This document shows positions 1-64,000 of a DNA stretch of 64,000 nt, piece by piece. Position numbers and translations under genes: made by a program. The notes under the pieces are model-generated. The model was not told the DNA's origin and searched no databases. It was given only the letters and a program-made list of their open reading frames with translations. The DNA lies in NCBI GenBank assembly GCA_022826755.1, contig JAJDUG010000030.1:1-64000 (forward strand). The letters are read 5' to 3'. Every line of letters starts with the position of its first letter. Positions within the stretch are counted from its first letter, which is position 1. Source of the stretch: Acidobacteriota bacterium (GTDB lineage: Bacteria > Acidobacteriota > Terriglobia > Versatilivoradales > Versatilivoraceae).

Positions 1-47
1 CTGGAGCGGCCCTCCTTCGAACTGGCCCCGCCGCCCCCCTGACGCCC

Positions 48-869
48 CCCGGGAACGCGGGCGTCCCCCCCCCACAATATCCCCGCACAGCCATGGCCAA
101 CAGCGCCACAGGGATGGAACGGTAGCGGGGCCTTGCCTTTGATTCGGCCTGGCCAATGCCGTTCACGCCGGCAGGGTGGCTGCCTGCCAGCAACCTTGCG
201 CTGACGCTCCACCACCTCCAGCGCGGAATAAGGTTGCGGGCGAGACGCCCGCGTTCCCGGGGGTGATACGGGAGGCGTGCAAACGGCGCCGTGTCCCAAA
301 CCTGGGGGTGATGCAAATCATGTTCCCGGTTAGTTGTGTGGAGGATGCCCACCCGGGAACGCGGGCGTCCCGCCCGCACATTTGCCCGGCACAGCCTTGG
401 CCGACTGCGCCACTGGGATGGAATGGTAGCGGGACCTTGCCTTTCATTCGGCCTTGCCAATGCCGTTCACGCCGGCAGGGTGGCTGCCTGGCTGCAACCT
501 TGCGCTGACGCTCCACCACCTCCAGCCAGGAATAAGGTTGCGGGCGAGATGCCCGCGTTCCCGGGGGTGATACGTGAGGCTTGCAAACGGCGCCTTGTCC
601 CAAACCTGGGGGTGATGCAAATCATGTTCCCGGTTAGTTGTGTGGAGGATGCCCACCCGGGAACGCGGGCGTCCCGCCCGCACATTGGCCCGGCGCAGCC
701 TTGACCGACTGCGCCACTGGGATGGAACGGTAGCGGGGCCTTGCCTTTCATTCGGCCTTGCCAATGCCGTACACGCCGGCGGGGTGGCTGCCTGCCGGCA
801 ACCTTGCGCTGTCGCTCCGCCACCTCCAGCCAGGAATAAGGATGCGGGCGGGACGCCCGCGTTCCCGGG
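48..869. repeat. Three tandem 304-bp units carrying inverted-end elements
   Basis: Three copies of a 214-215-bp element lie at 48-262, 352-565 and 656-869, separated by near-identical 89-90-bp spacers, so the period is 304 bp. Each element begins with CCCGGGAACGCGGGCGTCCC and ends with the reverse complement of that sequence, giving inverted ends of about 27 bp (for example 352-378 with 539-565). The inner part is well conserved, and copy 1 is the most diverged at its left end. The ends cap a non-coding core with no transposase, which resembles a MITE or a palindromic dispersed repeat. All six frames are open for long stretches, but this is GC-driven and none looks like a real protein. Confidence 0.85.
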
Positions 870-905
870 TGGGGCTTCGCCTGCAGCCGAGCCCCCGCCC
901 CCCAG

Positions 906-937
906 GACGGGAGGGATCATTCGAGAGAGAAACAGGG
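906..937 (+). repeat. 32-bp dispersed repeat, copy 1
   Basis: This 32-base segment, with core GGATCATTCGAGA, recurs at 9089-9120 with about 29 of 32 positions identical. The C-rich sequence before both copies is also similar. It is non-coding in both places. Confidence 0.6.
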
Positions 938-1007
938 GACCTGGATGGCCTATCGGGAGCACGGAAAGGTTTCGGTTCCCCTCGGCGTCTCGCTTCGTGT
1001 GTCTTGG

Positions 1008-1056
1008 TCGTCCTTCGTGTGTCTTCGTGGATAACTCTTTTGTTTTGTTGTTTCAG
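1008..1056 (+). repeat. 49-bp dispersed repeat, copy 1
   Basis: The segment starts TCGTCCTTCGTGTG, contains TTCGTGGATAACTC and ends GTTGTTTCAG. It recurs at 38350-38398 at the same length with three mismatches. Both copies are intergenic and in the same orientation. A shorter, related TTCGTGTTCATTCGTGG motif lies near 46790. Confidence 0.8.
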
Positions 1057-1068
1057 GCAAGACAAGGT

Positions 1069-1119
1069 TGCGGGCGGGACGCCCGCGTTCCCGGGTGGGG
1101 CTCCGCCCGCAGTCGAGCC
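1069..1119 (+). repeat. Solitary right end of the 214-bp element
   Basis: 1069-1095 repeats the right inverted end seen at 843-869. The match continues for about 24 bases into the following sequence (870-893 versus 1096-1119), so the copied segment is longer than the terminus itself. No left end is present nearby, so this is a partial copy. Apart from this and the other listed repeats, the stretch 870-1244 holds nothing recognisable. Confidence 0.75.
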
Positions 1120-1244
1120 GGAGGGGGGCCAACCCGGCGTCCCGGGGATCACAACCCGTCCCGGTAACAAGTCCCGCTTTCCGGAGAAGTTTGCAAAAGG
1201 CTGAAAGGGGAGTCCGATCGGGAACCGGCCCCTGGTCCGGCGGC

Positions 1245-3455
1245 CTATTCCGGCCGGGAGGCGTTCGGCTCGGCCTCGAAGCGCCGGGCGAGCAGGTATC
1301 GATACAGCTTGAGTGCCAGGCTCTCCTCGTTGTCTTCCAGCCAGCGCCTCGCATCCGGCGCCAGCAGCATGGTCTCACAGGGTTGGTCCGCGATCACCGA
1401 GGGCGCCTTCCCGTCCGAGGGATCGGCCGGCCAGATCGCGTCGCCGGGGCCGAACTGGCGGGAACGCCTGCCGGCGGCTTCCTGGGCGGAAGCGCGGCCG
1501 GAGGTGAGCAGTTGCAGGCCTTGGCTCGGCGCACCCGGCCCTGCCAGAGCTTCCCCGGCGGCGTAGCGGCACGGCGTCAACCAGTTTCCAAGCTCGTCCA
1601 TCAGGTCTTCGAATCGAATCTGCCGCTCCAGGTGTCGCTCGAGGTCGTCGACGGCGCGCTCCAGCAGCGATGCGCGGCGATCGCCAACCAGCCTTGCATT
1701 CTCGTTCCACGCCTGGATGACCATCTCCTCGCAGCGCTCCAGCGCGCGGTCCGCATCCGGTTCCACTCGCACGGCCGCCAGGTCCGACGGCGGAAGGTTG
1801 CGCTCCAAAAGGGACTTCAACTGCTCAGAGGGCGCGCTCAGGACCACCTGCACTCCGGTCGCGTTGGCCGATTGCAGGAACCGTGCCAGGACGGTCACCG
1901 CCGAGAAGTCGAAGCCGGAGACGGCCGCAAAGTCCAGCATCAGGCAGGTGGGCCGGGAGTCGCCGCTCAGGCATTTCCTGAGATGATCGGCCAGAGGGCA
2001 GACGCTTCCGAAGAAGATGTAGCCGCGCAGCCGGTAAGCCAGCACGCGCTCGCCCTCCTCCCGCAGGATGGCGCGGTCCGGAACGGGACGCGCCTTGGTG
2101 CTTCGGCGCTCGCGGGCCGTGAAGCGCGCCTGGATCGGGTCCACCCGGCTCAGGCGCACGGCGAAGAACACCAGGGCGGCCAGCATGCCGGCGGCCACGC
2201 CGTGGAACAGCCCGAAGGCCGTGATGATGCCGACGATCAGAAGGATGATGCCGTACTCCGACCGGGGAAGCCGCTTGCGGCTTCTCACCAGCCCTTCGTC
2301 CAGCATGCCGGCGTCGGCGAAGAAGAGCATGCCTCCCACCAGCGGCACCGGGACCAGCTCCAGCATCCCGTCGCCCAGAAACAGAGCGGCTGCGATGACG
2401 AGGGCGGTAACGACGCCGGTCAGGCGTGAGGCGGCCCCGAACAGCTTGCTGCGCAGCGAGGCGGGCACGATCATGCTGGCGGCCGTGCCGCCGCCGAGAC
2501 CCGCGACCACGCTGGCCAGCCCGGTCGCGCTGAACTCGCGGTTCCAGTCCAGATCCTGGTTGGCGGCCATTTCGAGGCCGGCGAGATTCATGATCACCAC
2601 GGTCAGCGCCAGCAGCAGCAGCGTCAGCAGGGACGGGAACTGCATGCCTATCGCGCTCCAGTCCACCTGGGCCAGGTCCGCGGGGCGGAAGGCAGGCCAC
2701 AGGCTGCCGTCCGAGGTGCTCTTCAGCAGGAGACCCGCCTCTCTCGCCTGGTCGCCGGAGATGTCGAGGACGGAGAGCACGAGGTGGAAGGCGCCGGCGG
2801 CAAGCGCGACGCTGACGGGCAGGATGAGGGGATGGCCCCAACGCTTCATCGCGAGATACAGACCGATCCCGAAGGCCGCTCCCGGCCCCCATCTCCAAAG
2901 GGCCGACGGTTCCACCAGCGCCGGAATCGCCCGCCAGTCCGTATCCGCCCCCATCAGGGCCAGGGCGGCCAGGCACACGGCTCCCCCGATTCCGGCCACG
3001 AACCCGCCGGCGACCGAGTAGGGGATGAACCGCACCAGGTTGGCAAGCCGGTATCGCCCTATCAGGAGAAAGCACGAGCCGGTGGCCACTGCGCCGATCA
3101 TGAGCGCCGCAGACGTGGTCACGAACAGCCCATCCCCTTCGGCGTCCATGGTGGCGCCGACCTGCGCCATCACGATCACCAGCGCCGGAGACAGTCCCGA
3201 TATCGCCCCGCGAAAACCGCCCGCGAGAGCGATGACCAGGCAGGCGGCGAAGTTTCCGAACAGAACCAGGCCGACGCCCTGGGAGGCATATGGAGCCAGC
3301 ATCCCGGAGAATATCAGGCTCCCGTAGGCGATCTGGGCGACCAGCAGCCCCAGGCCCGTGGTGAAGCCGGCCGACAGCGCCGGAACGGCCTTCGCCGACA
3401 CGACGTCCGCGCGAAGTTCCAAGGCCAGGTTGCGAAGGGGGGACGCCGTCGTCAC
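1245..3455 (-). CDS. SulP-family anion transporter with STAS and cNMP-binding-like domains
   Basis: The 736-residue protein is a putative inner-membrane anion (sulfate or bicarbonate type) permease. The first roughly 420 residues form repeated hydrophobic helices with the SulP-type core, including an early segment reading ISGLSPALVIVMAQVG. A STAS domain follows at about 470-580, recognisable from GYIFFGSV and LMLDFAAVSGFD. The last 110 residues resemble a cyclic-nucleotide-binding regulatory fold. Substrate cannot be read from sequence. The predicted start is GTG at 3455 and has no strong ribosome binding site. The gene stands alone, next to tRNA-Arg, and its stop borders the repeat-rich 1-1244 region. 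Confidence 0.88.
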   Translation of the reverse strand: MTTASPLRNLALELRADVVSAKAVPALSAGFTTGLGLLVAQIAYGSLIFSGMLAPYASQGVGLVLFGNFAACLVIALAGGFRGAISGLSPALVIVMAQVGATMDAEGDGLFVTTSAALMIGAVATGSCFLLIGRYRLANLVRFIPYSVAGGFVAGIGGAVCLAALALMGADTDWRAIPALVEPSALWRWGPGAAFGIGLYLAMKRWGHPLILPVSVALAAGAFHLVLSVLDISGDQAREAGLLLKSTSDGSLWPAFRPADLAQVDWSAIGMQFPSLLTLLLLALTVVIMNLAGLEMAANQDLDWNREFSATGLASVVAGLGGGTAASMIVPASLRSKLFGAASRLTGVVTALVIAAALFLGDGMLELVPVPLVGGMLFFADAGMLDEGLVRSRKRLPRSEYGIILLIVGIITAFGLFHGVAAGMLAALVFFAVRLSRVDPIQARFTARERRSTKARPVPDRAILREEGERVLAYRLRGYIFFGSVCPLADHLRKCLSGDSRPTCLMLDFAAVSGFDFSAVTVLARFLQSANATGVQVVLSAPSEQLKSLLERNLPPSDLAAVRVEPDADRALERCEEMVIQAWNENARLVGDRRASLLERAVDDLERHLERQIRFEDLMDELGNWLTPCRYAAGEALAGPGAPSQGLQLLTSGRASAQEAAGRRSRQFGPGDAIWPADPSDGKAPSVIADQPCETMLLAPDARRWLEDNEESLALKLYRYLLARRFEAEPNASRPE

Positions 3456-3491
3456 GGTATAGACTTACTTGGACCACTTTGCATATGAGGG

Positions 3492-3568
3492 TGGTAGGCC
3501 TGGAGGGATTCGAACCCCCGACCTTCGGTTTAGGAAACCGCTGCTCTATCCTTCTGAGCTACAGGCCC
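3492..3568 (-). tRNA. tRNA-Arg (anticodon CCU)
   Basis: The 77-nt minus-strand cloverleaf has a 7-bp acceptor stem (GGGCCTG with CAGGCCT, one G-U pair), the D-arm core TAGCTCAGAAGGATAGAGC, an anticodon loop reading TTCCTAA (anticodon CCT), and the T-arm GGGGGTTCGAATCCC. The CCA end is encoded. The remaining interval to 3766 shows no other feature. Confidence 0.95.
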
Positions 3569-3766
3569 GCGTTGCAGTGATGCGCCGGCTTGGAAGATCC
3601 TGGGGTTTCCGCCGGTCGAGGGGATGTTAGCGAGCGCCTCGGGACCTTGGCAAGGAGTTTCGGGGAAGCCGCCCGCCGGTTCGGGGCGAGGCTGAACGCC
3701 GATTGCCGGCCCCGGCGGGAGGTGCCCGCAACCCGGCATGGGGAACGGAGAGGAGCAGGGAAAGTT

Positions 3767-5428
3767 TCATGGAGGTGGTCCGGCGGCTGAGCCGTCTCGT
3801 CTGGGATCGGCGACTCCGGTGAACAGTCCCCGCTCCCTCAGCACCAGTTGCACGCACCCCAGATAGAAGGAGTGAGGTTCCCGGACATCGACCTGGAAGC
3901 CATGTCGCTTCAGCATGTCGGGGATGTCATTGCGCATCCGCGAGGCCTCCAGGGACACCACGCCGTCCAGAGAGCAGTAGAGGCGCGGCGCATCCACCGC
4001 CGCCAGGGGTGTGAGATAGCCCAGGCGGACCAGCACCTGAAAGATGGACGGAGTGATGCGTTCGCTGCCGGGTGAACCGATGGCCAGCCAGGGGCGCTTG
4101 CCCCGGAACACCAGCGTGGGGGCCACGCTGGCCCAGGGCGCGGCATTGGGGCGCATGTAGTAGGGGTGGGAGATATCTTCGTATTCGAAGGCGCTCATGT
4201 AGTTGTTGTAGAGAAATCCCAGTTCCGGAGTTGCCGAGCAGGACCCGTAGACTCTTTCGATCGATTGGGTCAACGCGACCGCGTTCCCCTCCGGATCCAT
4301 GGCCGACAAATGGGTGGTTTCACCGCGTCCGGAAAAGCGCTTGCGGATCTGCCGCGCCACCAGCTTCCCGTACTCGGTGCTACGCATTCGTGTTCCCGAG
4401 ACCTGGCTGTAGAAGTTGGCGTCGAAGGGGCGGTCCTGCCTGTCCAGGAAGGCGCGCCGTATGGTTTCCGCCAGGAAGAGAGCGCCTCGCGGTGTTTCCA
4501 GGTCGGTGGACTCCTGGGGTAACTGCTGGTACACGTTGAGCATTTGGATCAAGGTGCGGCCCGCGCCCGGAGGGGGCATGGTAAAGACGCGGTGTCCACG
4601 AAAGCGGCCGGTCACGGGACGCCGCTCGATGGGGACCGGGATCTGGGCCATATCGTCCATGCGGATCAACCCCCGGTTTCGGACCATGTCCTGTTCGATG
4701 AGGGCTGCGATCTCACCCGTGTAGAAATCCTCGACCCCCTGCTGCGCCAGGCGTTGCAGGGTCCCGGCCAGGGTGGGCTGGCGGAACACCACTCCGGGCC
4801 GGTAGGGGTGGCTGCTTTCCCGCAGGAAAAAGGGGGCGGCCGTGCCCAGGCGCAGGTACTTGCGTTCCCTCCGGGACAGTTGGTACTGGAGCAGGCTCAC
4901 CCGGTAGCCCTCTTCGGCCAGCCTGCAGGCGGGTTCCAGCACCTGGGCGAGGCTGAGCTTCCCATAGTGCTGAAGAGCGTAGTTCAGGGTTGCCGGCGTG
5001 CTGGGAACGGTGACCGCGCGGTAACCGCGCTGGCGCTCGATCCTGAGATTCCGAAAGACTTCCCGGTTGGCGCGGTTGGGAGCGCGGGAGGAGCCGTCCA
5101 GGGCCATGGTGCGTCCCGAGGGGGCATGGTGAATGAGCATCATGGTTTGTCCGCCCAGACCCGAGGCCGCCGGTTCGCACACTCCCAGGGCGAAGGCCGC
5201 CGCCACGGCGGCATCGACGGCGTTGCCGCCGTTTTCCAGCATGGCGACGCCGGCCGCCGAGGCCTCGTAGTGAGCGGCGGAGACCATGCCCTTCCCGGAG
5301 ACCGCCAGGCGTTGGGCGTTATGGCTGGGCAGCCTGGTGAAGTTGGTCAGGTCCGTTTCAGGGTCCGCCTCCAGGCCGGCGGCGGCGCGGCGCCGCCGAA
5401 CCCTGGTCTGGGAAAGTTCGGAATTCAC
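3767..5428 (-). CDS. ggt: Gamma-glutamyltransferase family protein
   Basis: This is an Ntn-hydrolase that cleaves or transfers gamma-glutamyl groups from glutathione or gamma-glutamyl peptides. It is 553 residues long, near the usual length for the family. The autoprocessing site is the TTHLSAMD motif, with the catalytic threonine about residue 371. The early NGGNAVDAAVA segment and the late GSPGSERI segment are also typical. No signal peptide is visible (the N-terminus is charged and arginine-rich), so a cytoplasmic enzyme is likely, unlike E. coli GGT. The GTG start overlaps the stop of the upstream ATP-grasp gene by four bases (GTGA), which implies translational coupling. It is the last gene of a three-gene operon. 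Confidence 0.9.
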   Translation of the reverse strand: MNSELSQTRVRRRRAAAGLEADPETDLTNFTRLPSHNAQRLAVSGKGMVSAAHYEASAAGVAMLENGGNAVDAAVAAAFALGVCEPAASGLGGQTMMLIHHAPSGRTMALDGSSRAPNRANREVFRNLRIERQRGYRAVTVPSTPATLNYALQHYGKLSLAQVLEPACRLAEEGYRVSLLQYQLSRRERKYLRLGTAAPFFLRESSHPYRPGVVFRQPTLAGTLQRLAQQGVEDFYTGEIAALIEQDMVRNRGLIRMDDMAQIPVPIERRPVTGRFRGHRVFTMPPPGAGRTLIQMLNVYQQLPQESTDLETPRGALFLAETIRRAFLDRQDRPFDANFYSQVSGTRMRSTEYGKLVARQIRKRFSGRGETTHLSAMDPEGNAVALTQSIERVYGSCSATPELGFLYNNYMSAFEYEDISHPYYMRPNAAPWASVAPTLVFRGKRPWLAIGSPGSERITPSIFQVLVRLGYLTPLAAVDAPRLYCSLDGVVSLEASRMRNDIPDMLKRHGFQVDVREPHSFYLGCVQLVLRERGLFTGVADPRRDGSAAGPPP

Positions 5429-7587
5429 GGGACTCGATCCTCCAGTTCGTCGACAAGCAGCTCGGCCAGAACCAGTGTCCGCTGGATCACGCTGATGCGC
5501 TGAATGGACTCCTGAGGGGTTCCCCGGTCACGGGCTACCGGACTGACGCCGCAGAGACAGGCCACCTTGGGTGGAACCAGGCCGGCCACCGAGGCCCAGC
5601 TCGAGCTGTCTTTCTGCAGCACCACCCTCTGACCGGCGGCAATCTCCGCGACGGTTTTCAGGAATCGGTTGTTGATGGGCCTCTCCCTCATGGGAGGGCG
5701 ATCGGATTCGACCGCCAGTTCCCACTTGGCCCCTCCGCGGCCCAGGATGGACCGCATCCGGGCTTCGACCTGGTCGGCCACAGTGGAATCCGGGTAGGTC
5801 ATCAGAAGATGGGCGGTCACCCGGTGGGGAAGGCGCATGGGGTGCCGCTCGGTCCGCACATCCAGGGTCGAGAGAGACACTCGATCCTTGGCCGAGTTGA
5901 GTTGGGAAAGCGCCTCCAACTTTTGACAGGTCCAGCGCAGGGCGGCTCGGTCCTGGACGCCGCGACCGGGGAAGGGGCCTTCACCGACGACTCGCAGGCG
6001 GAACTTGCGGTTTCCCCTGCGACGCACGATGACACCCTCGCCGCGTGTCCCCGGCCGCAACACGATGACCCGTCTGGCCCGGGCCGCGGCAGCCTGGATC
6101 ATTTTCCGGCTCACCTGGGCATCCCGGCCCTCGTCGGTGTAGAGGCAGACCCCCAGCGGCAGGCGGCGCAGGCGTCGAATGCTGTGAAAGGATCGCAGAA
6201 CATGCTCCAGCATGACCAGGGGGGCTCGGGAGGTACCGATGCCCTCGCCGTAGAGCCACTCCGGCTCCCGGCGAAACGGCTGGTGGGGCGCCTCCAGACC
6301 CATGGCGACATCCAGATGGGCCACCAGCAGCAGGCCTCCCTCCAGTCCCCTGACCGTCTCCCAGGTAAAAACCTCCGGGTCGTCCGAAAGGTCGGGAACC
6401 TGCTTCATTCTCAAGCTGCCGAAGATCTCTCCGACTTTCTCAATGGCCTGCTGAACTCCGATCGGATCGCCGGTGCGGCTGGACAGGTCCACCCACGCTC
6501 GAAGATCCCTTTCGATCTGGGCGCGGCGTTGGGTGATGTAGGAGAGGACGTGAGACCTGGGGTCGACGGATTTCTTGTCCAGCAGCGGTGGCGAGGGCGT
6601 GCCGAAGTAGCGGGCGCTGGCGACCTCGACCAGGCGGTTGACAAAGGCCGCGAAGTCCAGTCCCACGTGGGCGGCCGCCACCAGGTAGGATCCGTTCTCA
6701 CCCAGGCTGGGCAGGCTGTTGACCTCCAGCACGTAGAGGCTCCCCTCCCGGTCCAGCCGCATGTCGACCCGGGCGCAGTCGTAGATGCCCAGGCATTCGA
6801 AGGACTTCTTTGCGATCTCGACCGCCTTGGCGGTCAATGGCTGGCCGATAGGCGCGGGGCAGGCGTGAGAGATCGTTCTCCCGCTTCGTCCGGTCTTGTC
6901 CTCGTAAGTGTAAATGGAGGGGGCTCCTTCTCCGAAGACCAGCTCCACGGGCGGGAAAGCCTCGGGCGGGTTGTTGCCCAGCAGGCCGACGTTGACTTCT
7001 CTGCCCTCGATGAACTGCTCGGCCAGCACGGCCTGGTGGAATTCGTCGAAGATCACTCTGGCGGCGCCGCGCAGCTCATCCTCGTCGTGGACGACCTTGA
7101 GGCCAAAGGAGACCGCCTCGTTCTTGGGCTTGACGATCATGGGATAGCGGAGGTCGGGAGGCAGGGGCATGTCCGGAGTCTGCAGGACCGCAAAATCGGG
7201 AGTCGGCACGTCGTTCTGGCGCAGGATCATCTTGGTGACCACCTTGTCCAGTGCCAGGGAGTGGCCCAACGGCCCCGAGGCGACGTAAGGGATGCCGACC
7301 ATTTCCAGAATGCTGGGAATGTGGGTGTAGCGGGCCTGCCCCTGCAGTCCGTAAGAGACGTTGAACACCATCCCGGGCCGCTCACCGTGAACCACGCGGG
7401 GCATGAAATCCTCCAGGCGGTCGATCAGATCCTTGTCGCCCTCCAGGGCGACCACTTCGTGGCCCCCTTTGCGCAGTGCATCGGTCAGCCGCCGGATGGT
7501 CTTCATGCCGATCTTCTCGCGGTTGGGCCTGCCGAACAGGTTGATGACGCTCTGGCTGTCGCGATTGTAGACGACGGCGATTTTCAT
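5425..7587 (-). CDS. ATP-grasp ligase fused to a degenerate M20-peptidase-like domain
   Basis: The 720-residue protein has two parts. Residues 1 to about 340 are an ATP-grasp domain like D-Ala-D-Ala ligase: FNVSYGLQGQARYTHIPSIL, then the ALDK lysine, and a C-terminal RVDMRLDREG...LEVNSLPSL metal/ATP site. The rest resembles M20 peptidases (ArgE/DapE/CPG2), with HLDV and a DEG segment. However, the expected bridging Asp (GTSRAP), second Glu, EPT-type acid (here RPG) and C-terminal His (here ARDRGTPQES) appear replaced. A peptide-ligase reaction is plausible, but the substrate is unknown. The ATG at 7587 is chosen over upstream extensions because it overlaps the stop of the LarA-like gene (ATGA) and starts the ATP-grasp fold. 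Its own stop overlaps the ggt start. Confidence 0.8.
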   Translation of the reverse strand: MKIAVVYNRDSQSVINLFGRPNREKIGMKTIRRLTDALRKGGHEVVALEGDKDLIDRLEDFMPRVVHGERPGMVFNVSYGLQGQARYTHIPSILEMVGIPYVASGPLGHSLALDKVVTKMILRQNDVPTPDFAVLQTPDMPLPPDLRYPMIVKPKNEAVSFGLKVVHDEDELRGAARVIFDEFHQAVLAEQFIEGREVNVGLLGNNPPEAFPPVELVFGEGAPSIYTYEDKTGRSGRTISHACPAPIGQPLTAKAVEIAKKSFECLGIYDCARVDMRLDREGSLYVLEVNSLPSLGENGSYLVAAAHVGLDFAAFVNRLVEVASARYFGTPSPPLLDKKSVDPRSHVLSYITQRRAQIERDLRAWVDLSSRTGDPIGVQQAIEKVGEIFGSLRMKQVPDLSDDPEVFTWETVRGLEGGLLLVAHLDVAMGLEAPHQPFRREPEWLYGEGIGTSRAPLVMLEHVLRSFHSIRRLRRLPLGVCLYTDEGRDAQVSRKMIQAAAARARRVIVLRPGTRGEGVIVRRRGNRKFRLRVVGEGPFPGRGVQDRAALRWTCQKLEALSQLNSAKDRVSLSTLDVRTERHPMRLPHRVTAHLLMTYPDSTVADQVEARMRSILGRGGAKWELAVESDRPPMRERPINNRFLKTVAEIAAGQRVVLQKDSSSWASVAGLVPPKVACLCGVSPVARDRGTPQESIQRISVIQRTLVLAELLVDELEDRVP

Positions 7588-8948
7588 GGTTCGGCAGGTT
7601 GATCGGCAAGCTCGATCTTCGAAGTGTTCCGACCGTCCGCTGCTTGCCCGGACCGGACTGTCGCCGCGAGTCGGGCGCCGGGCCGCAGGTGGCCGTCGTC
7701 CAGGTTTCCCTCGGCGTTGAAGGGGAGGGGACGCGGGTCGCAGAGAATGGCGAGGTCCTGGCGGCCGCGGGCTTCCTCGAGGTAGGCGGCCGAACATTCC
7801 ACCTCGGCCAGGGCCATGGTGTTGCGAATCCAGAGCAGCCGGGCGTCGGGAGGCTCGGTGAGGCCGATCTGGGACAGCATCACCTGGAGCATTTCGCGGT
7901 CGGTGGGGTAGTCCAGGGGGATCATGGCCTCCATGGTGAACCCCCCGGTCAAGGCATTGACCCGGGTCATGCCCACGTCCATCTTTTCCAGCGCTCGCCG
8001 GCGGCAGAACTCGACCGTCCCGATCCCGACGGCGCTTCCGTGGGTCAGGCGGCTCAGGTCCCGGATCCCGATCAGCCGGATCTTTGGGACTTCGTGCTCG
8101 GCCGGGCTGTGCCACAGGTGCTTGCGGCCGACCACGTTCAGGTCCAGCCCCGAACCGCTGATGTTCTTGCCGATCTCGTCCACCAGCAGGATATCCGCCG
8201 CCTGAAAGGGAAGACGGGGCATCCAGCGCCTGGCCTCCCGCAGCAGGGCCTTCTCTCCCTCCAGCAGCGCCTCGGGCCCGAGCGCCCGGATCCTGGCGGT
8301 CCGCCCGTAGCTGTTTTCCACCACGGCCAGCCCGGCCAGAATGGAGCACTTGGAGAGGACCTCCCGGGCCACGCTGCCGACGATTTGCCCGAAACTGTAG
8401 TCCTTGATGGCGCGATGGTAGATTCGGGCTCCGTCGTGCTTGCCCAGCCCGATCAGCATCATCTTCATGAGGCCGCTTTCGACCTCGCCCCTGAAGAGCG
8501 TGTGGGGCTTCACCCTGTTGCAGACCACCACGTGATCGGCTTGGTAGGCCTGCTTGTCGAAATGGACCGGGAAGCCTTCGGAGGCCCGGCAAACGACCAC
8601 CGTATCCATGCTGGATCGGATGGGACAGCCGCAGAAGTCCTCGGTGATCCCGTAGGACTCGAGGATGTTTCGCTGGCCCCGGGCGGTCGCCCCGCCGTGG
8701 CTTCCCATGGCGGGGACGATGAAGGGGTTGGCGCCCAGTCGCCGGAAGTGGCGCGCGGCGGCCCGCAGGATCGGGCCGACGTCGGCGATCCCCCGGCTTC
8801 CGGCGGTGATGGCCACCGTCTGGCCGGGCCGGACCCGATCCCCCAGGGAGAGACCTGAGAGTTCGGACTCGACGGCCCCGGAAACGTCGGCCAGCTCGGG
8901 TCCCTCGAAGTGCTGCCGCACCCGGAACATCCGCGGGAATTCAGCCAT
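7584..8948 (-). CDS. LarA-like (lactate racemase domain, Lar_N/DUF2088) protein
   Basis: The 454-residue protein is related to the nickel-pincer lactate racemase LarA and its uncharacterised paralogues. Conserved blocks are GSHGGAT at 82-88, GITEDFCGCPIRSSMDT, RVKPHT at 145-150 and ESGLMKMMLIGLGKHDGA at 157-174. These match the Lar_N family, in which the histidines and lysine hold the cofactor. The reaction is unknown: a racemase or epimerase is possible, but larB, larC and larE are not in the window. The ATG at 8948 is chosen because the family fold begins there and an AGGAG lies upstream. A longer frame to 9068 would run through intergenic repeat-like sequence. It is the first gene of the operon with the ATP-grasp/M20 fusion and ggt. 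Confidence 0.8.
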   Translation of the reverse strand: MAEFPRMFRVRQHFEGPELADVSGAVESELSGLSLGDRVRPGQTVAITAGSRGIADVGPILRAAARHFRRLGANPFIVPAMGSHGGATARGQRNILESYGITEDFCGCPIRSSMDTVVVCRASEGFPVHFDKQAYQADHVVVCNRVKPHTLFRGEVESGLMKMMLIGLGKHDGARIYHRAIKDYSFGQIVGSVAREVLSKCSILAGLAVVENSYGRTARIRALGPEALLEGEKALLREARRWMPRLPFQAADILLVDEIGKNISGSGLDLNVVGRKHLWHSPAEHEVPKIRLIGIRDLSRLTHGSAVGIGTVEFCRRRALEKMDVGMTRVNALTGGFTMEAMIPLDYPTDREMLQVMLSQIGLTEPPDARLLWIRNTMALAEVECSAAYLEEARGRQDLAILCDPRPLPFNAEGNLDDGHLRPGARLAATVRSGQAADGRNTSKIELADQPAEP

Positions 8949-9320
8949 CTCGCCAAAACGCTCCTGGTTTTGCGTTTTCAAAGTGTCTCCATTTGTGCCG
9001 CAACGGCTGCCGGCCATAAGGATAGAAACATCCATAGACAGGATCAACAGGAAGAGAGATTGTTGCACAAGCGAGCCCCACCCCCGACGACGGGACGGAT
9101 CATTCGAGATTGAAACAGGGTTGTTTTACAACAAGTTGCCGGTTCCGGGAGCAGGCAAGCGCCCTGTGAGGTGGTTGCACTCTATTTGTTCAGATAAGCT
9201 TGTGATGTTTGAAGGCGGCTTTGGCGGCCGCCCCGAGTTTGCACTAAACTGGGTGCCGGCGACGTGTGGCGGCCCTCCGGGGCCGCTTCGGCACCGCCTC
9301 CGCCGGCCGGAGATTCAAGG
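8949..9320. other. Divergent intergenic region between the LarA-like operon and hyuB
   Basis: This 372-bp gap separates two divergently transcribed operons and should contain both promoters, but no convincing -35/-10 pair was found on either strand. It holds copy 2 of the 32-bp repeat at 9089-9120, a boilerplate CAGGATCAACAGG motif near 9041, and a GGGAGCAGGCAAGCGCC segment near 9147 that resembles one near 11150. Confidence 0.6.
9089..9120 (+). repeat. 32-bp dispersed repeat, copy 2
   Basis: This segment matches 906-937 at about 29 of 32 positions in the same orientation. It lies in the gap upstream of hyuB. It is the only sequence shared between this regulatory gap and the repeat field at the left edge. 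Confidence 0.6.
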
Positions 9321-11039
9321 ATGTCCTCTCAGTTGGACTCGATTCAATTCGAAGTGATCCGAAGCGCGCTGGTGGAAGCCACCGAAGAGATGGCCGTCTC
9401 GCTCAGGCGCAGCGCCTATTCCACCAACATCAAGACCCGGGCCGACTTCTCCTGCGCCTACTTCGACCGGGAGCTGAGACCCATTGCCCAGGCCTTCGGT
9501 CAGGCGGTCCACCTGGGATCGCTGGTGGAGCTGGTGCCCCGGGCCGTCCGGGCATACGGTTTGGAGAAGCTGGGAGAGGGAGACGCCATCCTGACCAACG
9601 ACCCCTACTCCGGCGGGGTCCATCTGAACGACGTCACGCTCATTTCCCCGGTCCACGTCCGGGGAGAGTGCTTCGGCTATGTCGCCAACTTGGCCCATCA
9701 CGTGGACGTGGGCGGCGGGGCCCCGGCCAGCATCGGGGCTTTCCGGGAAGTCTTCCAGGAAGGGATCATCATTCCTCCCGTCAGGCTGGTGCGGGGAGGG
9801 GAAGTCGTCGAGGACCTTTTTGCGCTGGTGATGGCCCAGATTCGGTCCAGCTACGAGACGGCCGGAGACTTCCGGGCTCAGATGGCGGCCAACGTCACCG
9901 GGGTGCGCCGCTTGAAAGACCTGTTGACCCGCTGGGGAGCGGAAACGGTGCGGACCTGCCAGGAGGAGCTGCTGGACTACACCGAGCGCCGGGCGCGCGG
10001 GGAACTGGCCCGCCTGCCCCGCGGGGAGTTCGCCGCCGAGGGTGTCGTGGACAACGACGGCTTCACCGACCGGCCGGTGCGCCTGGCGGCCAGGGTGGTG
10101 ATCGACGAGAGGGGAGTCCTGTTCGATCTGAGTGGCTCCGACCCGCAAAGGCCGGCTCCGGTGAACTCCACCTATGCCATGACCTATTCGGCTTGCGCCT
10201 ACGTCCTCAAGTGCCTGATCGATCCGGACGTGCCGGTCAACCACGGCTTTTACCGCCTGGTGAGCCTGGCGGCGCCCGCCGGCACGGTGGTCCACGCCCG
10301 GCCTCCGGCGCCGGTGGTGGGTGGCTGGGAGACCCAGACTCGGCTGACCGACGTGATGCTCAAGGCCCTGGCGCCGGCTCTGCCCGAGCGTGTCCCGGCC
10401 GGCACCAAGGCCATGCAGTGCCAGGTGGGGTTCGGCGGCACCGACCCCAGGACGGGCGAGCTCTACGCGTTCTACGAGGCCATTGCCGGCGGCTACGGCG
10501 GACGGGCCTCCCGGGACGGTCCCGACGCCGTGCAGGCCCACGGCCAGAACACCGAGAACGCTCCGGTGGAAGAGATCGAGATCAATTACCCGGTCCGGAT
10601 CGGCCGCTACGAGCTGGTGGAGGAATCCGAGGGGGCCGGCAGGCAGCGGGGCGGCCTGGGGCTGCGCCGCGATTACTGCTTCCCGGATCACGCCGTCTCC
10701 TTTACCATCCTGGCGGACCGGGACCGCTGGGGCCCCTGGGGACTGTTCGGGGGGTTGCCCGGCCGCAAGGCCAGCTATGTTCTGAATCCGCAGGGCGCGG
10801 CTGCGCGGCTGGGCTCCAAGCTGACGCTACAGCTCCGGCCGGGGGACGTGGTCAGCTACCGCACCTGCGGCGGAGGCGGCTACGGGGATCCGCATCAACG
10901 GGATCCTGAGGCCGTGGCCGCCGACGTGCGGGAGGGCAAGGTCGGCCCGGAGCGCGCCCGGCGGATCTACCGGGTGGCCATCGACCCGGTCACGCTCCGC
11001 CTGGACGAAGAGCGTACCCGGGAGCTTCGCCGGGGGTGA
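9321..11039 (+). CDS. hyuB: Hydantoinase B / 5-oxoprolinase, HyuB family
   Basis: The 572-residue protein is the B subunit partner of HyuA. Such pairs perform ATP-dependent opening of hydantoin, N-methylhydantoin or 5-oxoproline rings. Family blocks are DSIQFEVIRSALVEATEEM at the start, NDPYSGGVHLNDVT, the histidine-rich NLAHHVDVGGGAPAS, and the C-terminal glycine run CGGGGYGDPHQRDPEAV. The ATG at 9321 fits the family N-terminus. An upstream in-frame extension to 9264 is less likely. hyuA lies 353 bp downstream, beyond a repeat-filled gap, instead of directly abutting as in many hyuAB operons. The substrate within the family cannot be assigned from sequence. Confidence 0.9.
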   Translation: MSSQLDSIQFEVIRSALVEATEEMAVSLRRSAYSTNIKTRADFSCAYFDRELRPIAQAFGQAVHLGSLVELVPRAVRAYGLEKLGEGDAILTNDPYSGGVHLNDVTLISPVHVRGECFGYVANLAHHVDVGGGAPASIGAFREVFQEGIIIPPVRLVRGGEVVEDLFALVMAQIRSSYETAGDFRAQMAANVTGVRRLKDLLTRWGAETVRTCQEELLDYTERRARGELARLPRGEFAAEGVVDNDGFTDRPVRLAARVVIDERGVLFDLSGSDPQRPAPVNSTYAMTYSACAYVLKCLIDPDVPVNHGFYRLVSLAAPAGTVVHARPPAPVVGGWETQTRLTDVMLKALAPALPERVPAGTKAMQCQVGFGGTDPRTGELYAFYEAIAGGYGGRASRDGPDAVQAHGQNTENAPVEEIEINYPVRIGRYELVEESEGAGRQRGGLGLRRDYCFPDHAVSFTILADRDRWGPWGLFGGLPGRKASYVLNPQGAAARLGSKLTLQLRPGDVVSYRTCGGGGYGDPHQRDPEAVAADVREGKVGPERARRIYRVAIDPVTLRLDEERTRELRRG

Positions 11040-11040
11040 C

Positions 11041-11317
11041 GAGTGGGGAGTGGGGAGTGAAGAGTGAAGAGTGGAGAGTGAAGAGTGAAGAGTGAAGAGT
11101 GGGGAGTGGGGAGTGGAGAGTGGAGAATGATCAGTGGAGGATGCTGGGAGCAGGCAAACGCCTGATGAGCCAGTTGCCCTTTCTCAAGGACTGCGCCGGG
11201 ATCAACAAGACATTAACTGATCGGTTCCAGTCATACTTGACGGATTGCGCCGAGACCGACAAGATGCTCTGCGGGTCGATCGAATAGCTCTTCACTCTCC
11301 ACTATTCACTCTTCACC
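11041..11317. repeat. GAGTGAAGAG inverted-arm repeat between hyuB and hyuA
   Basis: 11041-11127 is a low-complexity run of GAGTGAAGAGTG and GAGTGGAGAGTG units. 11288-11317 carries the complementary CTCTTCACTCTCCAC sequence. The two arms bracket about 160 bp of unremarkable sequence. Transcribed, they could pair into a long imperfect hairpin. The same arm family occurs at 16314-16349 and 16434-16463. Nothing else is seen in the 353-bp gap, except the AAGGAAGGGGG ribosome binding site before hyuA. Confidence 0.75.
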
Positions 11318-11392
11318 TGGGCGCGCCGCCGTCCCTTACGACCAGGCGGCTCACAAGGGGCGACACGGCGGTCGTATAAGGAAGGGGGTCCA

Positions 11393-13495
11393 GTGGCCTA
11401 CCGGCTGGGAATCGACATCGGCGGCACCTTTACCGACGCCACCCTCATCAACGAAGCCACCGGTGAAATTCGGATCGACAAGGTCCCCTCCACGCCCAGG
11501 GACCATTCGCAGGCGCTGCTGGAGGCCGCTCACCGAATTCTGACCGAAAACGGCGTCGAGCCGGCACAGGTGACCTACCTGGTGCACGGCACCACCGTGG
11601 CCACCAACGCCATCATCGAGGGAACCATCGCCCGCACCGGTTTCGTCACCACCGAGGGTTTTCGAGACCTGTTGGAGATCGCGCGCCAGATCCGCCCCAG
11701 CCTCTACGACCTCCAGTTCGAAAAACCCAGGCCTCTGGTGCCCCGATACCTCTGTTTCGGGGTTCCCGAGCGCCTGGATGACCGCGGAAAGGTGGTGACT
11801 CCCCTGGACGAAGGGGCCGTGGCCCGGGTGGCCCGGCGCCTGGCCGAGGAGGAGGTGGAATCGATTGCCGTCTGCCTGCTGCACGCCTACGCCAATCCGG
11901 AGCACGAGCAGCGCGTGGGCAAAATCATGCGGGAGGCCCTGCCGCAGGTTCCCCTCAGCCTTTCCAGCGAGGTGGCTCCGGAGTTCCGGGAATACTTCCG
12001 GGCCAGCACCACCGTCATCAATGCCGCCATCCAGCCGGTGGTGGCCCGCTACCTGCAGCGCATCGAGAGTCAACTGAGAAAGGAAGGGCTGGAGGCCGAG
12101 CTTCTCCTGATGCAGAGCAGCGGCGGGGTCTTCACCTTCGCCGAGGGACGCCGCCGGCCCGTGTTCATGGTGGAGTCCGGGCCTGCCGCCGGAGTCATTT
12201 CGGCGGCCTACCTGGGGAAGGAGTTGAACTTTCCCGACCTCATCTCCTTCGACATGGGGGGCACCACCGCCAAGGTCGGCCTCATCCAGGACGGGACCCC
12301 CAAGATCACCAAGGACTACGAGGTGGGCGCCTCGGCCCAGGCCGGCACCGGCGCCCAGCGAGGGTCCGGCTATCCCATTCGCACCCCGGTGATCGACCTG
12401 GTGGAGATCGGGGCCGGCGGCGGGTCCATCGCCTGGGTGGACTCGGGTGGGATCCTTCGGGTGGGGCCCCGCAGCGCCGGAGCCGAGCCGGGACCGGTCT
12501 GTTACCGGCAGGGAGGCAGCGAGCCTACGGTGACCGATGCCAACCTGGTTCTGGGCCGCCTGCAGCCCGACCACTTCCTGGGGGGGCGGCTCACCCTGGA
12601 CGTGGAGGCGGCTCGACGGGCGATCAAGGAAAAGTGCGCCGATATCCTGGGAATGGAAGTCGTGGAGGCTGCCCACGGCATGGTGGAGATCGCCAATGCG
12701 GCCATGGTGAACGCCTTGCGGCTGGTCTCGGTACAGCGGGGGTACGACCCCAGGCGGTTCGCTCTGGTGGCCTTCGGCGGGGCCGGACCCGTGCACGCCA
12801 ACCGCCTGGCCGCCGAGATGGAAATGCCCACCACCATCATCCCCCCCAGTCCGGGGACCACCTCGGCGCTGGGACTGCTGGTCACCGACCTCAAGCACGA
12901 GTATACGACCACTCTGATCGAGCGCCTGGACCGGCTCGACCTTGCCGCGGTGGAGGCGACCTACCGCGGGCTGGAGACGCAGGGAAGAGAGACGCTCGCC
13001 AGGGAAGGGGTGCCGGAGCCGGACATCGGATGTGTCTGGCAGGCCGAGCTGCGCTACGTGGGACAGAGCTATGAATTGAATATTCCATGGGCGGAGAACC
13101 GCATCGATTCCGCCACGGTCCGGCAGGCGGCCGAGCGGTTCCACCTCGAGCACGACCGGGCCAATGGATTCAGTGCGCCGGAAGAGCCGGTCGAGCTGGT
13201 CAACCTCCGCCTGGTGGCCGTCGGTCGCATCCGTAAGCCCGCGCTGCGGCAACGGAAGGCTGTCGGGCGAGACTTGTCCTCGGCGCTGGCGGCCACTGCT
13301 TCGGTCTATTTCGAAGAGAGCGGCGGCTACGTGTGCTGTCCCCTCTATGACCGCTACCGATTGGAGCCCGGCCACCGGATGGAGGGGCCGGCCGTAGTGG
13401 TGGAGCTGGACTCCACCACGGTCATCCATCCGGGGTGCCTGGCAGAGGTGGACCGCCACGAGAACCTGATTCTGCGAAACCGTGCGTCCCGCTGA
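11393..13495 (+). CDS. hyuA: Hydantoinase A / 5-oxoprolinase, HyuA family
   Basis: The 700-residue protein is the ATP-binding subunit that pairs with HyuB. The N-terminus has the actin-like phosphate loop GIDIGGTFTDA at about 5-15, followed by HGTTVATNAIIEG. The middle has SFDMGGTTAKVGLI, and GAGGGSIAWVD and SAGAEPGPVCYRQGG are typical HyuA blocks. The start is GTG, with the purine-rich AAGGAAGGGGG a few bases upstream. The length matches bacterial HyuA. Its TGA overlaps the ATG of the next gene (TGATG), so hyuA, the CocE-type hydrolase and the dehydratase-like gene form a coupled operon, with hyuB presumably upstream in the same unit. Confidence 0.92.
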   Translation: MAYRLGIDIGGTFTDATLINEATGEIRIDKVPSTPRDHSQALLEAAHRILTENGVEPAQVTYLVHGTTVATNAIIEGTIARTGFVTTEGFRDLLEIARQIRPSLYDLQFEKPRPLVPRYLCFGVPERLDDRGKVVTPLDEGAVARVARRLAEEEVESIAVCLLHAYANPEHEQRVGKIMREALPQVPLSLSSEVAPEFREYFRASTTVINAAIQPVVARYLQRIESQLRKEGLEAELLLMQSSGGVFTFAEGRRRPVFMVESGPAAGVISAAYLGKELNFPDLISFDMGGTTAKVGLIQDGTPKITKDYEVGASAQAGTGAQRGSGYPIRTPVIDLVEIGAGGGSIAWVDSGGILRVGPRSAGAEPGPVCYRQGGSEPTVTDANLVLGRLQPDHFLGGRLTLDVEAARRAIKEKCADILGMEVVEAAHGMVEIANAAMVNALRLVSVQRGYDPRRFALVAFGGAGPVHANRLAAEMEMPTTIIPPSPGTTSALGLLVTDLKHEYTTTLIERLDRLDLAAVEATYRGLETQGRETLAREGVPEPDIGCVWQAELRYVGQSYELNIPWAENRIDSATVRQAAERFHLEHDRANGFSAPEEPVELVNLRLVAVGRIRKPALRQRKAVGRDLSSALAATASVYFEESGGYVCCPLYDRYRLEPGHRMEGPAVVVELDSTTVIHPGCLAEVDRHENLILRNRASR

Positions 13496-15414
13496 TGGAA
13501 CCCCCCGATCCATTCCAGGTGGCCATATTCAAGGATCTGATGATCCCCATGCGGGACGGGGTGCGCCTGGCGGCCGACATCTACCGGCCGGCACGGGGCG
13601 GGGAAGTGCTGCCGGGACCCTTTCCGGCCCTGCTGGTGCGCACCTCCTACGACAAGCAGGCGGAATGGCTCATTGACGAGGTGGCCCACCACTTCACTCC
13701 CGGAGGGTTCGTGCTGGTGCTGCAGGACCTGCGCGGCCGGCACCGCTCCGAGGGAACGGGCCAGTATTTCCACACCGTCAACGAGACGGCCGGGTCCGAC
13801 GGTTACGACACCGTGGAGTGGATCGCGGCCCAGCCCTGGTCCAACGGCCGGGTGGGCGCCATGGGGAGCTCCCATCTGGGCCTGGTCCAGACCCACATGG
13901 CCCTCTACCGGCCGCCCCACCTGCGGGCCATCTGGCCCGATGTCATCCCCACCAACAGCTATGCCCACCAGGTGCGCTGGGGCGGGGCCATGCAGCTCCA
14001 CATGTTCGGCGCCCTCTTCCTGCATGCCTACGACGCCCAGGAGATTCGGGACGACCCGGCGGCCCGCCGTCGGGTGCTGCTGGGCATGGAGCAGATGGGC
14101 CACTGGGTCCGGCAGACGCCCTTCCAGCCGGGCGGCACTCCTCTGGCAGCGGTCCCCAACCTGGAGAAGACCCTGTTGGACTACTATCGCCGGGGGGCTT
14201 ACGACGAGTTCTGGCGGCTCGAGAGCAATGATTTCGAGCAGCACTTCCAGCGCCACGCCGACATCCCGGGCACCTACAGCGGCGGCTGGTACGATCCCTT
14301 CGCCATCGCCGTCACCCGCTACTACGCCGCCATGGCCCGGCAGAACCGGACGCCTCAACGTCTGGTCATGGGGCCCTGGACCCACGGGGGCATGCGGGCG
14401 GGACATTCCTTTGCGGGAGACGTGGACTTCGGCTCCGAGGCGGCCTGGGGGCGCGACCGCTACAACCGGGAACGGCTCGCCTGGTTCGAGGGCTGGCTGA
14501 AGGACCCACCCGGGGCTCCGGATCCCAATCCGCCGGTGCGTCTCTTCCGCATGGGCGGAGGCAGCGGCCGAAGGAACGCGGCCGGAAGGCTGAGCCATGG
14601 CGGGGAATGGCGCAGTGAAAACGAGTGGCCGCCGGCCCGCACGCGCTACCGTCCCTGGTACCTGCACGGCGGCGGAGGGTTGAGTCCCTCCCCACCGCCT
14701 CCCGGCGCGCCTCCCGCCCGCTTCGACTTCGACCCTTCCCACCCCGTGCCCACCATTGCCGGAGCCATGACCAGCATCTTCGAGCTGGCTCCCCTGGGCG
14801 AACTGGCGCAGTCCCCCTGGTCCGGGTTCATCCCCGCGCGGGCCCGGATGCGCAGCCTGGTGACCGAAGGGGCGGCCGACCAGAAAGAGCATCCGGGCCT
14901 GTTCGCCTGCCGGCCCCCGTTCCCTCGCCTGTCGCAGCGGGCCGACGTGCTGGTCTTTCAGACGCCTCCCCTGGAAGAGGAGGTGGAGTTGACCGGCCAC
15001 ATCACCGCCAGGCTGTGGATTTCCTCCTCGGCCCCGGATACGGACTTCACCGTCAAGCTCCTGGACGTCTACCCTCCCAACCCGGACTACCCGGAGGGCT
15101 ACGACCTGAACCTGGTGGACGGAATCCTCCGGGTTCGTTACCGCAACGGATTCGAGACGGAGGAATGGATGCGGCCCGGCGAGGTCCATGCCATCGAGAT
15201 CGACCTGCCGCCGACCAGCAACTGCTTCAGGGCCGGCCACCGGATTCGGGTGGACGTCTCCAGCAGCAACTTCCCTCGCTTCGACGTCAACCCCAACACC
15301 GGCGAGCCCATGGGAAGGCACACCCGCACCCAGGCGGCCCGCAACACGGTCTACCTGGACGCCGGCCGGCCCTCCCACCTCGTCCTGCCCATCATTCCGA
15401 GGAGACATCCCTGA
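13495..15414 (+). CDS. CocE/NonD-family alpha/beta hydrolase (X-Pro dipeptidyl-peptidase-like)
   Basis: The 639-residue protein combines the S15-type alpha/beta hydrolase domain with the C-terminal X-Pro dipeptidyl-peptidase jelly-roll. Evidence includes MRDGVRLAADIYRP at the start, DLRGRHRSEGTG, and the nucleophile elbow MGSSHLG with the likely serine at residue 126. GPWTHGGMR supplies the His block, and the last third has VDVSSSNFPRFDVNPNTG. Family members hydrolyse esters or release N-terminal dipeptides. No signal peptide is seen. The start overlaps the hyuA stop (TGATG), and the stop overlaps the next start in the same way, which ties it to the hydantoinase operon. The exact substrate is unknown. 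Confidence 0.88.
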   Translation: MEPPDPFQVAIFKDLMIPMRDGVRLAADIYRPARGGEVLPGPFPALLVRTSYDKQAEWLIDEVAHHFTPGGFVLVLQDLRGRHRSEGTGQYFHTVNETAGSDGYDTVEWIAAQPWSNGRVGAMGSSHLGLVQTHMALYRPPHLRAIWPDVIPTNSYAHQVRWGGAMQLHMFGALFLHAYDAQEIRDDPAARRRVLLGMEQMGHWVRQTPFQPGGTPLAAVPNLEKTLLDYYRRGAYDEFWRLESNDFEQHFQRHADIPGTYSGGWYDPFAIAVTRYYAAMARQNRTPQRLVMGPWTHGGMRAGHSFAGDVDFGSEAAWGRDRYNRERLAWFEGWLKDPPGAPDPNPPVRLFRMGGGSGRRNAAGRLSHGGEWRSENEWPPARTRYRPWYLHGGGGLSPSPPPPGAPPARFDFDPSHPVPTIAGAMTSIFELAPLGELAQSPWSGFIPARARMRSLVTEGAADQKEHPGLFACRPPFPRLSQRADVLVFQTPPLEEEVELTGHITARLWISSSAPDTDFTVKLLDVYPPNPDYPEGYDLNLVDGILRVRYRNGFETEEWMRPGEVHAIEIDLPPTSNCFRAGHRIRVDVSSSNFPRFDVNPNTGEPMGRHTRTQAARNTVYLDAGRPSHLVLPIIPRRHP

Positions 15415-16343
15415 TGAATCCCTTGCACCACCGAACCCCGCTGTGGGAGTCCAGGCCCCTGAGCGCCCTGCTGGGCGCCCGGGTCTGGCTCAAGCTGGAT
15501 GCGCTTCAGCCCACCGGCTCCTTCAAGATCCGGGGTGTCGGCCACGCCTGCCAGTCGGCCCTGTCGAAAGGGGCCCGGGCCCTGGTGGCTTCATCCGGGG
15601 GCAACGCCGGCTACGCCGTGGCCTACGCCGGCCGCCGGCTCGGCCTGCCGGTCACGGTGGTGGTTCCCGAGACGACCTCCAGCCTCATGCTGGAACGGCT
15701 CCGCGGCGAAGGAGCCGCCGTCATCCGGCAGGGAGCCGCCTGGGACGACTCCCACGCGCTGGCGCTGGACCTGGCCCGCCGGCAGGAGGCTGCCTATATC
15801 CACCCCTTTGACGATCCCAAGATCTGGGAGGGCCACGCCAGCCTGGTGCGGGAAGTCCGGGAGGCCGGGGTGAAGCCGGACCTGGTGGTGCTGGCGGTCG
15901 GCGGCGGCGGGTTGCTGTGCGGCGTGCTGCAGGGAATGCACCGGGAAGGATGGAAGGAGGCGCCCGTCTGCGCGGTGGAGACCGAGGGGGCCGACTCCTT
16001 TTCCCGGTCGGTCCAGGCCGGGCGCCTGGTGACCCTGCCGGGCATCGCTTCGCTGGCCACCTCCCTGGGGGCTCGCCGGGTCGCCTCCCGGGCGCTGGCC
16101 TGGACAGAGTCCCATCGGGTCCTTCCCTGGGTGGTGTCCGACCGGGACGCCGTCGGGGCGGTGTTGCGTTTTGCCGACGACCACCGCATGCTGGTGGAGC
16201 CGGCCTGCGGCGCGGCTCTGGCTGCCGTCTACGACCGGGCGGAGCCGCTGGGGGGAGCCGAAACCGTCCTGGTGGTGGTGTGCGGCGGCGCCGGAGTCAC
16301 CCGGAAGCTCCTGGAAGAGTGGAGAGTGGAGAGTGGAGAGTGA
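15414..16343 (+). CDS. PLP-dependent serine/threonine dehydratase-like protein
   Basis: The 309-residue fold-type II PLP enzyme probably deaminates L-serine or L-threonine to a 2-oxo acid. The Schiff-base lysine is in PTGSFKIRG (Lys38), the substrate loop is SSGGNAG at 60-66, and the phosphate-binding glycine run is AVGGGGLLCG. The length and single-domain form resemble eukaryotic-type serine dehydratase, not the longer IlvA. The ATG overlaps the stop of the CocE gene (TGATG). The last residues (EEWRVESGE) are encoded by the beginning of a GAGTGGAGAGTG repeat run, so the natural C-terminus was probably altered by repeat insertion. Confidence 0.88.
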   Translation: MNPLHHRTPLWESRPLSALLGARVWLKLDALQPTGSFKIRGVGHACQSALSKGARALVASSGGNAGYAVAYAGRRLGLPVTVVVPETTSSLMLERLRGEGAAVIRQGAAWDDSHALALDLARRQEAAYIHPFDDPKIWEGHASLVREVREAGVKPDLVVLAVGGGGLLCGVLQGMHREGWKEAPVCAVETEGADSFSRSVQAGRLVTLPGIASLATSLGARRVASRALAWTESHRVLPWVVSDRDAVGAVLRFADDHRMLVEPACGAALAAVYDRAEPLGGAETVLVVVCGGAGVTRKLLEEWRVESGE

Positions 16344-16387
16344 AGAGTGAAACAGAGGGTGCTTCAGGCGGTGAAGAAACAAGAGTT

Positions 16388-16617
16388 GTTCCAGGCTAAG
16401 ATCAACAGGATGCTTAACGTTTCGAGCACAAGGCTCTTCGCTCTTCACTCTCCACTCTTCACTGTCGTTCCAGGCTAAGATCAACAGGATGCTTAACGTT
16501 TCGAGCACAAGGCTCTTCACTCTTCACTCTCCACTCTTCACTGTCGTTCCAGGCTAAGATCAACAGGATGCTTAACGTTTCGAGCACAAGGCTCTTCACT
16601 CTTCACTCTTCACTGTA
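16388..16617. repeat. 79-bp tandem repeat, three copies
   Basis: Copies begin at 16388, 16467 and 16546. The first two are 79 bp and the third is 72 bp, lacking seven bases of the CTCTCCA segment. Each starts GTTCCAGGCTAAGATCAACA and ends with a CTCTTCACTC-rich arm. That arm is complementary to the GAGTGGAGAGTG run at 16314-16349 at the end of the preceding gene, so the locus has the same inverted-arm layout as 11041-11317. A partial fourth start (GTTCCAGCCAAGG) at 16618 runs into the ribosome binding site of the next gene. There are no unique spacers, so it is not CRISPR. Confidence 0.9.
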
Positions 16618-16638
16618 GTTCCAGCCAAGGAGGGTTTC

Positions 16639-17796
16639 ATGCGGCGTCGCACTTTCCTGAAACAGTTTTCGGGCGCAGGGCTGGCCACGGGGTCCCTGGT
16701 GTCGGGCGGCCTCGGGGCTGCCGGTCGGCAGCGGAGCATGCAGGGGCTGGCCGAGATCGGCATGGTGGTGGCTCACGGCTGCCACGCCCAGGCGGTCTGG
16801 GCGGATACCATGAACCCGGCTCCCGGTCGGATGCGAACCACCGGCATGGTCATCACCAAGGTCTGGAGCTTCCGGCCCGATTTCGCCGCCGGTTTTGCGG
16901 AGCGTTTCCCGGGAGTCGAGGCTGTCAGGAACCTAGAGGACCTGGTCGGGACGGTGGATGGGGTCTACATCGATGCCATGCCGGCGGTCTCCCTCTACCA
17001 CCTGCTGGCCCGACCCTTTCTGCTGGCCGGAATGCCGACCTTCGTGAACCGTCCCTTCTCGACTTCCGTCGAGAAAGCCAGGCTGATCATCGAGGCGGCT
17101 CGCCAGGGCCAGGCGCCGCTGATGAGCAATTCCACCTGGGAATTCGCCGAGAGCGTGGGGGACTTGCAGGACAAGGCGTCCCGGATGCCCCGTATCCTGG
17201 GTTACTCGGCTCACAATTCCATGAGCGACTACTACACCCACGGCGTCCACGGCATCTACTACATCGCCGCCGTGTTGCGGGAGGAGCGGAAAAAGGGCCG
17301 GGGGAAGTGCCTTCAGGCCTCTTATCTGACGCCCGACTGGCGGAAGCCGCCCGGGGCGCTGAGTTTCGTCCATGAGGGACGGGACGGCGGGTTGTTCTAT
17401 GGACAGCTTCACCTGCAGTCGGACATGGACGGCCAGGCCTATCTGCGGCTGTTCGGGGATCGTTCCGGAGATTTCGAGGGCAAGATTCCAGCCAGTCCCG
17501 GCTGGTTCCGCTACAACACCTGGAATGCGATGCAACTGGTCATTCAGGAGATGATCCTGAAACGGACCCCTCCCGAGCAGGGCGACGACCTGCTGGAGAA
17601 GGCCACCATGTTCCTGATGGGTTTCAAGTCCGCCCTGGATGGGCAGGGCGCTCCGGTGAGTCGCAAGGAGGTGGAGGGTTGGGAAATCCCGCCTCCCTCG
17701 CTCTCTCTTGTGAAGGGAGGATTCCCCTCCGACAGCGCCTTCCAACAGCCCTACACTGCCGAGGAACTCAAAAACCTGGAGCGCTACCTTTCCTGA
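16639..17796 (+). CDS. Tat-signal Gfo/Idh/MocA-like oxidoreductase
   Basis: The 385-residue protein has an N-terminal RRRTFLKQFSGAG twin-arginine motif followed by a short hydrophobic stretch, so Tat export is likely. The body resembles Gfo/Idh/MocA NAD(P)-dependent sugar oxidoreductases: FPGVEAVRNLEDLVGTVDGV, then MPTFVNRPFSTSVEKA in place of the usual EKP loop. The Rossmann GxGxxG is not obvious near VVAHGCHA, so cofactor binding is uncertain. The start follows an AAGGAGGG ribosome binding site. The next gene is 12 bp downstream. Function is unknown beyond the family. Exported members of this fold are common in Acidobacteriota and Planctomycetota (family knowledge). Confidence 0.72.
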   Translation: MRRRTFLKQFSGAGLATGSLVSGGLGAAGRQRSMQGLAEIGMVVAHGCHAQAVWADTMNPAPGRMRTTGMVITKVWSFRPDFAAGFAERFPGVEAVRNLEDLVGTVDGVYIDAMPAVSLYHLLARPFLLAGMPTFVNRPFSTSVEKARLIIEAARQGQAPLMSNSTWEFAESVGDLQDKASRMPRILGYSAHNSMSDYYTHGVHGIYYIAAVLREERKKGRGKCLQASYLTPDWRKPPGALSFVHEGRDGGLFYGQLHLQSDMDGQAYLRLFGDRSGDFEGKIPASPGWFRYNTWNAMQLVIQEMILKRTPPEQGDDLLEKATMFLMGFKSALDGQGAPVSRKEVEGWEIPPPSLSLVKGGFPSDSAFQQPYTAEELKNLERYLS

Positions 17797-17808
17797 ACAG
17801 GAATCGAC

Positions 17809-20364
17809 ATGACCGTCAAGTTCGACCCTGAACAGCGCACTCTGAGCTTGAGCGTAGGCGATCTCTGCTCCGAAGCGGCCGCCTCCGGGAGCCTCAATCT
17901 GGTCCCGTTGGGCGATCTCCGCGGCGAGTTGGGAAGGGAGGTGCACCAGGAGCACCAGGCCACCCAGTCCCGGGTTTTCCCCGGGTACCGGGCCGAGGCG
18001 CCGCTCGGCTGGGAGTTCGAAGTCGACGGAGTCCGGGTGACCGTTCAGGGACGCATGGATGGGGTCTACCGGGACGACGGGGGCTGGGTGGTGGAGGAGG
18101 TCAAGTCGAGGCTGGGTCCGGTGGAAGCGGGTGAGGAATCGCCGGTCGTTCCTGCGCACCTGCTGCAGTTGAAGGTCTACGTCCATCTCTGGTCAATGAC
18201 TCGCGGGACCGACAAGGTTCGCGGGCGGCTGGTGATCATCAGTTGCCGCGACCGGAGCCGCCACTGCCTGGAGGTGGAGTCGGACGGGCCGGCCATGGAT
18301 CGGTTCCTGCAAACCCGGATCCGCGAGGTCCTGGCGGAGTTGCAGCGGAGCGCCCGGCGGGAGGAGGAGGCTCGGGGTCTGCCCCCCCTGCCCTTTCCCT
18401 ATCCCCGCATGCGCAAGGGCCAGGAAGGCCTGGTGGAAGCCATCGAAGAGGCCTTGGAATCCACCCGGCCCCTGCTGGTTTCCGCCCCGACCGGCATCGG
18501 CAAGACGGTGGCGGCGCTGTATGCCGCCCTGAGGTTCAGCCGCCGCCACGGCCTGTCGGTATTCTTTCTGACCTCCAAGACCACCCAGCAGCGCATTGTC
18601 GCCGACACGCTGAACCTGTGGGATGAGGCGCGGAGCGAGGAGAATGGATCGGGGCGTCCCTTCACCGGTCTGGTCCTGCGTTCCAAGGAGAAGATCTGCG
18701 CCAATGACGTGGTCTGCTGCCACCCTTCCCGCTGCGCCTACGCTCGGGATTTCTACGGCAAGCTGGAAAGCAGCGACCTGAGGAGGAGCCTGGCGGACTT
18801 CACCGTGATCACCCCCGATCTCGTCTACCAGAGGGCGGTGGAGAACGAGATCTGCCCCTTCGAACTCTCGGTGGAACTCTTGCCGGAGGCCGACCTGGTG
18901 CTGTGCGACTACAACTACCTCTACGATCCGCGGATCAGCCTCAAGCGGCGGTTTGCCGGGGACAGCCGTTCGGCGGTAGTGATCATCGACGAGGCCCACA
19001 ATCTGCATGGAAGGGCCCGGGACTACTATTCCCCACGGCTGGACCTGGGAGGGGTGCGCAGTCTCAGGAAGAAGATGCTGGCCCTGGCGGGCGGGGCGGG
19101 GGCTTCCCAGGCCGCTATCGAGTTTGGGCAGGAGGAAGGGACGGCGACGTCCGGGGGCGAGGACGCCGGCTTCGCCCGGGACGCGGCGGACTGTCTCAAC
19201 GAGCTGGAGGCCTACTTTGAAGAAGTCCGCGCCGACTTTCGCGAGAGTTCCGAAGGCACTCCCTTTCCCGTTCGCCTGGACAGGGAATTCTTCGCCGATC
19301 TCGGGGACCGCTTCCACGATCTCCTGCGCCGCTACCTGCTGGATCCGAAGCGCCGGGCGGCTCCCCGCGGAGAGGACGAGTTCCTGGAAACGGCACGCGG
19401 CCTGGAAGAGTTCCGCACGGTCCTCGAAATCGAGGGGGAGGAGTTCGTTCACCTCTACGATGAGACCGGAAAGTCGCATCAGCTTCGCATCCTCTGCCTG
19501 AATCCCGCCCTTCAACTGCAGAAGCGGCATCGGAGCTTCCACTCGGTGGTGGCCATGTCGGCCACCCTCTCCCCGCTCGAGTTCTACCGGGACGTGCTGG
19601 GCTTCGAACCCGACGCCAGGCTGCTTTCCCTGGCCTCTCCCTTCCCCCCGGACAACCGCAAGGTGGTGGTGGTGCCCGAGGTCTCTACCCGATACAAGCA
19701 CCGGGCGGAGACCGCTCCTCGAGTCGGGCGAATCATCGAACGGGTAGTGGCCGCCAGGCCGGGCAACTACCTGGCCTTTTTCCCCAGCTTCGAGTACCTG
19801 GGGGCGGTTCGTTCCTGTCTCCATCCGGAGGGCTACCGCCTGCTGGTTCAGAAGAGAACCATGGGAGACCACTCCCGCAACGCACTGTTGGAGGAACTCG
19901 GAGACGACAAGCGTCCTCACCTGCTGCTGGGGGTGCAGGGGGGAATTTTTGCCGAAGGGGTCGACTACCCGGGAGATCTGGCCATCGGGGTCATCATCGT
20001 GGGGCCGGCGCTGCCCCGGGTCGGCCGCGAGCTCGACCTCACCCGGCAGTACTTTGAAGAGCAGTATGGCCGGGGCTTCGAGTATGCCTGCCTGTTTCCC
20101 GGGATGAACCGCGTGGTTCAGTCGGCCGGGCGCGTCATTCGTTCCGAAACCGATCGAGGGGTGATCGTGCTCATCGGACAGCGGTTCCGATACGAGAACT
20201 ACATGAACCTCTTCCCTCGGGACTGGTACGAGTCGTCGCCGGCCGAGCTGCTCTCGGGGTCCTATGAGGATGAACTGGCGCAGTTTTGGGGTGAGCGCCA
20301 ACCTGCCCGCGGTCCCGGTCCCGCCCCTTCGTCCCCGTTTGACAGAGGTGGCCGCATCGGCTAG
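17809..20364 (+). CDS. XPD/DinG-like Fe-S helicase with N-terminal PD-(D/E)XK-like nuclease domain
   Basis: The 851-residue protein joins two domains. Residues about 70-150 contain GRMDGVYRDDGG and VVEEVKSR, the D...ExK pattern of a Cas4/RecB-like nuclease. The remainder is an SF2 helicase: Walker A SAPTGIGKT at about 225-233, then cysteines in KIC, VVCC, PSRC and EICPFE that fit an XPD-type 4Fe-4S domain. It also has DEAHNLHGRA at about 394 and QSAGRVIRSETDRG as motif VI. It likely unwinds DNA 5'-3' and may also cut it. The ATG lies 12 bp after the Gfo/Idh stop. It is not adjacent to any recognisable defence or CRISPR genes. Confidence 0.85.
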   Translation: MTVKFDPEQRTLSLSVGDLCSEAAASGSLNLVPLGDLRGELGREVHQEHQATQSRVFPGYRAEAPLGWEFEVDGVRVTVQGRMDGVYRDDGGWVVEEVKSRLGPVEAGEESPVVPAHLLQLKVYVHLWSMTRGTDKVRGRLVIISCRDRSRHCLEVESDGPAMDRFLQTRIREVLAELQRSARREEEARGLPPLPFPYPRMRKGQEGLVEAIEEALESTRPLLVSAPTGIGKTVAALYAALRFSRRHGLSVFFLTSKTTQQRIVADTLNLWDEARSEENGSGRPFTGLVLRSKEKICANDVVCCHPSRCAYARDFYGKLESSDLRRSLADFTVITPDLVYQRAVENEICPFELSVELLPEADLVLCDYNYLYDPRISLKRRFAGDSRSAVVIIDEAHNLHGRARDYYSPRLDLGGVRSLRKKMLALAGGAGASQAAIEFGQEEGTATSGGEDAGFARDAADCLNELEAYFEEVRADFRESSEGTPFPVRLDREFFADLGDRFHDLLRRYLLDPKRRAAPRGEDEFLETARGLEEFRTVLEIEGEEFVHLYDETGKSHQLRILCLNPALQLQKRHRSFHSVVAMSATLSPLEFYRDVLGFEPDARLLSLASPFPPDNRKVVVVPEVSTRYKHRAETAPRVGRIIERVVAARPGNYLAFFPSFEYLGAVRSCLHPEGYRLLVQKRTMGDHSRNALLEELGDDKRPHLLLGVQGGIFAEGVDYPGDLAIGVIIVGPALPRVGRELDLTRQYFEEQYGRGFEYACLFPGMNRVVQSAGRVIRSETDRGVIVLIGQRFRYENYMNLFPRDWYESSPAELLSGSYEDELAQFWGERQPARGPGPAPSSPFDRGGRIG

Positions 20365-20437
20365 GATTCAGCGTTTCTTCGGCAGCGTCGGCCCCCCCGG
20401 CCGCGGACGGGGGGCAACCAGAATCGAGAGGCTCCGG

Positions 20438-21037
20438 ATGGTTGCGAGGAGAGTCGCCAGTACCGTGCTGCCGACCGCCCATGGCGAGTTCGACCTGTTC
20501 GGCTACGAGGCCGGGACGGGCGGGGCCGCCAAGTGCTACGTGGTCTTGTCGAAAGGAGCCTTCGCGGCAGACTCGGCTCCGCTGGTCCGAATCCAGTCTC
20601 AGTGCCTGACCGGTGACGCCTTGGACTCGACCCGGTGCGACTGCGGCGAGCAGCTCAGGGTCGCCATGCGAATGATTCAGACGGAAGGGCAGGGAGTCGT
20701 CATCTACCATCCGGAGGAGGGGAGGGGGATCGGCCTGCTCAACAAGTTGCGGGCCTACGAGCTTCAGGACCAGGGGGTCGATACCGTGGAGGCCAACCAC
20801 CGGTTGGGGTTCGATGCCGATCAGCGCGACTATTCCGTCTGCGCCGAGATCGTCAAGGACCTGGGTATTTCCCGGGTGCGGCTGCTCTCCAACAACCCCG
20901 GCAAGTTCAAGGCCTTGGAAGATGCCGGAATCCAGGTCCTGGAGAGGATCCCCATCGAGATTTCTCCCCGATGCACCACCCGGAAATACCTCAAGACCAA
21001 GAAGGAGAAGCTGGGTCACTGGTTGAGCCAGGTGTGA
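20438..21037 (+). CDS. ribA: GTP cyclohydrolase II
   Basis: The 199-residue enzyme makes the first committed riboflavin precursor from GTP, releasing formate and pyrophosphate. Zinc ligands are Cys56, Cys67 and Cys69 in CLTGDALDSTRCDCGEQ. EEGRGIGL and VEANHRLGFDADQRDY are the family blocks. The size equals the monofunctional RibA type, with no RibB domain. The ATG at 20438, with GAGAGG upstream, matches the RibA N-terminus (LPTAHGEFDLFGYE). Longer in-frame starts overlap the helicase gene and add unconserved residues. A TlpA lipoprotein follows 29 bp later. No other rib genes are in the window. Confidence 0.92.
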   Translation: MVARRVASTVLPTAHGEFDLFGYEAGTGGAAKCYVVLSKGAFAADSAPLVRIQSQCLTGDALDSTRCDCGEQLRVAMRMIQTEGQGVVIYHPEEGRGIGLLNKLRAYELQDQGVDTVEANHRLGFDADQRDYSVCAEIVKDLGISRVRLLSNNPGKFKALEDAGIQVLERIPIEISPRCTTRKYLKTKKEKLGHWLSQV

Positions 21038-21066
21038 GCCCGAGCCTCGGCGCTTGGAGAGAACCT

Positions 21067-21621
21067 ATGGCTGAGAGTCGCAACGGTGTCTCGGGAGGCC
21101 GTGTCAAGGCGGCGCTGGCGGTTGCATGCCTGGCCTGCCTGGCGGTGGCGGGGGCCTGTTCCGGTGCCGGCGGACCCCACCTCCCCGGGTCGGTGGCTCT
21201 CGACCGGCCGGCGCCCGACTTTGAGGTGCAAGATCGCGCCGGCCAGGTGCACCGCCTGAGCGACTTCAGGGGCAAGGTGGTCCTGATCAATTTCTGGGCG
21301 ACCTGGTGTCCGCCCTGTCTCGAGGAAATGCCCTCCATGGAGTCCCTCCGCCAGCAGATGGACGAGACCCGATTGCAGATCATGGCCCTCAGCGTGGACG
21401 CTTCCTGGGAGCCGGTCGACACCTTTCTCCAGCGAAACACCTTCGGTTTCGGAATCTATTCCGACTTCGAGCAGAAAGTCGCGGAACTCTATGGCACCCA
21501 CATGGTTCCCGAGACCTATGTCGTGGACCAGCAGGGCGTCATCCTGTGCAAGGTGGTCGGAGACCGGGACTGGACGGAACCTTCCGTAGTCGAATTCCTC
21601 AAAAAACTGATCGCGGCTTAG
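21067..21621 (+). CDS. TlpA/ResA-like thioredoxin-fold lipoprotein
   Basis: The 184-residue protein has a signal peptide with a lipobox (LAVAGAC, lipidated Cys31) and a thioredoxin-like domain with the redox site WCPPC (Cys81/Cys84) in INFWATWCPPCLEEMPS. It also has VPETYVVDQQGVI, the cis-proline block of TlpA/ResA proteins. It is likely membrane-anchored on the periplasmic side and reduces disulfides, for example in cytochrome c maturation (family role). The ATG follows GGAGAGAACCT. The stop overlaps the stop of the convergent enolase-superfamily gene by four bases. Confidence 0.88.
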   Translation: MAESRNGVSGGRVKAALAVACLACLAVAGACSGAGGPHLPGSVALDRPAPDFEVQDRAGQVHRLSDFRGKVVLINFWATWCPPCLEEMPSMESLRQQMDETRLQIMALSVDASWEPVDTFLQRNTFGFGIYSDFEQKVAELYGTHMVPETYVVDQQGVILCKVVGDRDWTEPSVVEFLKKLIAA

Positions 21622-23036
21622 CATTGCCCCGTCCCCAGGCCGGTTCCGGTCAGTCCGGCCGTACCCAAACGACCATCGGTGATCCGGAACAGGTCCGGGA
21701 ACTTCGACATCCAGCGCCGGTTGGCGGAGGGAATGTACTGGCGGCTGTTGGCTTCCAGGGCGTGGACCCCGGGCAGGTGTGCGGCCAGGCCGGCCGAGTG
21801 GACCAGGGAGAGTCCCGGGCAGGTGAGGTCCTGAACGCACAGGTAGGCTCCATGCTTCCGGGCGGCCGCGGCCAGCAGCAGGGACTGGGATTGTCCCTTG
21901 CAGGTCTTCAGGGCGACACCGCTGTAGCCGACCTCGCGGGCCAGCCGAAAGGACTCCAGGTCCACCAGGGCTTCGTCGGCCACCAGCGGGACCTCCCGGG
22001 CCGCCCGGTGAAGGAGAATCCTGGGAGGTCCGGCCAGGTTGCGGGAGGTCGGCTGTTCCACGTACTGCAGCCGGGCCCTCACCGACGGCGCCCGGCGCCC
22101 GATTTCTCCAAGGAAGTCCAGCAGGTAGTCCACGTCCCGGCATCCTTCATTGAAGTCCAGCGAGTACTTCCATTCCCGGACCCCACGTTTCCCCTGGCAG
22201 GCGCTCACCACCCGCTCGATATCCACGATTCGGTCCACGTCCAGGCCGAGGTCGCCTCCGTTCAACTTCACCTTGAAGTGGGTCAGGCCCTCGGCCGCAA
22301 TCCATTCCGCCAGGGTTTGCGGCAGGCCGTCCTCCACCGCCGGACCCCGGTCCGGCGAATCGAGAGGATCGGAGGCGCCGACCGAATGGTAGAGGTGCAG
22401 GTGGGAAGCCGGCCCGGTGCGCAGGTAGCGGTCCAGCCACTCGCCCTTGAAGTCCTCTCCCAGGTAGTGGCTGAGGTCCCGGTCCATGTACTCGGGGCCG
22501 TAGGCCTGGTAAGCGTTGACCTCGTTGACTTTCCCAAAGGCATCGTGGATGGCCAGGTCGAACGCGCTGGCCACCACCAGGGCGCAGAGCCTGGGAATGG
22601 GCTCGGCCAACCCGTTCTCTGCGCTCACCCGGGCGGCAGCCTCCAGGTAGTGTGGCTCCAGGCCGCGGTAAAGGTCGATGGGGTGGGCCCGTTGGGGATG
22701 GCGGGCGGTGAGGGAGGCGATCCGCTCCGCCAGTTCCTGCATGGCCTGCAGGGATTGATCGTGGGTGACCCGGGAGGAGGGGAAGGCCCAGGCGTTGCCC
22801 AGGGGCATGGAGCCTGCCCCCGGGGCGGTCCGGCCGCGCCCGTTCCTGACCAGGACGGAGACATTCAAGAGTGTGAGGTGGGTGATGGTTCGGCCGCCGA
22901 ACCGGTAAGGCATGCGCAGCCGGAAGTCCTCGGAGTGGTGGCGGACCTCCAGAATGCGAATGTCTGTGGGACGGGAGGAGGCGGGGGTCAAAGTCACCAA
23001 ATGGGGTTCCTTGGCTTTGGTCCCGGAGTCGGGCAC
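21618..23036 (-). CDS. Enolase-superfamily (mandelate racemase/muconate lactonizing-like) enzyme
   Basis: The 472-residue protein belongs to the enolase superfamily, which abstracts an alpha-proton from carboxylates. The signature is visible: FKVKLNG (Lys255/Lys257), YSLDFNE (Asp294), VEQPT (Glu327), VADEAL (Asp354/Glu355) and VALKTCKG (Lys377). A Kx K-type base plus three acidic metal ligands fits the MLE/dipeptide-epimerase subgroup. The substrate is unknown. The first possible start is GTG at 23036. A second GTG at 22997 with AAGGA upstream is equally likely and would remove 13 unconserved residues. A boilerplate TACATGGATTCACAGGAT segment lies just upstream. Confidence 0.8.
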   Translation of the reverse strand: MPDSGTKAKEPHLVTLTPASSRPTDIRILEVRHHSEDFRLRMPYRFGGRTITHLTLLNVSVLVRNGRGRTAPGAGSMPLGNAWAFPSSRVTHDQSLQAMQELAERIASLTARHPQRAHPIDLYRGLEPHYLEAAARVSAENGLAEPIPRLCALVVASAFDLAIHDAFGKVNEVNAYQAYGPEYMDRDLSHYLGEDFKGEWLDRYLRTGPASHLHLYHSVGASDPLDSPDRGPAVEDGLPQTLAEWIAAEGLTHFKVKLNGGDLGLDVDRIVDIERVVSACQGKRGVREWKYSLDFNEGCRDVDYLLDFLGEIGRRAPSVRARLQYVEQPTSRNLAGPPRILLHRAAREVPLVADEALVDLESFRLAREVGYSGVALKTCKGQSQSLLLAAAARKHGAYLCVQDLTCPGLSLVHSAGLAAHLPGVHALEANSRQYIPSANRRWMSKFPDLFRITDGRLGTAGLTGTGLGTGQC

Positions 23037-23082
23037 GGGTAGATTCCTGATTTACATGGATTCACAGGATAGTTGCGGGGTC

Positions 23083-23949
23083 TCACGAGAGCGCCAGGTC
23101 CCGATGCAGCACCTTGGCGGTGTAGCCCTTCAGGTTCAGCAAGCCGCCGATCTGGTTGGCGATCGCGACCGACCGGTGGCGGCCTCCGGTGCAGCCGAAC
23201 GCAATCGTCAGGTAGCTCTTGCCCTCGATGGCGTAGTTGGGAATCAGGAACAGGAACAGGTCCTCCAGGCGGCGGAGAAACTGCCGGGTCTGATCGAAGG
23301 ATTGAACGTAGGAGGCCACGTCGGGGTCGTTGCCGTTCTTGTGCTTGAGTTGGGGCACGAAGTTGGGATTGGGCAGAAACCGGACGTCGAAGACCAGGTC
23401 GGCCTCGGCGGGCAGGCCGTGCTTGAATCCGAAGCTGACCAGTGAAACAAGGAGAGCCGTCGTGTCCCTCTTCTGGAACTTGTCGACGATGAATCGCCTC
23501 AGTTCGTGAACATTGAAGGGGCTGGTGTCGATGACCTGGTCGGCCAGTTTCTTGAGGGGCGCCAGGCGTCGTCTCTCCTCGGCCAGGGCGGTGGCAATGG
23601 GCTCGTCGCCCTTCAGCGGATGGGGCCGGCGGGTCTCGCTGTAACGGCGGATCAGGGAGCCGGGAGTGGCCTCCAGGTAGACGAGCGTGATGGCCAGGGA
23701 CGTCTGCTTCAGGGTTTCGAACAGCTTGGGGAACCTGGCCAGCTCGGCGCCCTCTCGCACGTCGATGACGATGGCGGCGCGCTTGATTTGAGCCCGGGCC
23801 CGGTTGCAGAGCTCCGCGAACTTGGGAATCAGCTCCAGGGGGAGATTGTCGACACAAAAATACCCCATGTCCTCAAAGGCCTTCAGGACCGTGTCTTTGC
23901 CGGACCCGCTCAGACCCGTGATGATGACAAAGGGATTTCCGGCTTCCAT
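23083..23949 (-). CDS. rapZ: RapZ/YvcJ-family nucleotide-binding RNase adapter
   Basis: The 288-residue protein has a Walker A GLSGSGKD at 12-19, the MGYFCVDNLPLELIPKF block, and a C-terminal FGCTGGRHRSVAIA motif typical of RapZ/YvcJ. In Enterobacteria RapZ guides RNase E to the small RNA GlmZ. In Bacillus, YvcJ is a GTPase/ATPase of unclear role. In this genome only nucleotide and RNA binding can be inferred. It follows hpf and rpoN in the same direction, as in many proteobacterial rpoN loci, although no ptsN gene is present between them here. Confidence 0.92.
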   Translation of the reverse strand: MEAGNPFVIITGLSGSGKDTVLKAFEDMGYFCVDNLPLELIPKFAELCNRARAQIKRAAIVIDVREGAELARFPKLFETLKQTSLAITLVYLEATPGSLIRRYSETRRPHPLKGDEPIATALAEERRRLAPLKKLADQVIDTSPFNVHELRRFIVDKFQKRDTTALLVSLVSFGFKHGLPAEADLVFDVRFLPNPNFVPQLKHKNGNDPDVASYVQSFDQTRQFLRRLEDLFLFLIPNYAIEGKSYLTIAFGCTGGRHRSVAIANQIGGLLNLKGYTAKVLHRDLALS

Positions 23950-23977
23950 GGCCTATCCAGCGACCCCGTGAAGAATC

Positions 23978-24505
23978 CTAGGGTTCAATCAGCCCGAAGT
24001 TGCCGTCCTTGCGCTTGTAGATGACACTGACTTGCTCGGACTCGGCGTTTCGGAAAACCAGGAAGTTGCCGTTGGAGCCATTGACTTCCTGGACGGCCTC
24101 CTCAACGGTCATGGGCTTGGCGGCGAAGCCGGTGGACTTGATGACCCGCGGGACTCCCGGCTGGGGCCGGTTCGGGGAGCTCGGGGGGATGGAGGCCGGG
24201 CGGGAGGCGGGGTGGCGCTTTCTGGTGATTTTCTTCCCCTTGTGCTTCAGGGCCTGTCTTTCGGCCTTGTCCAGCACGGCGTTGATGGAGGCGTACATGT
24301 CGTTGGTTTCTTCGAGTCCGTTGATGTCCAGGGATCGGGAATGCAGATGGATTTCCGCCACGTGCCGGTGCTTCTGAACCGTCAGCGTCATGTGAACGTG
24401 CATGGATTCACCCAGAATCTTGCGGATCTTCTTGAGGTGTGCCTCGGTGAAATCCCGCAGCGCAGGAGTGACTTCAATGTTTCGTCCCGTGTATGCCACC
24501 CGCAT
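23978..24505 (-). CDS. hpf: Ribosome hibernation promoting factor, long form
   Basis: The 175-residue protein has an N-terminal HPF/RaiA domain (MRVAYTGRNIEVTPALRDF, SMHVHMTLTVQKHRH), a variable linker, and a C-terminal dimerisation domain (VIKSTGFAAKPMTVEEAVQE, FLVFRNAESEQVSVIYKRKD). Long HPF alone dimerises 70S ribosomes into 100S particles in stationary phase. The ATG at 24505 is preferred: GGGGA lies upstream and the domain begins there. A start at 24538 would add 11 unconserved residues. It is downstream of rpoN, so sigma-54-linked growth-phase control is possible (inference). Confidence 0.92.
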   Translation of the reverse strand: MRVAYTGRNIEVTPALRDFTEAHLKKIRKILGESMHVHMTLTVQKHRHVAEIHLHSRSLDINGLEETNDMYASINAVLDKAERQALKHKGKKITRKRHPASRPASIPPSSPNRPQPGVPRVIKSTGFAAKPMTVEEAVQEVNGSNGNFLVFRNAESEQVSVIYKRKDGNFGLIEP

Positions 24506-24556
24506 CGACTTGTCCCCGTTGACTCGCCCGGCGCCCATGTCTCATTGCCGGGCGGC

Positions 24557-26056
24557 TCACTTGTTTTCCCGTGCCGACTTGGGGCGCGAGAGCGATGGCG
24601 TTCTGACGCGGCGCTGATGAGTGCTCAGGATCCTCATGTCTTCGCGGTACTTGGCCACGGTTCTTCGGGTGACCATGATGCCTTCTCCGTTCAGTATCCG
24701 CGTGATCTGCTCATCGGTCAACGGCCTGGTCGGGTCTTCTTCCTGAATGAGCTGCTTGACTCTGCGTCGGGCGGTGGTGAGCGGAATGAGAGTCCCGGCA
24801 GGTCCTTGAACCCCTTCGGAGAAGAAATAACGCAGCTCGTAGACTCCCTGAGGGGTCTGGGCGAACTTGTCCGCCACCGCCCGGCTGACCGTCGATGGGT
24901 GAACCCCCACCTCTTCGGCGACCTCCTTGATCATCATGGGCCGCAGATGGTCAAGGCCCTGGTCCAGGAACTCGGCTTGTCGCCGCACGATGGATTCGCA
25001 GACACGAATGATGGTCTGCTTGCGCTGTTCGACGTTCCTGATGAAGCGGAGGGCCGAGGAATAGCGCTCTTTCACGTATTCCAGACCTTCCTTGGAAATG
25101 CCGCCCCGGCTGATCATTTTTCGGTATCGTCCGGACACCCGCAATTGAGGCAGGTCGTCCTCGTTGACGGTCACCGCATAGCCGTTCTCCCCCTTGACGA
25201 TGAACACGTCGGGCTCGATGACCCGGGTCTGCGGCTTGTTGTAGCGCTGGCCCGGCCGGGGGTCCAGGTCCTGGATGATGCCGATTCGGGACAGAACCAG
25301 CTCGAACGGCTTGTCCAGGGCCCGGGCGATTTCCGCGTAGTGCTTGTTTTGCAGCCGCTTCAGGTGATTCCTGACAATCTCAATGGGGATGGACTGGTCC
25401 CCGGGCAGGTGATCAAGCTGTATCAGCAGGCATTCCTGCACGTCGCGCGCCCCCACGCCTGCCGGATCGAAGGTCTGGATCAACCGCAGGGCTCGGGCAA
25501 TTTCCCCGGCGGTATGGTTGCCGGCAGCGGCGATTTCTTCGAGGTCCGCCGTCAGATACCCGTCCTGGTTGAGGTTGCCGATGATGGAGGCGGCCGCGCT
25601 GCAGACGGGCTCCGGGGCCACCGACAGGCTCAGTTGCCACTCCAGGTGGTCGTAGAGGTTGGCGGGTTCCGCCAGAAAGTTCTCAAAAGCGGGACGTTCG
25701 GCGACTTCGCCCGATTCCTGGGTGCGGTAGCCGGGATCCAGGTAGTCCTCGAAGAAGCTTCCGAAGTCGATGTGTTCAAAGGGATCGTTGGGCTCGCCGT
25801 TCTGAGAGTCGGTGTTCTCGATGATCTCCTTGTCGGCGGGGTCGGAAGCCCGTTCCTCCCCGGCGGAACCGTCCTCGTTCGAGTCGGTGATCTCGGTGGC
25901 TTCTTCCAGCACGGGGTTTTCCATCAGCTCCTGGGAGATCGTTTCGGCAAGTTCGAGCTTGTTGAGCGCCAGGACGCTGACCATCTGAACCAGGCTGGGG
26001 GTCAGCACCTGCTTTTGGGTGGGTTTGAGGTTGAGCCGCTGCTGCAGAAAAGCCAT
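24557..26056 (-). CDS. rpoN: RNA polymerase sigma-54 factor
   Basis: The 499-residue protein has all sigma-54 parts. Region I is glutamine- and leucine-rich (LVQMVSVLALNKLELAETIS, then ELMENPVLEE). An acidic region II lies at about 60-110. The core-binding and HTH region includes VHPSTVSRAVADKFAQTPQG. The RpoN box reads ARRTVAKYR-like (RRTVAKYRED) close to the C-terminus. It recognises -24/-12 promoters and needs AAA+ activators, none of which is encoded in this window. It lies 5 bp from lptB and 51 bp from hpf. Confidence 0.95.
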   Translation of the reverse strand: MAFLQQRLNLKPTQKQVLTPSLVQMVSVLALNKLELAETISQELMENPVLEEATEITDSNEDGSAGEERASDPADKEIIENTDSQNGEPNDPFEHIDFGSFFEDYLDPGYRTQESGEVAERPAFENFLAEPANLYDHLEWQLSLSVAPEPVCSAAASIIGNLNQDGYLTADLEEIAAAGNHTAGEIARALRLIQTFDPAGVGARDVQECLLIQLDHLPGDQSIPIEIVRNHLKRLQNKHYAEIARALDKPFELVLSRIGIIQDLDPRPGQRYNKPQTRVIEPDVFIVKGENGYAVTVNEDDLPQLRVSGRYRKMISRGGISKEGLEYVKERYSSALRFIRNVEQRKQTIIRVCESIVRRQAEFLDQGLDHLRPMMIKEVAEEVGVHPSTVSRAVADKFAQTPQGVYELRYFFSEGVQGPAGTLIPLTTARRRVKQLIQEEDPTRPLTDEQITRILNGEGIMVTRRTVAKYREDMRILSTHQRRVRTPSLSRPKSARENK

Positions 26057-26061
26057 GGCTG

Positions 26062-26787
26062 TTATTCCAAGCGGAAGTTTTCTCCCAGGTACAATCGCTT
26101 CACCTGTTGATTCAAGGCCAACTCCCGGGGAGTCCCCGTCTGCAGGATCTCTCCTTCGTTGATGATGTAGGCGCGATCCGTCACCCTCAGGATTTCCCGA
26201 ACGTTGTGGTCGGTGATCAGGACGCCGATGCCCTTGGCGCGCAGCCTGTTTACGATGCGCTGAATGTCCAGCACCGCAATCGGATCGATTCCGGCGAAGG
26301 GCTCATCCAGGAGAATGAATGACGGAGAGATGACCAGCGAACGGGCGATCTCGACTCGCCGTCTTTCCCCGCCCGAAAGCGCATCGCCGAGGTTCTTGCG
26401 CACATGGATCAGTCCCAGCTCTTCAGTCAGGTCGTCCAGCCGCTTCCGCCTCTGAGCCCTGGTGTAGGGAAGCGTTTCCAGGATGGCCAGGATGTTGTCG
26501 TCAACCGACAGCTTGCGGAAGACGGAGGGCTCCTGAGGCAGATAGCTGATACCGCTCCGGGCCCGGAGATACATGGGCAGATCGGTAATTTCCCGGCCAT
26601 CCAGGAAAACCTGCCCCCGGTCGGGAGAAGTGAGTCCCACCAGGATGTAGAAGGTGGTGGTCTTTCCGGCTCCATTGGGTCCAAGGAGCCCGACAACCTC
26701 TCCCTGGCGGATCCTGAGCGTGACGTCGTTCACAACCCGTCTGCCCTTGTAGGACTTGACCAGGTTGGCCGCTTTCAAGACTTGCAT
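26062..26787 (-). CDS. lptB: LPS export ABC transporter ATPase
   Basis: The 241-residue cytoplasmic ATPase powers lipopolysaccharide extraction by the LptBFG complex. It has Walker [13 protein letters not shown], the signature [15 protein letters not shown], Walker [14 protein letters not shown] and the switch His in [10 protein letters not shown]. The C-terminal [10 protein letters not shown] is typical of LptB rather than other ABC ATPases. It sits between the lptC/lptA-like gene and rpoN with gaps under 10 bp, the conserved lpt-rpoN arrangement. Confidence 0.95.
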
Positions 26788-26793
26788 CCTGGC

Positions 26794-29034
26794 CTATCTG
26801 GACAGACGTTGGGTCGTGACGGCGCGGTTTTGGGAATTGCCCTCGACGGCAACGCTACCACCCCCAATATCGATTGTCAATCGAGCCCCGGTGGTGGAAC
26901 CCCGCTCGTTATCCACCACTTGGGGCGGCCCTCCCCATAGGACCACCTTCCCCTCGCGGCCCCGGTATTCCGCCCATTGCGAGAACGCGGTGCGGTTTGG
27001 TTGAGCCATTCTGACGTTCCCCTCGGCCAGGGCCTTGTCCACCGATGTCTGTCCCTTCTCCTGCCGCAGAAAGACCTGGAGCCGGTCCGACCGCAGCCTG
27101 CCCTCCGGGGTGGTGGTTGCGACCCCGTCTTCGTACACGATCTTGCGGGTCCCCTCTTCGTAGGTCATCCTTTCGGACCGTACCATCGTCCCGGGGGAGG
27201 ATTCCGCCTCGCCCGGGCGGTGGAACAGGTTGGTCACCCCACCCGTGGCGACCAGCTTTCCCTCGAGGCGATTCAACCGGATGTCCTCGGCGTAAAGGAT
27301 GCGGTCCTTCTGCCACAGCCGGGCGTTCCTGCGGTAGCGTCCGATTCCCTCCCGGGTCCGGTACTCCATGAACTGGGCCGAGGCAAAGACCGCCGGATGG
27401 GCGCCGGGGCCGGACCCGGCGCCGAAATAGGCGGATCGAACCCCGCCCTCCGCCTTGAGCAGATGCCGGTCCCGATGAAATTCAATCACATCGGCCTCGG
27501 TCTCACCCTGGGCATCGGTCACCTTGGGGCGTCCCTCCAGCCTGATGAGAGAGGAGTCGACCCGGTGGGTGGCCGAATCCGACCAGGCTTGCCGGCCCGG
27601 CTCCCGATAGTGGAAGTCTCCGGTCTGCCGGATTTCCGACAGCCGGTCGGTCTGTCCGTCGAAGAGAGCCGTCAGGTGGCGACTCCTGGTTTCCCGGACG
27701 GTTCCCGAGGCCGAAGAGAAAACCAGCTCGACCTCCCGGTCGGCGGTAAAACGCTCCAGTTGTTCCGAATCCTCGCCGTAGAACAGATTCATGGCGCGGG
27801 CCGACAGCTTCCGCCTTTCCTCTCCGGTTCCTCCGGGGATCTCTTCCAGGGTGCTGGGCCCCAGGGCCTGAACACGGGAGAGGCGTCCGGTTCCCGGCCG
27901 GAAGAGGGCGTATATTCGCGGGGAACTCAGTATGCGCCGGGTGATTCCGCCGGGAGGTCGGGAGGCCGCCGCTGTTCCGGTCTCTGCCGGGGAGGGACCC
28001 GTCCCCTGGAATCGGACCCGGGCGTCTCCAACGGCCGCAAGCCGCCTGATGGATCGGGACCGGGGCGGAAGCGACAGCGTGATTTCCCGGGCGGACAACT
28101 CGCGCAGGGACCTGGCGGTCAGCGGGCGGGCCACGGCATTCCCCCGGGCGACGACTTTGTCGAGGCCATCCGGTCCATCCCCAAAGTAGTAGCGGAGGCG
28201 GTCGGCCCGCACCTCGACCATGGCATCGGGATCCAGGGACCTGGATCGAACCCGGCCCCGGGCCTGGATTCGGCTCAAGGTCCAGGCCGGTGTAGCGAAA
28301 AACAGCCGCATCTCGTCCGCGGTCAATTCGGTGGGTCCCTTCACCACCCGTACGTTGGAGCGCAGCGCCACCCTGCCGCTCCCTTTGTGGAACTTCAAGC
28401 TGTCGGCCCGGATCCGCAGCAAATGATCTTCCGCTTGCGCGGGCAGCACCTTCAGGTCCACTTCGGAGGGCAGGACAATCGTGCCGCCGCGCGGGTGGTA
28501 GACCAGCCCCTGGCTGCTTCCGCTCACTCGCCCCCGTTCGAAGCTCACGGCGGCCTGGCTGGTCACCCGGTCCCGGCTCCGCGAGTAGGTCATGCGTTCC
28601 GCCCTCACGATGGCGGGTATCGACTCGGCGGGGCCGTCGTCGGGAGTATCCAGGGTGACGACCACATTCTCGAGAAAGACCACGTCCTTGCTGACCTGGT
28701 CCACTTCGCAACGCAGGCTGGTTATGGTGTCGAATTGCCCCTCCTGCCTGCGAAAGACCTTGGCCTTCACCTGCTCGAGAAGACTCTTGCTGTCCTGGAG
28801 TCCAAGCTGGACCTTGGCAGTGACTTCAATGGTGGTCTTCCCCTGTTCCGAGTGGGACACGCTGAACCCTTCGATCAGGTCGGTGGCCCCTTCCGGGAGC
28901 GACTCCACTTGCGGGACGGCCCGGGTTCCGGGCGTACGGGCGCTCCGGTAGTAGCTGATGCAGACAGCCCCGACCACGCTCACCACCACCAGCAGCGGGA
29001 TGATGCGGCCGAGTTTGAGCAGGTTTCGTCTCAT
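26794..29034 (-). CDS. LPS export protein: LptC-like N-terminus fused to LptA/OstA-like repeats
   Basis: The 746-residue protein starts with one membrane anchor (LGRIIPLLVVVSVVGAVCIS) followed by an LptC-type domain. It then carries several OstA/LptA-like beta-jellyroll segments, seen as repeated runs such as SDRLQVFL and ADEMRLFF with GNV, GRV or GGV turns. The long periplasmic part could itself bridge the envelope for LPS transport. E. coli LptC is about 190 and LptA about 185 residues, so this is a fusion or expansion. Position directly upstream of lptB supports the assignment. The ATG is followed by the basic MRRNLLK. Confidence 0.82.
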   Translation of the reverse strand: MRRNLLKLGRIIPLLVVVSVVGAVCISYYRSARTPGTRAVPQVESLPEGATDLIEGFSVSHSEQGKTTIEVTAKVQLGLQDSKSLLEQVKAKVFRRQEGQFDTITSLRCEVDQVSKDVVFLENVVVTLDTPDDGPAESIPAIVRAERMTYSRSRDRVTSQAAVSFERGRVSGSSQGLVYHPRGGTIVLPSEVDLKVLPAQAEDHLLRIRADSLKFHKGSGRVALRSNVRVVKGPTELTADEMRLFFATPAWTLSRIQARGRVRSRSLDPDAMVEVRADRLRYYFGDGPDGLDKVVARGNAVARPLTARSLRELSAREITLSLPPRSRSIRRLAAVGDARVRFQGTGPSPAETGTAAASRPPGGITRRILSSPRIYALFRPGTGRLSRVQALGPSTLEEIPGGTGEERRKLSARAMNLFYGEDSEQLERFTADREVELVFSSASGTVRETRSRHLTALFDGQTDRLSEIRQTGDFHYREPGRQAWSDSATHRVDSSLIRLEGRPKVTDAQGETEADVIEFHRDRHLLKAEGGVRSAYFGAGSGPGAHPAVFASAQFMEYRTREGIGRYRRNARLWQKDRILYAEDIRLNRLEGKLVATGGVTNLFHRPGEAESSPGTMVRSERMTYEEGTRKIVYEDGVATTTPEGRLRSDRLQVFLRQEKGQTSVDKALAEGNVRMAQPNRTAFSQWAEYRGREGKVVLWGGPPQVVDNERGSTTGARLTIDIGGGSVAVEGNSQNRAVTTQRLSR

Positions 29035-29049
29035 CGGACGGTCGGTCCT

Positions 29050-30741
29050 CTATCCGGCCCGAATGTCTCGAACCACCAGTTGCAGGGCCCTGAACCCCGG
29101 GTAGAGGTTCTCGGACACCTCGAAGGCCAGCGAAACCACGCCCCCGGACTCCCGAATGGAGGGCAGCCGGTCCGCCATATTCCATGCCAGGGCATCCATG
29201 GCCCTCCCATCCTGCTCTACCCGAAACTTTAGATGCCTTCCCTTGAGGATTCGCGGTTCGGCGATGAGGGTCAGTTGGCGCGCCACGAACAGGGGGGCCG
29301 GATTTTCCTTTCCGAAGGGGGAAAGGCGTTGAATCTGGCGATAGGCCATGTCGTCCAGGTCGGACAAGCGAACTTCAGCGTCCACGTCGAGTTGGCGTTC
29401 ACCGGGTTTGAAGTCACCGGCCGAGGCGGCGTATCGGTTGATTCGACGCCGCAGTTCGGACACTTTGGATGCGTGAAGCTGAAACCCGGCTGCCTGGGCG
29501 TGTCCTCCGAACCGGTCCAGCAGGTCCCGGCAGCTTTCCAGGGCCTGCAGCAAATGGAATCCCTCGGGAGCCCGACCCGACCCCGAGCCCACCCGGTCGA
29601 TTCTGGAAATGATCAACGTTGGGCTCTGGAAGCGCTCGGCAATCTTGCTGGCTACGATTCCAAGCACCCCGATGTGCCAATTGTCACCGTCGATCACCTT
29701 GATCGGGGAGTCCTCCAGGTCCGGATCGGAAGCGATTCGGCGCTCGATCGCCCTCAGGATCTGCTCCTCGATGACCTGGCGTTCCCGGTTCAGCCGATTC
29801 ATCTCGCCGGCGAGGCGCCTGGCTTCTCCCTCGTCCCGGGCGGCAAACAGCTCCACGGCCTCTCTGCTGCCTCCCATGCGCCCGACGGCGTTGATTCTTG
29901 GAGCCAGTCGGAATCCTATGTCAGTGCTGGTGATCGACCGTCCCTCCAGTCCGGCGGTTTCGATCAAGGATCTCAAGCCCGGATTGGCGGGGGATTGGAG
30001 CCCCTCCAGTCCGAGTTTGGCGAAGACCCGATTTTCGCCAATGAGCGGAACCACGTCGGCGATGGTCCCGATGGCCACCACCTTGAGAAAGGCGGGGAGG
30101 TACTTTTCGTTGCCGGTCTTCATGAACAGGGCCTGAACCAGCTTGAAGGCGATCCCCACCCCGCAAAGGTGCTTGTCCGGATAGGGACAGTCGGAACGCT
30201 TGGGATTGACCACCGCCAGAGCTTTGGGCAGACCGTTCTCCGGCAGGTGATGATCGGTGATCACGCAGTCGAGATCGAGGGCGCGGGCACGTTCCACGGC
30301 CTCGTAGGCCTTGATGCCGGTGTCTACGGTAATCACCAGTTGGACGCCCTCGCGGGCGGCCTTCTCCAGAACCGGAATCTTCATCCCGTAGCCCTCCACC
30401 AACCGTTCAGGGATGTGGTAGGTGCACTCGGCGCCCAACATCTCCAGAGCCTTTTTGAGAATGACCACGGCGGTGCTTCCGTCAACGTCGTAGTCTCCGT
30501 AGATCAGTATCTTCTGGCGCCGGTGGATGGCTTTCCGGATGCGGTTGACGGCGAGCTCCAGGTCACACATGAGGAAGGGATCGTGAAGATGGCTGAACTG
30601 GGGGTCCAGAAACTTTCGGGCGGGTTCGGTGGCGTGGAGGCCGCGGTTCAGCAGGAGAGCTGCCAGAATCCCCGAGATATTCAGGGCTCGGGCCAACTCC
30701 CTGACCTGGGCGGGTTCCGGTTGGGCGATCTTCCATATCAT
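29050..30741 (-). CDS. recJ: Single-stranded-DNA-specific exonuclease RecJ
   Basis: The 563-residue DHH-family 5'-3' exonuclease acts in recombination and mismatch repair. Metal-binding motifs are YGDYDVDGST (Asp83, Asp85, Asp87), VITDHHLPENG (DHH), GVGIAFKL and the DHHA1 block GGHAQAAGFQL. The length is normal for RecJ. The ATG at 30741 is preferred over 30801 because the conserved WKIAQPEPAQV block begins there. GGAGGG sits 14 bases upstream, a long spacing. It is the first gene of the lpt-rpoN block and is divergent from mutS2. Confidence 0.93.
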   Translation of the reverse strand: MIWKIAQPEPAQVRELARALNISGILAALLLNRGLHATEPARKFLDPQFSHLHDPFLMCDLELAVNRIRKAIHRRQKILIYGDYDVDGSTAVVILKKALEMLGAECTYHIPERLVEGYGMKIPVLEKAAREGVQLVITVDTGIKAYEAVERARALDLDCVITDHHLPENGLPKALAVVNPKRSDCPYPDKHLCGVGIAFKLVQALFMKTGNEKYLPAFLKVVAIGTIADVVPLIGENRVFAKLGLEGLQSPANPGLRSLIETAGLEGRSITSTDIGFRLAPRINAVGRMGGSREAVELFAARDEGEARRLAGEMNRLNRERQVIEEQILRAIERRIASDPDLEDSPIKVIDGDNWHIGVLGIVASKIAERFQSPTLIISRIDRVGSGSGRAPEGFHLLQALESCRDLLDRFGGHAQAAGFQLHASKVSELRRRINRYAASAGDFKPGERQLDVDAEVRLSDLDDMAYRQIQRLSPFGKENPAPLFVARQLTLIAEPRILKGRHLKFRVEQDGRAMDALAWNMADRLPSIRESGGVVSLAFEVSENLYPGFRALQLVVRDIRAG

Positions 30742-31052
30742 GTTGTCTTCAAAGCCCTCCGCTTGCCTGCGTTTCCCACCATTTTGATCCACCCGGAGCA
30801 TTTATTCAACCAGGACGCAACCGATCCGATCATTTGGCCGGGGGGCAAGCCATTGGAGGGCTGCGGGCGCTATAATGGCGCTTACGTGCGGCGAGGCCGC
30901 AAGCCGAATCCAATCGGGTGGAGCCGAATGTGGCGGATTGCGGAAACCGCATTTCTGAGACAGAACACTAGCCGCAAAAATAAAGCCGGCAATGTTGACA
31001 GCACACAGCGGCGCGCGGAAAATTAACGATTTTGAATTTCCCTTGATCTTCA
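30742..31052. other. Divergent intergenic region between recJ and mutS2
   Basis: This 311-bp gap must drive the recJ-lpt-rpoN block leftward and mutS2 rightward. A consensus TTGACA at 30995 faces mutS2 (separate entry). An isolated TATAAT at 30871-30876 on the plus strand has no -35 partner at normal spacing. The last 60 bases are clearly more AT-rich than the surroundings. No leftward promoter was recognised. Confidence 0.55.
30995..31023 (+). promoter_or_regulatory. Candidate sigma-70 promoter of mutS2
   Basis: A perfect -35 hexamer TTGACA at 30995-31000 is followed 17 bases later by GAAAAT at 31018-31023 (four of six matches to TATAAT). The predicted transcript would start about 31030, some 20 nt before the mutS2 ATG at 31053. 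Assignment is by pattern only. Confidence 0.45.
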
Positions 31053-33443
31053 ATGACCGTTTCCGACCTGGATGTCCTGGACTATCGAGACCTGAAGCGG
31101 GTCATCGCCGGGTTTGCCGATTGTCCCCTGGGGTCCCAGCGGTTTGACAGGCTCATCCCCGCCCGGGACCTGGGAGAACTCCGCAAGCAGCTCCGAATGG
31201 TGCGCGAGTGCCTGGAGATGCTCGAATCGGGGCAAGCCTTGCGGTTCCACCGCGTGGTTGAGGTGGACCCGATCTTCGGCAGGCTGGGCGTGCAGGGCTG
31301 CGTCCTGGATCCTGGCGAAATCCGGAAGGTTCTCGACCTGGCCGAGGTGGCCGGCGCCGGCCGCAAGGCTCTCGAGGCCGCCGGCCGGCAGTTTCCGGCT
31401 CTCTCCGGCCTGGCTTGCAGTCAGGTCGGCGACCTGAGCGGACTGATTTCCCAACTGGCCGGAAAGATCGGTCCCACGGGCGAGCTTGAAGATGGAGCCA
31501 GTCCCCGGTTGCGGACCCTGAGGCGGCAGGTCGCCAGCCTGAGGTCCCGCATCTGCCGTTCGTTGGTCGACCTGCTGCGGGGAGGAGAAAAGACCGGCTC
31601 ACTGCAGGATGAGGTGGTGACCGTCCGAAACGAGCGGTTCGTCATCCCGGTGCGCACCGATCGCAAGAGGGCTTTTCCCGGCGTGGTCCACGGGAGCAGC
31701 TCCAGCGGCTCGACCCTTTTCATTGAACCGTTGCAGAGCGTCGAGCTCAACAACCGGCTGATCCAACTCAAGGAACAGGTCGCTGAAGAGGTTGTTCGCG
31801 TCCTTCGGGCGCTGACGCAGGCCATCCGGCAGCACCTGCAGGAGTTGCAGGCGGCGGCCCGGTTTGTGGGCATCCTGGATTTCAGCTTTGCCAAGGCTCG
31901 CTTCTGCCGGAAGTTCCAATGCGTTTTCCCCGAGCTGGAGGCGGCCCCGATACTTGAGATCGAGAGGGGACGTCACCCCCTGTTGGAGATGCACCTGAAG
32001 GAGCAGGGACGGGAGATCGTTCCCGTTTCGGTAAAACTGGGGGAACGCAGTCAGGTCTTGGTGATCAGCGGTCCCAATGCCGGCGGGAAGACGGTTGCCC
32101 TCAAAACCGCAGGCATGTTGACCCTGATGGCGCTTTCGGGCATTCCCGTTCCCGCCGCGTCGGCCCGGATCGGCCTGTTTCGGCAGATATTCGCCGATAT
32201 CGGCGACCGCCAGTCCATGACCGATGACCTGAGCACCTTCTCCGCCCACCTCGGAAAGATTCGCAGCATCCTGGAGGAGGTCCGGCCTCCGGCCCTGGTG
32301 CTGCTCGACGAGTTGGGTACGGGCACCGATCCGGGAGAGGGAGCCGCGCTGGGAACCGCCATCCTGGAGGAGCTCCGCTCCCGAGGCATCCTGACCGTAA
32401 TCACCACCCACCTCAACGGGCTCAAGAGATATGCCTTTCAGACCGAGCGGGTGGCCAATGCCAGCGTGGAGTTCGAGCAGGCCGACCTGCGTCCCACCTA
32501 CAGGCTGATCCAGGGAATTCCGGGCAACAGCAGCGGGATCGACATGGCCAGCCAGCTCGGACTTCCGGAACCCGTGGTGGCCCGCGCCCGAGGGCTGGTT
32601 TCCGAACCGGAGCGGGAGATCGCCGGATACGCCCGGGCGCTCGGCCGACAGCTCTCGGAGGTCACCCGGCTGCGGAACCAACTGGAATTGGAACAGGCAG
32701 GACTGAAGGATCGGGGGGCGGAGCTTGAAAAAAAGCAGCGGGAACTGGAAGAATCCAGGAGCCGGGAGATCGCCCGCTGCCGCAAGCAGGCGCGACGGCG
32801 CTTCGAGAAAGAGGCGTCGCAACTCCTGGCGGGGTTCCGGGACCGGTTTGAAGAAGCCAGGCTGAGAAGCGAAGTTCGCAGAAGGTCCAGGGACCTGGAA
32901 GAGGTTCCGGTCAACGGCTCCCGGCCGGTTGAAAGCGCCGGCCCCGGGCTGCCGGAGAGAGAGAAAGCCCCCGGGGAGGGAATTCGAGCCGGAGTCCGGG
33001 TGCGGGTGGCCCGTCTGGGTTCGATCGGCACCGTCACCGGACCCAGGGGCGAAGGCTCCTGGGATGTGGAGGTGGGGGCCTTGAAGTGTGTGTTGAAGGG
33101 TGAGGAACTGGAGCCCCTGGGTCCGGACAGCGGTCCGCCCCCGCCGGTCCGGGGAGGCTCCCGAGGGGTCTCGGTCCGATTCCAGTCGGGGGAGCCGCCC
33201 TCCAACGAGATCAACCTGGTCGGGTGCAGGGCGGACGAAGCCATTCGCAGGGCCGACAAGTTTCTGGACACCGCGCTACTGGCTTCCCTGTCTCCGGTTC
33301 GCTTGATTCACGGTAGCGGAATGGGCGTGTTGCGACGGGCCATTTCCGAGTGGCTTTCCGACCAGTCCCATGTTTCCGAATTTCATCCGGCGGCATCCGA
33401 TGAAGGAGGAAGCGGAGTGACGGTGGTCTCTCTCCACGTCTGA
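31053..33443 (+). CDS. mutS2: Endonuclease MutS2
   Basis: The 796-residue protein has the MutS core without the mismatch-recognition domains: Walker A ISGPNAGGKTVALKT at about 340, and Walker B VLLDELGTGTDPGEGAALG. A long charged coiled coil lies at about 520-620 (LKDRGAELEKKQRELEESRS). The C-terminal Smr nuclease domain ends with INLVGCRADEAI and RLIHGSGMGVLRRAI. MutS2 suppresses recombination or resolves stalled and collided ribosomes, depending on species. The length is typical. It faces away from recJ and is followed 62 bp later by dnaG. Confidence 0.94.
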   Translation: MTVSDLDVLDYRDLKRVIAGFADCPLGSQRFDRLIPARDLGELRKQLRMVRECLEMLESGQALRFHRVVEVDPIFGRLGVQGCVLDPGEIRKVLDLAEVAGAGRKALEAAGRQFPALSGLACSQVGDLSGLISQLAGKIGPTGELEDGASPRLRTLRRQVASLRSRICRSLVDLLRGGEKTGSLQDEVVTVRNERFVIPVRTDRKRAFPGVVHGSSSSGSTLFIEPLQSVELNNRLIQLKEQVAEEVVRVLRALTQAIRQHLQELQAAARFVGILDFSFAKARFCRKFQCVFPELEAAPILEIERGRHPLLEMHLKEQGREIVPVSVKLGERSQVLVISGPNAGGKTVALKTAGMLTLMALSGIPVPAASARIGLFRQIFADIGDRQSMTDDLSTFSAHLGKIRSILEEVRPPALVLLDELGTGTDPGEGAALGTAILEELRSRGILTVITTHLNGLKRYAFQTERVANASVEFEQADLRPTYRLIQGIPGNSSGIDMASQLGLPEPVVARARGLVSEPEREIAGYARALGRQLSEVTRLRNQLELEQAGLKDRGAELEKKQRELEESRSREIARCRKQARRRFEKEASQLLAGFRDRFEEARLRSEVRRRSRDLEEVPVNGSRPVESAGPGLPEREKAPGEGIRAGVRVRVARLGSIGTVTGPRGEGSWDVEVGALKCVLKGEELEPLGPDSGPPPPVRGGSRGVSVRFQSGEPPSNEINLVGCRADEAIRRADKFLDTALLASLSPVRLIHGSGMGVLRRAISEWLSDQSHVSEFHPAASDEGGSGVTVVSLHV

Positions 33444-33505
33444 CCCGAACCGCGGTGGGGCCGGACCCGGTGAGAAACGCGGGCCGTGTTTCCGGTGAGG
33501 TGAGC

Positions 33506-35248
33506 ATGAGCTTGGCGGGCGATGGCATAGAGCGGGTGAAGAGCGCTGCCGATCTGGTGCAGATCGTTGGAGAACATGTCCGGCTGCGCAAGTCAGGGAG
33601 CAACTTCATCGGGCTCTGTCCGTTTCACTCCGAGAAGACGCCGTCCTTTCACGTCCACGCGGAACGGCAATTCTTCTACTGTTTCGGCTGCCACGCCAAG
33701 GGAGACGTGATCCAGTTCGTCGAGAAGATGGAGGGGTTGACGTTTGCGGAGGCCCTTCGATGGTTGGGCGAGCGATACGGCATCCCGATAGACAGCCGGA
33801 GTCGCTCAAACGAGCGCAAGGCCGGGGAGCGCCGAATTCTTCTTGAGATTCAGGCCAGGGCCGGCCGCTACTTCCGCCGGGAACTGGCCGCTGGCGGAGC
33901 CCGGCCGGCTCAACGCTACCTGGAAGATCGGGGTCTGAGTCCGGAGAGCCGGGAGCGATTCGGCATCGGCTATGCCCCCAGGCGGTCGCAGGGGCTGCTT
34001 CAGGAGCTGAGGGCCGACTGTTCCCTGGATCAGTTGCGCCTCAGCGGGTTGATCCAGCGAAGCGAGCGGGATTCCAGCCACTATGATCGTTTTCGGGGCC
34101 GGGTGATGTTTCCCATATGGAACGAGGTGGGTAAAATCGTGGGGTTTGGAGGCCGGGCCCTGGGAGAGGAGCAGCCCAAGTACCTGAATTCGCCCGAAAC
34201 TCCCCTGTACAGCAAGAGCGGGACGCTCTACGCCCTCAACCTGGCGCGGGAATCCATCCGAAAACAGGGTCGGGCCGTTCTGGTCGAGGGCTACATGGAC
34301 TGTATCGCATTGCACCAGGCCGGGGTCGGCAATGCGGTTGCCGTCTGCGGCACCAGTCTGACCGAGGACCAGGTCCGCCTGCTTGGCCGCTTCACCAAGA
34401 AGGTGGTGGTGAATTTCGATCCCGACCAGGCCGGGGATTCGGCCACGCTTCGATCGCTGGCCCTCCTGCTGCAGGGCGGTTTCGGAGTGCGTGTGCTGGC
34501 CCTGCCCGATCGGCTCGATCCCGATGCCTACATCAGGCGCCGTGGGGCCGCCGCCTACAGGCAATTGCTGGAGCGGGCGCCCACCGACTTCGAGTATCTG
34601 CTGGTGCGCGCTAGAGAAAAGCATGCGGTGAAGACCATCGAGGGGAAGGTTGCCGCCATCGATGAATTGCTGCCCTATCTGGCCCGAGTCTCCAACCGCA
34701 TCGAGCGGGAGGAGAAGACCCGGCGGTTGGCCGAGTATTTCCAGGTGGAGGAAACTGCGGTTCGGGCGGAACTGCGCAAGGCGGCCGGCGGCGGCCGCAG
34801 GAAACCGGAGCCGGGTCGCCCTCGAAACCAGCCCTCCCTGAGCCTGGTCGAGCGGCAACTGATCAAGGTCATTCTGGACCTCGATCGGGAGGCCGGCGAA
34901 ATCGTGGATCAACTGGACCGCTCGCAGGTTCACGTGGGAATGGAGTCGGAAGGCGTCTTTAGCGCCATGGTTGCTCTCTACAGGAAAGAGGGGCGGGTAG
35001 AGGCGGAGCGCCTGCGGGAGTCGCTTTCCGGGGACCGCGAGCGGAATTGGATCAGCGAATCCGTTTTTGAGGAGGGAGATCAGCAGCAGGTCGACGGTTG
35101 TCTGGAGTGGCTGGGACGCAAGAAGGTGCAACGGGAGGTTGCCCGGCTGCAACAGCAGATCGAACAGGCTGAACGCTCCCGGGACTTTCAACTTGTTGCC
35201 AGTCTTCATTCCAAGAAAGAAAAACTCACCTTGTCCGTGGCCGGATAA
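33506..35248 (+). CDS. dnaG: DNA primase
   Basis: The 580-residue primase makes RNA primers at the replication fork. It has an N-terminal CHC2 zinc finger (Cys38, His41, Cys59, Cys62 in LCPFHSEKTPSF and FYCFGCHAKGD), the RNA-polymerase core with FGGRALGEEQPKYLNSPET, and a TOPRIM domain (LVEGYMDCIALHQAG, VVNFDPDQAG). The C-terminal helicase-binding part is short. The ATG at 33506 has GGTGAGG upstream and begins the conserved N-terminus. Upstream GTG starts add unconserved residues. It forms the macromolecular-synthesis pair with rpoD. rpsU, often first in that operon, is absent here. Confidence 0.95.
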   Translation: MSLAGDGIERVKSAADLVQIVGEHVRLRKSGSNFIGLCPFHSEKTPSFHVHAERQFFYCFGCHAKGDVIQFVEKMEGLTFAEALRWLGERYGIPIDSRSRSNERKAGERRILLEIQARAGRYFRRELAAGGARPAQRYLEDRGLSPESRERFGIGYAPRRSQGLLQELRADCSLDQLRLSGLIQRSERDSSHYDRFRGRVMFPIWNEVGKIVGFGGRALGEEQPKYLNSPETPLYSKSGTLYALNLARESIRKQGRAVLVEGYMDCIALHQAGVGNAVAVCGTSLTEDQVRLLGRFTKKVVVNFDPDQAGDSATLRSLALLLQGGFGVRVLALPDRLDPDAYIRRRGAAAYRQLLERAPTDFEYLLVRAREKHAVKTIEGKVAAIDELLPYLARVSNRIEREEKTRRLAEYFQVEETAVRAELRKAAGGGRRKPEPGRPRNQPSLSLVERQLIKVILDLDREAGEIVDQLDRSQVHVGMESEGVFSAMVALYRKEGRVEAERLRESLSGDRERNWISESVFEEGDQQQVDGCLEWLGRKKVQREVARLQQQIEQAERSRDFQLVASLHSKKEKLTLSVAG

Positions 35249-35302
35249 GGGCGCTCATGGTTGCCCCGGTCTGCCGGCGGACGGATGAGAAAAAGGATCG
35301 TC

Positions 35303-37045
<1,743 letters not shown>

Positions 37046-37046
37046 G

Positions 37047-37080
37047 CCGCCGGAGGGGCCGGCGGACCACCCCTGTTTTC
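37047..37080 (+). terminator. Possible terminator after rpoD
   Basis: The seven-base stem CCGCCGG (37047-37053) pairs with CCGGCGG (37059-37065) around a five-base AGGGG loop, directly after the rpoD stop. The following CTGTTTTCC is a poor U-tract, so termination may be partial, or the hairpin may serve processing between rpoD and the tRNA. Confidence 0.35.
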
Positions 37081-37086
37081 CAGTTC

Positions 37087-37163
37087 GGGCCCATAGCTCA
37101 GTTGGTTAGAGCCGCCGGCTCATAACCGGCCGGTCGTAGGTTCGAGTCCTACTGGGCCCACCA
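37087..37163 (+). tRNA. tRNA with anticodon CAU, probably tRNA-Ile2
   Basis: The 77-nt cloverleaf has acceptor stem GGGCCCA/TGGGCCC, D-arm TAGCTCAGTTGGTTAGAGC, anticodon loop CTCATAA (CAT), T-arm GTAGGTTCGAGTCCTAC and an encoded CCA. The CGGCTCATAACCG stem-loop followed by the CCGGTCGTAGG region resembles bacterial tRNA-Ile2, whose CAU is converted to lysidine-AU by TilS, more than elongator tRNA-Met. The identity is a judgement from resemblance. The gene call itself is firm. Confidence 0.93.
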
Positions 37164-37185
37164 TTCCTCCCTGACGGATTCACTC

Positions 37186-37911
37186 ATGCATCCGGATATT
37201 GAAAAACTCATCGAGCTTCAAGAGCTTGAAACTCGAATCCGGCATGCCACCGGCAGGCTTGCGCGGCTTCCCCGGGAGATAGCCGCCATGGAGGAGCGAT
37301 TGGGCGCCTCCAGGAGCCTGCTGGACCGGCAGGAGGCGGAGTTGGATCGAATTGCCGCCGAGCGGCGTCAGCTCGAAGGGGAAATACAGATCATCGAAGA
37401 AAGGATTTCCAAGTACCGCTCCCAGCTTTCCGATGTGAAGACCAACGAACAATACAAGGCGCTCCTGCACGAAATCGACTATCACGGTGAGCGAATCGGC
37501 AAGATGGAGGACGAGATCCTGGTCAATATGGAAAAGGAGGAGGATCTGCGGGAGGAACGGCTGCTGCTGGAGCGGCAGCTTCAGAAGGAAACTGCTCAGG
37601 TCGGTCGGGAAAAGCAGGCGGTGCGAAAAGAGATCGAGGAGACCAGGATCGAGTTGGACCGCCGCCAGCGAGAGGCCGGCGCCCTGATTGCCTTGATTGA
37701 CCCGGAGATTTACGGCACCTATCGCAAGATCGCCACGGTGCGCAAGGGTGTGGCCCTGGCTCGGGCGGCCGAGGAAAACTGCCAGGGCTGTCACGTGCGG
37801 ATTCGCCCCAGTGTGCTCGGACAGGTCATGGGGGGGAAGCAGATCGTTTACTGCGACAGTTGCGCCCGCATTCTCTACTGGCAGCCGGATGCATCCCCCG
37901 TATCGAAGTAG
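37186..37911 (+). CDS. CdsZ-like coiled-coil protein with C-terminal zinc ribbon
   Basis: The 241-residue protein is almost entirely a charged coiled coil (residues about 10-180, for example EDEILVNMEKEEDLREERLL). It ends in a four-cysteine zinc ribbon: CQGC and, about 20 residues later, CDSC. This is the C4-type zinc-ribbon regulatory family (CdsZ/DUF164-like), found widely next to RNase H or dinuclear-iron NIF3 genes. The biochemical role is poorly known. The ATG is 22 bp after tRNA-Ile2. The RNase HI-like gene begins 14 bp downstream, behind a strong GGAGGAGG, so the two are probably co-transcribed. Confidence 0.85.
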   Translation: MHPDIEKLIELQELETRIRHATGRLARLPREIAAMEERLGASRSLLDRQEAELDRIAAERRQLEGEIQIIEERISKYRSQLSDVKTNEQYKALLHEIDYHGERIGKMEDEILVNMEKEEDLREERLLLERQLQKETAQVGREKQAVRKEIEETRIELDRRQREAGALIALIDPEIYGTYRKIATVRKGVALARAAEENCQGCHVRIRPSVLGQVMGGKQIVYCDSCARILYWQPDASPVSK

Positions 37912-37925
37912 GAGGAGGACAGCGG

Positions 37926-38339
37926 TTGAAGAGCCTGGTGGCCTACGTCGACGGCGGATCGCGCGGAAATCCCGGACCCGCGGGCTACGGGGCTCACATC
38001 CTGGATGGGGAGGGCAAGATTCTGGTCAACCTCTCGGGATGCCTGGGAATCCGCAGCAACAACTACGCCGAGTATGCGGGTCTGATTGCGGCGCTCGACT
38101 ATGCCCTCGCCAACCGTTTCGAGAAGGTGACCGTCTTTGCCGATTCGGAGCTTATGGTGCGGCAGATCGGCGGAGTCTACAAGGTCAGGAGTCCCAACCT
38201 CATCGGTTCCTTCCGTAAGGCTCGCGCCCGGATCGGCCGGCTCAAGGCCTTCTCCATCCGGCACGTCTCTCGTTCCCGGAATCGGGAGGCCGACCGCCTG
38301 GCCAACCTGGCCATGGACAGGCAGGCCGGACGGGGCTAG
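37926..38339 (+). CDS. RNase HI-like (reverse-transcriptase-like RNase H fold) protein
   Basis: The 137-residue protein has the full RNase H catalytic set: Asp in AYVDGGSRGNPGPAGYG, Glu in NNYAEYAGLIAAL, Asp in VFADSELMVRQI and Asp in SRNREADRLANLA. The basic protrusion of E. coli RnhA is absent, placing it in the compact RVT_3-type group that degrades RNA of RNA-DNA hybrids. The start is TTG at 37926, chosen because GGAGGAGGAC lies at proper spacing and no ATG precedes the fold. A type 2 RNase H (rnhB) is also encoded at 42631-43242. Confidence 0.88.
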   Translation: MKSLVAYVDGGSRGNPGPAGYGAHILDGEGKILVNLSGCLGIRSNNYAEYAGLIAALDYALANRFEKVTVFADSELMVRQIGGVYKVRSPNLIGSFRKARARIGRLKAFSIRHVSRSRNREADRLANLAMDRQAGRG

Positions 38340-38349
38340 TGGCCCTTCG

Positions 38350-38398
38350 TCGTCCTTCGTGTGCCTTCGTGGATAACTCTTTTTTTCTGTTGTTTCAG
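38350..38398 (+). repeat. 49-bp dispersed repeat, copy 2
   Basis: This copy matches 1008-1056 with three mismatches over 49 bases. It fills most of the 81-bp gap between the RNase HI-like gene and the convergent mqnA gene. Its C-rich ends and T-run do not form a clear hairpin terminator. Confidence 0.8.
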
Positions 38399-38420
38399 AC
38401 GAAGGGCTCTGGCGCTGCCC

Positions 38421-39302
38421 TCAATCACTCCTCCCTGGAGGGGGAGTCGAGTCGGAAGGAGAAGGCTGATATCGAGGTGGCTTGGGGGGCGCGCCGGTCC
38501 CGCTCGGCTGGACGAATTGCAGGGGTTTGGTTTCCGCGATCAGCTTCATCTCCCGGGCCAGCCGGTAGAAGTGGCGCAACCCGTCCAGGTTTTCCTCGTC
38601 CAGCGAGTAATCGATGCAGCGGGTAAGATAGGAGTGAATCTGCTCGGTGGGCATCCCCAGTTGGCGGGATTGCTGGCGGACGATGTCGTCCAGGTGGGCC
38701 CGGCCGTAGCGGTAGGATTCCTCGAAGGGGGAGCTGCCCACCATCCCGCTATCCGCGCGGCATGCCCAGAAGGCGAACACAAAGGGCTTGCCGGTTTCCT
38801 CCAGCCAGGCGTCCGACAGATCGCAGCGGTACAGTCCGGCGGTATCGGCGGTCAGGGCGGCGTCGCCGATCAGAAGCGCGGCGTCACGCCGGCGCAACAT
38901 GGAGGCCAGGTCCGGCTCATGGGAATGGAGGGTCGGATCGAGTTGAAATCTCATCCGCAGCAGTATGCGGAGGAGGGTCACCGAGGTTCTTGAGGATCGA
39001 TCCAGGGCCACGGTCCTGATCCGGGACCACGGCACTTTGCTGACCAGCAGGACGCTTCGGACGCTTCCCTTGGAGGCCACCGAGAGATTGGGGATGATTC
39101 CGAGGTCCGGGATGCGTTGGTATTCGATGGCGGGGATCAGACCGATATCCACCGATCCGGCCGCTATCTTGTCGGCGCACAGCGCGGGCGGCGAGAAGTC
39201 CAGCTCGAAACGGCCTTTCGGCCGGTTTTGGATAAAGCCCCAGGACAGCGGCAGCGCATTGAGGTAGCCGACGATCGAGAGCTTGAGTTTCCTCACCCGC
39301 AC
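38421..39302 (-). CDS. mqnA: Chorismate dehydratase of the futalosine menaquinone pathway
   Basis: The 293-residue protein of the periplasmic-binding-like MqnA/MqnD fold converts chorismate to 3-enolpyruvyl-benzoate, the entry to futalosine-dependent menaquinone synthesis. Family blocks are LSIVGYLNALPLSWGF, the SVDIGLIPAIEYQRI segment, LLVSKVPWSRIRTVALD, DAALLIGDAAL, and FVFAFWACRADSG. The start appears to be GTG at 39302. The last 30 residues are proline- and serine-rich and unconserved. No other mqn genes are in the window. The presence of mqnA suggests that the organism uses the futalosine route instead of MenA-H. Confidence 0.88.
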   Translation of the reverse strand: MRVRKLKLSIVGYLNALPLSWGFIQNRPKGRFELDFSPPALCADKIAAGSVDIGLIPAIEYQRIPDLGIIPNLSVASKGSVRSVLLVSKVPWSRIRTVALDRSSRTSVTLLRILLRMRFQLDPTLHSHEPDLASMLRRRDAALLIGDAALTADTAGLYRCDLSDAWLEETGKPFVFAFWACRADSGMVGSSPFEESYRYGRAHLDDIVRQQSRQLGMPTEQIHSYLTRCIDYSLDEENLDGLRHFYRLAREMKLIAETKPLQFVQPSGTGAPPKPPRYQPSPSDSTPPPGRSD

Positions 39303-39704
39303 ATTTTAGCCCGCATTTCCCCCCGGGACGCACCTGTATTGTCAGAGACTGTCTATTTTCAAACCGTTATGGGTCCTTTTGGGGGTGGCAAGAGAAACGG
39401 ACGGTGCCGGGCATGCCCTGGCTGGTCTTTTTGCCTCCAGCGCGCACAGGCTCCCTCGACCGTAGAAACCGCTGCGCTCTTCGGTCGCGAGCACGCCCTG
39501 GAGAAAACAATCCTGCGCCATGATCATGCCTCCTGGTGAGAAATGCGGGCTGGCCGCTTTCAGGAACCACGGAAAGCGGCGTTCCTGAATCGGCGGCGGC
39601 GGACCGCGCCGGGCGATTCCGGAAGCGGGAGGGGGAGAAACCTGCAGTGGCGGGAGCTTTTCCAGTATAATTCCGGTCGAGGAGTCGTTCAGCCTGGAGG
39701 CAAA
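39303..39704. other. Divergent intergenic region between mqnA and ctpA
   Basis: This 402-bp gap contains no convincing gene. Small frames exist on both strands but lack ribosome binding sites and recognisable motifs. A TATAAT at 39666-39671 faces ctpA (separate entry). A TTGTCAGAGACTGTCTATTTT segment around 39340 is AT-rich and could be part of another promoter, but no clear pair was found. Confidence 0.5.
39642..39671 (+). promoter_or_regulatory. Candidate promoter of ctpA
   Basis: A perfect -10 hexamer TATAAT occupies 39666-39671, 33 bases before the ctpA ATG. The best upstream partner, CTGCAG at 39642, is a weak -35 at 18-bp spacing. A strong CTGGAGG ribosome binding site lies between the promoter and the start. 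Confidence 0.35.
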
Positions 39705-40919
39705 ATGAGCTACCGCAACAAGTTCCTGGTGATTCTGGTCTCAACCGTGCTGGTGTTCTATTCCGTGGTAGGCGGGCTGCTGGGGAGAGACGGCGGCGGC
39801 GAAGGCTATGCGCCGCTCAGCATCTTCATCGAGGTGCTGGGCAAGATCCAGGGGGTTTACGTAGAGGATCCGAATCTCTCCAAGGTGATGCACGGGGCCC
39901 TGATGGGCCTGCTGGAGTCTCTGGATCCCTACAGCACCTATCTGACGGCTGAGGAATATCGCCGGTACCGAAACACCAGGACCAGCGGCGACGGCGACAT
40001 CGGGCTGGATCTGTCCAAGGAAAGGTCGCTCGGGTATATCTGGGTCATTCACCCGATCGAAGGGAGCGCGGCCGAAGAGTCGGGAGTGAAACCGGGCGAC
40101 ATCATTGAGTCCATCGATGGAGTCACCACCCGCAACATCGGCCTGATTCAGGCCGGGTACCTGCTTTCCGGAGATGTCGGCTCCAAGGTGGAGCTCAAGA
40201 TCCGGCGGCTCGGGCGATCCGAGCCGGTGCTGATGTCGGTGTCGAGGGAGCGCAGTCAACCCCCTTCGGTCCGGGGACGCCTGCTGAAAGGCGACATCGG
40301 CTACCTGCGAATTCCCCGCTTTGTGGAGGGAGTGAGCGCCGCCACCCGTGAAAGATTGAAGAGCCTGGAAGCCCAGGGAGCCCGGAAGCTCGTGCTGGAT
40401 CTCCGCAATTGCGGGGGTGAGGCCTTCGAGGAGGGGGTTGGGGTCGCCAACCTGTTCCTGGACCACGGGGTGATCGCCTACTCCGAGGGACAGAAATCTC
40501 CCAGGAAGGAGTTCGTGGCCGACCCGGGCAAGGTTGCCTCGAGGTTGCCGCTGGCAGTGCTTCAGGACAAGGGCAGCGCCTCGGCGGCCGAGATCGTGTC
40601 GGTGGCCATCAAGGAAAATCGAAGAGGAGACATCATCGGCGTCCGCAGCTTCGGCAAGGCCTCCGTCCAGGAGCTCTTTGCCCTTCCCGGAGGCGCGGCC
40701 GTGTCGCTTTCGGTCTACAAGTACTACTCTCAATCGGGCCAGGTGATACAGGCCCGGGGCGTGGCTCCCGACCACGAAGTGGCCGGGGCTTCAGTCCATC
40801 CCGCCTCCGCAGAGGCTCCCGACGGACCCGATTCCGGACCGAAAGAAGAAGACCCGCAACTTAAAAAAGCCATCGAGATTCTCAACGCGCCCGCCGTCCC
40901 CGAGCGTGAGGCTGCCTGA
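39705..40919 (+). CDS. ctpA: S41-family C-terminal processing protease
   Basis: The 404-residue exported serine protease has an N-terminal membrane anchor or signal segment (FLVILVSTVLVFYSVVGGLL). A PDZ domain covers about 105-185 (IWVIHPIEGSAAEESGVKPG). The S41 catalytic core has the nucleophile in GSASAAEIVS (about Ser290) and the general-base lysine in GVRSFGKASVQ (about Lys318). The family cleaves C-terminal tails of envelope proteins and murein hydrolases. The ATG at 39705 follows GGAGGCAAA. The tail after about 370 is low-complexity. The stop lies 10 bp from the convergent rraA-like stop. Confidence 0.9.
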   Translation: MSYRNKFLVILVSTVLVFYSVVGGLLGRDGGGEGYAPLSIFIEVLGKIQGVYVEDPNLSKVMHGALMGLLESLDPYSTYLTAEEYRRYRNTRTSGDGDIGLDLSKERSLGYIWVIHPIEGSAAEESGVKPGDIIESIDGVTTRNIGLIQAGYLLSGDVGSKVELKIRRLGRSEPVLMSVSRERSQPPSVRGRLLKGDIGYLRIPRFVEGVSAATRERLKSLEAQGARKLVLDLRNCGGEAFEEGVGVANLFLDHGVIAYSEGQKSPRKEFVADPGKVASRLPLAVLQDKGSASAAEIVSVAIKENRRGDIIGVRSFGKASVQELFALPGGAAVSLSVYKYYSQSGQVIQARGVAPDHEVAGASVHPASAEAPDGPDSGPKEEDPQLKKAIEILNAPAVPEREAA

Positions 40920-40929
40920 GCCACGGGAT

Positions 40930-41697
40930 TCAGACAAGACAAGCCTGCGCCTCTTCCCTCAGCCCGTCGATATCGGATCTCATCTTTTTCATGGCTTCGG
41001 CATAGCCTGCCGGAGTCGCCGTGGGTGAGTTCAGGTAGTCCAGCACATTCTGCTCCGCCTGTATGAAGGGCCGGCAAAAATCCAGCAGGTAGGGAGCAAT
41101 GCGATCGGGGATCGAAACCACGCCGTTGCCGTCGGCATGAATCAGATCCCCCGGATGGACCTGCAGTCCGCCCACGACCACCGGCAGGTGGAAGTCCACA
41201 AACCGGCAGTAGCCGTGGGAGACCACGATGGAGGAGGCCCAGCAGGGGAATCGCAATTCACGGACCTGTTCGATGTCCCGTCCCGCTCCGCTGGTGATGA
41301 TGCCGGTGAATCCGAAGGTTTGAAAGGCGGTGACCATCACTTCGCCGTAAGTGGCCGCCCGGGGCGTCTCGTCCATGTCCTGCACCACCATGATCCTGGG
41401 CGCGGGCAGGGAGGCGGCGTCCTGCATGAGCTGTCCCATTCCCGCATAGGAATCTCCCTTCCCGGCCGGAAAGCCGGAGCGGTAGGTTCCGGTGACGGCG
41501 TAGCCGACGACCGGGGGCAACTCCGGATAGATGGCCTTCAGCGAATGGTTGCTGAAGCCGGCGGCTCGGGAGCGCAGGTTGAACAGCTCGATGACGTTGG
41601 CGATGGTCGGCGAATCGAACTGCGTGAGTTCCTCCAGCTTGCTGCCGCCGAGCGGGGGCGTGCTGCCGGAGGCTTGGTTGTGAGCGGATGGGTTCAT
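40930..41697 (-). CDS. RraA-like family protein (HMG/CHA aldolase or RNase E regulator fold)
   Basis: The 255-residue protein has the RraA swivelling fold. SPTIANVIE opens the domain, GYAVTGTYRSG follows, the AGRDIEQVRELRFPC block sits where the aldolase active-site Arg/Asp occur, and VHPGDLIHADGNGVVSIP is the hallmark. Members include the RNase E inhibitor RraA and class II aldolases acting on 4-carboxy-4-hydroxy-2-oxoadipate, and the ranges overlap. With no RNase E gene in view, an aldolase or oxaloacetate decarboxylase role is equally possible. About 20 disordered residues precede the fold. The gene is the last of the minus-strand block, 54 bp after thiE. Confidence 0.82.
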   Translation of the reverse strand: MNPSAHNQASGSTPPLGGSKLEELTQFDSPTIANVIELFNLRSRAAGFSNHSLKAIYPELPPVVGYAVTGTYRSGFPAGKGDSYAGMGQLMQDAASLPAPRIMVVQDMDETPRAATYGEVMVTAFQTFGFTGIITSGAGRDIEQVRELRFPCWASSIVVSHGYCRFVDFHLPVVVGGLQVHPGDLIHADGNGVVSIPDRIAPYLLDFCRPFIQAEQNVLDYLNSPTATPAGYAEAMKKMRSDIDGLREEAQACLV

Positions 41698-41751
41698 GGG
41701 TAATCTCCTCCTTCAGTATGGCGTAACCCCACCGATAGCGCATTGTCCGGC

Positions 41752-42378
41752 TCAACCGGAGGGGGCCGCCCTGCGCGATGATATGGCCGAAACCAGGCTG
41801 CCCAGAGCAGGTTCGGGACGCTGAAAAAGCCGAATGCCGGCGATCCCCGCGGCACCCTGCTTGAGACAGTCCGGGTAGTTGTGAAGATCGATCCCTCCCA
41901 GGGCGAAAATCGGTCGGTTCGATCGCCGGACGGCCTCCCCCAAGGCCGACGGTGTGACCGGAGGTCCGTATTGTCGTTTGGAAGGGGTTGCGAAGACGGG
42001 GCCGAAAACCAGGTAGTCGGCTCCCCGGCGGAGAGCCTCGTCCACTTCCAACCCGTTGTGGGTGGAGACTCCGATCAGAAATTCCCTCTTTGAAACCCGG
42101 GTCCGAACGGCATCGGCCGGCAGGGAGGCCTGCGCCAGGTGGACCCCGTGCAGGTCGGCCGCCAGCGCTATGTCCAGGCGGTCATTGATCAGGATCCTGG
42201 TGCTGCCACCCCGAGCCATGGCTCGTGCTTGCATGGCGAGCCGGTACAATTCCCGAGCCGGCAGGTCCTTTTCCCGAATCTGAATAAAATCGACTCCCGC
42301 GCAGATGCCCCGACGGATTTGTTGAAGGAGGGGGACCTCTGAGGTCTTGCGGTCCGTGATGCAGTAGGTCCATGCCAT
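41752..42378 (-). CDS. thiE: Thiamine phosphate synthase (ThiE/TenI fold)
   Basis: The 208-residue TIM-barrel protein joins hydroxymethylpyrimidine and thiazole phosphates in thiamine synthesis. Signatures include VDFIQIREKD, RILINDRLDIALA, GVHLAQASL, and YLVFGPVFATPSKRQYG, followed by the ALGGI phosphate loop. The active-site residues of ThiE appear kept, so ThiE is preferred over TenI, although paralogues confuse the two. The ATG follows directly on the TAG stop of the small membrane protein gene, with no spacing. No thiamine riboswitch was seen, consistent with its place deep in the rpsP-rnhB operon. Confidence 0.85.
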   Translation of the reverse strand: MAWTYCITDRKTSEVPLLQQIRRGICAGVDFIQIREKDLPARELYRLAMQARAMARGGSTRILINDRLDIALAADLHGVHLAQASLPADAVRTRVSKREFLIGVSTHNGLEVDEALRRGADYLVFGPVFATPSKRQYGPPVTPSALGEAVRRSNRPIFALGGIDLHNYPDCLKQGAAGIAGIRLFQRPEPALGSLVSAISSRRAAPSG

Positions 42379-42630
42379 CTATTTGGCGTTGAGTTGGGCC
42401 AGGGTCGCCTTGAAGTGAATGGCCTCCCACAGGCCGATGCCGATGTCGACGATGCCCAAACCGGACACGGCCCCGCGAAAATAGTTGCTGAGCACCACCT
42501 GTTTCATCGGGGGGAGGTAGTGCAGGAAGAGATTGCGCTCCCAGTAGGGTGTCCAGGGGAAGATCAGGAGGAAGAGGCCGAGCTCGAAGCAAAAGAATAT
42601 AAAGACGATAACCAGGATCTTGTTAGCCAT
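42379..42630 (-). CDS. Small two-helix membrane protein of unknown function
   Basis: The 83-residue protein is not recognised as a named family. Residues about 4-25 (ILVIVFIFFCFELGLFLLIF) form a transmembrane helix. A second, weaker hydrophobic stretch lies at about 55-70 (AVSGLGIVDIGIGLWEAI). The intervening PWTPYWERN and YFRGAVSGLGIVDI segments look conserved-protein-like. The gene fits exactly between rnhB and thiE, touching both, and codon use resembles its neighbours, so it is probably real and translationally coupled. Confidence 0.7.
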   Translation of the reverse strand: MANKILVIVFIFFCFELGLFLLIFPWTPYWERNLFLHYLPPMKQVVLSNYFRGAVSGLGIVDIGIGLWEAIHFKATLAQLNAK

Positions 42631-43242
42631 TCACCGACTCTTGCCGTTCTTCAATCCTTCTCCCGGGTCATCGTTGTCGACTCCGCAGGCGGGACCCGTT
42701 GAATCCAGACCGCAGACACCCCGAAAGCTGGCGCGGTGGAGGGGAGTCGGTCCCAGCAGCTTCAGGGCATCCCGATGCTTCCGGGTGCCGTATCCCATGT
42801 TGTTTCTCAGGTCATAACCCGGGTACCGCGCGTCCAGGTCCACGATCAAGCGGTCCCTGGCGACCTTGGCCAGGATCGAGGCGGCCGCGATAGAGAGGGA
42901 GCGCCGGTCTCCTCCCACGATGGACTGCTGGGGCAAGGGAACCGGCACGACCATATCGCCGTCGCACAGCAGATAGTCCGGCCTTGTTTCCAGCTTTTCG
43001 ACAGCCAGATGCATGGCTCTGCGGGTTGCTTCCAGGATGTTGATCCGATCGATGGTGGATGAGTCCACGAAGGCGACCGCGGATGCTTCAGCCGTCATTC
43101 GGATTTCATCGGCCAGTTTCAACCGCCGCCGGGGACTCAGTGTCTTGGAGTCGTTGATTCCAGGGGGGATGCGCTGGGGGTTCATGATCACGGCGGCGGC
43201 GCAAACGGGGCCGAACAGGGCTCCGCGGCCCACCTCGTCCAA
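42631..43242 (-). CDS. rnhB: Ribonuclease HII
   Basis: The enzyme removes ribonucleotides from DNA. Active-site residues are present: DEVGRG, Asp in LLCDGDMVV, and Asp in SILAKVARDRL. The coordinates give the most conservative frame, from TTG at 43242, but that start falls just before the catalytic DEVGRG. In-frame sequence upstream reads NLNFEVHAQGCGFRRIAG, which looks like a normal RNase HII N-terminus, so the true start lies further upstream. No ATG or GTG was found there. Candidates are CTG at 43347 (GAGG five bases upstream, 238 residues) or ATT at 43434 overlapping the rplS stop. It is part of the rpsP-rplS operon, the usual location for rnhB. Confidence 0.85.
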   Translation of the reverse strand: MDEVGRGALFGPVCAAAVIMNPQRIPPGINDSKTLSPRRRLKLADEIRMTAEASAVAFVDSSTIDRINILEATRRAMHLAVEKLETRPDYLLCDGDMVVPVPLPQQSIVGGDRRSLSIAAASILAKVARDRLIVDLDARYPGYDLRNNMGYGTRKHRDALKLLGPTPLHRASFRGVCGLDSTGPACGVDNDDPGEGLKNGKSR

Positions 43243-43429
43243 CCCGGCGATTCTGCGGAAGCCGCAGCCCTGGGCGTGGACTTCGAAGTTTAGATTACAG
43301 TGGGCTGTGCGGGCCTGGTGGGTGGGGTAGGTGGACGCAAGCGGCAGGAGTGCCTCGCAGAAAAAGTCCGGATGGTCCGCAGGCTCCGGGGGAATCTCCC
43401 GAACTCCCTGCCGGCGGAAGCGCTCCGGT

Positions 43430-43777
43430 TCAATAGTCTCTGAGTTCCTTGATTTTGGCTGCTTTTCCTCGGCGGCTGCGGAGGTAGTAGAGTTTGGCTC
43501 TCCGCACGCGACCTTTTCGCACTCGCTCGATCTTGTCGATGATGGGAGAGTGCAAGGGAAAAATCCGTTCCACTCCCTGCCCGAAGGATGTCTTTCTGAC
43601 GGTGAAGGAAGACCGGAGGTCGCCGTCCTTCCTGGCGATCACGGCGCCTTCGAATACCTGTACCCGTTGCTTCTCCCCTTCCCTGATTTTCACATGCACC
43701 CGGACCGTGTCTCCCACCCGGAATTCGGGATGGTCGGTGCGCAACCGGCTCTGTTCCAACTCGCTCAAGGAATGCAT
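43430..43777 (-). CDS. rplS: 50S ribosomal protein L19
   Basis: The 115-residue protein is of the length usual for L19, which sits at the 30S-50S interface. Typical blocks are [60 protein letters not shown] and the basic tail [17 protein letters not shown]. It follows trmD by 21 bp in the conserved rpsP-rimM-trmD-rplS order. Confidence 0.97.
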
Positions 43778-43798
43778 CGGGCTATCGGGGGAAACGGC

Positions 43799-44593
43799 TT
43801 ACGCCTCGAACTCCGTTTCCAGCAAGCATTTATCCTCTTCCGACAAACAGCCGTATTCTAGTAGATCGGGGCGGTTTCTCAAAGTCTTTTCTAGCGCCTT
43901 CCTTCGTCTCCAGAGTTTGATTTTCCTGTGATCTCCAGACAGCAGCAGAGGGGGGACGTCAAGGCCCTGGAAGCTCTCCGGCCGGGTGTATTGGGGATGG
44001 TCCAGGATTGCGGGTCGCCGGATGTGTCTGCCCGGCCGGGTGACCTCCACGGGACGGGAAAAGGACTCGTTGAGGTTGCTGCGATGGTTGTGGAGCACGC
44101 CTGGAACCATTCTCACGATGCAGTCGACCAGCACGCAGGCGGCCAGTTCCCCGCCGCTCAGAACATAGTCGCCAATGGAGACTTCATCGGTGGCCAGGTG
44201 GTCGGTGACCCGTTCGTCCACGCCCTCGTAGCGGCCGCAGATCAGGATGAGCTGCCGGCAGTCCGCCAGTTCCCGGACCGTGTCCTGAGTCAGCCTGCGT
44301 CCCTGGGCCGAGAGCAGGATGGTCCTGCAGGCCGGGAAGGAACCGCCGCGAGGAGCAATGCTGCTGACGGCCCGGAAGAGAGGCTCTGGCTTGAGGACCA
44401 TGCCTTCTCCTCCTCCGAAGGGCCGGTCGTCGACCGTCCGGTGGCGGTCGCCGGCGTGGTCCCGGAGGTCGTGAATCGCCACCGAAACCAGGTTCTTCCT
44501 GAGGGCCTGCCTCACCATGCCGAATTCGAAGGGGCCCTGGAAGAACCCTGGGAAGATGGTGACGATATCGAATCGGATGGACGTTGCGGACAC
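43799..44593 (-). CDS. trmD: tRNA (guanine-N1)-methyltransferase
   Basis: The 264-residue SPOUT methyltransferase modifies G37 of tRNAs reading CNN codons, which prevents frameshifting. It has IRFDIVTIFPGFF at the start, RTVDDRPFGGGEGMVLKPEP, the trefoil-knot S-adenosylmethionine site LILICGRYEGVDERV, and VSIGDYVLSGGELAA. The length is normal. The gene is in the rpsP operon between rimM and rplS. Confidence 0.97.
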   Translation of the reverse strand: MSATSIRFDIVTIFPGFFQGPFEFGMVRQALRKNLVSVAIHDLRDHAGDRHRTVDDRPFGGGEGMVLKPEPLFRAVSSIAPRGGSFPACRTILLSAQGRRLTQDTVRELADCRQLILICGRYEGVDERVTDHLATDEVSIGDYVLSGGELAACVLVDCIVRMVPGVLHNHRSNLNESFSRPVEVTRPGRHIRRPAILDHPQYTRPESFQGLDVPPLLLSGDHRKIKLWRRRKALEKTLRNRPDLLEYGCLSEEDKCLLETEFEA

Positions 44594-44617
44594 CGGTTGC
44601 AGAATCCTTGAGCCTTC

Positions 44618-45139
44618 TCAGGAGAGATCCTCGAGACCTGGCGGGAGTTCGCAGATCAGCTCCTTGTTGGACAGGTCCACGCTCCGGACGATGTCCCTGG
44701 CAAAGGGAACCAGCAGCTCCTTTTGGTCGCGCCTCAAGGTGAGCAGGAAATGGCCTCCCGCTTCGAGCACCTCGGTGACCCGTCCTATGGTGTGGCCCCG
44801 GCTGTCTTTGGCAACGCAGTCTACCAGGTCGAATTGATAGTAGGTTCCATGGGGCAGATCCAGGAGGTTTTCACGGTCGATTCTCACTTCGTGGCCGCGC
44901 AGCCCTTCGGCAGCCCCGATATCGTCGATGCCGGAGAATTTCAGGAGGATGCGCTGCTTGTGGAACCGGAATGCTTCCAGTTCCAGGGGGAAAGGGCTGT
45001 GGTCGTCCTTCTGAAGGTAGACTTTCTCGAGGTGGTGAAATCTCTGGGGGAAATCGGTGAGCAGCTCGGCGGCCACCTCACCCCTGTTGCCGTGGGGCTT
45101 GATCACCTTGGCAACACTTACGAGCCGGTTGGGCGACAA
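44618..45139 (-). CDS. rimM: 16S rRNA maturation factor RimM
   Basis: The 173-residue protein binds S19 and the 30S head during assembly. The N-terminal RimM barrel opens with VSVAKVIKPHGNRGEVAAEL. The C-terminal PRC-barrel has LVDCVAKDSRGHTIGRVTEV and LVPFARDIVRSVDLSNKEL. The length and place between khpA and trmD are typical. Confidence 0.95.
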   Translation of the reverse strand: MSPNRLVSVAKVIKPHGNRGEVAAELLTDFPQRFHHLEKVYLQKDDHSPFPLELEAFRFHKQRILLKFSGIDDIGAAEGLRGHEVRIDRENLLDLPHGTYYQFDLVDCVAKDSRGHTIGRVTEVLEAGGHFLLTLRRDQKELLVPFARDIVRSVDLSNKELICELPPGLEDLS

Positions 45140-45145
45140 GTGGTT

Positions 45146-45376
45146 CTACTCCAGGATCTCGAGGGTGAACCGCTTCTTGAGCTTCATACCTGCCGCTCCC
45201 AGGATGGTGCGGATTGAACGGGCCGTTCTCCCCTGCTTGCCGATCACTTTCCCGAGATCGCTGGGAGCCACTCTCAACTCGAGAACGGTGGTCTGCTCAC
45301 CCTCGATCGGTTTCACCACGACCTGTTCCGGATGATCCACCAATGCCTTCGCTATCTCTTCGATCAGCTCCTTCAT
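45146..45376 (-). CDS. khpA: KH-domain RNA-binding protein KhpA
   Basis: The 76-residue single type-II KH domain protein has the GxxG loop in [20 protein letters not shown]. It binds RNA, often as a dimer with KhpB, and influences cell division and small-RNA stability in Gram-positives. Its role here is inferred. Position between rpsP and rimM is conserved in many phyla. The ATG is preceded by AGGAGG-type sequence. Confidence 0.94.
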
Positions 45377-45446
45377 GGCTACCTCCTTGGTGCATCCTGG
45401 TCGACTGCTGGAACCACCACTACAGGTAAAAGGGAGATGCCGTGGA

Positions 45447-45680
45447 TTACCCGATCTTGCCGAGGAAGCTCTTGACGGTATCGGTTGGCTGCGCTCCCCT
45501 GGCTACCCAGAAATCATATTTCTCCTTGTCCAGATGAATGGAAGCTGGATCGGTCTTTGGATTGTAATGCCCGAGTTGGTCGATATACCTGCCGTCACGC
45601 CGCTTGGACTTCTCCAGGACGACAATCCGGAAGGAAGGATGCTTCTTCTTCCCGGTACGGGCCAGTCTAATGGTCAACAA
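45447..45680 (-). CDS. rpsP: 30S ribosomal protein S16
   Basis: The 77-residue protein has the S16 signature [20 protein letters not shown] followed by [19 protein letters not shown], and ends with [17 protein letters not shown]. It is needed for 30S assembly. It is the first gene of the rpsP-khpA-rimM-trmD-rplS-rnhB operon. The purine-rich AAGGAGGAAG lies before the ATG. Confidence 0.97.
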
Positions 45681-45704
45681 TGCGTCTTCCTCCTTGGAAC
45701 AACA

Positions 45705-46241
45705 TCAGATGAACATCTCCTCATCCTGGTGGACTTCATTCACCGGGTTGCGCTTGCGGCCGAAGAGGGCGTTGAGCCCGCTCGACAACCCGCGAATCAG
45801 TACCGACAGCTCCCCGATGGGGGTGAGGATGCTTTCCTGGACAACCTGCGAGGTGGCTTCCATTTTCTTGATGGCGTGGGTGACCACTTCGTCGGCCTTG
45901 GAAATCTGCAGGCGGGCCCGATTGGTGGTCTCCTCGATTACCGAATTGACGTCCCGGATCTGGCTCCGCACCGATTGGGTGACTCCCGTCAGGGTTTCGG
46001 TGGTAGCCCGGACGCTCCGCACAATGTCCTTGACCTCTCCGAGAACCTCGCGAAGCTCCTTGATGGCCGGCGATCCCTGTTGTTCCACCACGGCGCGCAT
46101 GCGATCGAGGTTTCCCCCCATCTTGCGTACCGCGGCCAGGAGCACGACCATGGTTCCCAACTGGAGGCAGACGAAGACCACCACCAGGATCAGCAGCACA
46201 CCGACCAGGTTTTCCAGATTTCCGCCGACTAGATTCTCCAC
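45705..46241 (-). CDS. DUF948-like membrane-anchored coiled-coil protein
   Basis: The 178-residue protein has one N-terminal transmembrane helix (NLVGVLLILVVVFVCLQLG). A long amphipathic coiled coil follows, with methyl-accepting-protein-like heptads (VTQSVRSQIRDVNSVIEETT), and a short acidic tail. This resembles the DUF948 family. The GTG start follows CGGAGAAACACC. Function is unknown. It pairs with the YtxH-type gene 89 bp upstream, an association common in other genomes and probably related to envelope stress or structure (inference). Confidence 0.75.
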   Translation of the reverse strand: MENLVGGNLENLVGVLLILVVVFVCLQLGTMVVLLAAVRKMGGNLDRMRAVVEQQGSPAIKELREVLGEVKDIVRSVRATTETLTGVTQSVRSQIRDVNSVIEETTNRARLQISKADEVVTHAIKKMEATSQVVQESILTPIGELSVLIRGLSSGLNALFGRKRNPVNEVHQDEEMFI

Positions 46242-46330
46242 GGTGTTTCTCCGGGTTTTGACGTTGCGGTCCGCCGGACAGGTCGGAGTATCGATTTCGC
46301 GGCCCCTGTCGCTGGCGGTCCGACCCGCGT

Positions 46331-46651
46331 TCAGGACTCGGTCTCAGGCTTGCCTTTTTCTTCCTGGTAGGCCTGCTTGCCGGCCGCGATGGCCGCGGAA
46401 ATCTGGTCTCTCTGGGTGCTGACGGCTTCTTTGCCCTTTTCAAGGCCCTTGTCAAGATAGTCGGACACCTTCTCGGAAGTGACGCGGGTTGCCGAGGAAA
46501 CCCGTTCCCGGCTGTCGGCCGTCCGCTGAGCGATGATATCCCGTGTTTCCCGGCCGGCGCGGGGCGCAAACAGCAGAGCTACGATTGCCCCGATGCCGCC
46601 GCCAACCAGGAAGTAAGCCAGCTTTGAACCGCGGTCTGTGCCTTCTCCCAT
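46331..46651 (-). CDS. YtxH-domain small membrane protein
   Basis: The 106-residue protein has one helix (LAYFLVGGGIGAIVALLF) followed immediately by the APRAGRETR motif characteristic of YtxH/DUF883-like envelope proteins. An amphipathic, lysine/glutamate-rich tail with YLDKGLEKGKEAVS follows. The ATG at 46651 is clear because AGGAGGAGG stands ten bases upstream. Longer upstream frames have no ribosome binding site. Homologues respond to general stress in Firmicutes, and the role here is unknown. Confidence 0.82.
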   Translation of the reverse strand: MGEGTDRGSKLAYFLVGGGIGAIVALLFAPRAGRETRDIIAQRTADSRERVSSATRVTSEKVSDYLDKGLEKGKEAVSTQRDQISAAIAAGKQAYQEEKGKPETES

Positions 46652-46901
46652 TACTGTGTTACCTCCTCCTGTGGGGTCCTGCTGAGAGGTGCTGCCAGAA
46701 AGCTTGAGTTTAGCACAATCCCCGGGGCCGTCCCAGCGGATTCGGGCTGTCGAAGACCCCGGGAACCGACCCGAAAATCCTGAAACATTCGTGTTCATTC
46801 GTGGTTCGCCTTTTGTCGGCGGTCGACTGTTTTTCCTCTGAATGGTCCGCACCCCAGAGCGGGGGGCAGCCCAAACAGGGATGTGGCCCTGACCTGACCC
46901 G

Positions 46902-47900
46902 TCAGGGCTGAGCCTCGGAGGGAAAGAAAAGGCGGGCCGGATGGGTCAACCGCATGGTGGGGGAAAGCGTGGCGCCAAGCCTGGCCTCGATCTCGAAAAA
47001 GCCGCTCGGCCTGGGAGGAACTTCGAATTCGACGGCATAGAAACTGTCCGCCCATTCGAAGGCTTCCTGGAGAGTACGGGGAATATCCCCGGTTGACTTG
47101 GAAAGGAACAGCCGCCCCCCCGCGGCGCCGGTCACCTGCACCAGGCCGTCCTGGTAGGTGCGGTTGAGCGAGTCTCTCCCGGGAGCGACGTGGACCACCA
47201 GCAGGGGGATGGGGAAACGCACCATGGCCGTAGACAGGCGAGAGATTTCTTCCTGCAGCGCCCGCCCCTGAAAGCGACGGCTGAGGTCCCTGCTGTCGCT
47301 GCGGTTGATCGTCGGGTTGCTGTATTCGGTGCGGTAGTTGGCCACATCGCTGTCGGTGACCAGGATGACGGCCACCCGGACGCTGCTCTTGCGCATCAGG
47401 GAAGAGGAAAAGTCGGCCAGCGCCTGGATGGATTCGAGGAGGCCGGCCTTTCCGAACTGACGACTCTGTCGGATTTTCTTCAACAGAAGCCGCTTGTCCC
47501 TGGTCGGATCCTGGATCACCGTGAGGGTTTCCCGAACTTCGATAAGCCCCACCCAGTACTCCGGTCCCAACTTCCGAACCTCTTTGGTCAGGGCCTGTTT
47601 GGCGGCATTTATGGGGGCTTGGTCTTCGACCAGGTCGAAGGCCAGAAAGAGAAGGGTCGGGGTGCCCGGATGCTCCTGCCGGGTTACTTGCAAGGGCTCC
47701 GGGCCTGCAAAAATGGAGAGGTCCTCGCGGCCCATCCGGGGTTGAACCGGCGCTCCGTCCTTCAATACCCAGAAGGGAACGCAAAAGCGAATGCCGCCTG
47801 CATCGGGGCTCTTTTCAACAGGCAGTCCGGAGGGCGACAGCAGGAGGCAAAGCCCCAGGACCACCGGCCATTTGACCAATGACAAACCGCTGGGAACCAC
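46902..47900 (-). CDS. VWA-related domain protein, exported
   Basis: The 332-residue protein has an N-terminal signal-like segment (VVLGLCLLLSPSGLP). A VWFA-related domain starts near TLLFLAFDLVED and includes VRVAVILVTDSDVANY and IPLLVVHVAPGRD. The metal-site DxSxS motif is not intact (FDLVED), so classical MIDAS binding is doubtful. Proteins of this kind occur in many paralogues in Acidobacteriota, of unknown function (family knowledge). The predicted start is GTG at 47900. It lies 47 bp downstream of the TonB-type barrel gene in the same direction. Confidence 0.75.
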   Translation of the reverse strand: MVPSGLSLVKWPVVLGLCLLLSPSGLPVEKSPDAGGIRFCVPFWVLKDGAPVQPRMGREDLSIFAGPEPLQVTRQEHPGTPTLLFLAFDLVEDQAPINAAKQALTKEVRKLGPEYWVGLIEVRETLTVIQDPTRDKRLLLKKIRQSRQFGKAGLLESIQALADFSSSLMRKSSVRVAVILVTDSDVANYRTEYSNPTINRSDSRDLSRRFQGRALQEEISRLSTAMVRFPIPLLVVHVAPGRDSLNRTYQDGLVQVTGAAGGRLFLSKSTGDIPRTLQEAFEWADSFYAVEFEVPPRPSGFFEIEARLGATLSPTMRLTHPARLFFPSEAQP

Positions 47901-47947
47901 CCAGGTACCCTCTCTTTGCGAGGAGTTCAGTCGCTGCGCCGGGGAGG

Positions 47948-50900
47948 CTAAAAGCTTACTCGGAGTCCGAGCTGGACGATGCGCCCGCCGCGGGAGCCGA
48001 TAATCCTGCCGGCGTTGCTGTTGGGATTTTCGCGGGATCCGATGATGGCGTCGGGGCGATTGAGATTGGCGTGGTTGAGGGCATTGAAGGCCTCGCCGAT
48101 CAGCTCCAACGTCCAGTCCTCACTCACCGGCACCCGCTTGCTCAGGGACATGTCGAGGTTCCAGAAGCTGGGATTGCGCAAGGTTGGATGGTAGCGCGAC
48201 CCGTTTCCCAGGGTGAAGTCGGCCGGCTGCTCGAAGGCCAGAGGATTGAACCACCGCCAGGGCGAGCGGTCCTCAAGGTGTGGATCGACACCGGGAACCC
48301 AATCGACCCTCAAGGATTCGGCCACGCCGCCGGTGTTGTTGAACAGGGGTCTCAACTGAATCGGGGTGCCGCTCTGGAAGATGCTCATGCCGCTCATGGT
48401 CCATCCTCGCCCCAGGGCATTGATCCAATGGCGGGAACTGGAGAAACGGCGGCCTTCGCCGAAGGGCAGCTCATAAAGATAACTGGCTCTCAAGCGGTGG
48501 GTTCTGTCGTTGGAGGAAAGGGACTTTTCGGCTTGCAGGTTGGTCGAATTCTGAGGAGGCTTGCCTTTCAGCAGGTTGTCGAGGGCCTTGGAATAGGAAT
48601 AGGAGCCGGTGAAGCTCAGGCCCCTTGAAAGTCGCTTGTCGACCCGGAGATAGCCGCGATGGACGGAGTTCGATCCGGCAGGGTAGCCGTACCCATGGGC
48701 GATGCGGCGAAACTGGGGATAGGGTCGCAGCGACTGTCTGAATTCCAGGTCGTTGAGCCGGTCCCGGAACTGCAAGGCGGAAGGGGCCAGCGGGTTGAGA
48801 TTCACGTCGTTCCCCATGGGGAGATGATTCCCGCGTTCCCCGATGTAGGCCACACGCACCGCGAAGTCGGAAAAATCCCTCTCGATCTCCAGCCGCCACT
48901 CGTGGACTTCGGGCGTTTCGGTATGGGGCTCGAAGTATGCGGCATCCTGGTGGTTGGCCGCGGTCGAAGTGAGGTCCGGTGGGTTGGCCACCCGGGGGAA
49001 CCCTTGCCGGAGCAGCATGACCGGCTCCAACTGCCGGTTGGGGGAGGTGAGGAGCGGCGTGGCGTTGAACCCCAAGGTGCCCAGGTGGGACGGGTCCAGA
49101 GGAAGGGAATCGGAATAAAGCCCATAGTTGGCGCGTATGACCGTCCTGCGGTCTCCCCAGGGGCTCACCGCTACGGCGACTCCAGGTTCCAGGTTGACCT
49201 GGTTGGGGGTAAAGGTTCTGGGCCGCCCGGCCCGGCCCGCGAAAACGAGGATCCCGGGGTGTCCGTTCTCGGGGTTCAGACCCTCGAAGTCCAGGCTGGA
49301 CTGCCGGTCGAATTTTTCACGAGGCGCCGTGTCCAGTTCCACGTTCAATCGGAACGTCCAGGTAAGCTTGGGAGTGAGCTGATATTCGTCGCTGAATCCG
49401 AACTCATACTGCTCCGAGCGCAGGTAGGTGGGGTGCAGGACCATGGACTGCTCGGCGCGGTCGGGCATCCCCAGCAGGAACTGGGCAGCGGGGCTTCCCG
49501 TGTTGTTGACGCCCGGCAGTCCCGTCAGATCTCCGGAGAAGTCGAATCGGCCCGAAGGGTATCGGGACCGGAAACTGTTCACCTGCCTCCAGTAAGCCTT
49601 GCCGTGCAGCTTCAGGTTGTGCTTGTTGTAGCGCAGGCTGATGGCATCGGACACTGAAAAGTCGGCAATCTGGTAGCGGGACAGAGCCCCCGGTCGGGTG
49701 CCGATATCGACAAAGTGGCCGAGAGCGAATCGAGGAAAGGCGCCGCTTCCCAGTCCGTTGATCCCGAGCTGTTCCGGGAAATGAGTCCGATAGATATTCT
49801 CCTGGGCGCTGGCCAGGGAACGATGCCGCGCCCACAAGGAGAACTGGTTGACCACTCGGGGCGAGAGGCTGAAGGTGTGGCTGAACCTTCCACTCCTGGA
49901 GCCCACCCGGCGCTGGGGCCTGCGCGGGTTGGCGGGGTTGTCGAAAATCGGGGCCGAGCCGTCGATCCCGCCGGAGAAGCGGCCGTTCCAGGTGAACTTT
50001 TGCCTGGTTCCGATATCGTGGTCAAGCTTCCAGACCGTTCCATTGGGCGTGTTGGTTTCGGCTGCGTTGGTAAAAAAATTGTTCCGCAGGAACGGGCCGA
50101 CGCCGGCGTTGGGATGGGGATAATAGGCCAGGGCCTTCAGAGCGACCGGATCCAGCCGGTGGGCCGGTATGCGGTTCCCCGGAAAGGGGTCGCGCAGGTA
50201 CTGCAGGTTGGACAAGGAGACCGGTTGGGCGGGATCGTAGTCGGGGTTGGGCCGGGTGGTGGCCGGGTCGTAGATCAGGACCGGGCGACCGGCGTTGTCG
50301 ACCAGGTCGGAAAAGTCTCCCGAACGCTGGAGCGTCGTCAGAACGTCTCCCAAATAGGGCCGTGAGATCCTTTCCCGGGTGCCTTCGTAGGCGATGGAGA
50401 AGAACGTCTGCCCCCGGCCGTCGTAGAGCTTCGGAACCATGACCGGTCCGGTCAGGTTGAATCCGAACTGGTTCCGGCGCAATACGGACTTGGTCCCATT
50501 GGCCTGCCGGACCTCATGGGGCAGGGCATCCAGCGCGTCGTTGCGAAAATAATGGTAGAGGTTGCCGCGGTAATCCCGCGAGATGCGCCGGGAACCGTTG
50601 CCCTTCTCGCCGCCCGGATAGTCCAGCGTGATCCGTTGGATCTGGGCCCGGTATTCCCGAATGGCCCTCCGCAGCTCGATGGGAACGGCCGGGGCCGGGG
50701 ATGCGGATCCCACGGGCTCGAGGGGGCCCAGCCCGGCAATGGTCCGTGGAGCGGGGGCGGCGGGTTGCGCCGCGTCCTGCTTCTCCTCCCCCAGACCGGT
50801 CGGCGGGAAACAGGCCAGGCCCAGCAATGCCAGGGCGAGAAGGATCGCCGGTATTCGCCTTGGGGCTCGATCGATGTTGCCGAATGTCAGGTCCACGGGC

Positions 50901-51010
50901 GCTCGTTTCCGCACACACTTCTCCACAAACAAGCCAGTATCCACCAAACAGCATCGGGTTGTCAATAGCTTGGCCGGAATTTCATTCCGAGGTGGCGCCT
51001 CGGACGCCAT
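47948..51010 (-). CDS. Oar-like TonB-dependent receptor-type outer membrane beta-barrel
   Basis: The 1020-residue protein has a signal segment near residues 50-75 (IPAILLALALLGLACFPPTG) and a long barrel domain. Oar-like blocks are GNLYHYFRNDALDALP, LRRNQFGFNLTGPVMVPKLY, GRGQTFFSIAYEGTR, NLKLHGKAYWRQVN and the terminal aromatic strand IVQLGLRVSF. The N-terminal carboxypeptidase-regulatory domain, and much of the plug seen in most Oar homologues, are missing. Upstream starts are unclear: ATG at 51010 has no ribosome binding site, while GTG at 50914 has GGAGAAGT and would put the signal peptide at the N-terminus. The ligand is unknown. Confidence 0.82.
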   Translation of the reverse strand: MASEAPPRNEIPAKLLTTRCCLVDTGLFVEKCVRKRAPVDLTFGNIDRAPRRIPAILLALALLGLACFPPTGLGEEKQDAAQPAAPAPRTIAGLGPLEPVGSASPAPAVPIELRRAIREYRAQIQRITLDYPGGEKGNGSRRISRDYRGNLYHYFRNDALDALPHEVRQANGTKSVLRRNQFGFNLTGPVMVPKLYDGRGQTFFSIAYEGTRERISRPYLGDVLTTLQRSGDFSDLVDNAGRPVLIYDPATTRPNPDYDPAQPVSLSNLQYLRDPFPGNRIPAHRLDPVALKALAYYPHPNAGVGPFLRNNFFTNAAETNTPNGTVWKLDHDIGTRQKFTWNGRFSGGIDGSAPIFDNPANPRRPQRRVGSRSGRFSHTFSLSPRVVNQFSLWARHRSLASAQENIYRTHFPEQLGINGLGSGAFPRFALGHFVDIGTRPGALSRYQIADFSVSDAISLRYNKHNLKLHGKAYWRQVNSFRSRYPSGRFDFSGDLTGLPGVNNTGSPAAQFLLGMPDRAEQSMVLHPTYLRSEQYEFGFSDEYQLTPKLTWTFRLNVELDTAPREKFDRQSSLDFEGLNPENGHPGILVFAGRAGRPRTFTPNQVNLEPGVAVAVSPWGDRRTVIRANYGLYSDSLPLDPSHLGTLGFNATPLLTSPNRQLEPVMLLRQGFPRVANPPDLTSTAANHQDAAYFEPHTETPEVHEWRLEIERDFSDFAVRVAYIGERGNHLPMGNDVNLNPLAPSALQFRDRLNDLEFRQSLRPYPQFRRIAHGYGYPAGSNSVHRGYLRVDKRLSRGLSFTGSYSYSKALDNLLKGKPPQNSTNLQAEKSLSSNDRTHRLRASYLYELPFGEGRRFSSSRHWINALGRGWTMSGMSIFQSGTPIQLRPLFNNTGGVAESLRVDWVPGVDPHLEDRSPWRWFNPLAFEQPADFTLGNGSRYHPTLRNPSFWNLDMSLSKRVPVSEDWTLELIGEAFNALNHANLNRPDAIIGSRENPNSNAGRIIGSRGGRIVQLGLRVSF

Positions 51011-51074
51011 GGCGTTGCCGAGAAGAGGCCGCCACTCGGATGTCGCGTTCGCGCCTGAGCTCCACTCTCCCGGG

Positions 51075-51467
51075 TCAGTCGCCTGACCGGAGCTTTTTCA
51101 GGAGCGGTCGGTTGGCCGGAGGGAAGCGGTAGTTCCCGAGCTCATCGGGAGTCACCCATGCGAAGCGTTGGCATCCCAAAGCCTGGATATCGCCGCCGGC
51201 GTATCGGCATTTGAAGAAATTCAGACAAACCGATTTGTCCGGGTAGTCGTATTCGATCGTTTCGTACAGCTCTCCGACGACCACCCGAATATCGAGTTCC
51301 TCCCGCAGTTCCCGGACCAGGCATTCCCGCAAGGATTCTCCGGGCTTGCGCTTGCCGCCGGGGAACTCCCACATCCCCGCGAGATGCGAATGGGGCGGCC
51401 TCTGGGTAATGAGCAGGCGTCCCTCGCGCAGGAGGACGGCGGCGGCGACTTCGATGGTGGGTTTCAT
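51075..51467 (-). CDS. MutT-like Nudix hydrolase (8-oxo-dGTP diphosphatase type)
   Basis: The 130-residue protein has a complete Nudix box, GGKRKPGESLRECLVRELRE continuing EELDI. The preceding LLITQRPPHSHLAGMWEFPG matches MutT-type sanitising enzymes, which hydrolyse oxidised dGTP. The ATG at 51467 is preferred. A start at 51572 would add a non-conserved N-terminus that overlaps the likely promoter of the divergent ATP synthase operon. Confidence 0.85.
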   Translation of the reverse strand: MKPTIEVAAAVLLREGRLLITQRPPHSHLAGMWEFPGGKRKPGESLRECLVRELREELDIRVVVGELYETIEYDYPDKSVCLNFFKCRYAGGDIQALGCQRFAWVTPDELGNYRFPPANRPLLKKLRSGD

Positions 51468-51537
51468 GGGGTCTTGAAGGCCGTGGCGGAGACCCTTCCA
51501 TTCTCTTCCGCCGCGACGGTCCGAGGCAAAACAGATC

Positions 51538-51564
51538 TTGACCGCAAACTCTACTTGTGATAAT
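51538..51564 (+). promoter_or_regulatory. Candidate promoter of the ATP synthase operon
   Basis: The -35 TTGACC (51538-51543, five of six) is followed after 15 bp by the extended -10 TGTGATAAT (51556-51564). The GATAAT hexamer matches five of six, and the TG extension compensates for the short spacer. The predicted leader is about 95 nt before the first atp gene at 51665. Confidence 0.5.
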
Positions 51565-51664
51565 TTTCTCATGCTTTTTCGGCGCCTGTGCGCAGCCGAA
51601 AAAGGGGCTCAGGTTCTGGTACGCTCCCGGCTGTTGCCGGGCACAGGTTGCGAATCGCTGAATT

Positions 51665-52087
51665 ATGGAATTGGTGCAGCCAGACCTGTCCGTGGTTGTG
51701 GTTATCCTGCTCGTCTGGTCCCTCTATTTCATCCTGAAACGATCATTTTTCAATCCCATTAACAAGATTTTAGAGGATCGGGACGCGGCGATTCGTGGTG
51801 CGCAGCGAGAAGCCAATCAAAAGCTTGGCGAATTCGAGGAGAAGTCTGGCATTTATCAAGACCATTTGAACGCTGCCCGCCAGGAGATCTACCGCCAACA
51901 AGAGACCCTTCGCTCGGAAGCCCTGAAGCAGAGAGCCGACATCGTGTCCAAGGGGCGTCAAGAAGCGGAGGGGCTCGTCCAGTCCACCAGAGACGAACTG
52001 CAGAACCAGGTCGCTTCGGCCAAGAAGGACCTGGAATCCGACTTGAACAATATCGCGGATGGAATCGTCAAGGCGATCCTGCGCTAG
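51665..52087 (+). CDS. ATP synthase Fo subunit b'
   Basis: The 140-residue protein has one N-terminal membrane helix (LSVVVVILLVWSLYFILKRS) and then a long polar helix (FFNPINKILEDRDAAIRGAQ onward), the peripheral stalk form of b-type subunits. It is followed by a second b subunit, so the two probably make a b/b' heterodimer, as in cyanobacteria and some other phyla. The next gene starts inside its last 29 bases. Confidence 0.85.
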   Translation: MELVQPDLSVVVVILLVWSLYFILKRSFFNPINKILEDRDAAIRGAQREANQKLGEFEEKSGIYQDHLNAARQEIYRQQETLRSEALKQRADIVSKGRQEAEGLVQSTRDELQNQVASAKKDLESDLNNIADGIVKAILR

Positions 52088-52670
52088 GTGCTTCTTCCTG
52101 CCGGGATTCTTTCACATCGCTCTGGCCGGGGTGTTGCTGGCTTTCTGTCTGGTTCTGCCGGCCGCCGCCGCCGCGGGCGACGATCACGGCAGCCCCCTGT
52201 CGATCGTCTGGAAGTGGGGGAACTTCATTCTCCTCTTCGGGGGGCTGGCCTACTATTTGCGGCGGCCTCTGCGGGAGTTTCTCCAAGCGAGGGCGCAGGG
52301 GATCGAGGAAGGGCTTGCCAGCGGCAGGCGGGCCCAGGAGGAAGCCGCGGCGAAAATGTCGTCCATCGAGGCGCGTCTGGCTCGCCTGGACGAGGAAATC
52401 GATGGCTTGAAGCAGCAGGCGACCCGCGAGTCCGAAGAGGAGAGGCGTCGAATCATCGACAGCTCCCATGCCGAGGCGGAAAAGATCGTGGCCGCGGCCA
52501 GGCGGGAGATCGAGGGGTTGCAGCGTACGGCGCGATTGGAGCTCAAGGCTCACGTGGCCCGGCTGGCGGTCGATCTGGCGGAGGAACGGCTGCGAAGGGA
52601 CCTGGAACCGAGCCAGGACCAGCGAATCATTTCCAGGTTCGTTCGGTCGCTGAAGGAAGACCGGTCCTGA
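52059..52670 (+). CDS. atpF: ATP synthase Fo subunit b
   Basis: The 203-residue peripheral-stalk subunit opens with a cleavable-looking hydrophobic segment (IALAGVLLAFCLVLPAAAAA). The true membrane helix follows (SIVWKWGNFILLFGGLAYYL), then a charged coiled coil that contacts delta (RARLELKAHVARLAVDLAEE). An extra signal-like N-terminus is common for b subunits in Acidobacteriota and Deltaproteobacteria-like groups (family knowledge). The ATG overlaps b' by 29 bases. Confidence 0.9.
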   Translation: MESSRRSCARCFFLPGFFHIALAGVLLAFCLVLPAAAAAGDDHGSPLSIVWKWGNFILLFGGLAYYLRRPLREFLQARAQGIEEGLASGRRAQEEAAAKMSSIEARLARLDEEIDGLKQQATRESEEERRRIIDSSHAEAEKIVAAARREIEGLQRTARLELKAHVARLAVDLAEERLRRDLEPSQDQRIISRFVRSLKEDRS

Positions 52671-52702
52671 CCGGGGTTGGGTGAGACACTCGGGGTAACG
52701 GT

Positions 52703-53242
52703 ATGACGGCCATTGCCAATCGGTATGCCAGGGTGTTGGCGGAGGTCAGTTTCAAGCTCGGTCGACACGAGGCGGTTGAGCGGGACTTGGAGCAGTTCGG
52801 GCAACTGCTGGCGCGCCATCGAGAACTGTCGGCATTCTATGAGGATCCTGCCGTCAGCGTGGCCAGAAAAAAGGCCGCCACCTCGCAACTGCTTGCCAGG
52901 CTGGGTTTCTGCAAGACGGCCGCCAATTTCATTCATGTTCTGGTTGAGCGCGACCGCATGGGGCATTTCAAGGAGATGTTGGACGCCTTTCGGCAGGGGA
53001 TCCGGGAACGTTTGGGCATCGTCGAGGTGGGGGTCACCACTTCGACCGAGATCGGCCAGGCGCTTCGGGACCAGTTGGGCCGGGCCCTGGAGCAGCTCAG
53101 CGGCAAGCGGGTCCAGCTCCGGTTCCGGATCGACCCGCAAATCCTGGGTGGAGTCATCACGCGCGTGGGCGATACCATCTACGACGGTTCGGTGCGGCAG
53201 CAGTTGCAACAGATGAAGGAGCGTCTCAGCGCGCAGGGTTGA
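52703..53242 (+). CDS. atpH: ATP synthase F1 subunit delta
   Basis: The 179-residue OSCP/delta subunit links the stator to the top of the alpha3beta3 head. Recognisable blocks are [20 protein letters not shown] at the N-terminus and the C-terminal [20 protein letters not shown] followed by [13 protein letters not shown]. The length is normal, and it lies between atpF and atpA. Confidence 0.95.
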
Positions 53243-53264
53243 GCTGAGCCAGGGAGAGAACCTG

Positions 53265-54794
53265 ATGGGAATCAAGGCGGAGGAGATCAGTCAGATCATT
53301 CGGGCGCAGATCGAGGATTTTGACGCGGGTCCGTTGGTCAGCGAAGTGGGAACGGTCATTTCGGTCGGGGACGGCATTGCCCGGATCCATGGGCTGGAAA
53401 AAGTGATGTACAGCGAACTGTTGGAGTTCCCCCATGGGATTTCGGGAATGGCGCTCAACCTGGAGGAGGATCAGGTGGGCTCGGTGCTGCTGGGCGAGGC
53501 TGCCGAAATCAAGGAAGGCGACCTGGTGAAGCGGACCGGGAAGATCATGGCGGTTCCGGTGGGGGAAGCCATGGTCGGTCGCGTGGTGGACCCCTTGGGG
53601 CAGCCGGTCGACGGCAAGGGACCCATTCCTGCCGATCGTCTCAATCCGGTCGAGCGCATCGCTCCCGGAATCGTGGATCGCGAGCCCGTCAAGCAGCCCC
53701 TGCAGACGGGTCTCAAGTCCATCGACTCCATGATCCCCATCGGGCGGGGGCAGCGGGAACTGATCATCGGCGACCGTCAGACCGGAAAGACGGCCGTAGC
53801 GGTGGACACGATCATCAATCAGAAGGGCGGCGACGTCATCTGCATCTACGTGGCCATCGGCCAGAAGCGCTCCACCATCGCCCAGGTGGTTCAGACCCTG
53901 GTGGACAACGACGCCATGGACTACACCATCGTGGTGTCGGCCTCCGCTTCCGAGCCGGCTCCCCTGCAGTACCTGGCTCCCTACGCCGGCTGCGCCATCG
54001 GTGAGTTCTTCCGCGACAGCGGACGGCACACGGTCTGCATCTACGACGACCTCTCCAAGCACGCGGCCGCCTACCGGGAGATCTCGCTGCTGCTGCGGCG
54101 CCCGCCGGGTCGAGAGGCCTATCCGGGTGACGTCTTCTACCTGCACTCCCGCCTGCTGGAGAGGGCGGCCAAGCTGAACGATTCCGAGGGAGGGGGGTCT
54201 CTGACGGCCCTGCCGATTATCGAGACCCAGGCCGGGGACGTTTCCGCCTACATCCCCACCAACGTGATTTCGATCACCGACGGGCAGATCTACCTGGAAG
54301 CGGACCTCTTCCACTCGGGCATCCGGCCTGCCATCAACGTGGGACTGTCGGTCTCCCGCGTGGGAGGCAGCGCTCAGATCAGGGCCATGCGCCAGATTGC
54401 GGGGACCTTGCGGCTGGAATTGGCTCAATATCGCGAGCTGGCCGCGTTCGCCCAGTTCGGAAGCGACCTCGACAAGGCGTCGCAGGCCCAGCTCAACCGA
54501 GGGGAACGACTGGTTGAAGTGCTGAAGCAGGGCCAGTACGCGCCCCTGCCGGTAGAAAAGCAGGTCATCGTCATCTACGCCGCCACCAACGGCTATCTGG
54601 ATTCCCTGGAGGTTGCCGACTGCGGGGCCTACGAGGAGGGACTCTACCGTTTTCTGGATACTCACCATCCCTCCCTGGGAGCCAGGATTCTGGAGCAAGG
54701 GAAGCTCGACGACTCGCTGAGGGAGGAACTCAAGTCCTTCCTGGATGAGTTCGGCCAAAAATTCGAGGCCGAGAAGGCATCGAGCGCAGCCTGA
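53265..54794 (+). CDS. atpA: ATP synthase F1 subunit alpha
   Basis: The 509-residue non-catalytic nucleotide-binding subunit has [20 protein letters not shown], Walker [14 protein letters not shown], the [20 protein letters not shown] block and [20 protein letters not shown], all characteristic of AtpA. The length is typical. It is the fourth gene of the operon, with 22 bp before it. Confidence 0.97.
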
Positions 54795-54801
54795 GGGGAA
54801 C

Positions 54802-55659
54802 ATGCCCAACGTCCTGGACATTCGGCGCCGGATCCGGTCGGTGCGGAACACCCAGCAGATCACCAAGGCCATGAAGATGGTCTCCGCCGCCAAGCTGAGG
54901 CGAGCCCAGGAGGCCATCTTGAGAGCCCGGCCCTACGCCGGCCGGATTCTCGAAGTGGTCAGGAGCCTGATGGCCCGCTCCGAGGTCCGGCCGCATCCCC
55001 TGCTGCAAGAGCGGGAGGAAAGGAACATCCAGTTGGTGGTGGTCACCGCCGACAAGGGGCTGTGCGGCGCCTTCAACGCCAACATCGTGAAGGCGGCCGA
55101 AGGATTCATCCGGGAAAAGGAGGACAAGTCGATCGACCTGTTCTGCGTCGGGCGCAAGGGCCTGGACTACTTCGGCAAGCGGACCACGCCCGTCCGGCAC
55201 CAGCAGGTCAACCTCTTTCAACGCATAGAGTACGGACACGCCCGGGAGATCACCGGCAAGCTGGTTTCCCAGTTCCTGTCCGGAGAGCGCGACGCCGTCT
55301 ATCTGCTCTACAACGAGTTCAAGTCGGTCATCCAGCAGCGGATCGTGGTGGAGCGGCTGCTGCCCATTCCGCCGATCCTGCTGGCTTTGGAGCAGAACCC
55401 GGTGGACTACATTTACGAGCAGCCCGCGGCCGAGATTCTGAACACCCTGATGCCCAGGCATGTCGAGGTCCAGGTCTTTCGAGCCCTGCTGGAATCGTCC
55501 GCGGCCGAGCACGGAGCCCGCATGACCGCCATGGATGCCGCCACCAACAATGCGGTGGAGATGATCGACTCGCTCACCCTCACCATGAACCGGGCCCGCC
55601 AGGCGGGAATCACCAAGGAGATTATCGAGGTGGTGAGCGGCGCCGCCGCTTTGACATAG
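54802..55659 (+). CDS. atpG: ATP synthase F1 subunit gamma
   Basis: The 285-residue central-shaft subunit opens with MPNVLDIRRRIRSVRNTQQI and TKAMKMVSAAKLRRAQEA, contains VVTADKGLCGAFNANI and ends ASRMT-like (MTAMDAATNNAVEMIDSLTL) followed by NRARQAGITKEIIEVVSGA. The ATG at 54802 is 7 bp after the atpA stop, with GAGGGGAA as the ribosome binding site. Confidence 0.97.
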   Translation: MPNVLDIRRRIRSVRNTQQITKAMKMVSAAKLRRAQEAILRARPYAGRILEVVRSLMARSEVRPHPLLQEREERNIQLVVVTADKGLCGAFNANIVKAAEGFIREKEDKSIDLFCVGRKGLDYFGKRTTPVRHQQVNLFQRIEYGHAREITGKLVSQFLSGERDAVYLLYNEFKSVIQQRIVVERLLPIPPILLALEQNPVDYIYEQPAAEILNTLMPRHVEVQVFRALLESSAAEHGARMTAMDAATNNAVEMIDSLTLTMNRARQAGITKEIIEVVSGAAALT

Positions 55660-57233
<1,574 letters not shown>

Positions 57234-57238
57234 TTCCC

Positions 57239-57661
57239 ATGGCGGACTCGACCTTCAAGCTCTCGGTGGTCTCTCCCGAACGCCTGGTTCTGTCGGAAGA
57301 GGTGGAGGCAGCCCAGGTCCCGGGCAAAAACGGCTACCTGGGCATTCTGCCCGGCCACGCCCCCATGATGACCGAGCTGGATATCGGCGAGCTGTCCTAT
57401 CGCCAGGGCGATCGAACCAGCTATCTGGCGGTGACCTGGGGCTATTGCGAGGTGTTGTCCGACCAGGTGATCGTCCTGGCGGAGCGGGCCGAGCGGGCCG
57501 AGGATGTGGATCGGGAGCGGGCTCAGTCCTCCATGGAGCGGGCCCGGCAGAGGCTGTCGAACCTCCAGGATCCCGATACCGATTTCCTCAGGGCCAGCAC
57601 CAGCCTGCAGCGCGCCCTCATTCGGATGCAGGTGAGTCAAAAAGCCGGCGGGAGCGGCTAG
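57239..57661 (+). CDS. atpC: ATP synthase F1 subunit epsilon
   Basis: The 140-residue subunit has the N-terminal beta-sandwich (FKLSVVSPERLVLSEEVEAA, VPGKNGYLGILPGHAPMMTE) and a short helical C-terminal domain that can inhibit rotation. It follows atpD by 5 bp. A strong intrinsic terminator lies about 110 bp downstream, so this is the last gene of the operon. Confidence 0.96.
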   Translation: MADSTFKLSVVSPERLVLSEEVEAAQVPGKNGYLGILPGHAPMMTELDIGELSYRQGDRTSYLAVTWGYCEVLSDQVIVLAERAERAEDVDRERAQSSMERARQRLSNLQDPDTDFLRASTSLQRALIRMQVSQKAGGSG

Positions 57662-57771
57662 CGAGCCAGCCCCTCAGACCGCCAAGCAGAAAAAAAGAAT
57701 CCTTCAACTGTCACCCGGCCGATCGCGGGTGGAGCGCTATCAGGATGACGAGCCAGTGTGCTGGGACATCG

Positions 57772-58963
<1,192 letters not shown>

Positions 58964-58964
58964 G

Positions 58965-59033
58965 GAAGTTTGAAGTTTGAAGTGAGAAGTTTGAAGGATG
59001 AAGTTTGAAGGATGAAGGATGAGGTTTGAAGGG
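58965..59033 (+). repeat. GTTTGAAG low-complexity direct repeat
   Basis: About eight imperfect copies of GTTTGAAG or GGATGAAG fill the gap between the homocitrate synthase gene and the next gene. They are direct, not inverted. The start codon of the following gene comes directly after. Confidence 0.7.
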
Positions 59034-59045
59034 TAGACTTTTTTC

Positions 59046-59846
59046 ATGAGTCCCAAGCAATCTCGAATGTTGGTTTTGCGGCGGGCGGGGGCCATGGTTG
59101 GGCCGGCCGTTCTCTTCCTGCTGGCGGCGCCGGGTCCGCTGCCGGGCCAATCCGATTTCCTGCGCCGATCGGAGGAAAGAGCCAGGCAGATTCTGCACAA
59201 GACCGTGGAGGCTCTGGGAGGGGAAGCCTACCTGGCGGTCCAGAACATCGTCCGGAAGGGAAAGTTCTACCAGTTTCGCCGGGACATTCTACAGGGCTCC
59301 AACGAATTTCGCACGCTGGCGGCGCCCCCCTGGAAACGCCGGTTGGAGTTCGGCAAGAAAGCCCGGATCGTCGTGATCAACGACGGCAAGCAGGGTTGGA
59401 AGATCGAATACAAGAACGTCAAGACCCAGACCGAGGAAGAGCTTCGCAACTACCGCATCGACATGAAGCACGACCTGGACTACATTCTCAGGTTCCGGCT
59501 TGGGGAGAAGGACCTGAAGGTCCGCTACCTGGGAAAATCGCGGACCCACCTGGAGCAGCTCGACGGGGTTCAGCTCATGGATGCCTCGGGAGACAAGGTC
59601 AGGATCTTCGTCAACTCCCGCACCTTCCTGCCCGCAAGGATGGAGTATGAATCCCCTCCCCGAGGCAAGCGCTGGGCCACCGAAGACGAGAGGTTCTTCC
59701 ACAACTACCACGAGATAGACGGAGTCAAGATTCCGTTCACCGTCGTTTTGAATTCCAACGGGTACAAGGCCATGGAGACACAGCTTTCCTCCGCGCAAAT
59801 CAACTCCGACCTGTCGGACACCCTGTTTTCATCCCCCCAAGAGTAG
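59046..59846 (+). CDS. Exported LolA/LolB-like outer-membrane lipoprotein-sorting fold protein
   Basis: The 266-residue protein has a signal peptide ([15 protein letters not shown]) and then an extended beta-rich domain with features of the LolA/LolB-like superfamily: [40 protein letters not shown], and [20 protein letters not shown]. Similar proteins are abundant in Acidobacteriota and probably bind lipids or lipoproteins in the periplasm (inference). It is 11 bp before hslV. The first start is ATG at 59046. A second ATG at 59067 is also possible. Confidence 0.7.
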
Positions 59847-59857
59847 AGCGGGCATTC

Positions 59858-60397
59858 ATGGGAGCAGCATTGATCAAGAGCACCACCGTGGTTTGCATTC
59901 GAAGGAGCGGGCGTACCGCTCTGGCTGCCGACGGCCAGGTGACCCTTGGGGAGACGGTGATCAAGCAGGGCGCCCGGAAGCTCCGCCGCCTCTACAATGG
60001 GCAGGTTCTGGCCGGATTCGCCGGATCCACGGCCGACGCCTTTGCCTTGTTTACCCGTTTCGAGGCCAAGCTGGAGGAGTTTCGGGGCAATCTGGCCCGG
60101 GCGGCCGTGGAGTTGGCCAAGGAATGGCGGACCGACCGGGTCCTGCGCCACCTGCAGGCGTTGCTGGTTGTGGCCGACAAGGAACGGATTTTCCTGGTCA
60201 GTGGCAACGGCGATCTGATTGAGCCCGACGATGCCATCGCGGCCATCGGTTCCGGCGGACCCATCGCCCTGGCCGCCGCTCAAGCCCTGGTCAGCCATTC
60301 CGATCTGTCCGCCGCCGAGATTGCCGCCGAAGCCCTGAAGATTGCCGCCGGCATTTGCATCTACACCAACTCGACCACGACCATCGAGGAGCTGTGA
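59858..60397 (+). CDS. hslV: ATP-dependent protease peptidase subunit HslV
   Basis: The 179-residue beta-type proteasome-like peptidase acts with HslU. The mature enzyme should begin at the threonine of [11 protein letters not shown] (about residue 9). [20 protein letters not shown] and [15 protein letters not shown] are the family blocks. The start is ATG at 59858. An internal TTG at 59870 with GGGAGCAGCA upstream is an alternative that shortens the propeptide. hslU follows 7 bp later. Confidence 0.95.
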
Positions 60398-60404
60398 GGG
60401 GAAA

Positions 60405-61811
60405 ATGGTCATCTACTTGCCGGGAGCGGTGGAAAAGGAGGAACAGGTGGAAGCGTTGGATGAGCTGACTCCCAGGCAGATCGTGGCCCACCTGGACAAG
60501 CACGTAGTGGGACAGAAGGCCGCCAAGCGGGCGGTGGCCATCGCCCTGCGCAACCGCATTCGACGGCAAAAGCTCTCCGAGGACATGGCCGAGGAGGTCG
60601 TTCCCAAGAACATCATCATGATCGGCTCCACCGGCGTCGGCAAGACCGAGATCGCCCGGCGCTTGTCCAGGCTGGCCAACTCTCCCTTTCTGAAAGTGGA
60701 AGCCTCCAAGTTTACCGAGGTGGGTTACGTCGGTCGTGACGTCGAGTCCATGATCCGCGACCTGGTGGAAATCGCCATCGACCTGGTGCGAGAGGAAAAG
60801 CTGGAGGACGTGGCCGACAAGGCTGAGCAGAACGCGGAGGAGCGAGTCCTGGACCTGCTGCTTCCCCCCGTACCGCAGTCGGCCCGCAATGCAGCCTCTG
60901 CCGAGGAGAAGGCCAGGGCTCAGGAGGCCTTCGCCAAGACTCGGGAGAAGCTTCGTGAACAGTTGCGCCGCGGCAAGCTGGATGAACGCATGGTGGAGGT
61001 GGAGACCCGCGAGAGAAGCTTGCCGGCCTTCGAGATCATTTCCAGCTCCGGCATCGAGGAGATGGACATCAACGTCAAGGACATTCTGCCGGGCATCTTC
61101 GGGCAGAAGACCAAGAAACGGAAGATGCCGGTCGCCGACGCCATGGACCATCTCATTCAGGAAGAGGAGCAGAAACTGATCGATATGGACCAGGTGACTC
61201 GCCAGGCGGTGGACCGGGTGGAGCAGAACGGCATCATCTTCCTCGACGAGATCGACAAGATCGCCGGGCGCGAAGGGGGGCACGGGCCCGACGTCAGCCG
61301 CGAAGGCGTGCAGCGGGATATTCTTCCCATCGTGGAAGGGACCACGGTGAATACCCGCTATGGCATCGTGCGGACAGACCACATCCTGTTTGTGGCGGCC
61401 GGCGCCTTTCACGTCAGCAAGCCGTCCGACCTCATTCCCGAACTTCAGGGTCGGTTCCCCATCCGGGTGGAGCTGGATTCGCTCACTGTCGAGGACTTCG
61501 TGCGCATCCTGACCGAACCCAAGAGCGCTCTGATCAAGCAGTACGTGGGCTTGATGGAAACCGAGGGAATCAAGCTCCGCTTCACCGAGGACGCGACCCG
61601 CAGCATTGCCGGGTTTGCCGCCCTGGTCAACGAGCGGACCGAGAACATCGGGGCCCGGCGGCTGCAAACCATCATGGAAAGACTCCTGGACGAGATCTCC
61701 TTCGAGGGGCCGGATCTGAAACCGAAAGACGTCACCATCGACGAGGAATACGTCCAGAAGATGCTGGCCTCCATCGTGGATGACCAGGACCTGACCCGAT
61801 ACATCCTTTAG
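60405..61811 (+). CDS. hslU: ATP-dependent protease ATPase subunit HslU
   Basis: The 468-residue AAA+ unfoldase partners HslV. It has [20 protein letters not shown] at the N-terminus, Walker [11 protein letters not shown] at 73-82, the [19 protein letters not shown] pore region, Walker [14 protein letters not shown] and the C-terminal [20 protein letters not shown]. The length is typical. The ATG at 60405 follows GAGGGGAAA. The convergent AlbA_2-type gene ends 63 bp downstream, and no terminator was recognised in that gap. Confidence 0.97.
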
Positions 61812-61874
61812 TAAAGATATTCCGGACGCCCCGCCGTTTCGATTCTCTCTACTTTCTCGTGGGCCCCCTCGAAT

Positions 61875-63869
61875 TTACCGATGGGCTCCATGCCGACGCC
61901 TCTGTAACTTCTCTTTCCATCTCTCGTACGCCTCTTTGAACCTTGGCTCGTGAGGTTTCAAAGCCAGGGCTTTGAGGAATGCCGCCTCGACCTGGGTCGC
62001 GGGTTCTCGAAGCCATTCAAGTGCTCGTGCAAGGTCAAAGTTTAACCACGCCTCTCGTATGGGGTCAGTTGTGAGTTGCAGAGCCCGATGCAAAAGCTCC
62101 ACAACTTCCTGGTTGAGTCTCCTTTTTGTTGACAAATCTGACTTGCGGCGTAACGCACTGGCGAGTAGTTTCTTGGTCTGAGCATACTCGTGCACCGCTC
62201 TGGGATCGTCCATGATGGAAGGATAAACACGAGAAAACAACCGGTGGGCCACTTTGTAATTCCTCATTTTTTTTTGCAGAATTGCAGCCTCGACGATATC
62301 TTCTGCCCCGCTGGCGCTAGGTATCATTCCAAGAACGTTACGTGCCAGCGACGACTCATTCCTTTCCAAGAGAACTCTTGCCAAGCGAAGGTAGGGTAAG
62401 GCAGCTTCGCTTTTCTCTTCCTGCGCATGAAAGCGCTCAAAAGTGTTCCGGGCAAGTTCCAGGTTGTCCCCGGCGTATTCTATGATTTGGCTTGCCAGCG
62501 CCCCGGAGCTTGGCCGTTGTTCAAAGGTGCGCTGCAGATTTCCCAAGGCGCTAGCTCGCTCACCCACAGCCCAAAGCCTTGCACTTTCACGTAGCGCATG
62601 CAGGACCAGGTAGCGCGGATGGGCGGGAAGCACGACTCGAAAATATGTGCGACCCTCATCGAAATCGAAACGAGGTTCAGGAGAGCCGTTCTCCTGCATC
62701 TTCCGTCGAATTTTCGGCAATCCCGTCCCACGACTCTCAGCCAGCCTGAGTTCCTTCAGAAATTCACCAATTCTCCGATTGCGAGCTGGAACTGGAGGGA
62801 CGTTTCCTTCGGCTCGAAGGTGCTCTAGTTCAATTCCCTGAACTGGGCCGGGATAGCTGATGATTTCCATTCTGTCGGGGTAAAGGTACACCTTCGTTGG
62901 CTCAACGGTGCTATCGTAAGAGCGGTGGTATACGGCATTGACTACGGCTTCTTCCATTGCTTCATAAGGATAGGCAACAGTTCGGTCCACCTCTGGCCGG
63001 TTCGGCACCTTTTCCAGGACAATGTCCGAAACGGAATTCAAACTGTCCAGGCATGATCGAATTTGCTCTGGAAGAGGCCCGGACACTTTCCTTTCCTCAA
63101 TCAGATCCCCCCCCGCGTCATCAGCAAAGTGGACGATTTCGATTCTCGCACCCCTGAAGAATGTCTCGGGGTTCTCATTGAAAAACAACAAAGTTACATT
63201 TCGTGGAATTTCGTGTTCATTGACTGGATCAACCAGCCTTAGTTTCCGGTAAAGCTCCCTGTCGTCTATCTTCGTGTCACCGAGTACAAGATCGCTCCGG
63301 ACATCAGCCAGAAATCGGCGTACAAGGGTCGGGGAGACATCTTCAATACGCGCTTCACCGTTTCTCCGGTCATCAAAGGGAACCTTTGCGGTTCGTTCGA
63401 GGAGTTGCCTCAGCAGCTCGCCTCTTGCCTTGACGGTTTCCGGGCCTTGACGGACGTAAAAGGCCCTCCGGTTACCGTGGAGAACCTCTGGCGCCTGGTA
63501 TGGTCGATTATCGCCACCCGGGGCCCAAATGATTAACAATCTCTTCCCTTCGTAGACTTCCGGGAATAGCACTGGCTGATAGGTTGGATCGAGTCGATTA
63601 CATTGACCGCGTATTTCCTTTTGGATTTCCTCCATATTAAAGTGATCAAGACCAACGGGTGGAAGCACTGCTTGACCATCTCGATCAGTCTTGATCCCCA
63701 ACACAATGTACCCGCCGTTAAGGTTCAATAGATCGTTGGCAAGCGCGCAAATGGTGTGGATAACAGCCAGCTTGATGTGTTCGTCCCAAGCAGCTTTGAA
63801 CTCCACCCTGTTGGTCTCTGTTGCGCGGGTATGAATCAGATCACCCAGATTGAAAGGCAGCCCTGGCAA
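61875..63869 (-). CDS. AlbA_2/Schlafen-like ATP-binding protein with C-terminal TPR-like repeats
   Basis: The 664-residue protein begins with the AlbA_2 (Schlafen AlbA-type) domain: NRVEFKAAWD, YIVLGIKTDRDGQAV. The middle has a GHKL-like region, EAMEEAVVNAVYHRSYDSTV and ISYPGPVQGIELEHL, as in DNA-binding HATPase_c_4 regulators. The last 250 residues are helical repeats resembling TPRs (LRLARVLLERNES, LNFDLARALEWLREP). Similar proteins act in transcription regulation or phage defence; which applies here is unknown. GC content is visibly lower than its neighbours, suggesting transfer. The TTG at 63869 is chosen because GGAGGAG precedes it at ideal spacing. An open frame continues past the window edge. 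Confidence 0.75.
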   Translation of the reverse strand: MPGLPFNLGDLIHTRATETNRVEFKAAWDEHIKLAVIHTICALANDLLNLNGGYIVLGIKTDRDGQAVLPPVGLDHFNMEEIQKEIRGQCNRLDPTYQPVLFPEVYEGKRLLIIWAPGGDNRPYQAPEVLHGNRRAFYVRQGPETVKARGELLRQLLERTAKVPFDDRRNGEARIEDVSPTLVRRFLADVRSDLVLGDTKIDDRELYRKLRLVDPVNEHEIPRNVTLLFFNENPETFFRGARIEIVHFADDAGGDLIEERKVSGPLPEQIRSCLDSLNSVSDIVLEKVPNRPEVDRTVAYPYEAMEEAVVNAVYHRSYDSTVEPTKVYLYPDRMEIISYPGPVQGIELEHLRAEGNVPPVPARNRRIGEFLKELRLAESRGTGLPKIRRKMQENGSPEPRFDFDEGRTYFRVVLPAHPRYLVLHALRESARLWAVGERASALGNLQRTFEQRPSSGALASQIIEYAGDNLELARNTFERFHAQEEKSEAALPYLRLARVLLERNESSLARNVLGMIPSASGAEDIVEAAILQKKMRNYKVAHRLFSRVYPSIMDDPRAVHEYAQTKKLLASALRRKSDLSTKRRLNQEVVELLHRALQLTTDPIREAWLNFDLARALEWLREPATQVEAAFLKALALKPHEPRFKEAYERWKEKLQRRRHGAHR

Positions 63870-64000
63870 GGATTCTCCTCCACTAATCGCCCAGCAGTCT
63901 CTGAGACTGGTACATAATAATAGCAACAATGCGCCATAAGCCGGGTCTTTCAGTTTGGCTTCCCGACCAACAGCTAACTTATACTCAACACCTTCGGTTG
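63870..64000. other. Upstream edge of the AlbA_2 gene
   Basis: This AT-richer stretch contains TTGTTGCTATTATTATG on the minus strand but no firm promoter. On the minus strand one frame continues that of the AlbA_2 protein without a stop to the edge. Another frame reads through the edge and stops at TAG at 63974-63976, which could be the tail of an unseen gene. Neither is supported by motifs. Confidence 0.3.

Follow-up and report, generated by a model that had tools for sequence, protein, structure and literature searches.

Do the two divergent gene groups that fill some 12.5 kb of this acidobacterial contig (positions 3767–16343 of the window, the 64,000-nucleotide stretch of DNA analysed here) encode one pathway, or do two separate units lie side by side? 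All seven genes on which the original prediction of a joint pathway was built are present, on the strands given for them, and the close packing it described is real. On the minus strand, the stop of a larA-like gene (7584–9068) at 7584 overlaps the ATG start of a ligase/M20 gene (5425–7587) at 7587 as ATGA, and the ligase/M20 stop at 5425 overlaps as GTGA the GTG start, at 5428, of the gene for a GGT-like Ntn hydrolase of peptidase family T03 (3767–5428; assigned by family searches and alignment). On the plus strand, family searches identify hyuB (9321–11039; hydantoinase B/oxoprolinase family), divergent from larA, followed by hyuA (11393–13495; hydantoinase A/oxoprolinase family), a CocE/NonD family hydrolase (13495–15414), and a PALP enzyme of the serine/threonine dehydratase type (15414–16343), with TGATG overlaps between the hyuA and CocE genes at 13495 and between the CocE and PALP genes at 15414. 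The predicted dehydratase is a PALP protein of 309 residues starting at 15414, with the starts at 14625, 13435, and 9264 in the list of open reading frames being in-frame starts further upstream. hyuB is not coupled to hyuA: the two are separated by a 353-base spacer (11040–11392, plus strand) containing repeats of the GAGTGAAGAG type in direct and inverted orientation, and a similar spacer is found in the sister genome G001.

Comparison with relatives separates the two halves. The hyuA, CocE, and PALP genes occur together in members of the host genus wherever the contig allows this to be tested, including genomes that have no ligase or GGT gene (G003, G004, and G006), with hyuB and larA adjoining them across the genus where contigs allow, and the divergent larA/hyuB pair is seen also in G001, G005, and G006. 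In G005 and G006, larA is followed by a tRNA-Arg(CCT) gene and integrase genes where the window has the ligase and GGT genes, and in G003 larA adjoins the tRNA. The sister genome G001 has the same gene order as the window, with a longer larA-ligase spacer; the ATGA overlap of these two genes in the window arises because the spacer there is ~141 bases shorter than in G001. In a further sister genome, G002, four genes (MscS-like, MgtE_N, MgtE, and CNNM) separate larA from the ligase gene. Two genomes from another family of the class carry the ligase and GGT genes with MscS-like, MgtE-like, and CNNM genes and without LarA or hyu, and across phyla the ligase/GGT pair is likewise found without LarA or hyu. 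In 20 more distant regions containing LarA group-22 homologues, hyu or ligase genes adjoin larA in none, with one PALP and one GGT relative lying several kilobases off.

LarA and hyuBA-CocE-PALP are thus a separate genus-level unit, neighbours of a conserved operon to which they do not belong, and the seeming 12.5-kb cluster reflects the lineage-specific placement of two units side by side, one of which has decayed. The LarA-like protein, whose family domain starts near residue 44, scores 484.6 bits against NF052515 (curated cut-off 400) and is assigned by this match to group 22 of the nickel-pincer isomerases, with the cofactor-synthesis proteins LarC and LarE encoded in the host genome; no substrate of group-22 LarA was found in the literature looked at. 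Going by the family names of its members, the unit probably serves hydroxy-acid/amide catabolism. The idea that the ligase and GGT genes belong to a mobile island at the tRNA-Arg was also considered, and is unsupported, as the integrase genes of G005 and G006 are found on the opposite side of the tRNA and since the operon matches the locus structure seen in other families. The original prediction, in which both operons form a single route for breaking down, and perhaps rejoining, gamma-glutamyl or oxoproline-type compounds, with alpha-keto acids as end products, finds its support in the overlapping genes and in the adjacency of the halves in the window and G001. However, only some members of a single genus show this adjacency, either half can be found on its own, and both hyuA and hyuB score below all the NCBIfam curated equivalog cut-offs that they were matched against, leaving a joint pathway extremely unlikely. 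Separation of the operons in relatives, which the original prediction itself named as an outcome that would refute it, is thereby at least partly observed.

The ligase/M20 and GGT genes are instead two members of a widespread and well-supported three-gene operon. When 84,980 species genomes were scanned with an alignment of five ligase/M20 sequences, 72 loci were obtained, a few of which are distant Ddl relatives only (L117–L119 and L122); as the scan relies on exact peptide patterns, the distribution it gives is a lower bound. Gene calling and tblastn reveal a third gene of ~230–290 codons, termed FGase here after the N-formylglutamate-amidohydrolase fold of its product, adjoining the ligase (LIG) and GGT genes. 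Some 56 loci have sufficient sequence to judge, and 51 of these, spread over at least 12 phyla, carry all three genes. By their genome labels, the hosts belong to the Acidobacteriota, Actinomycetota, Planctomycetota, Pseudomonadota, Desulfobacterota, Myxococcota, Nitrospirota, Nitrospinota, Chloroflexota, Bacillota, Zixibacteria, and Latescibacterota, among others. The usual order is LIG-GGT-FGase, mostly with 4-base overlaps, with GGT-LIG-FGase found in Bacilli and GGT-third gene-LIG in an Aminicenantes MAG, and an Aquifex-labelled MAG encodes a ligase without the M20-like part. Pairwise distances across the three proteins are correlated (0.72–0.80). The FGase gene is common in the Salipaludibacillus family (21 of 35 genomes) and rare in a sample from the phylum of the window (1 of 297 genomes). 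The composition, tight spacing, and co-inheritance of the operon, and its independence from LarA and hyu, are evident across these loci. A three-gene unit so tightly coupled and retained in a dozen phyla strongly indicates a real pathway, and this pathway is apparently undescribed, the gene set having no description in the open-access literature searched, with a mention in Iyer et al. 2009 (amidoligase operons) being possible. The suggestion that the region holds an undescribed pathway thus stands for the conserved ligase/GGT pair, and falls for the combined two-operon grouping.

Exceptions to the three-gene arrangement are L053, L094, L098, L106, and L114, and these five loci, together with the window, indicate that genes of the operon can be lost or separated. 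The copy in the window has decayed by deletion of its third gene. Relative to G001, ~1 kb is missing between the GGT gene and the tRNA-Arg(CCT) gene (3492–3568, minus strand) that borders the decayed operon. Comparison with intact copies identifies a remnant open reading frame, running on the minus strand from an ATG at 3770 to 3627, whose first ~17 codons (MKLSLLLSVPHAGLRAP) resemble the start of intact copies (MKLPLLLSVPHAGL...) and retain the overlap with the GGT stop that complete operons show; similarity is then lost entirely, with unrelated codons continuing to the stop. No relative of the third gene was found anywhere else in the host genome, whilst both G001 and G002 have one. The FGase-like member was overlooked in the original prediction because the window has lost that gene.

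The ligase/M20 protein, LIG-psiM20, was characterised by family searches, AlphaFold modelling, and Foldseek, and consists of a Ddl-type ATP-grasp ligase (6610–7587, minus strand) followed by a long C-terminal part (~5428–6567, minus strand) that is recognised by no Pfam model and resembles M20 peptidases/carboxypeptidase G2 without their metal ligands. The AlphaFold model (pLDDT 86.9) predicts two domains, with the first matching DdlA/DdlB (TMt ~0.85) and the second carboxypeptidase G2 (~0.76); none of the 50 PDB matches listed spans both. Sequence alignment to E. coli Ddl places residues Arg273, Asp275, Glu288, and Asn290 in the ATP/Mg2+ site, where they are invariant in 59/59 ligase sequences, and Glu15 of Ddl aligns with either Asn22 or Glu24 depending on the alignment, both of which are invariant. 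Residues Ser150, Tyr216, and Ser281 of E. coli DdlB are substrate residues; the equivalent positions hold Val in 58/59 sequences, Thr, Lys, or other residues, and Gly in 59/59, respectively. The match to TIGR01205 (Ddl) reaches 150.1 bits against a cut-off of 245.65. In the M20-like domain, Asp141 is replaced by Ser, Val, or Thr and Glu176 by Gly in 59/59 sequences, and His385 is variable (carboxypeptidase G2 numbering, by alignment). Of the metal ligands of M20 metallopeptidases (His112, Asp141, Glu176, Glu200, and His385), the four examined, His112, Asp141, Glu176, and His385, are kept together in 0/58 sequences. It is therefore very likely that this domain is no metallopeptidase and represents a catalytically dead relative, and an active M20 peptidase fused to the ligase was rejected on the missing metal ligands. 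Median identity is 71% for the ligase part and 47% for the M20-like part.

The GGT-like protein falls just below the cut-off of TIGR00066 (343.6 against 357.85 bits), and its Thr nucleophile, Thr371, is kept in 54/54 proteins within a TTH motif. In E. coli GGT, Arg114, Gln430, Asp433, and Ser462 hold the gamma-glutamyl group, and by sequence alignment to this enzyme the equivalent residues are Ser in 52/54, Tyr in 54/54, Ala in 51/54, and Ala in 48/54 sequences, respectively. As the residues that hold the gamma-glutamyl group are replaced, gamma-glutamyl, glutathione, or oxoproline chemistry is judged unlikely, which, together with the absence of a metal site from the M20-like domain, also counts against the joint pathway discussed above.

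The FGase-like protein belongs, judging by its model (pLDDT 96.4), to the N-formylglutamate amidohydrolase fold family, with Foldseek matching it to N-formylglutamate amidohydrolase 2q7s (TMq 0.79, E = 4e-12) and weakly to M14-type enzymes such as MpaA. Positions occupied by His, Asp, Asn, and Arg are invariant in the family, and scores against TIGR02017 (HutG) of 55.6 and 70.5 bits lie far below the cut-off of 278.75. All three proteins of the operon therefore score below the curated cut-off of their namesake families, and the sequence evidence speaks against or fails to support the names D-Ala ligase, gamma-glutamyltransferase, and N-formylglutamate amidohydrolase. Furthermore, a simple hydropathy screen found no N-terminal hydrophobic stretch in any of the three, and all of them therefore look cytosolic.

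These features are best explained, in our view and with moderate confidence, by the operon encoding a cytosolic amide ligase/amidohydrolase module, decayed in the window. LIG would use ATP to join an acyl compound to an amine, forming an amide that the GGT-like and FGase-like enzymes would cleave, transfer, trim, or recycle in the cytosol, and the dead M20-like domain may bind the substrate or product, or may regulate or dimerise the ligase. The Ddl fold of the ligase half also invites a role in cell wall or D-amino acid metabolism, with a D-Ala-X dipeptide or peptidoglycan fragment being made or recycled and with amidase roles for the FGase-like and GGT-like enzymes. The weak resemblance of the FGase model to MpaA and other M14-type enzymes would fit such a role, as would mechanosensitive channels encoded nearby, which would suit turgor and wall stress. 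However, the family-wide replacement of the residues equivalent to Ser150, Tyr216, and Ser281 of Ddl, the presence of another Ddl-like gene in the host, the cytosolic appearance of the proteins, and the absence of the third gene from nearly all relatives in the phylum make a wall-related function quite unlikely.

The neighbourhood of the operon offers some indication of what the amide of the proposed ligase/amidohydrolase module might be. In tests that treat loci as independent, some being related, and for neighbours picked after being seen, MscS-family genes (Pfam PF00924 confirmed) occur in 9 of 49 loci (L053, L055, L068, L077, L079, L084, L090, L093, and L106), compared with 0.54 expected from genome-wide gene numbers in the same genomes (P ~2e-9). 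On the same footing, genes for CorA Mg2+ transporters occur in 6 of 49 loci compared with 0.14 expected, four of the six being close relatives that, counted once, leave three lineages (P ~4e-4). Additionally, CNNM genes lie 20–120 bases upstream of the ligase gene at L051, L077, and L093, representing three lineages. At a Desulfococcaceae locus, the operon neighbours a methyltransferase/Ddl-like fusion, an AstE/AspA-type deacylase, a GNAT/carbon-nitrogen hydrolase, and a K-Cl-cotransporter-like gene, with the methyltransferase part weakly matching glycine/sarcosine methyltransferase and the deacylase weakly matching the ectoine-degradation deacetylase DoeB, all below cut-offs.

This locus, with its deacylase and hydrolase, and the hydrolase folds of two of the three operon proteins are what would be expected of a scavenging system, in which cells import an N-acylated or amidated amino acid compound from marine or saline surroundings and break it down, with the role of the ligase confined to activating or re-amidating an intermediate. 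We regard scavenging as rather doubtful, however, since the operon has no constant substrate-transporter neighbour, the genes that recur beside it encode mechanosensitive channels and Mg2+ transporters, and its best-conserved part is the ATP-consuming ligase rather than the M20-like domain.

For a module centred on amide synthesis, hosts and neighbours together hint at salt. Many of the operon-bearing MAGs carry labels that we take to be those of sponge, marine-sediment, or vent projects. Among named isolates, the operon occurs in species of Salipaludibacillus, Alkalicoccus, and Evansella and in Imhoffiella purpurea, and the named cultured hosts that were checked are halophilic or marine, with S. 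keqinensis growing best at 8% Na+ (PMC6554603) and I. purpurea listed as marine (PMC7824335). This guilt by association tentatively suggests a salt-linked role, and the amide could conceivably be a compatible solute or other salt-linked metabolite. The fuller proposal, that bacteria of at least 12 phyla in marine, saline, and soda environments use the operon to make and recycle an as yet unknown compatible solute or salt-linked amide, with the dead M20 domain acting as a ligand-binding regulator of the ligase, is more speculative still. If a salt-linked metabolite is indeed the product, the operon would represent a new solute class for marine and soda-lake bacteria. Whatever the product, the 12.5-kb cluster serves as a caution against inferring a pathway from local gene neighbours.

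Each protein of the operon resembles, and departs from, a known enzyme. LIG shares with Ddl its fold and, by alignment, four ATP/Mg2+-site residues (Arg, Asp, Glu, and Asn), but lies under the cut-offs, is changed at the positions of Ser150, Tyr216, and Ser281, and carries an extra M20-like domain. This domain reproduces the whole fold of carboxypeptidase G2, including the lid domain, but does not conserve Asp141, Glu176, and His385 and is fused to a ligase. The GGT-like enzyme has the T03 fold and Thr nucleophile with TTH motif of GGT, but lacks the gamma-glutamyl residues and a signal peptide and scores below cut-off. The FGase-like protein has the fold of HutG, but scores far below its cut-off, and histidine-utilisation genes are not recurrent neighbours of the operon.

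At the level of whole systems, the N-acetylglutaminylglutamine amide (NAGGN) system consists of a GNAT/ATP-grasp synthetase with an asparagine-synthase-like amidotransferase, and an M42 peptidase. The likeness lies in the pairing of genes for an ATP-grasp amide ligase and a peptidase-type hydrolase, and NAGGN is named in papers as an osmolyte. However, LIG has no GNAT domain and the operon has neither an asparagine-synthase-like gene nor an M42 peptidase, encoding instead a Ddl-type ligase with a pseudo-M20 domain and GGT-like and FGase-like enzymes, and the NAGGN system was rejected on domain content and neighbours. The RimK/RimB and RloABC systems of Pseudomonas are built from unrelated proteins (RimK-type ATP-grasp, retropepsin, and transglutaminase families), but they too combine an ATP-grasp protein and a protease in an operon, with Rlo including a catalytically dead enzyme domain, and a hypo-osmotic phenotype is associated with these systems (PMC12239564).

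The tRNA-Arg(CCT) gene at 3492-3568 of the window adjoins the operon, and its flank is an apparent integration site, with an integrase gene following this tRNA in the sister genomes G005 and G006 (loci L042, 4190-5377, and L044, 4383-5654), and ~13 kb lying between tRNA-Arg(CCT)/integrase and the SulP gene in G006. The SulP gene itself is intact in the window (1245-3455), whereas next to larA and the tRNA in G003 only a fragment of each of its ends is left (L043, 15749-16228).

In a further sister genome, G002, larA is separated from the ligase by MscS-like, MgtE_N, MgtE, and CNNM genes (L046, 3334-7560), none of which is present in the window. Between hyuB and hyuA, the window carries GAGTGAAGAG-type direct repeats together with inverted copies (11040-11320), and a similar spacer, also bearing repeats, is observed in G001 (L041). 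At 17809-20364 the window encodes a helicase of the Rad3/DinG type whose N-terminal domain is PD-(D/E)XK/Cas4-like, and a relative is found near larA and PALP in genome G008 (L045). The host genome encodes two more LarA paralogues (L049, 770-2029, and L050, 7969-9225), the latter followed by a gene that, read by eye, resembles a 2-hydroxyacid dehydrogenase.

A small Ser/Thr-kinase-like gene adjoins the operon at four loci of different lineages (L083, 14420-15160; L090; L094; and L108, 59-820), and is possibly a regulator. At the Desulfococcaceae locus L116 (6559-18446), the operon sits within a larger cluster whose members include a methyltransferase/Ddl-like fusion, an AstE/AspA-type deacylase, a GNAT/carbon-nitrogen hydrolase, and a K-Cl-cotransporter-like gene.
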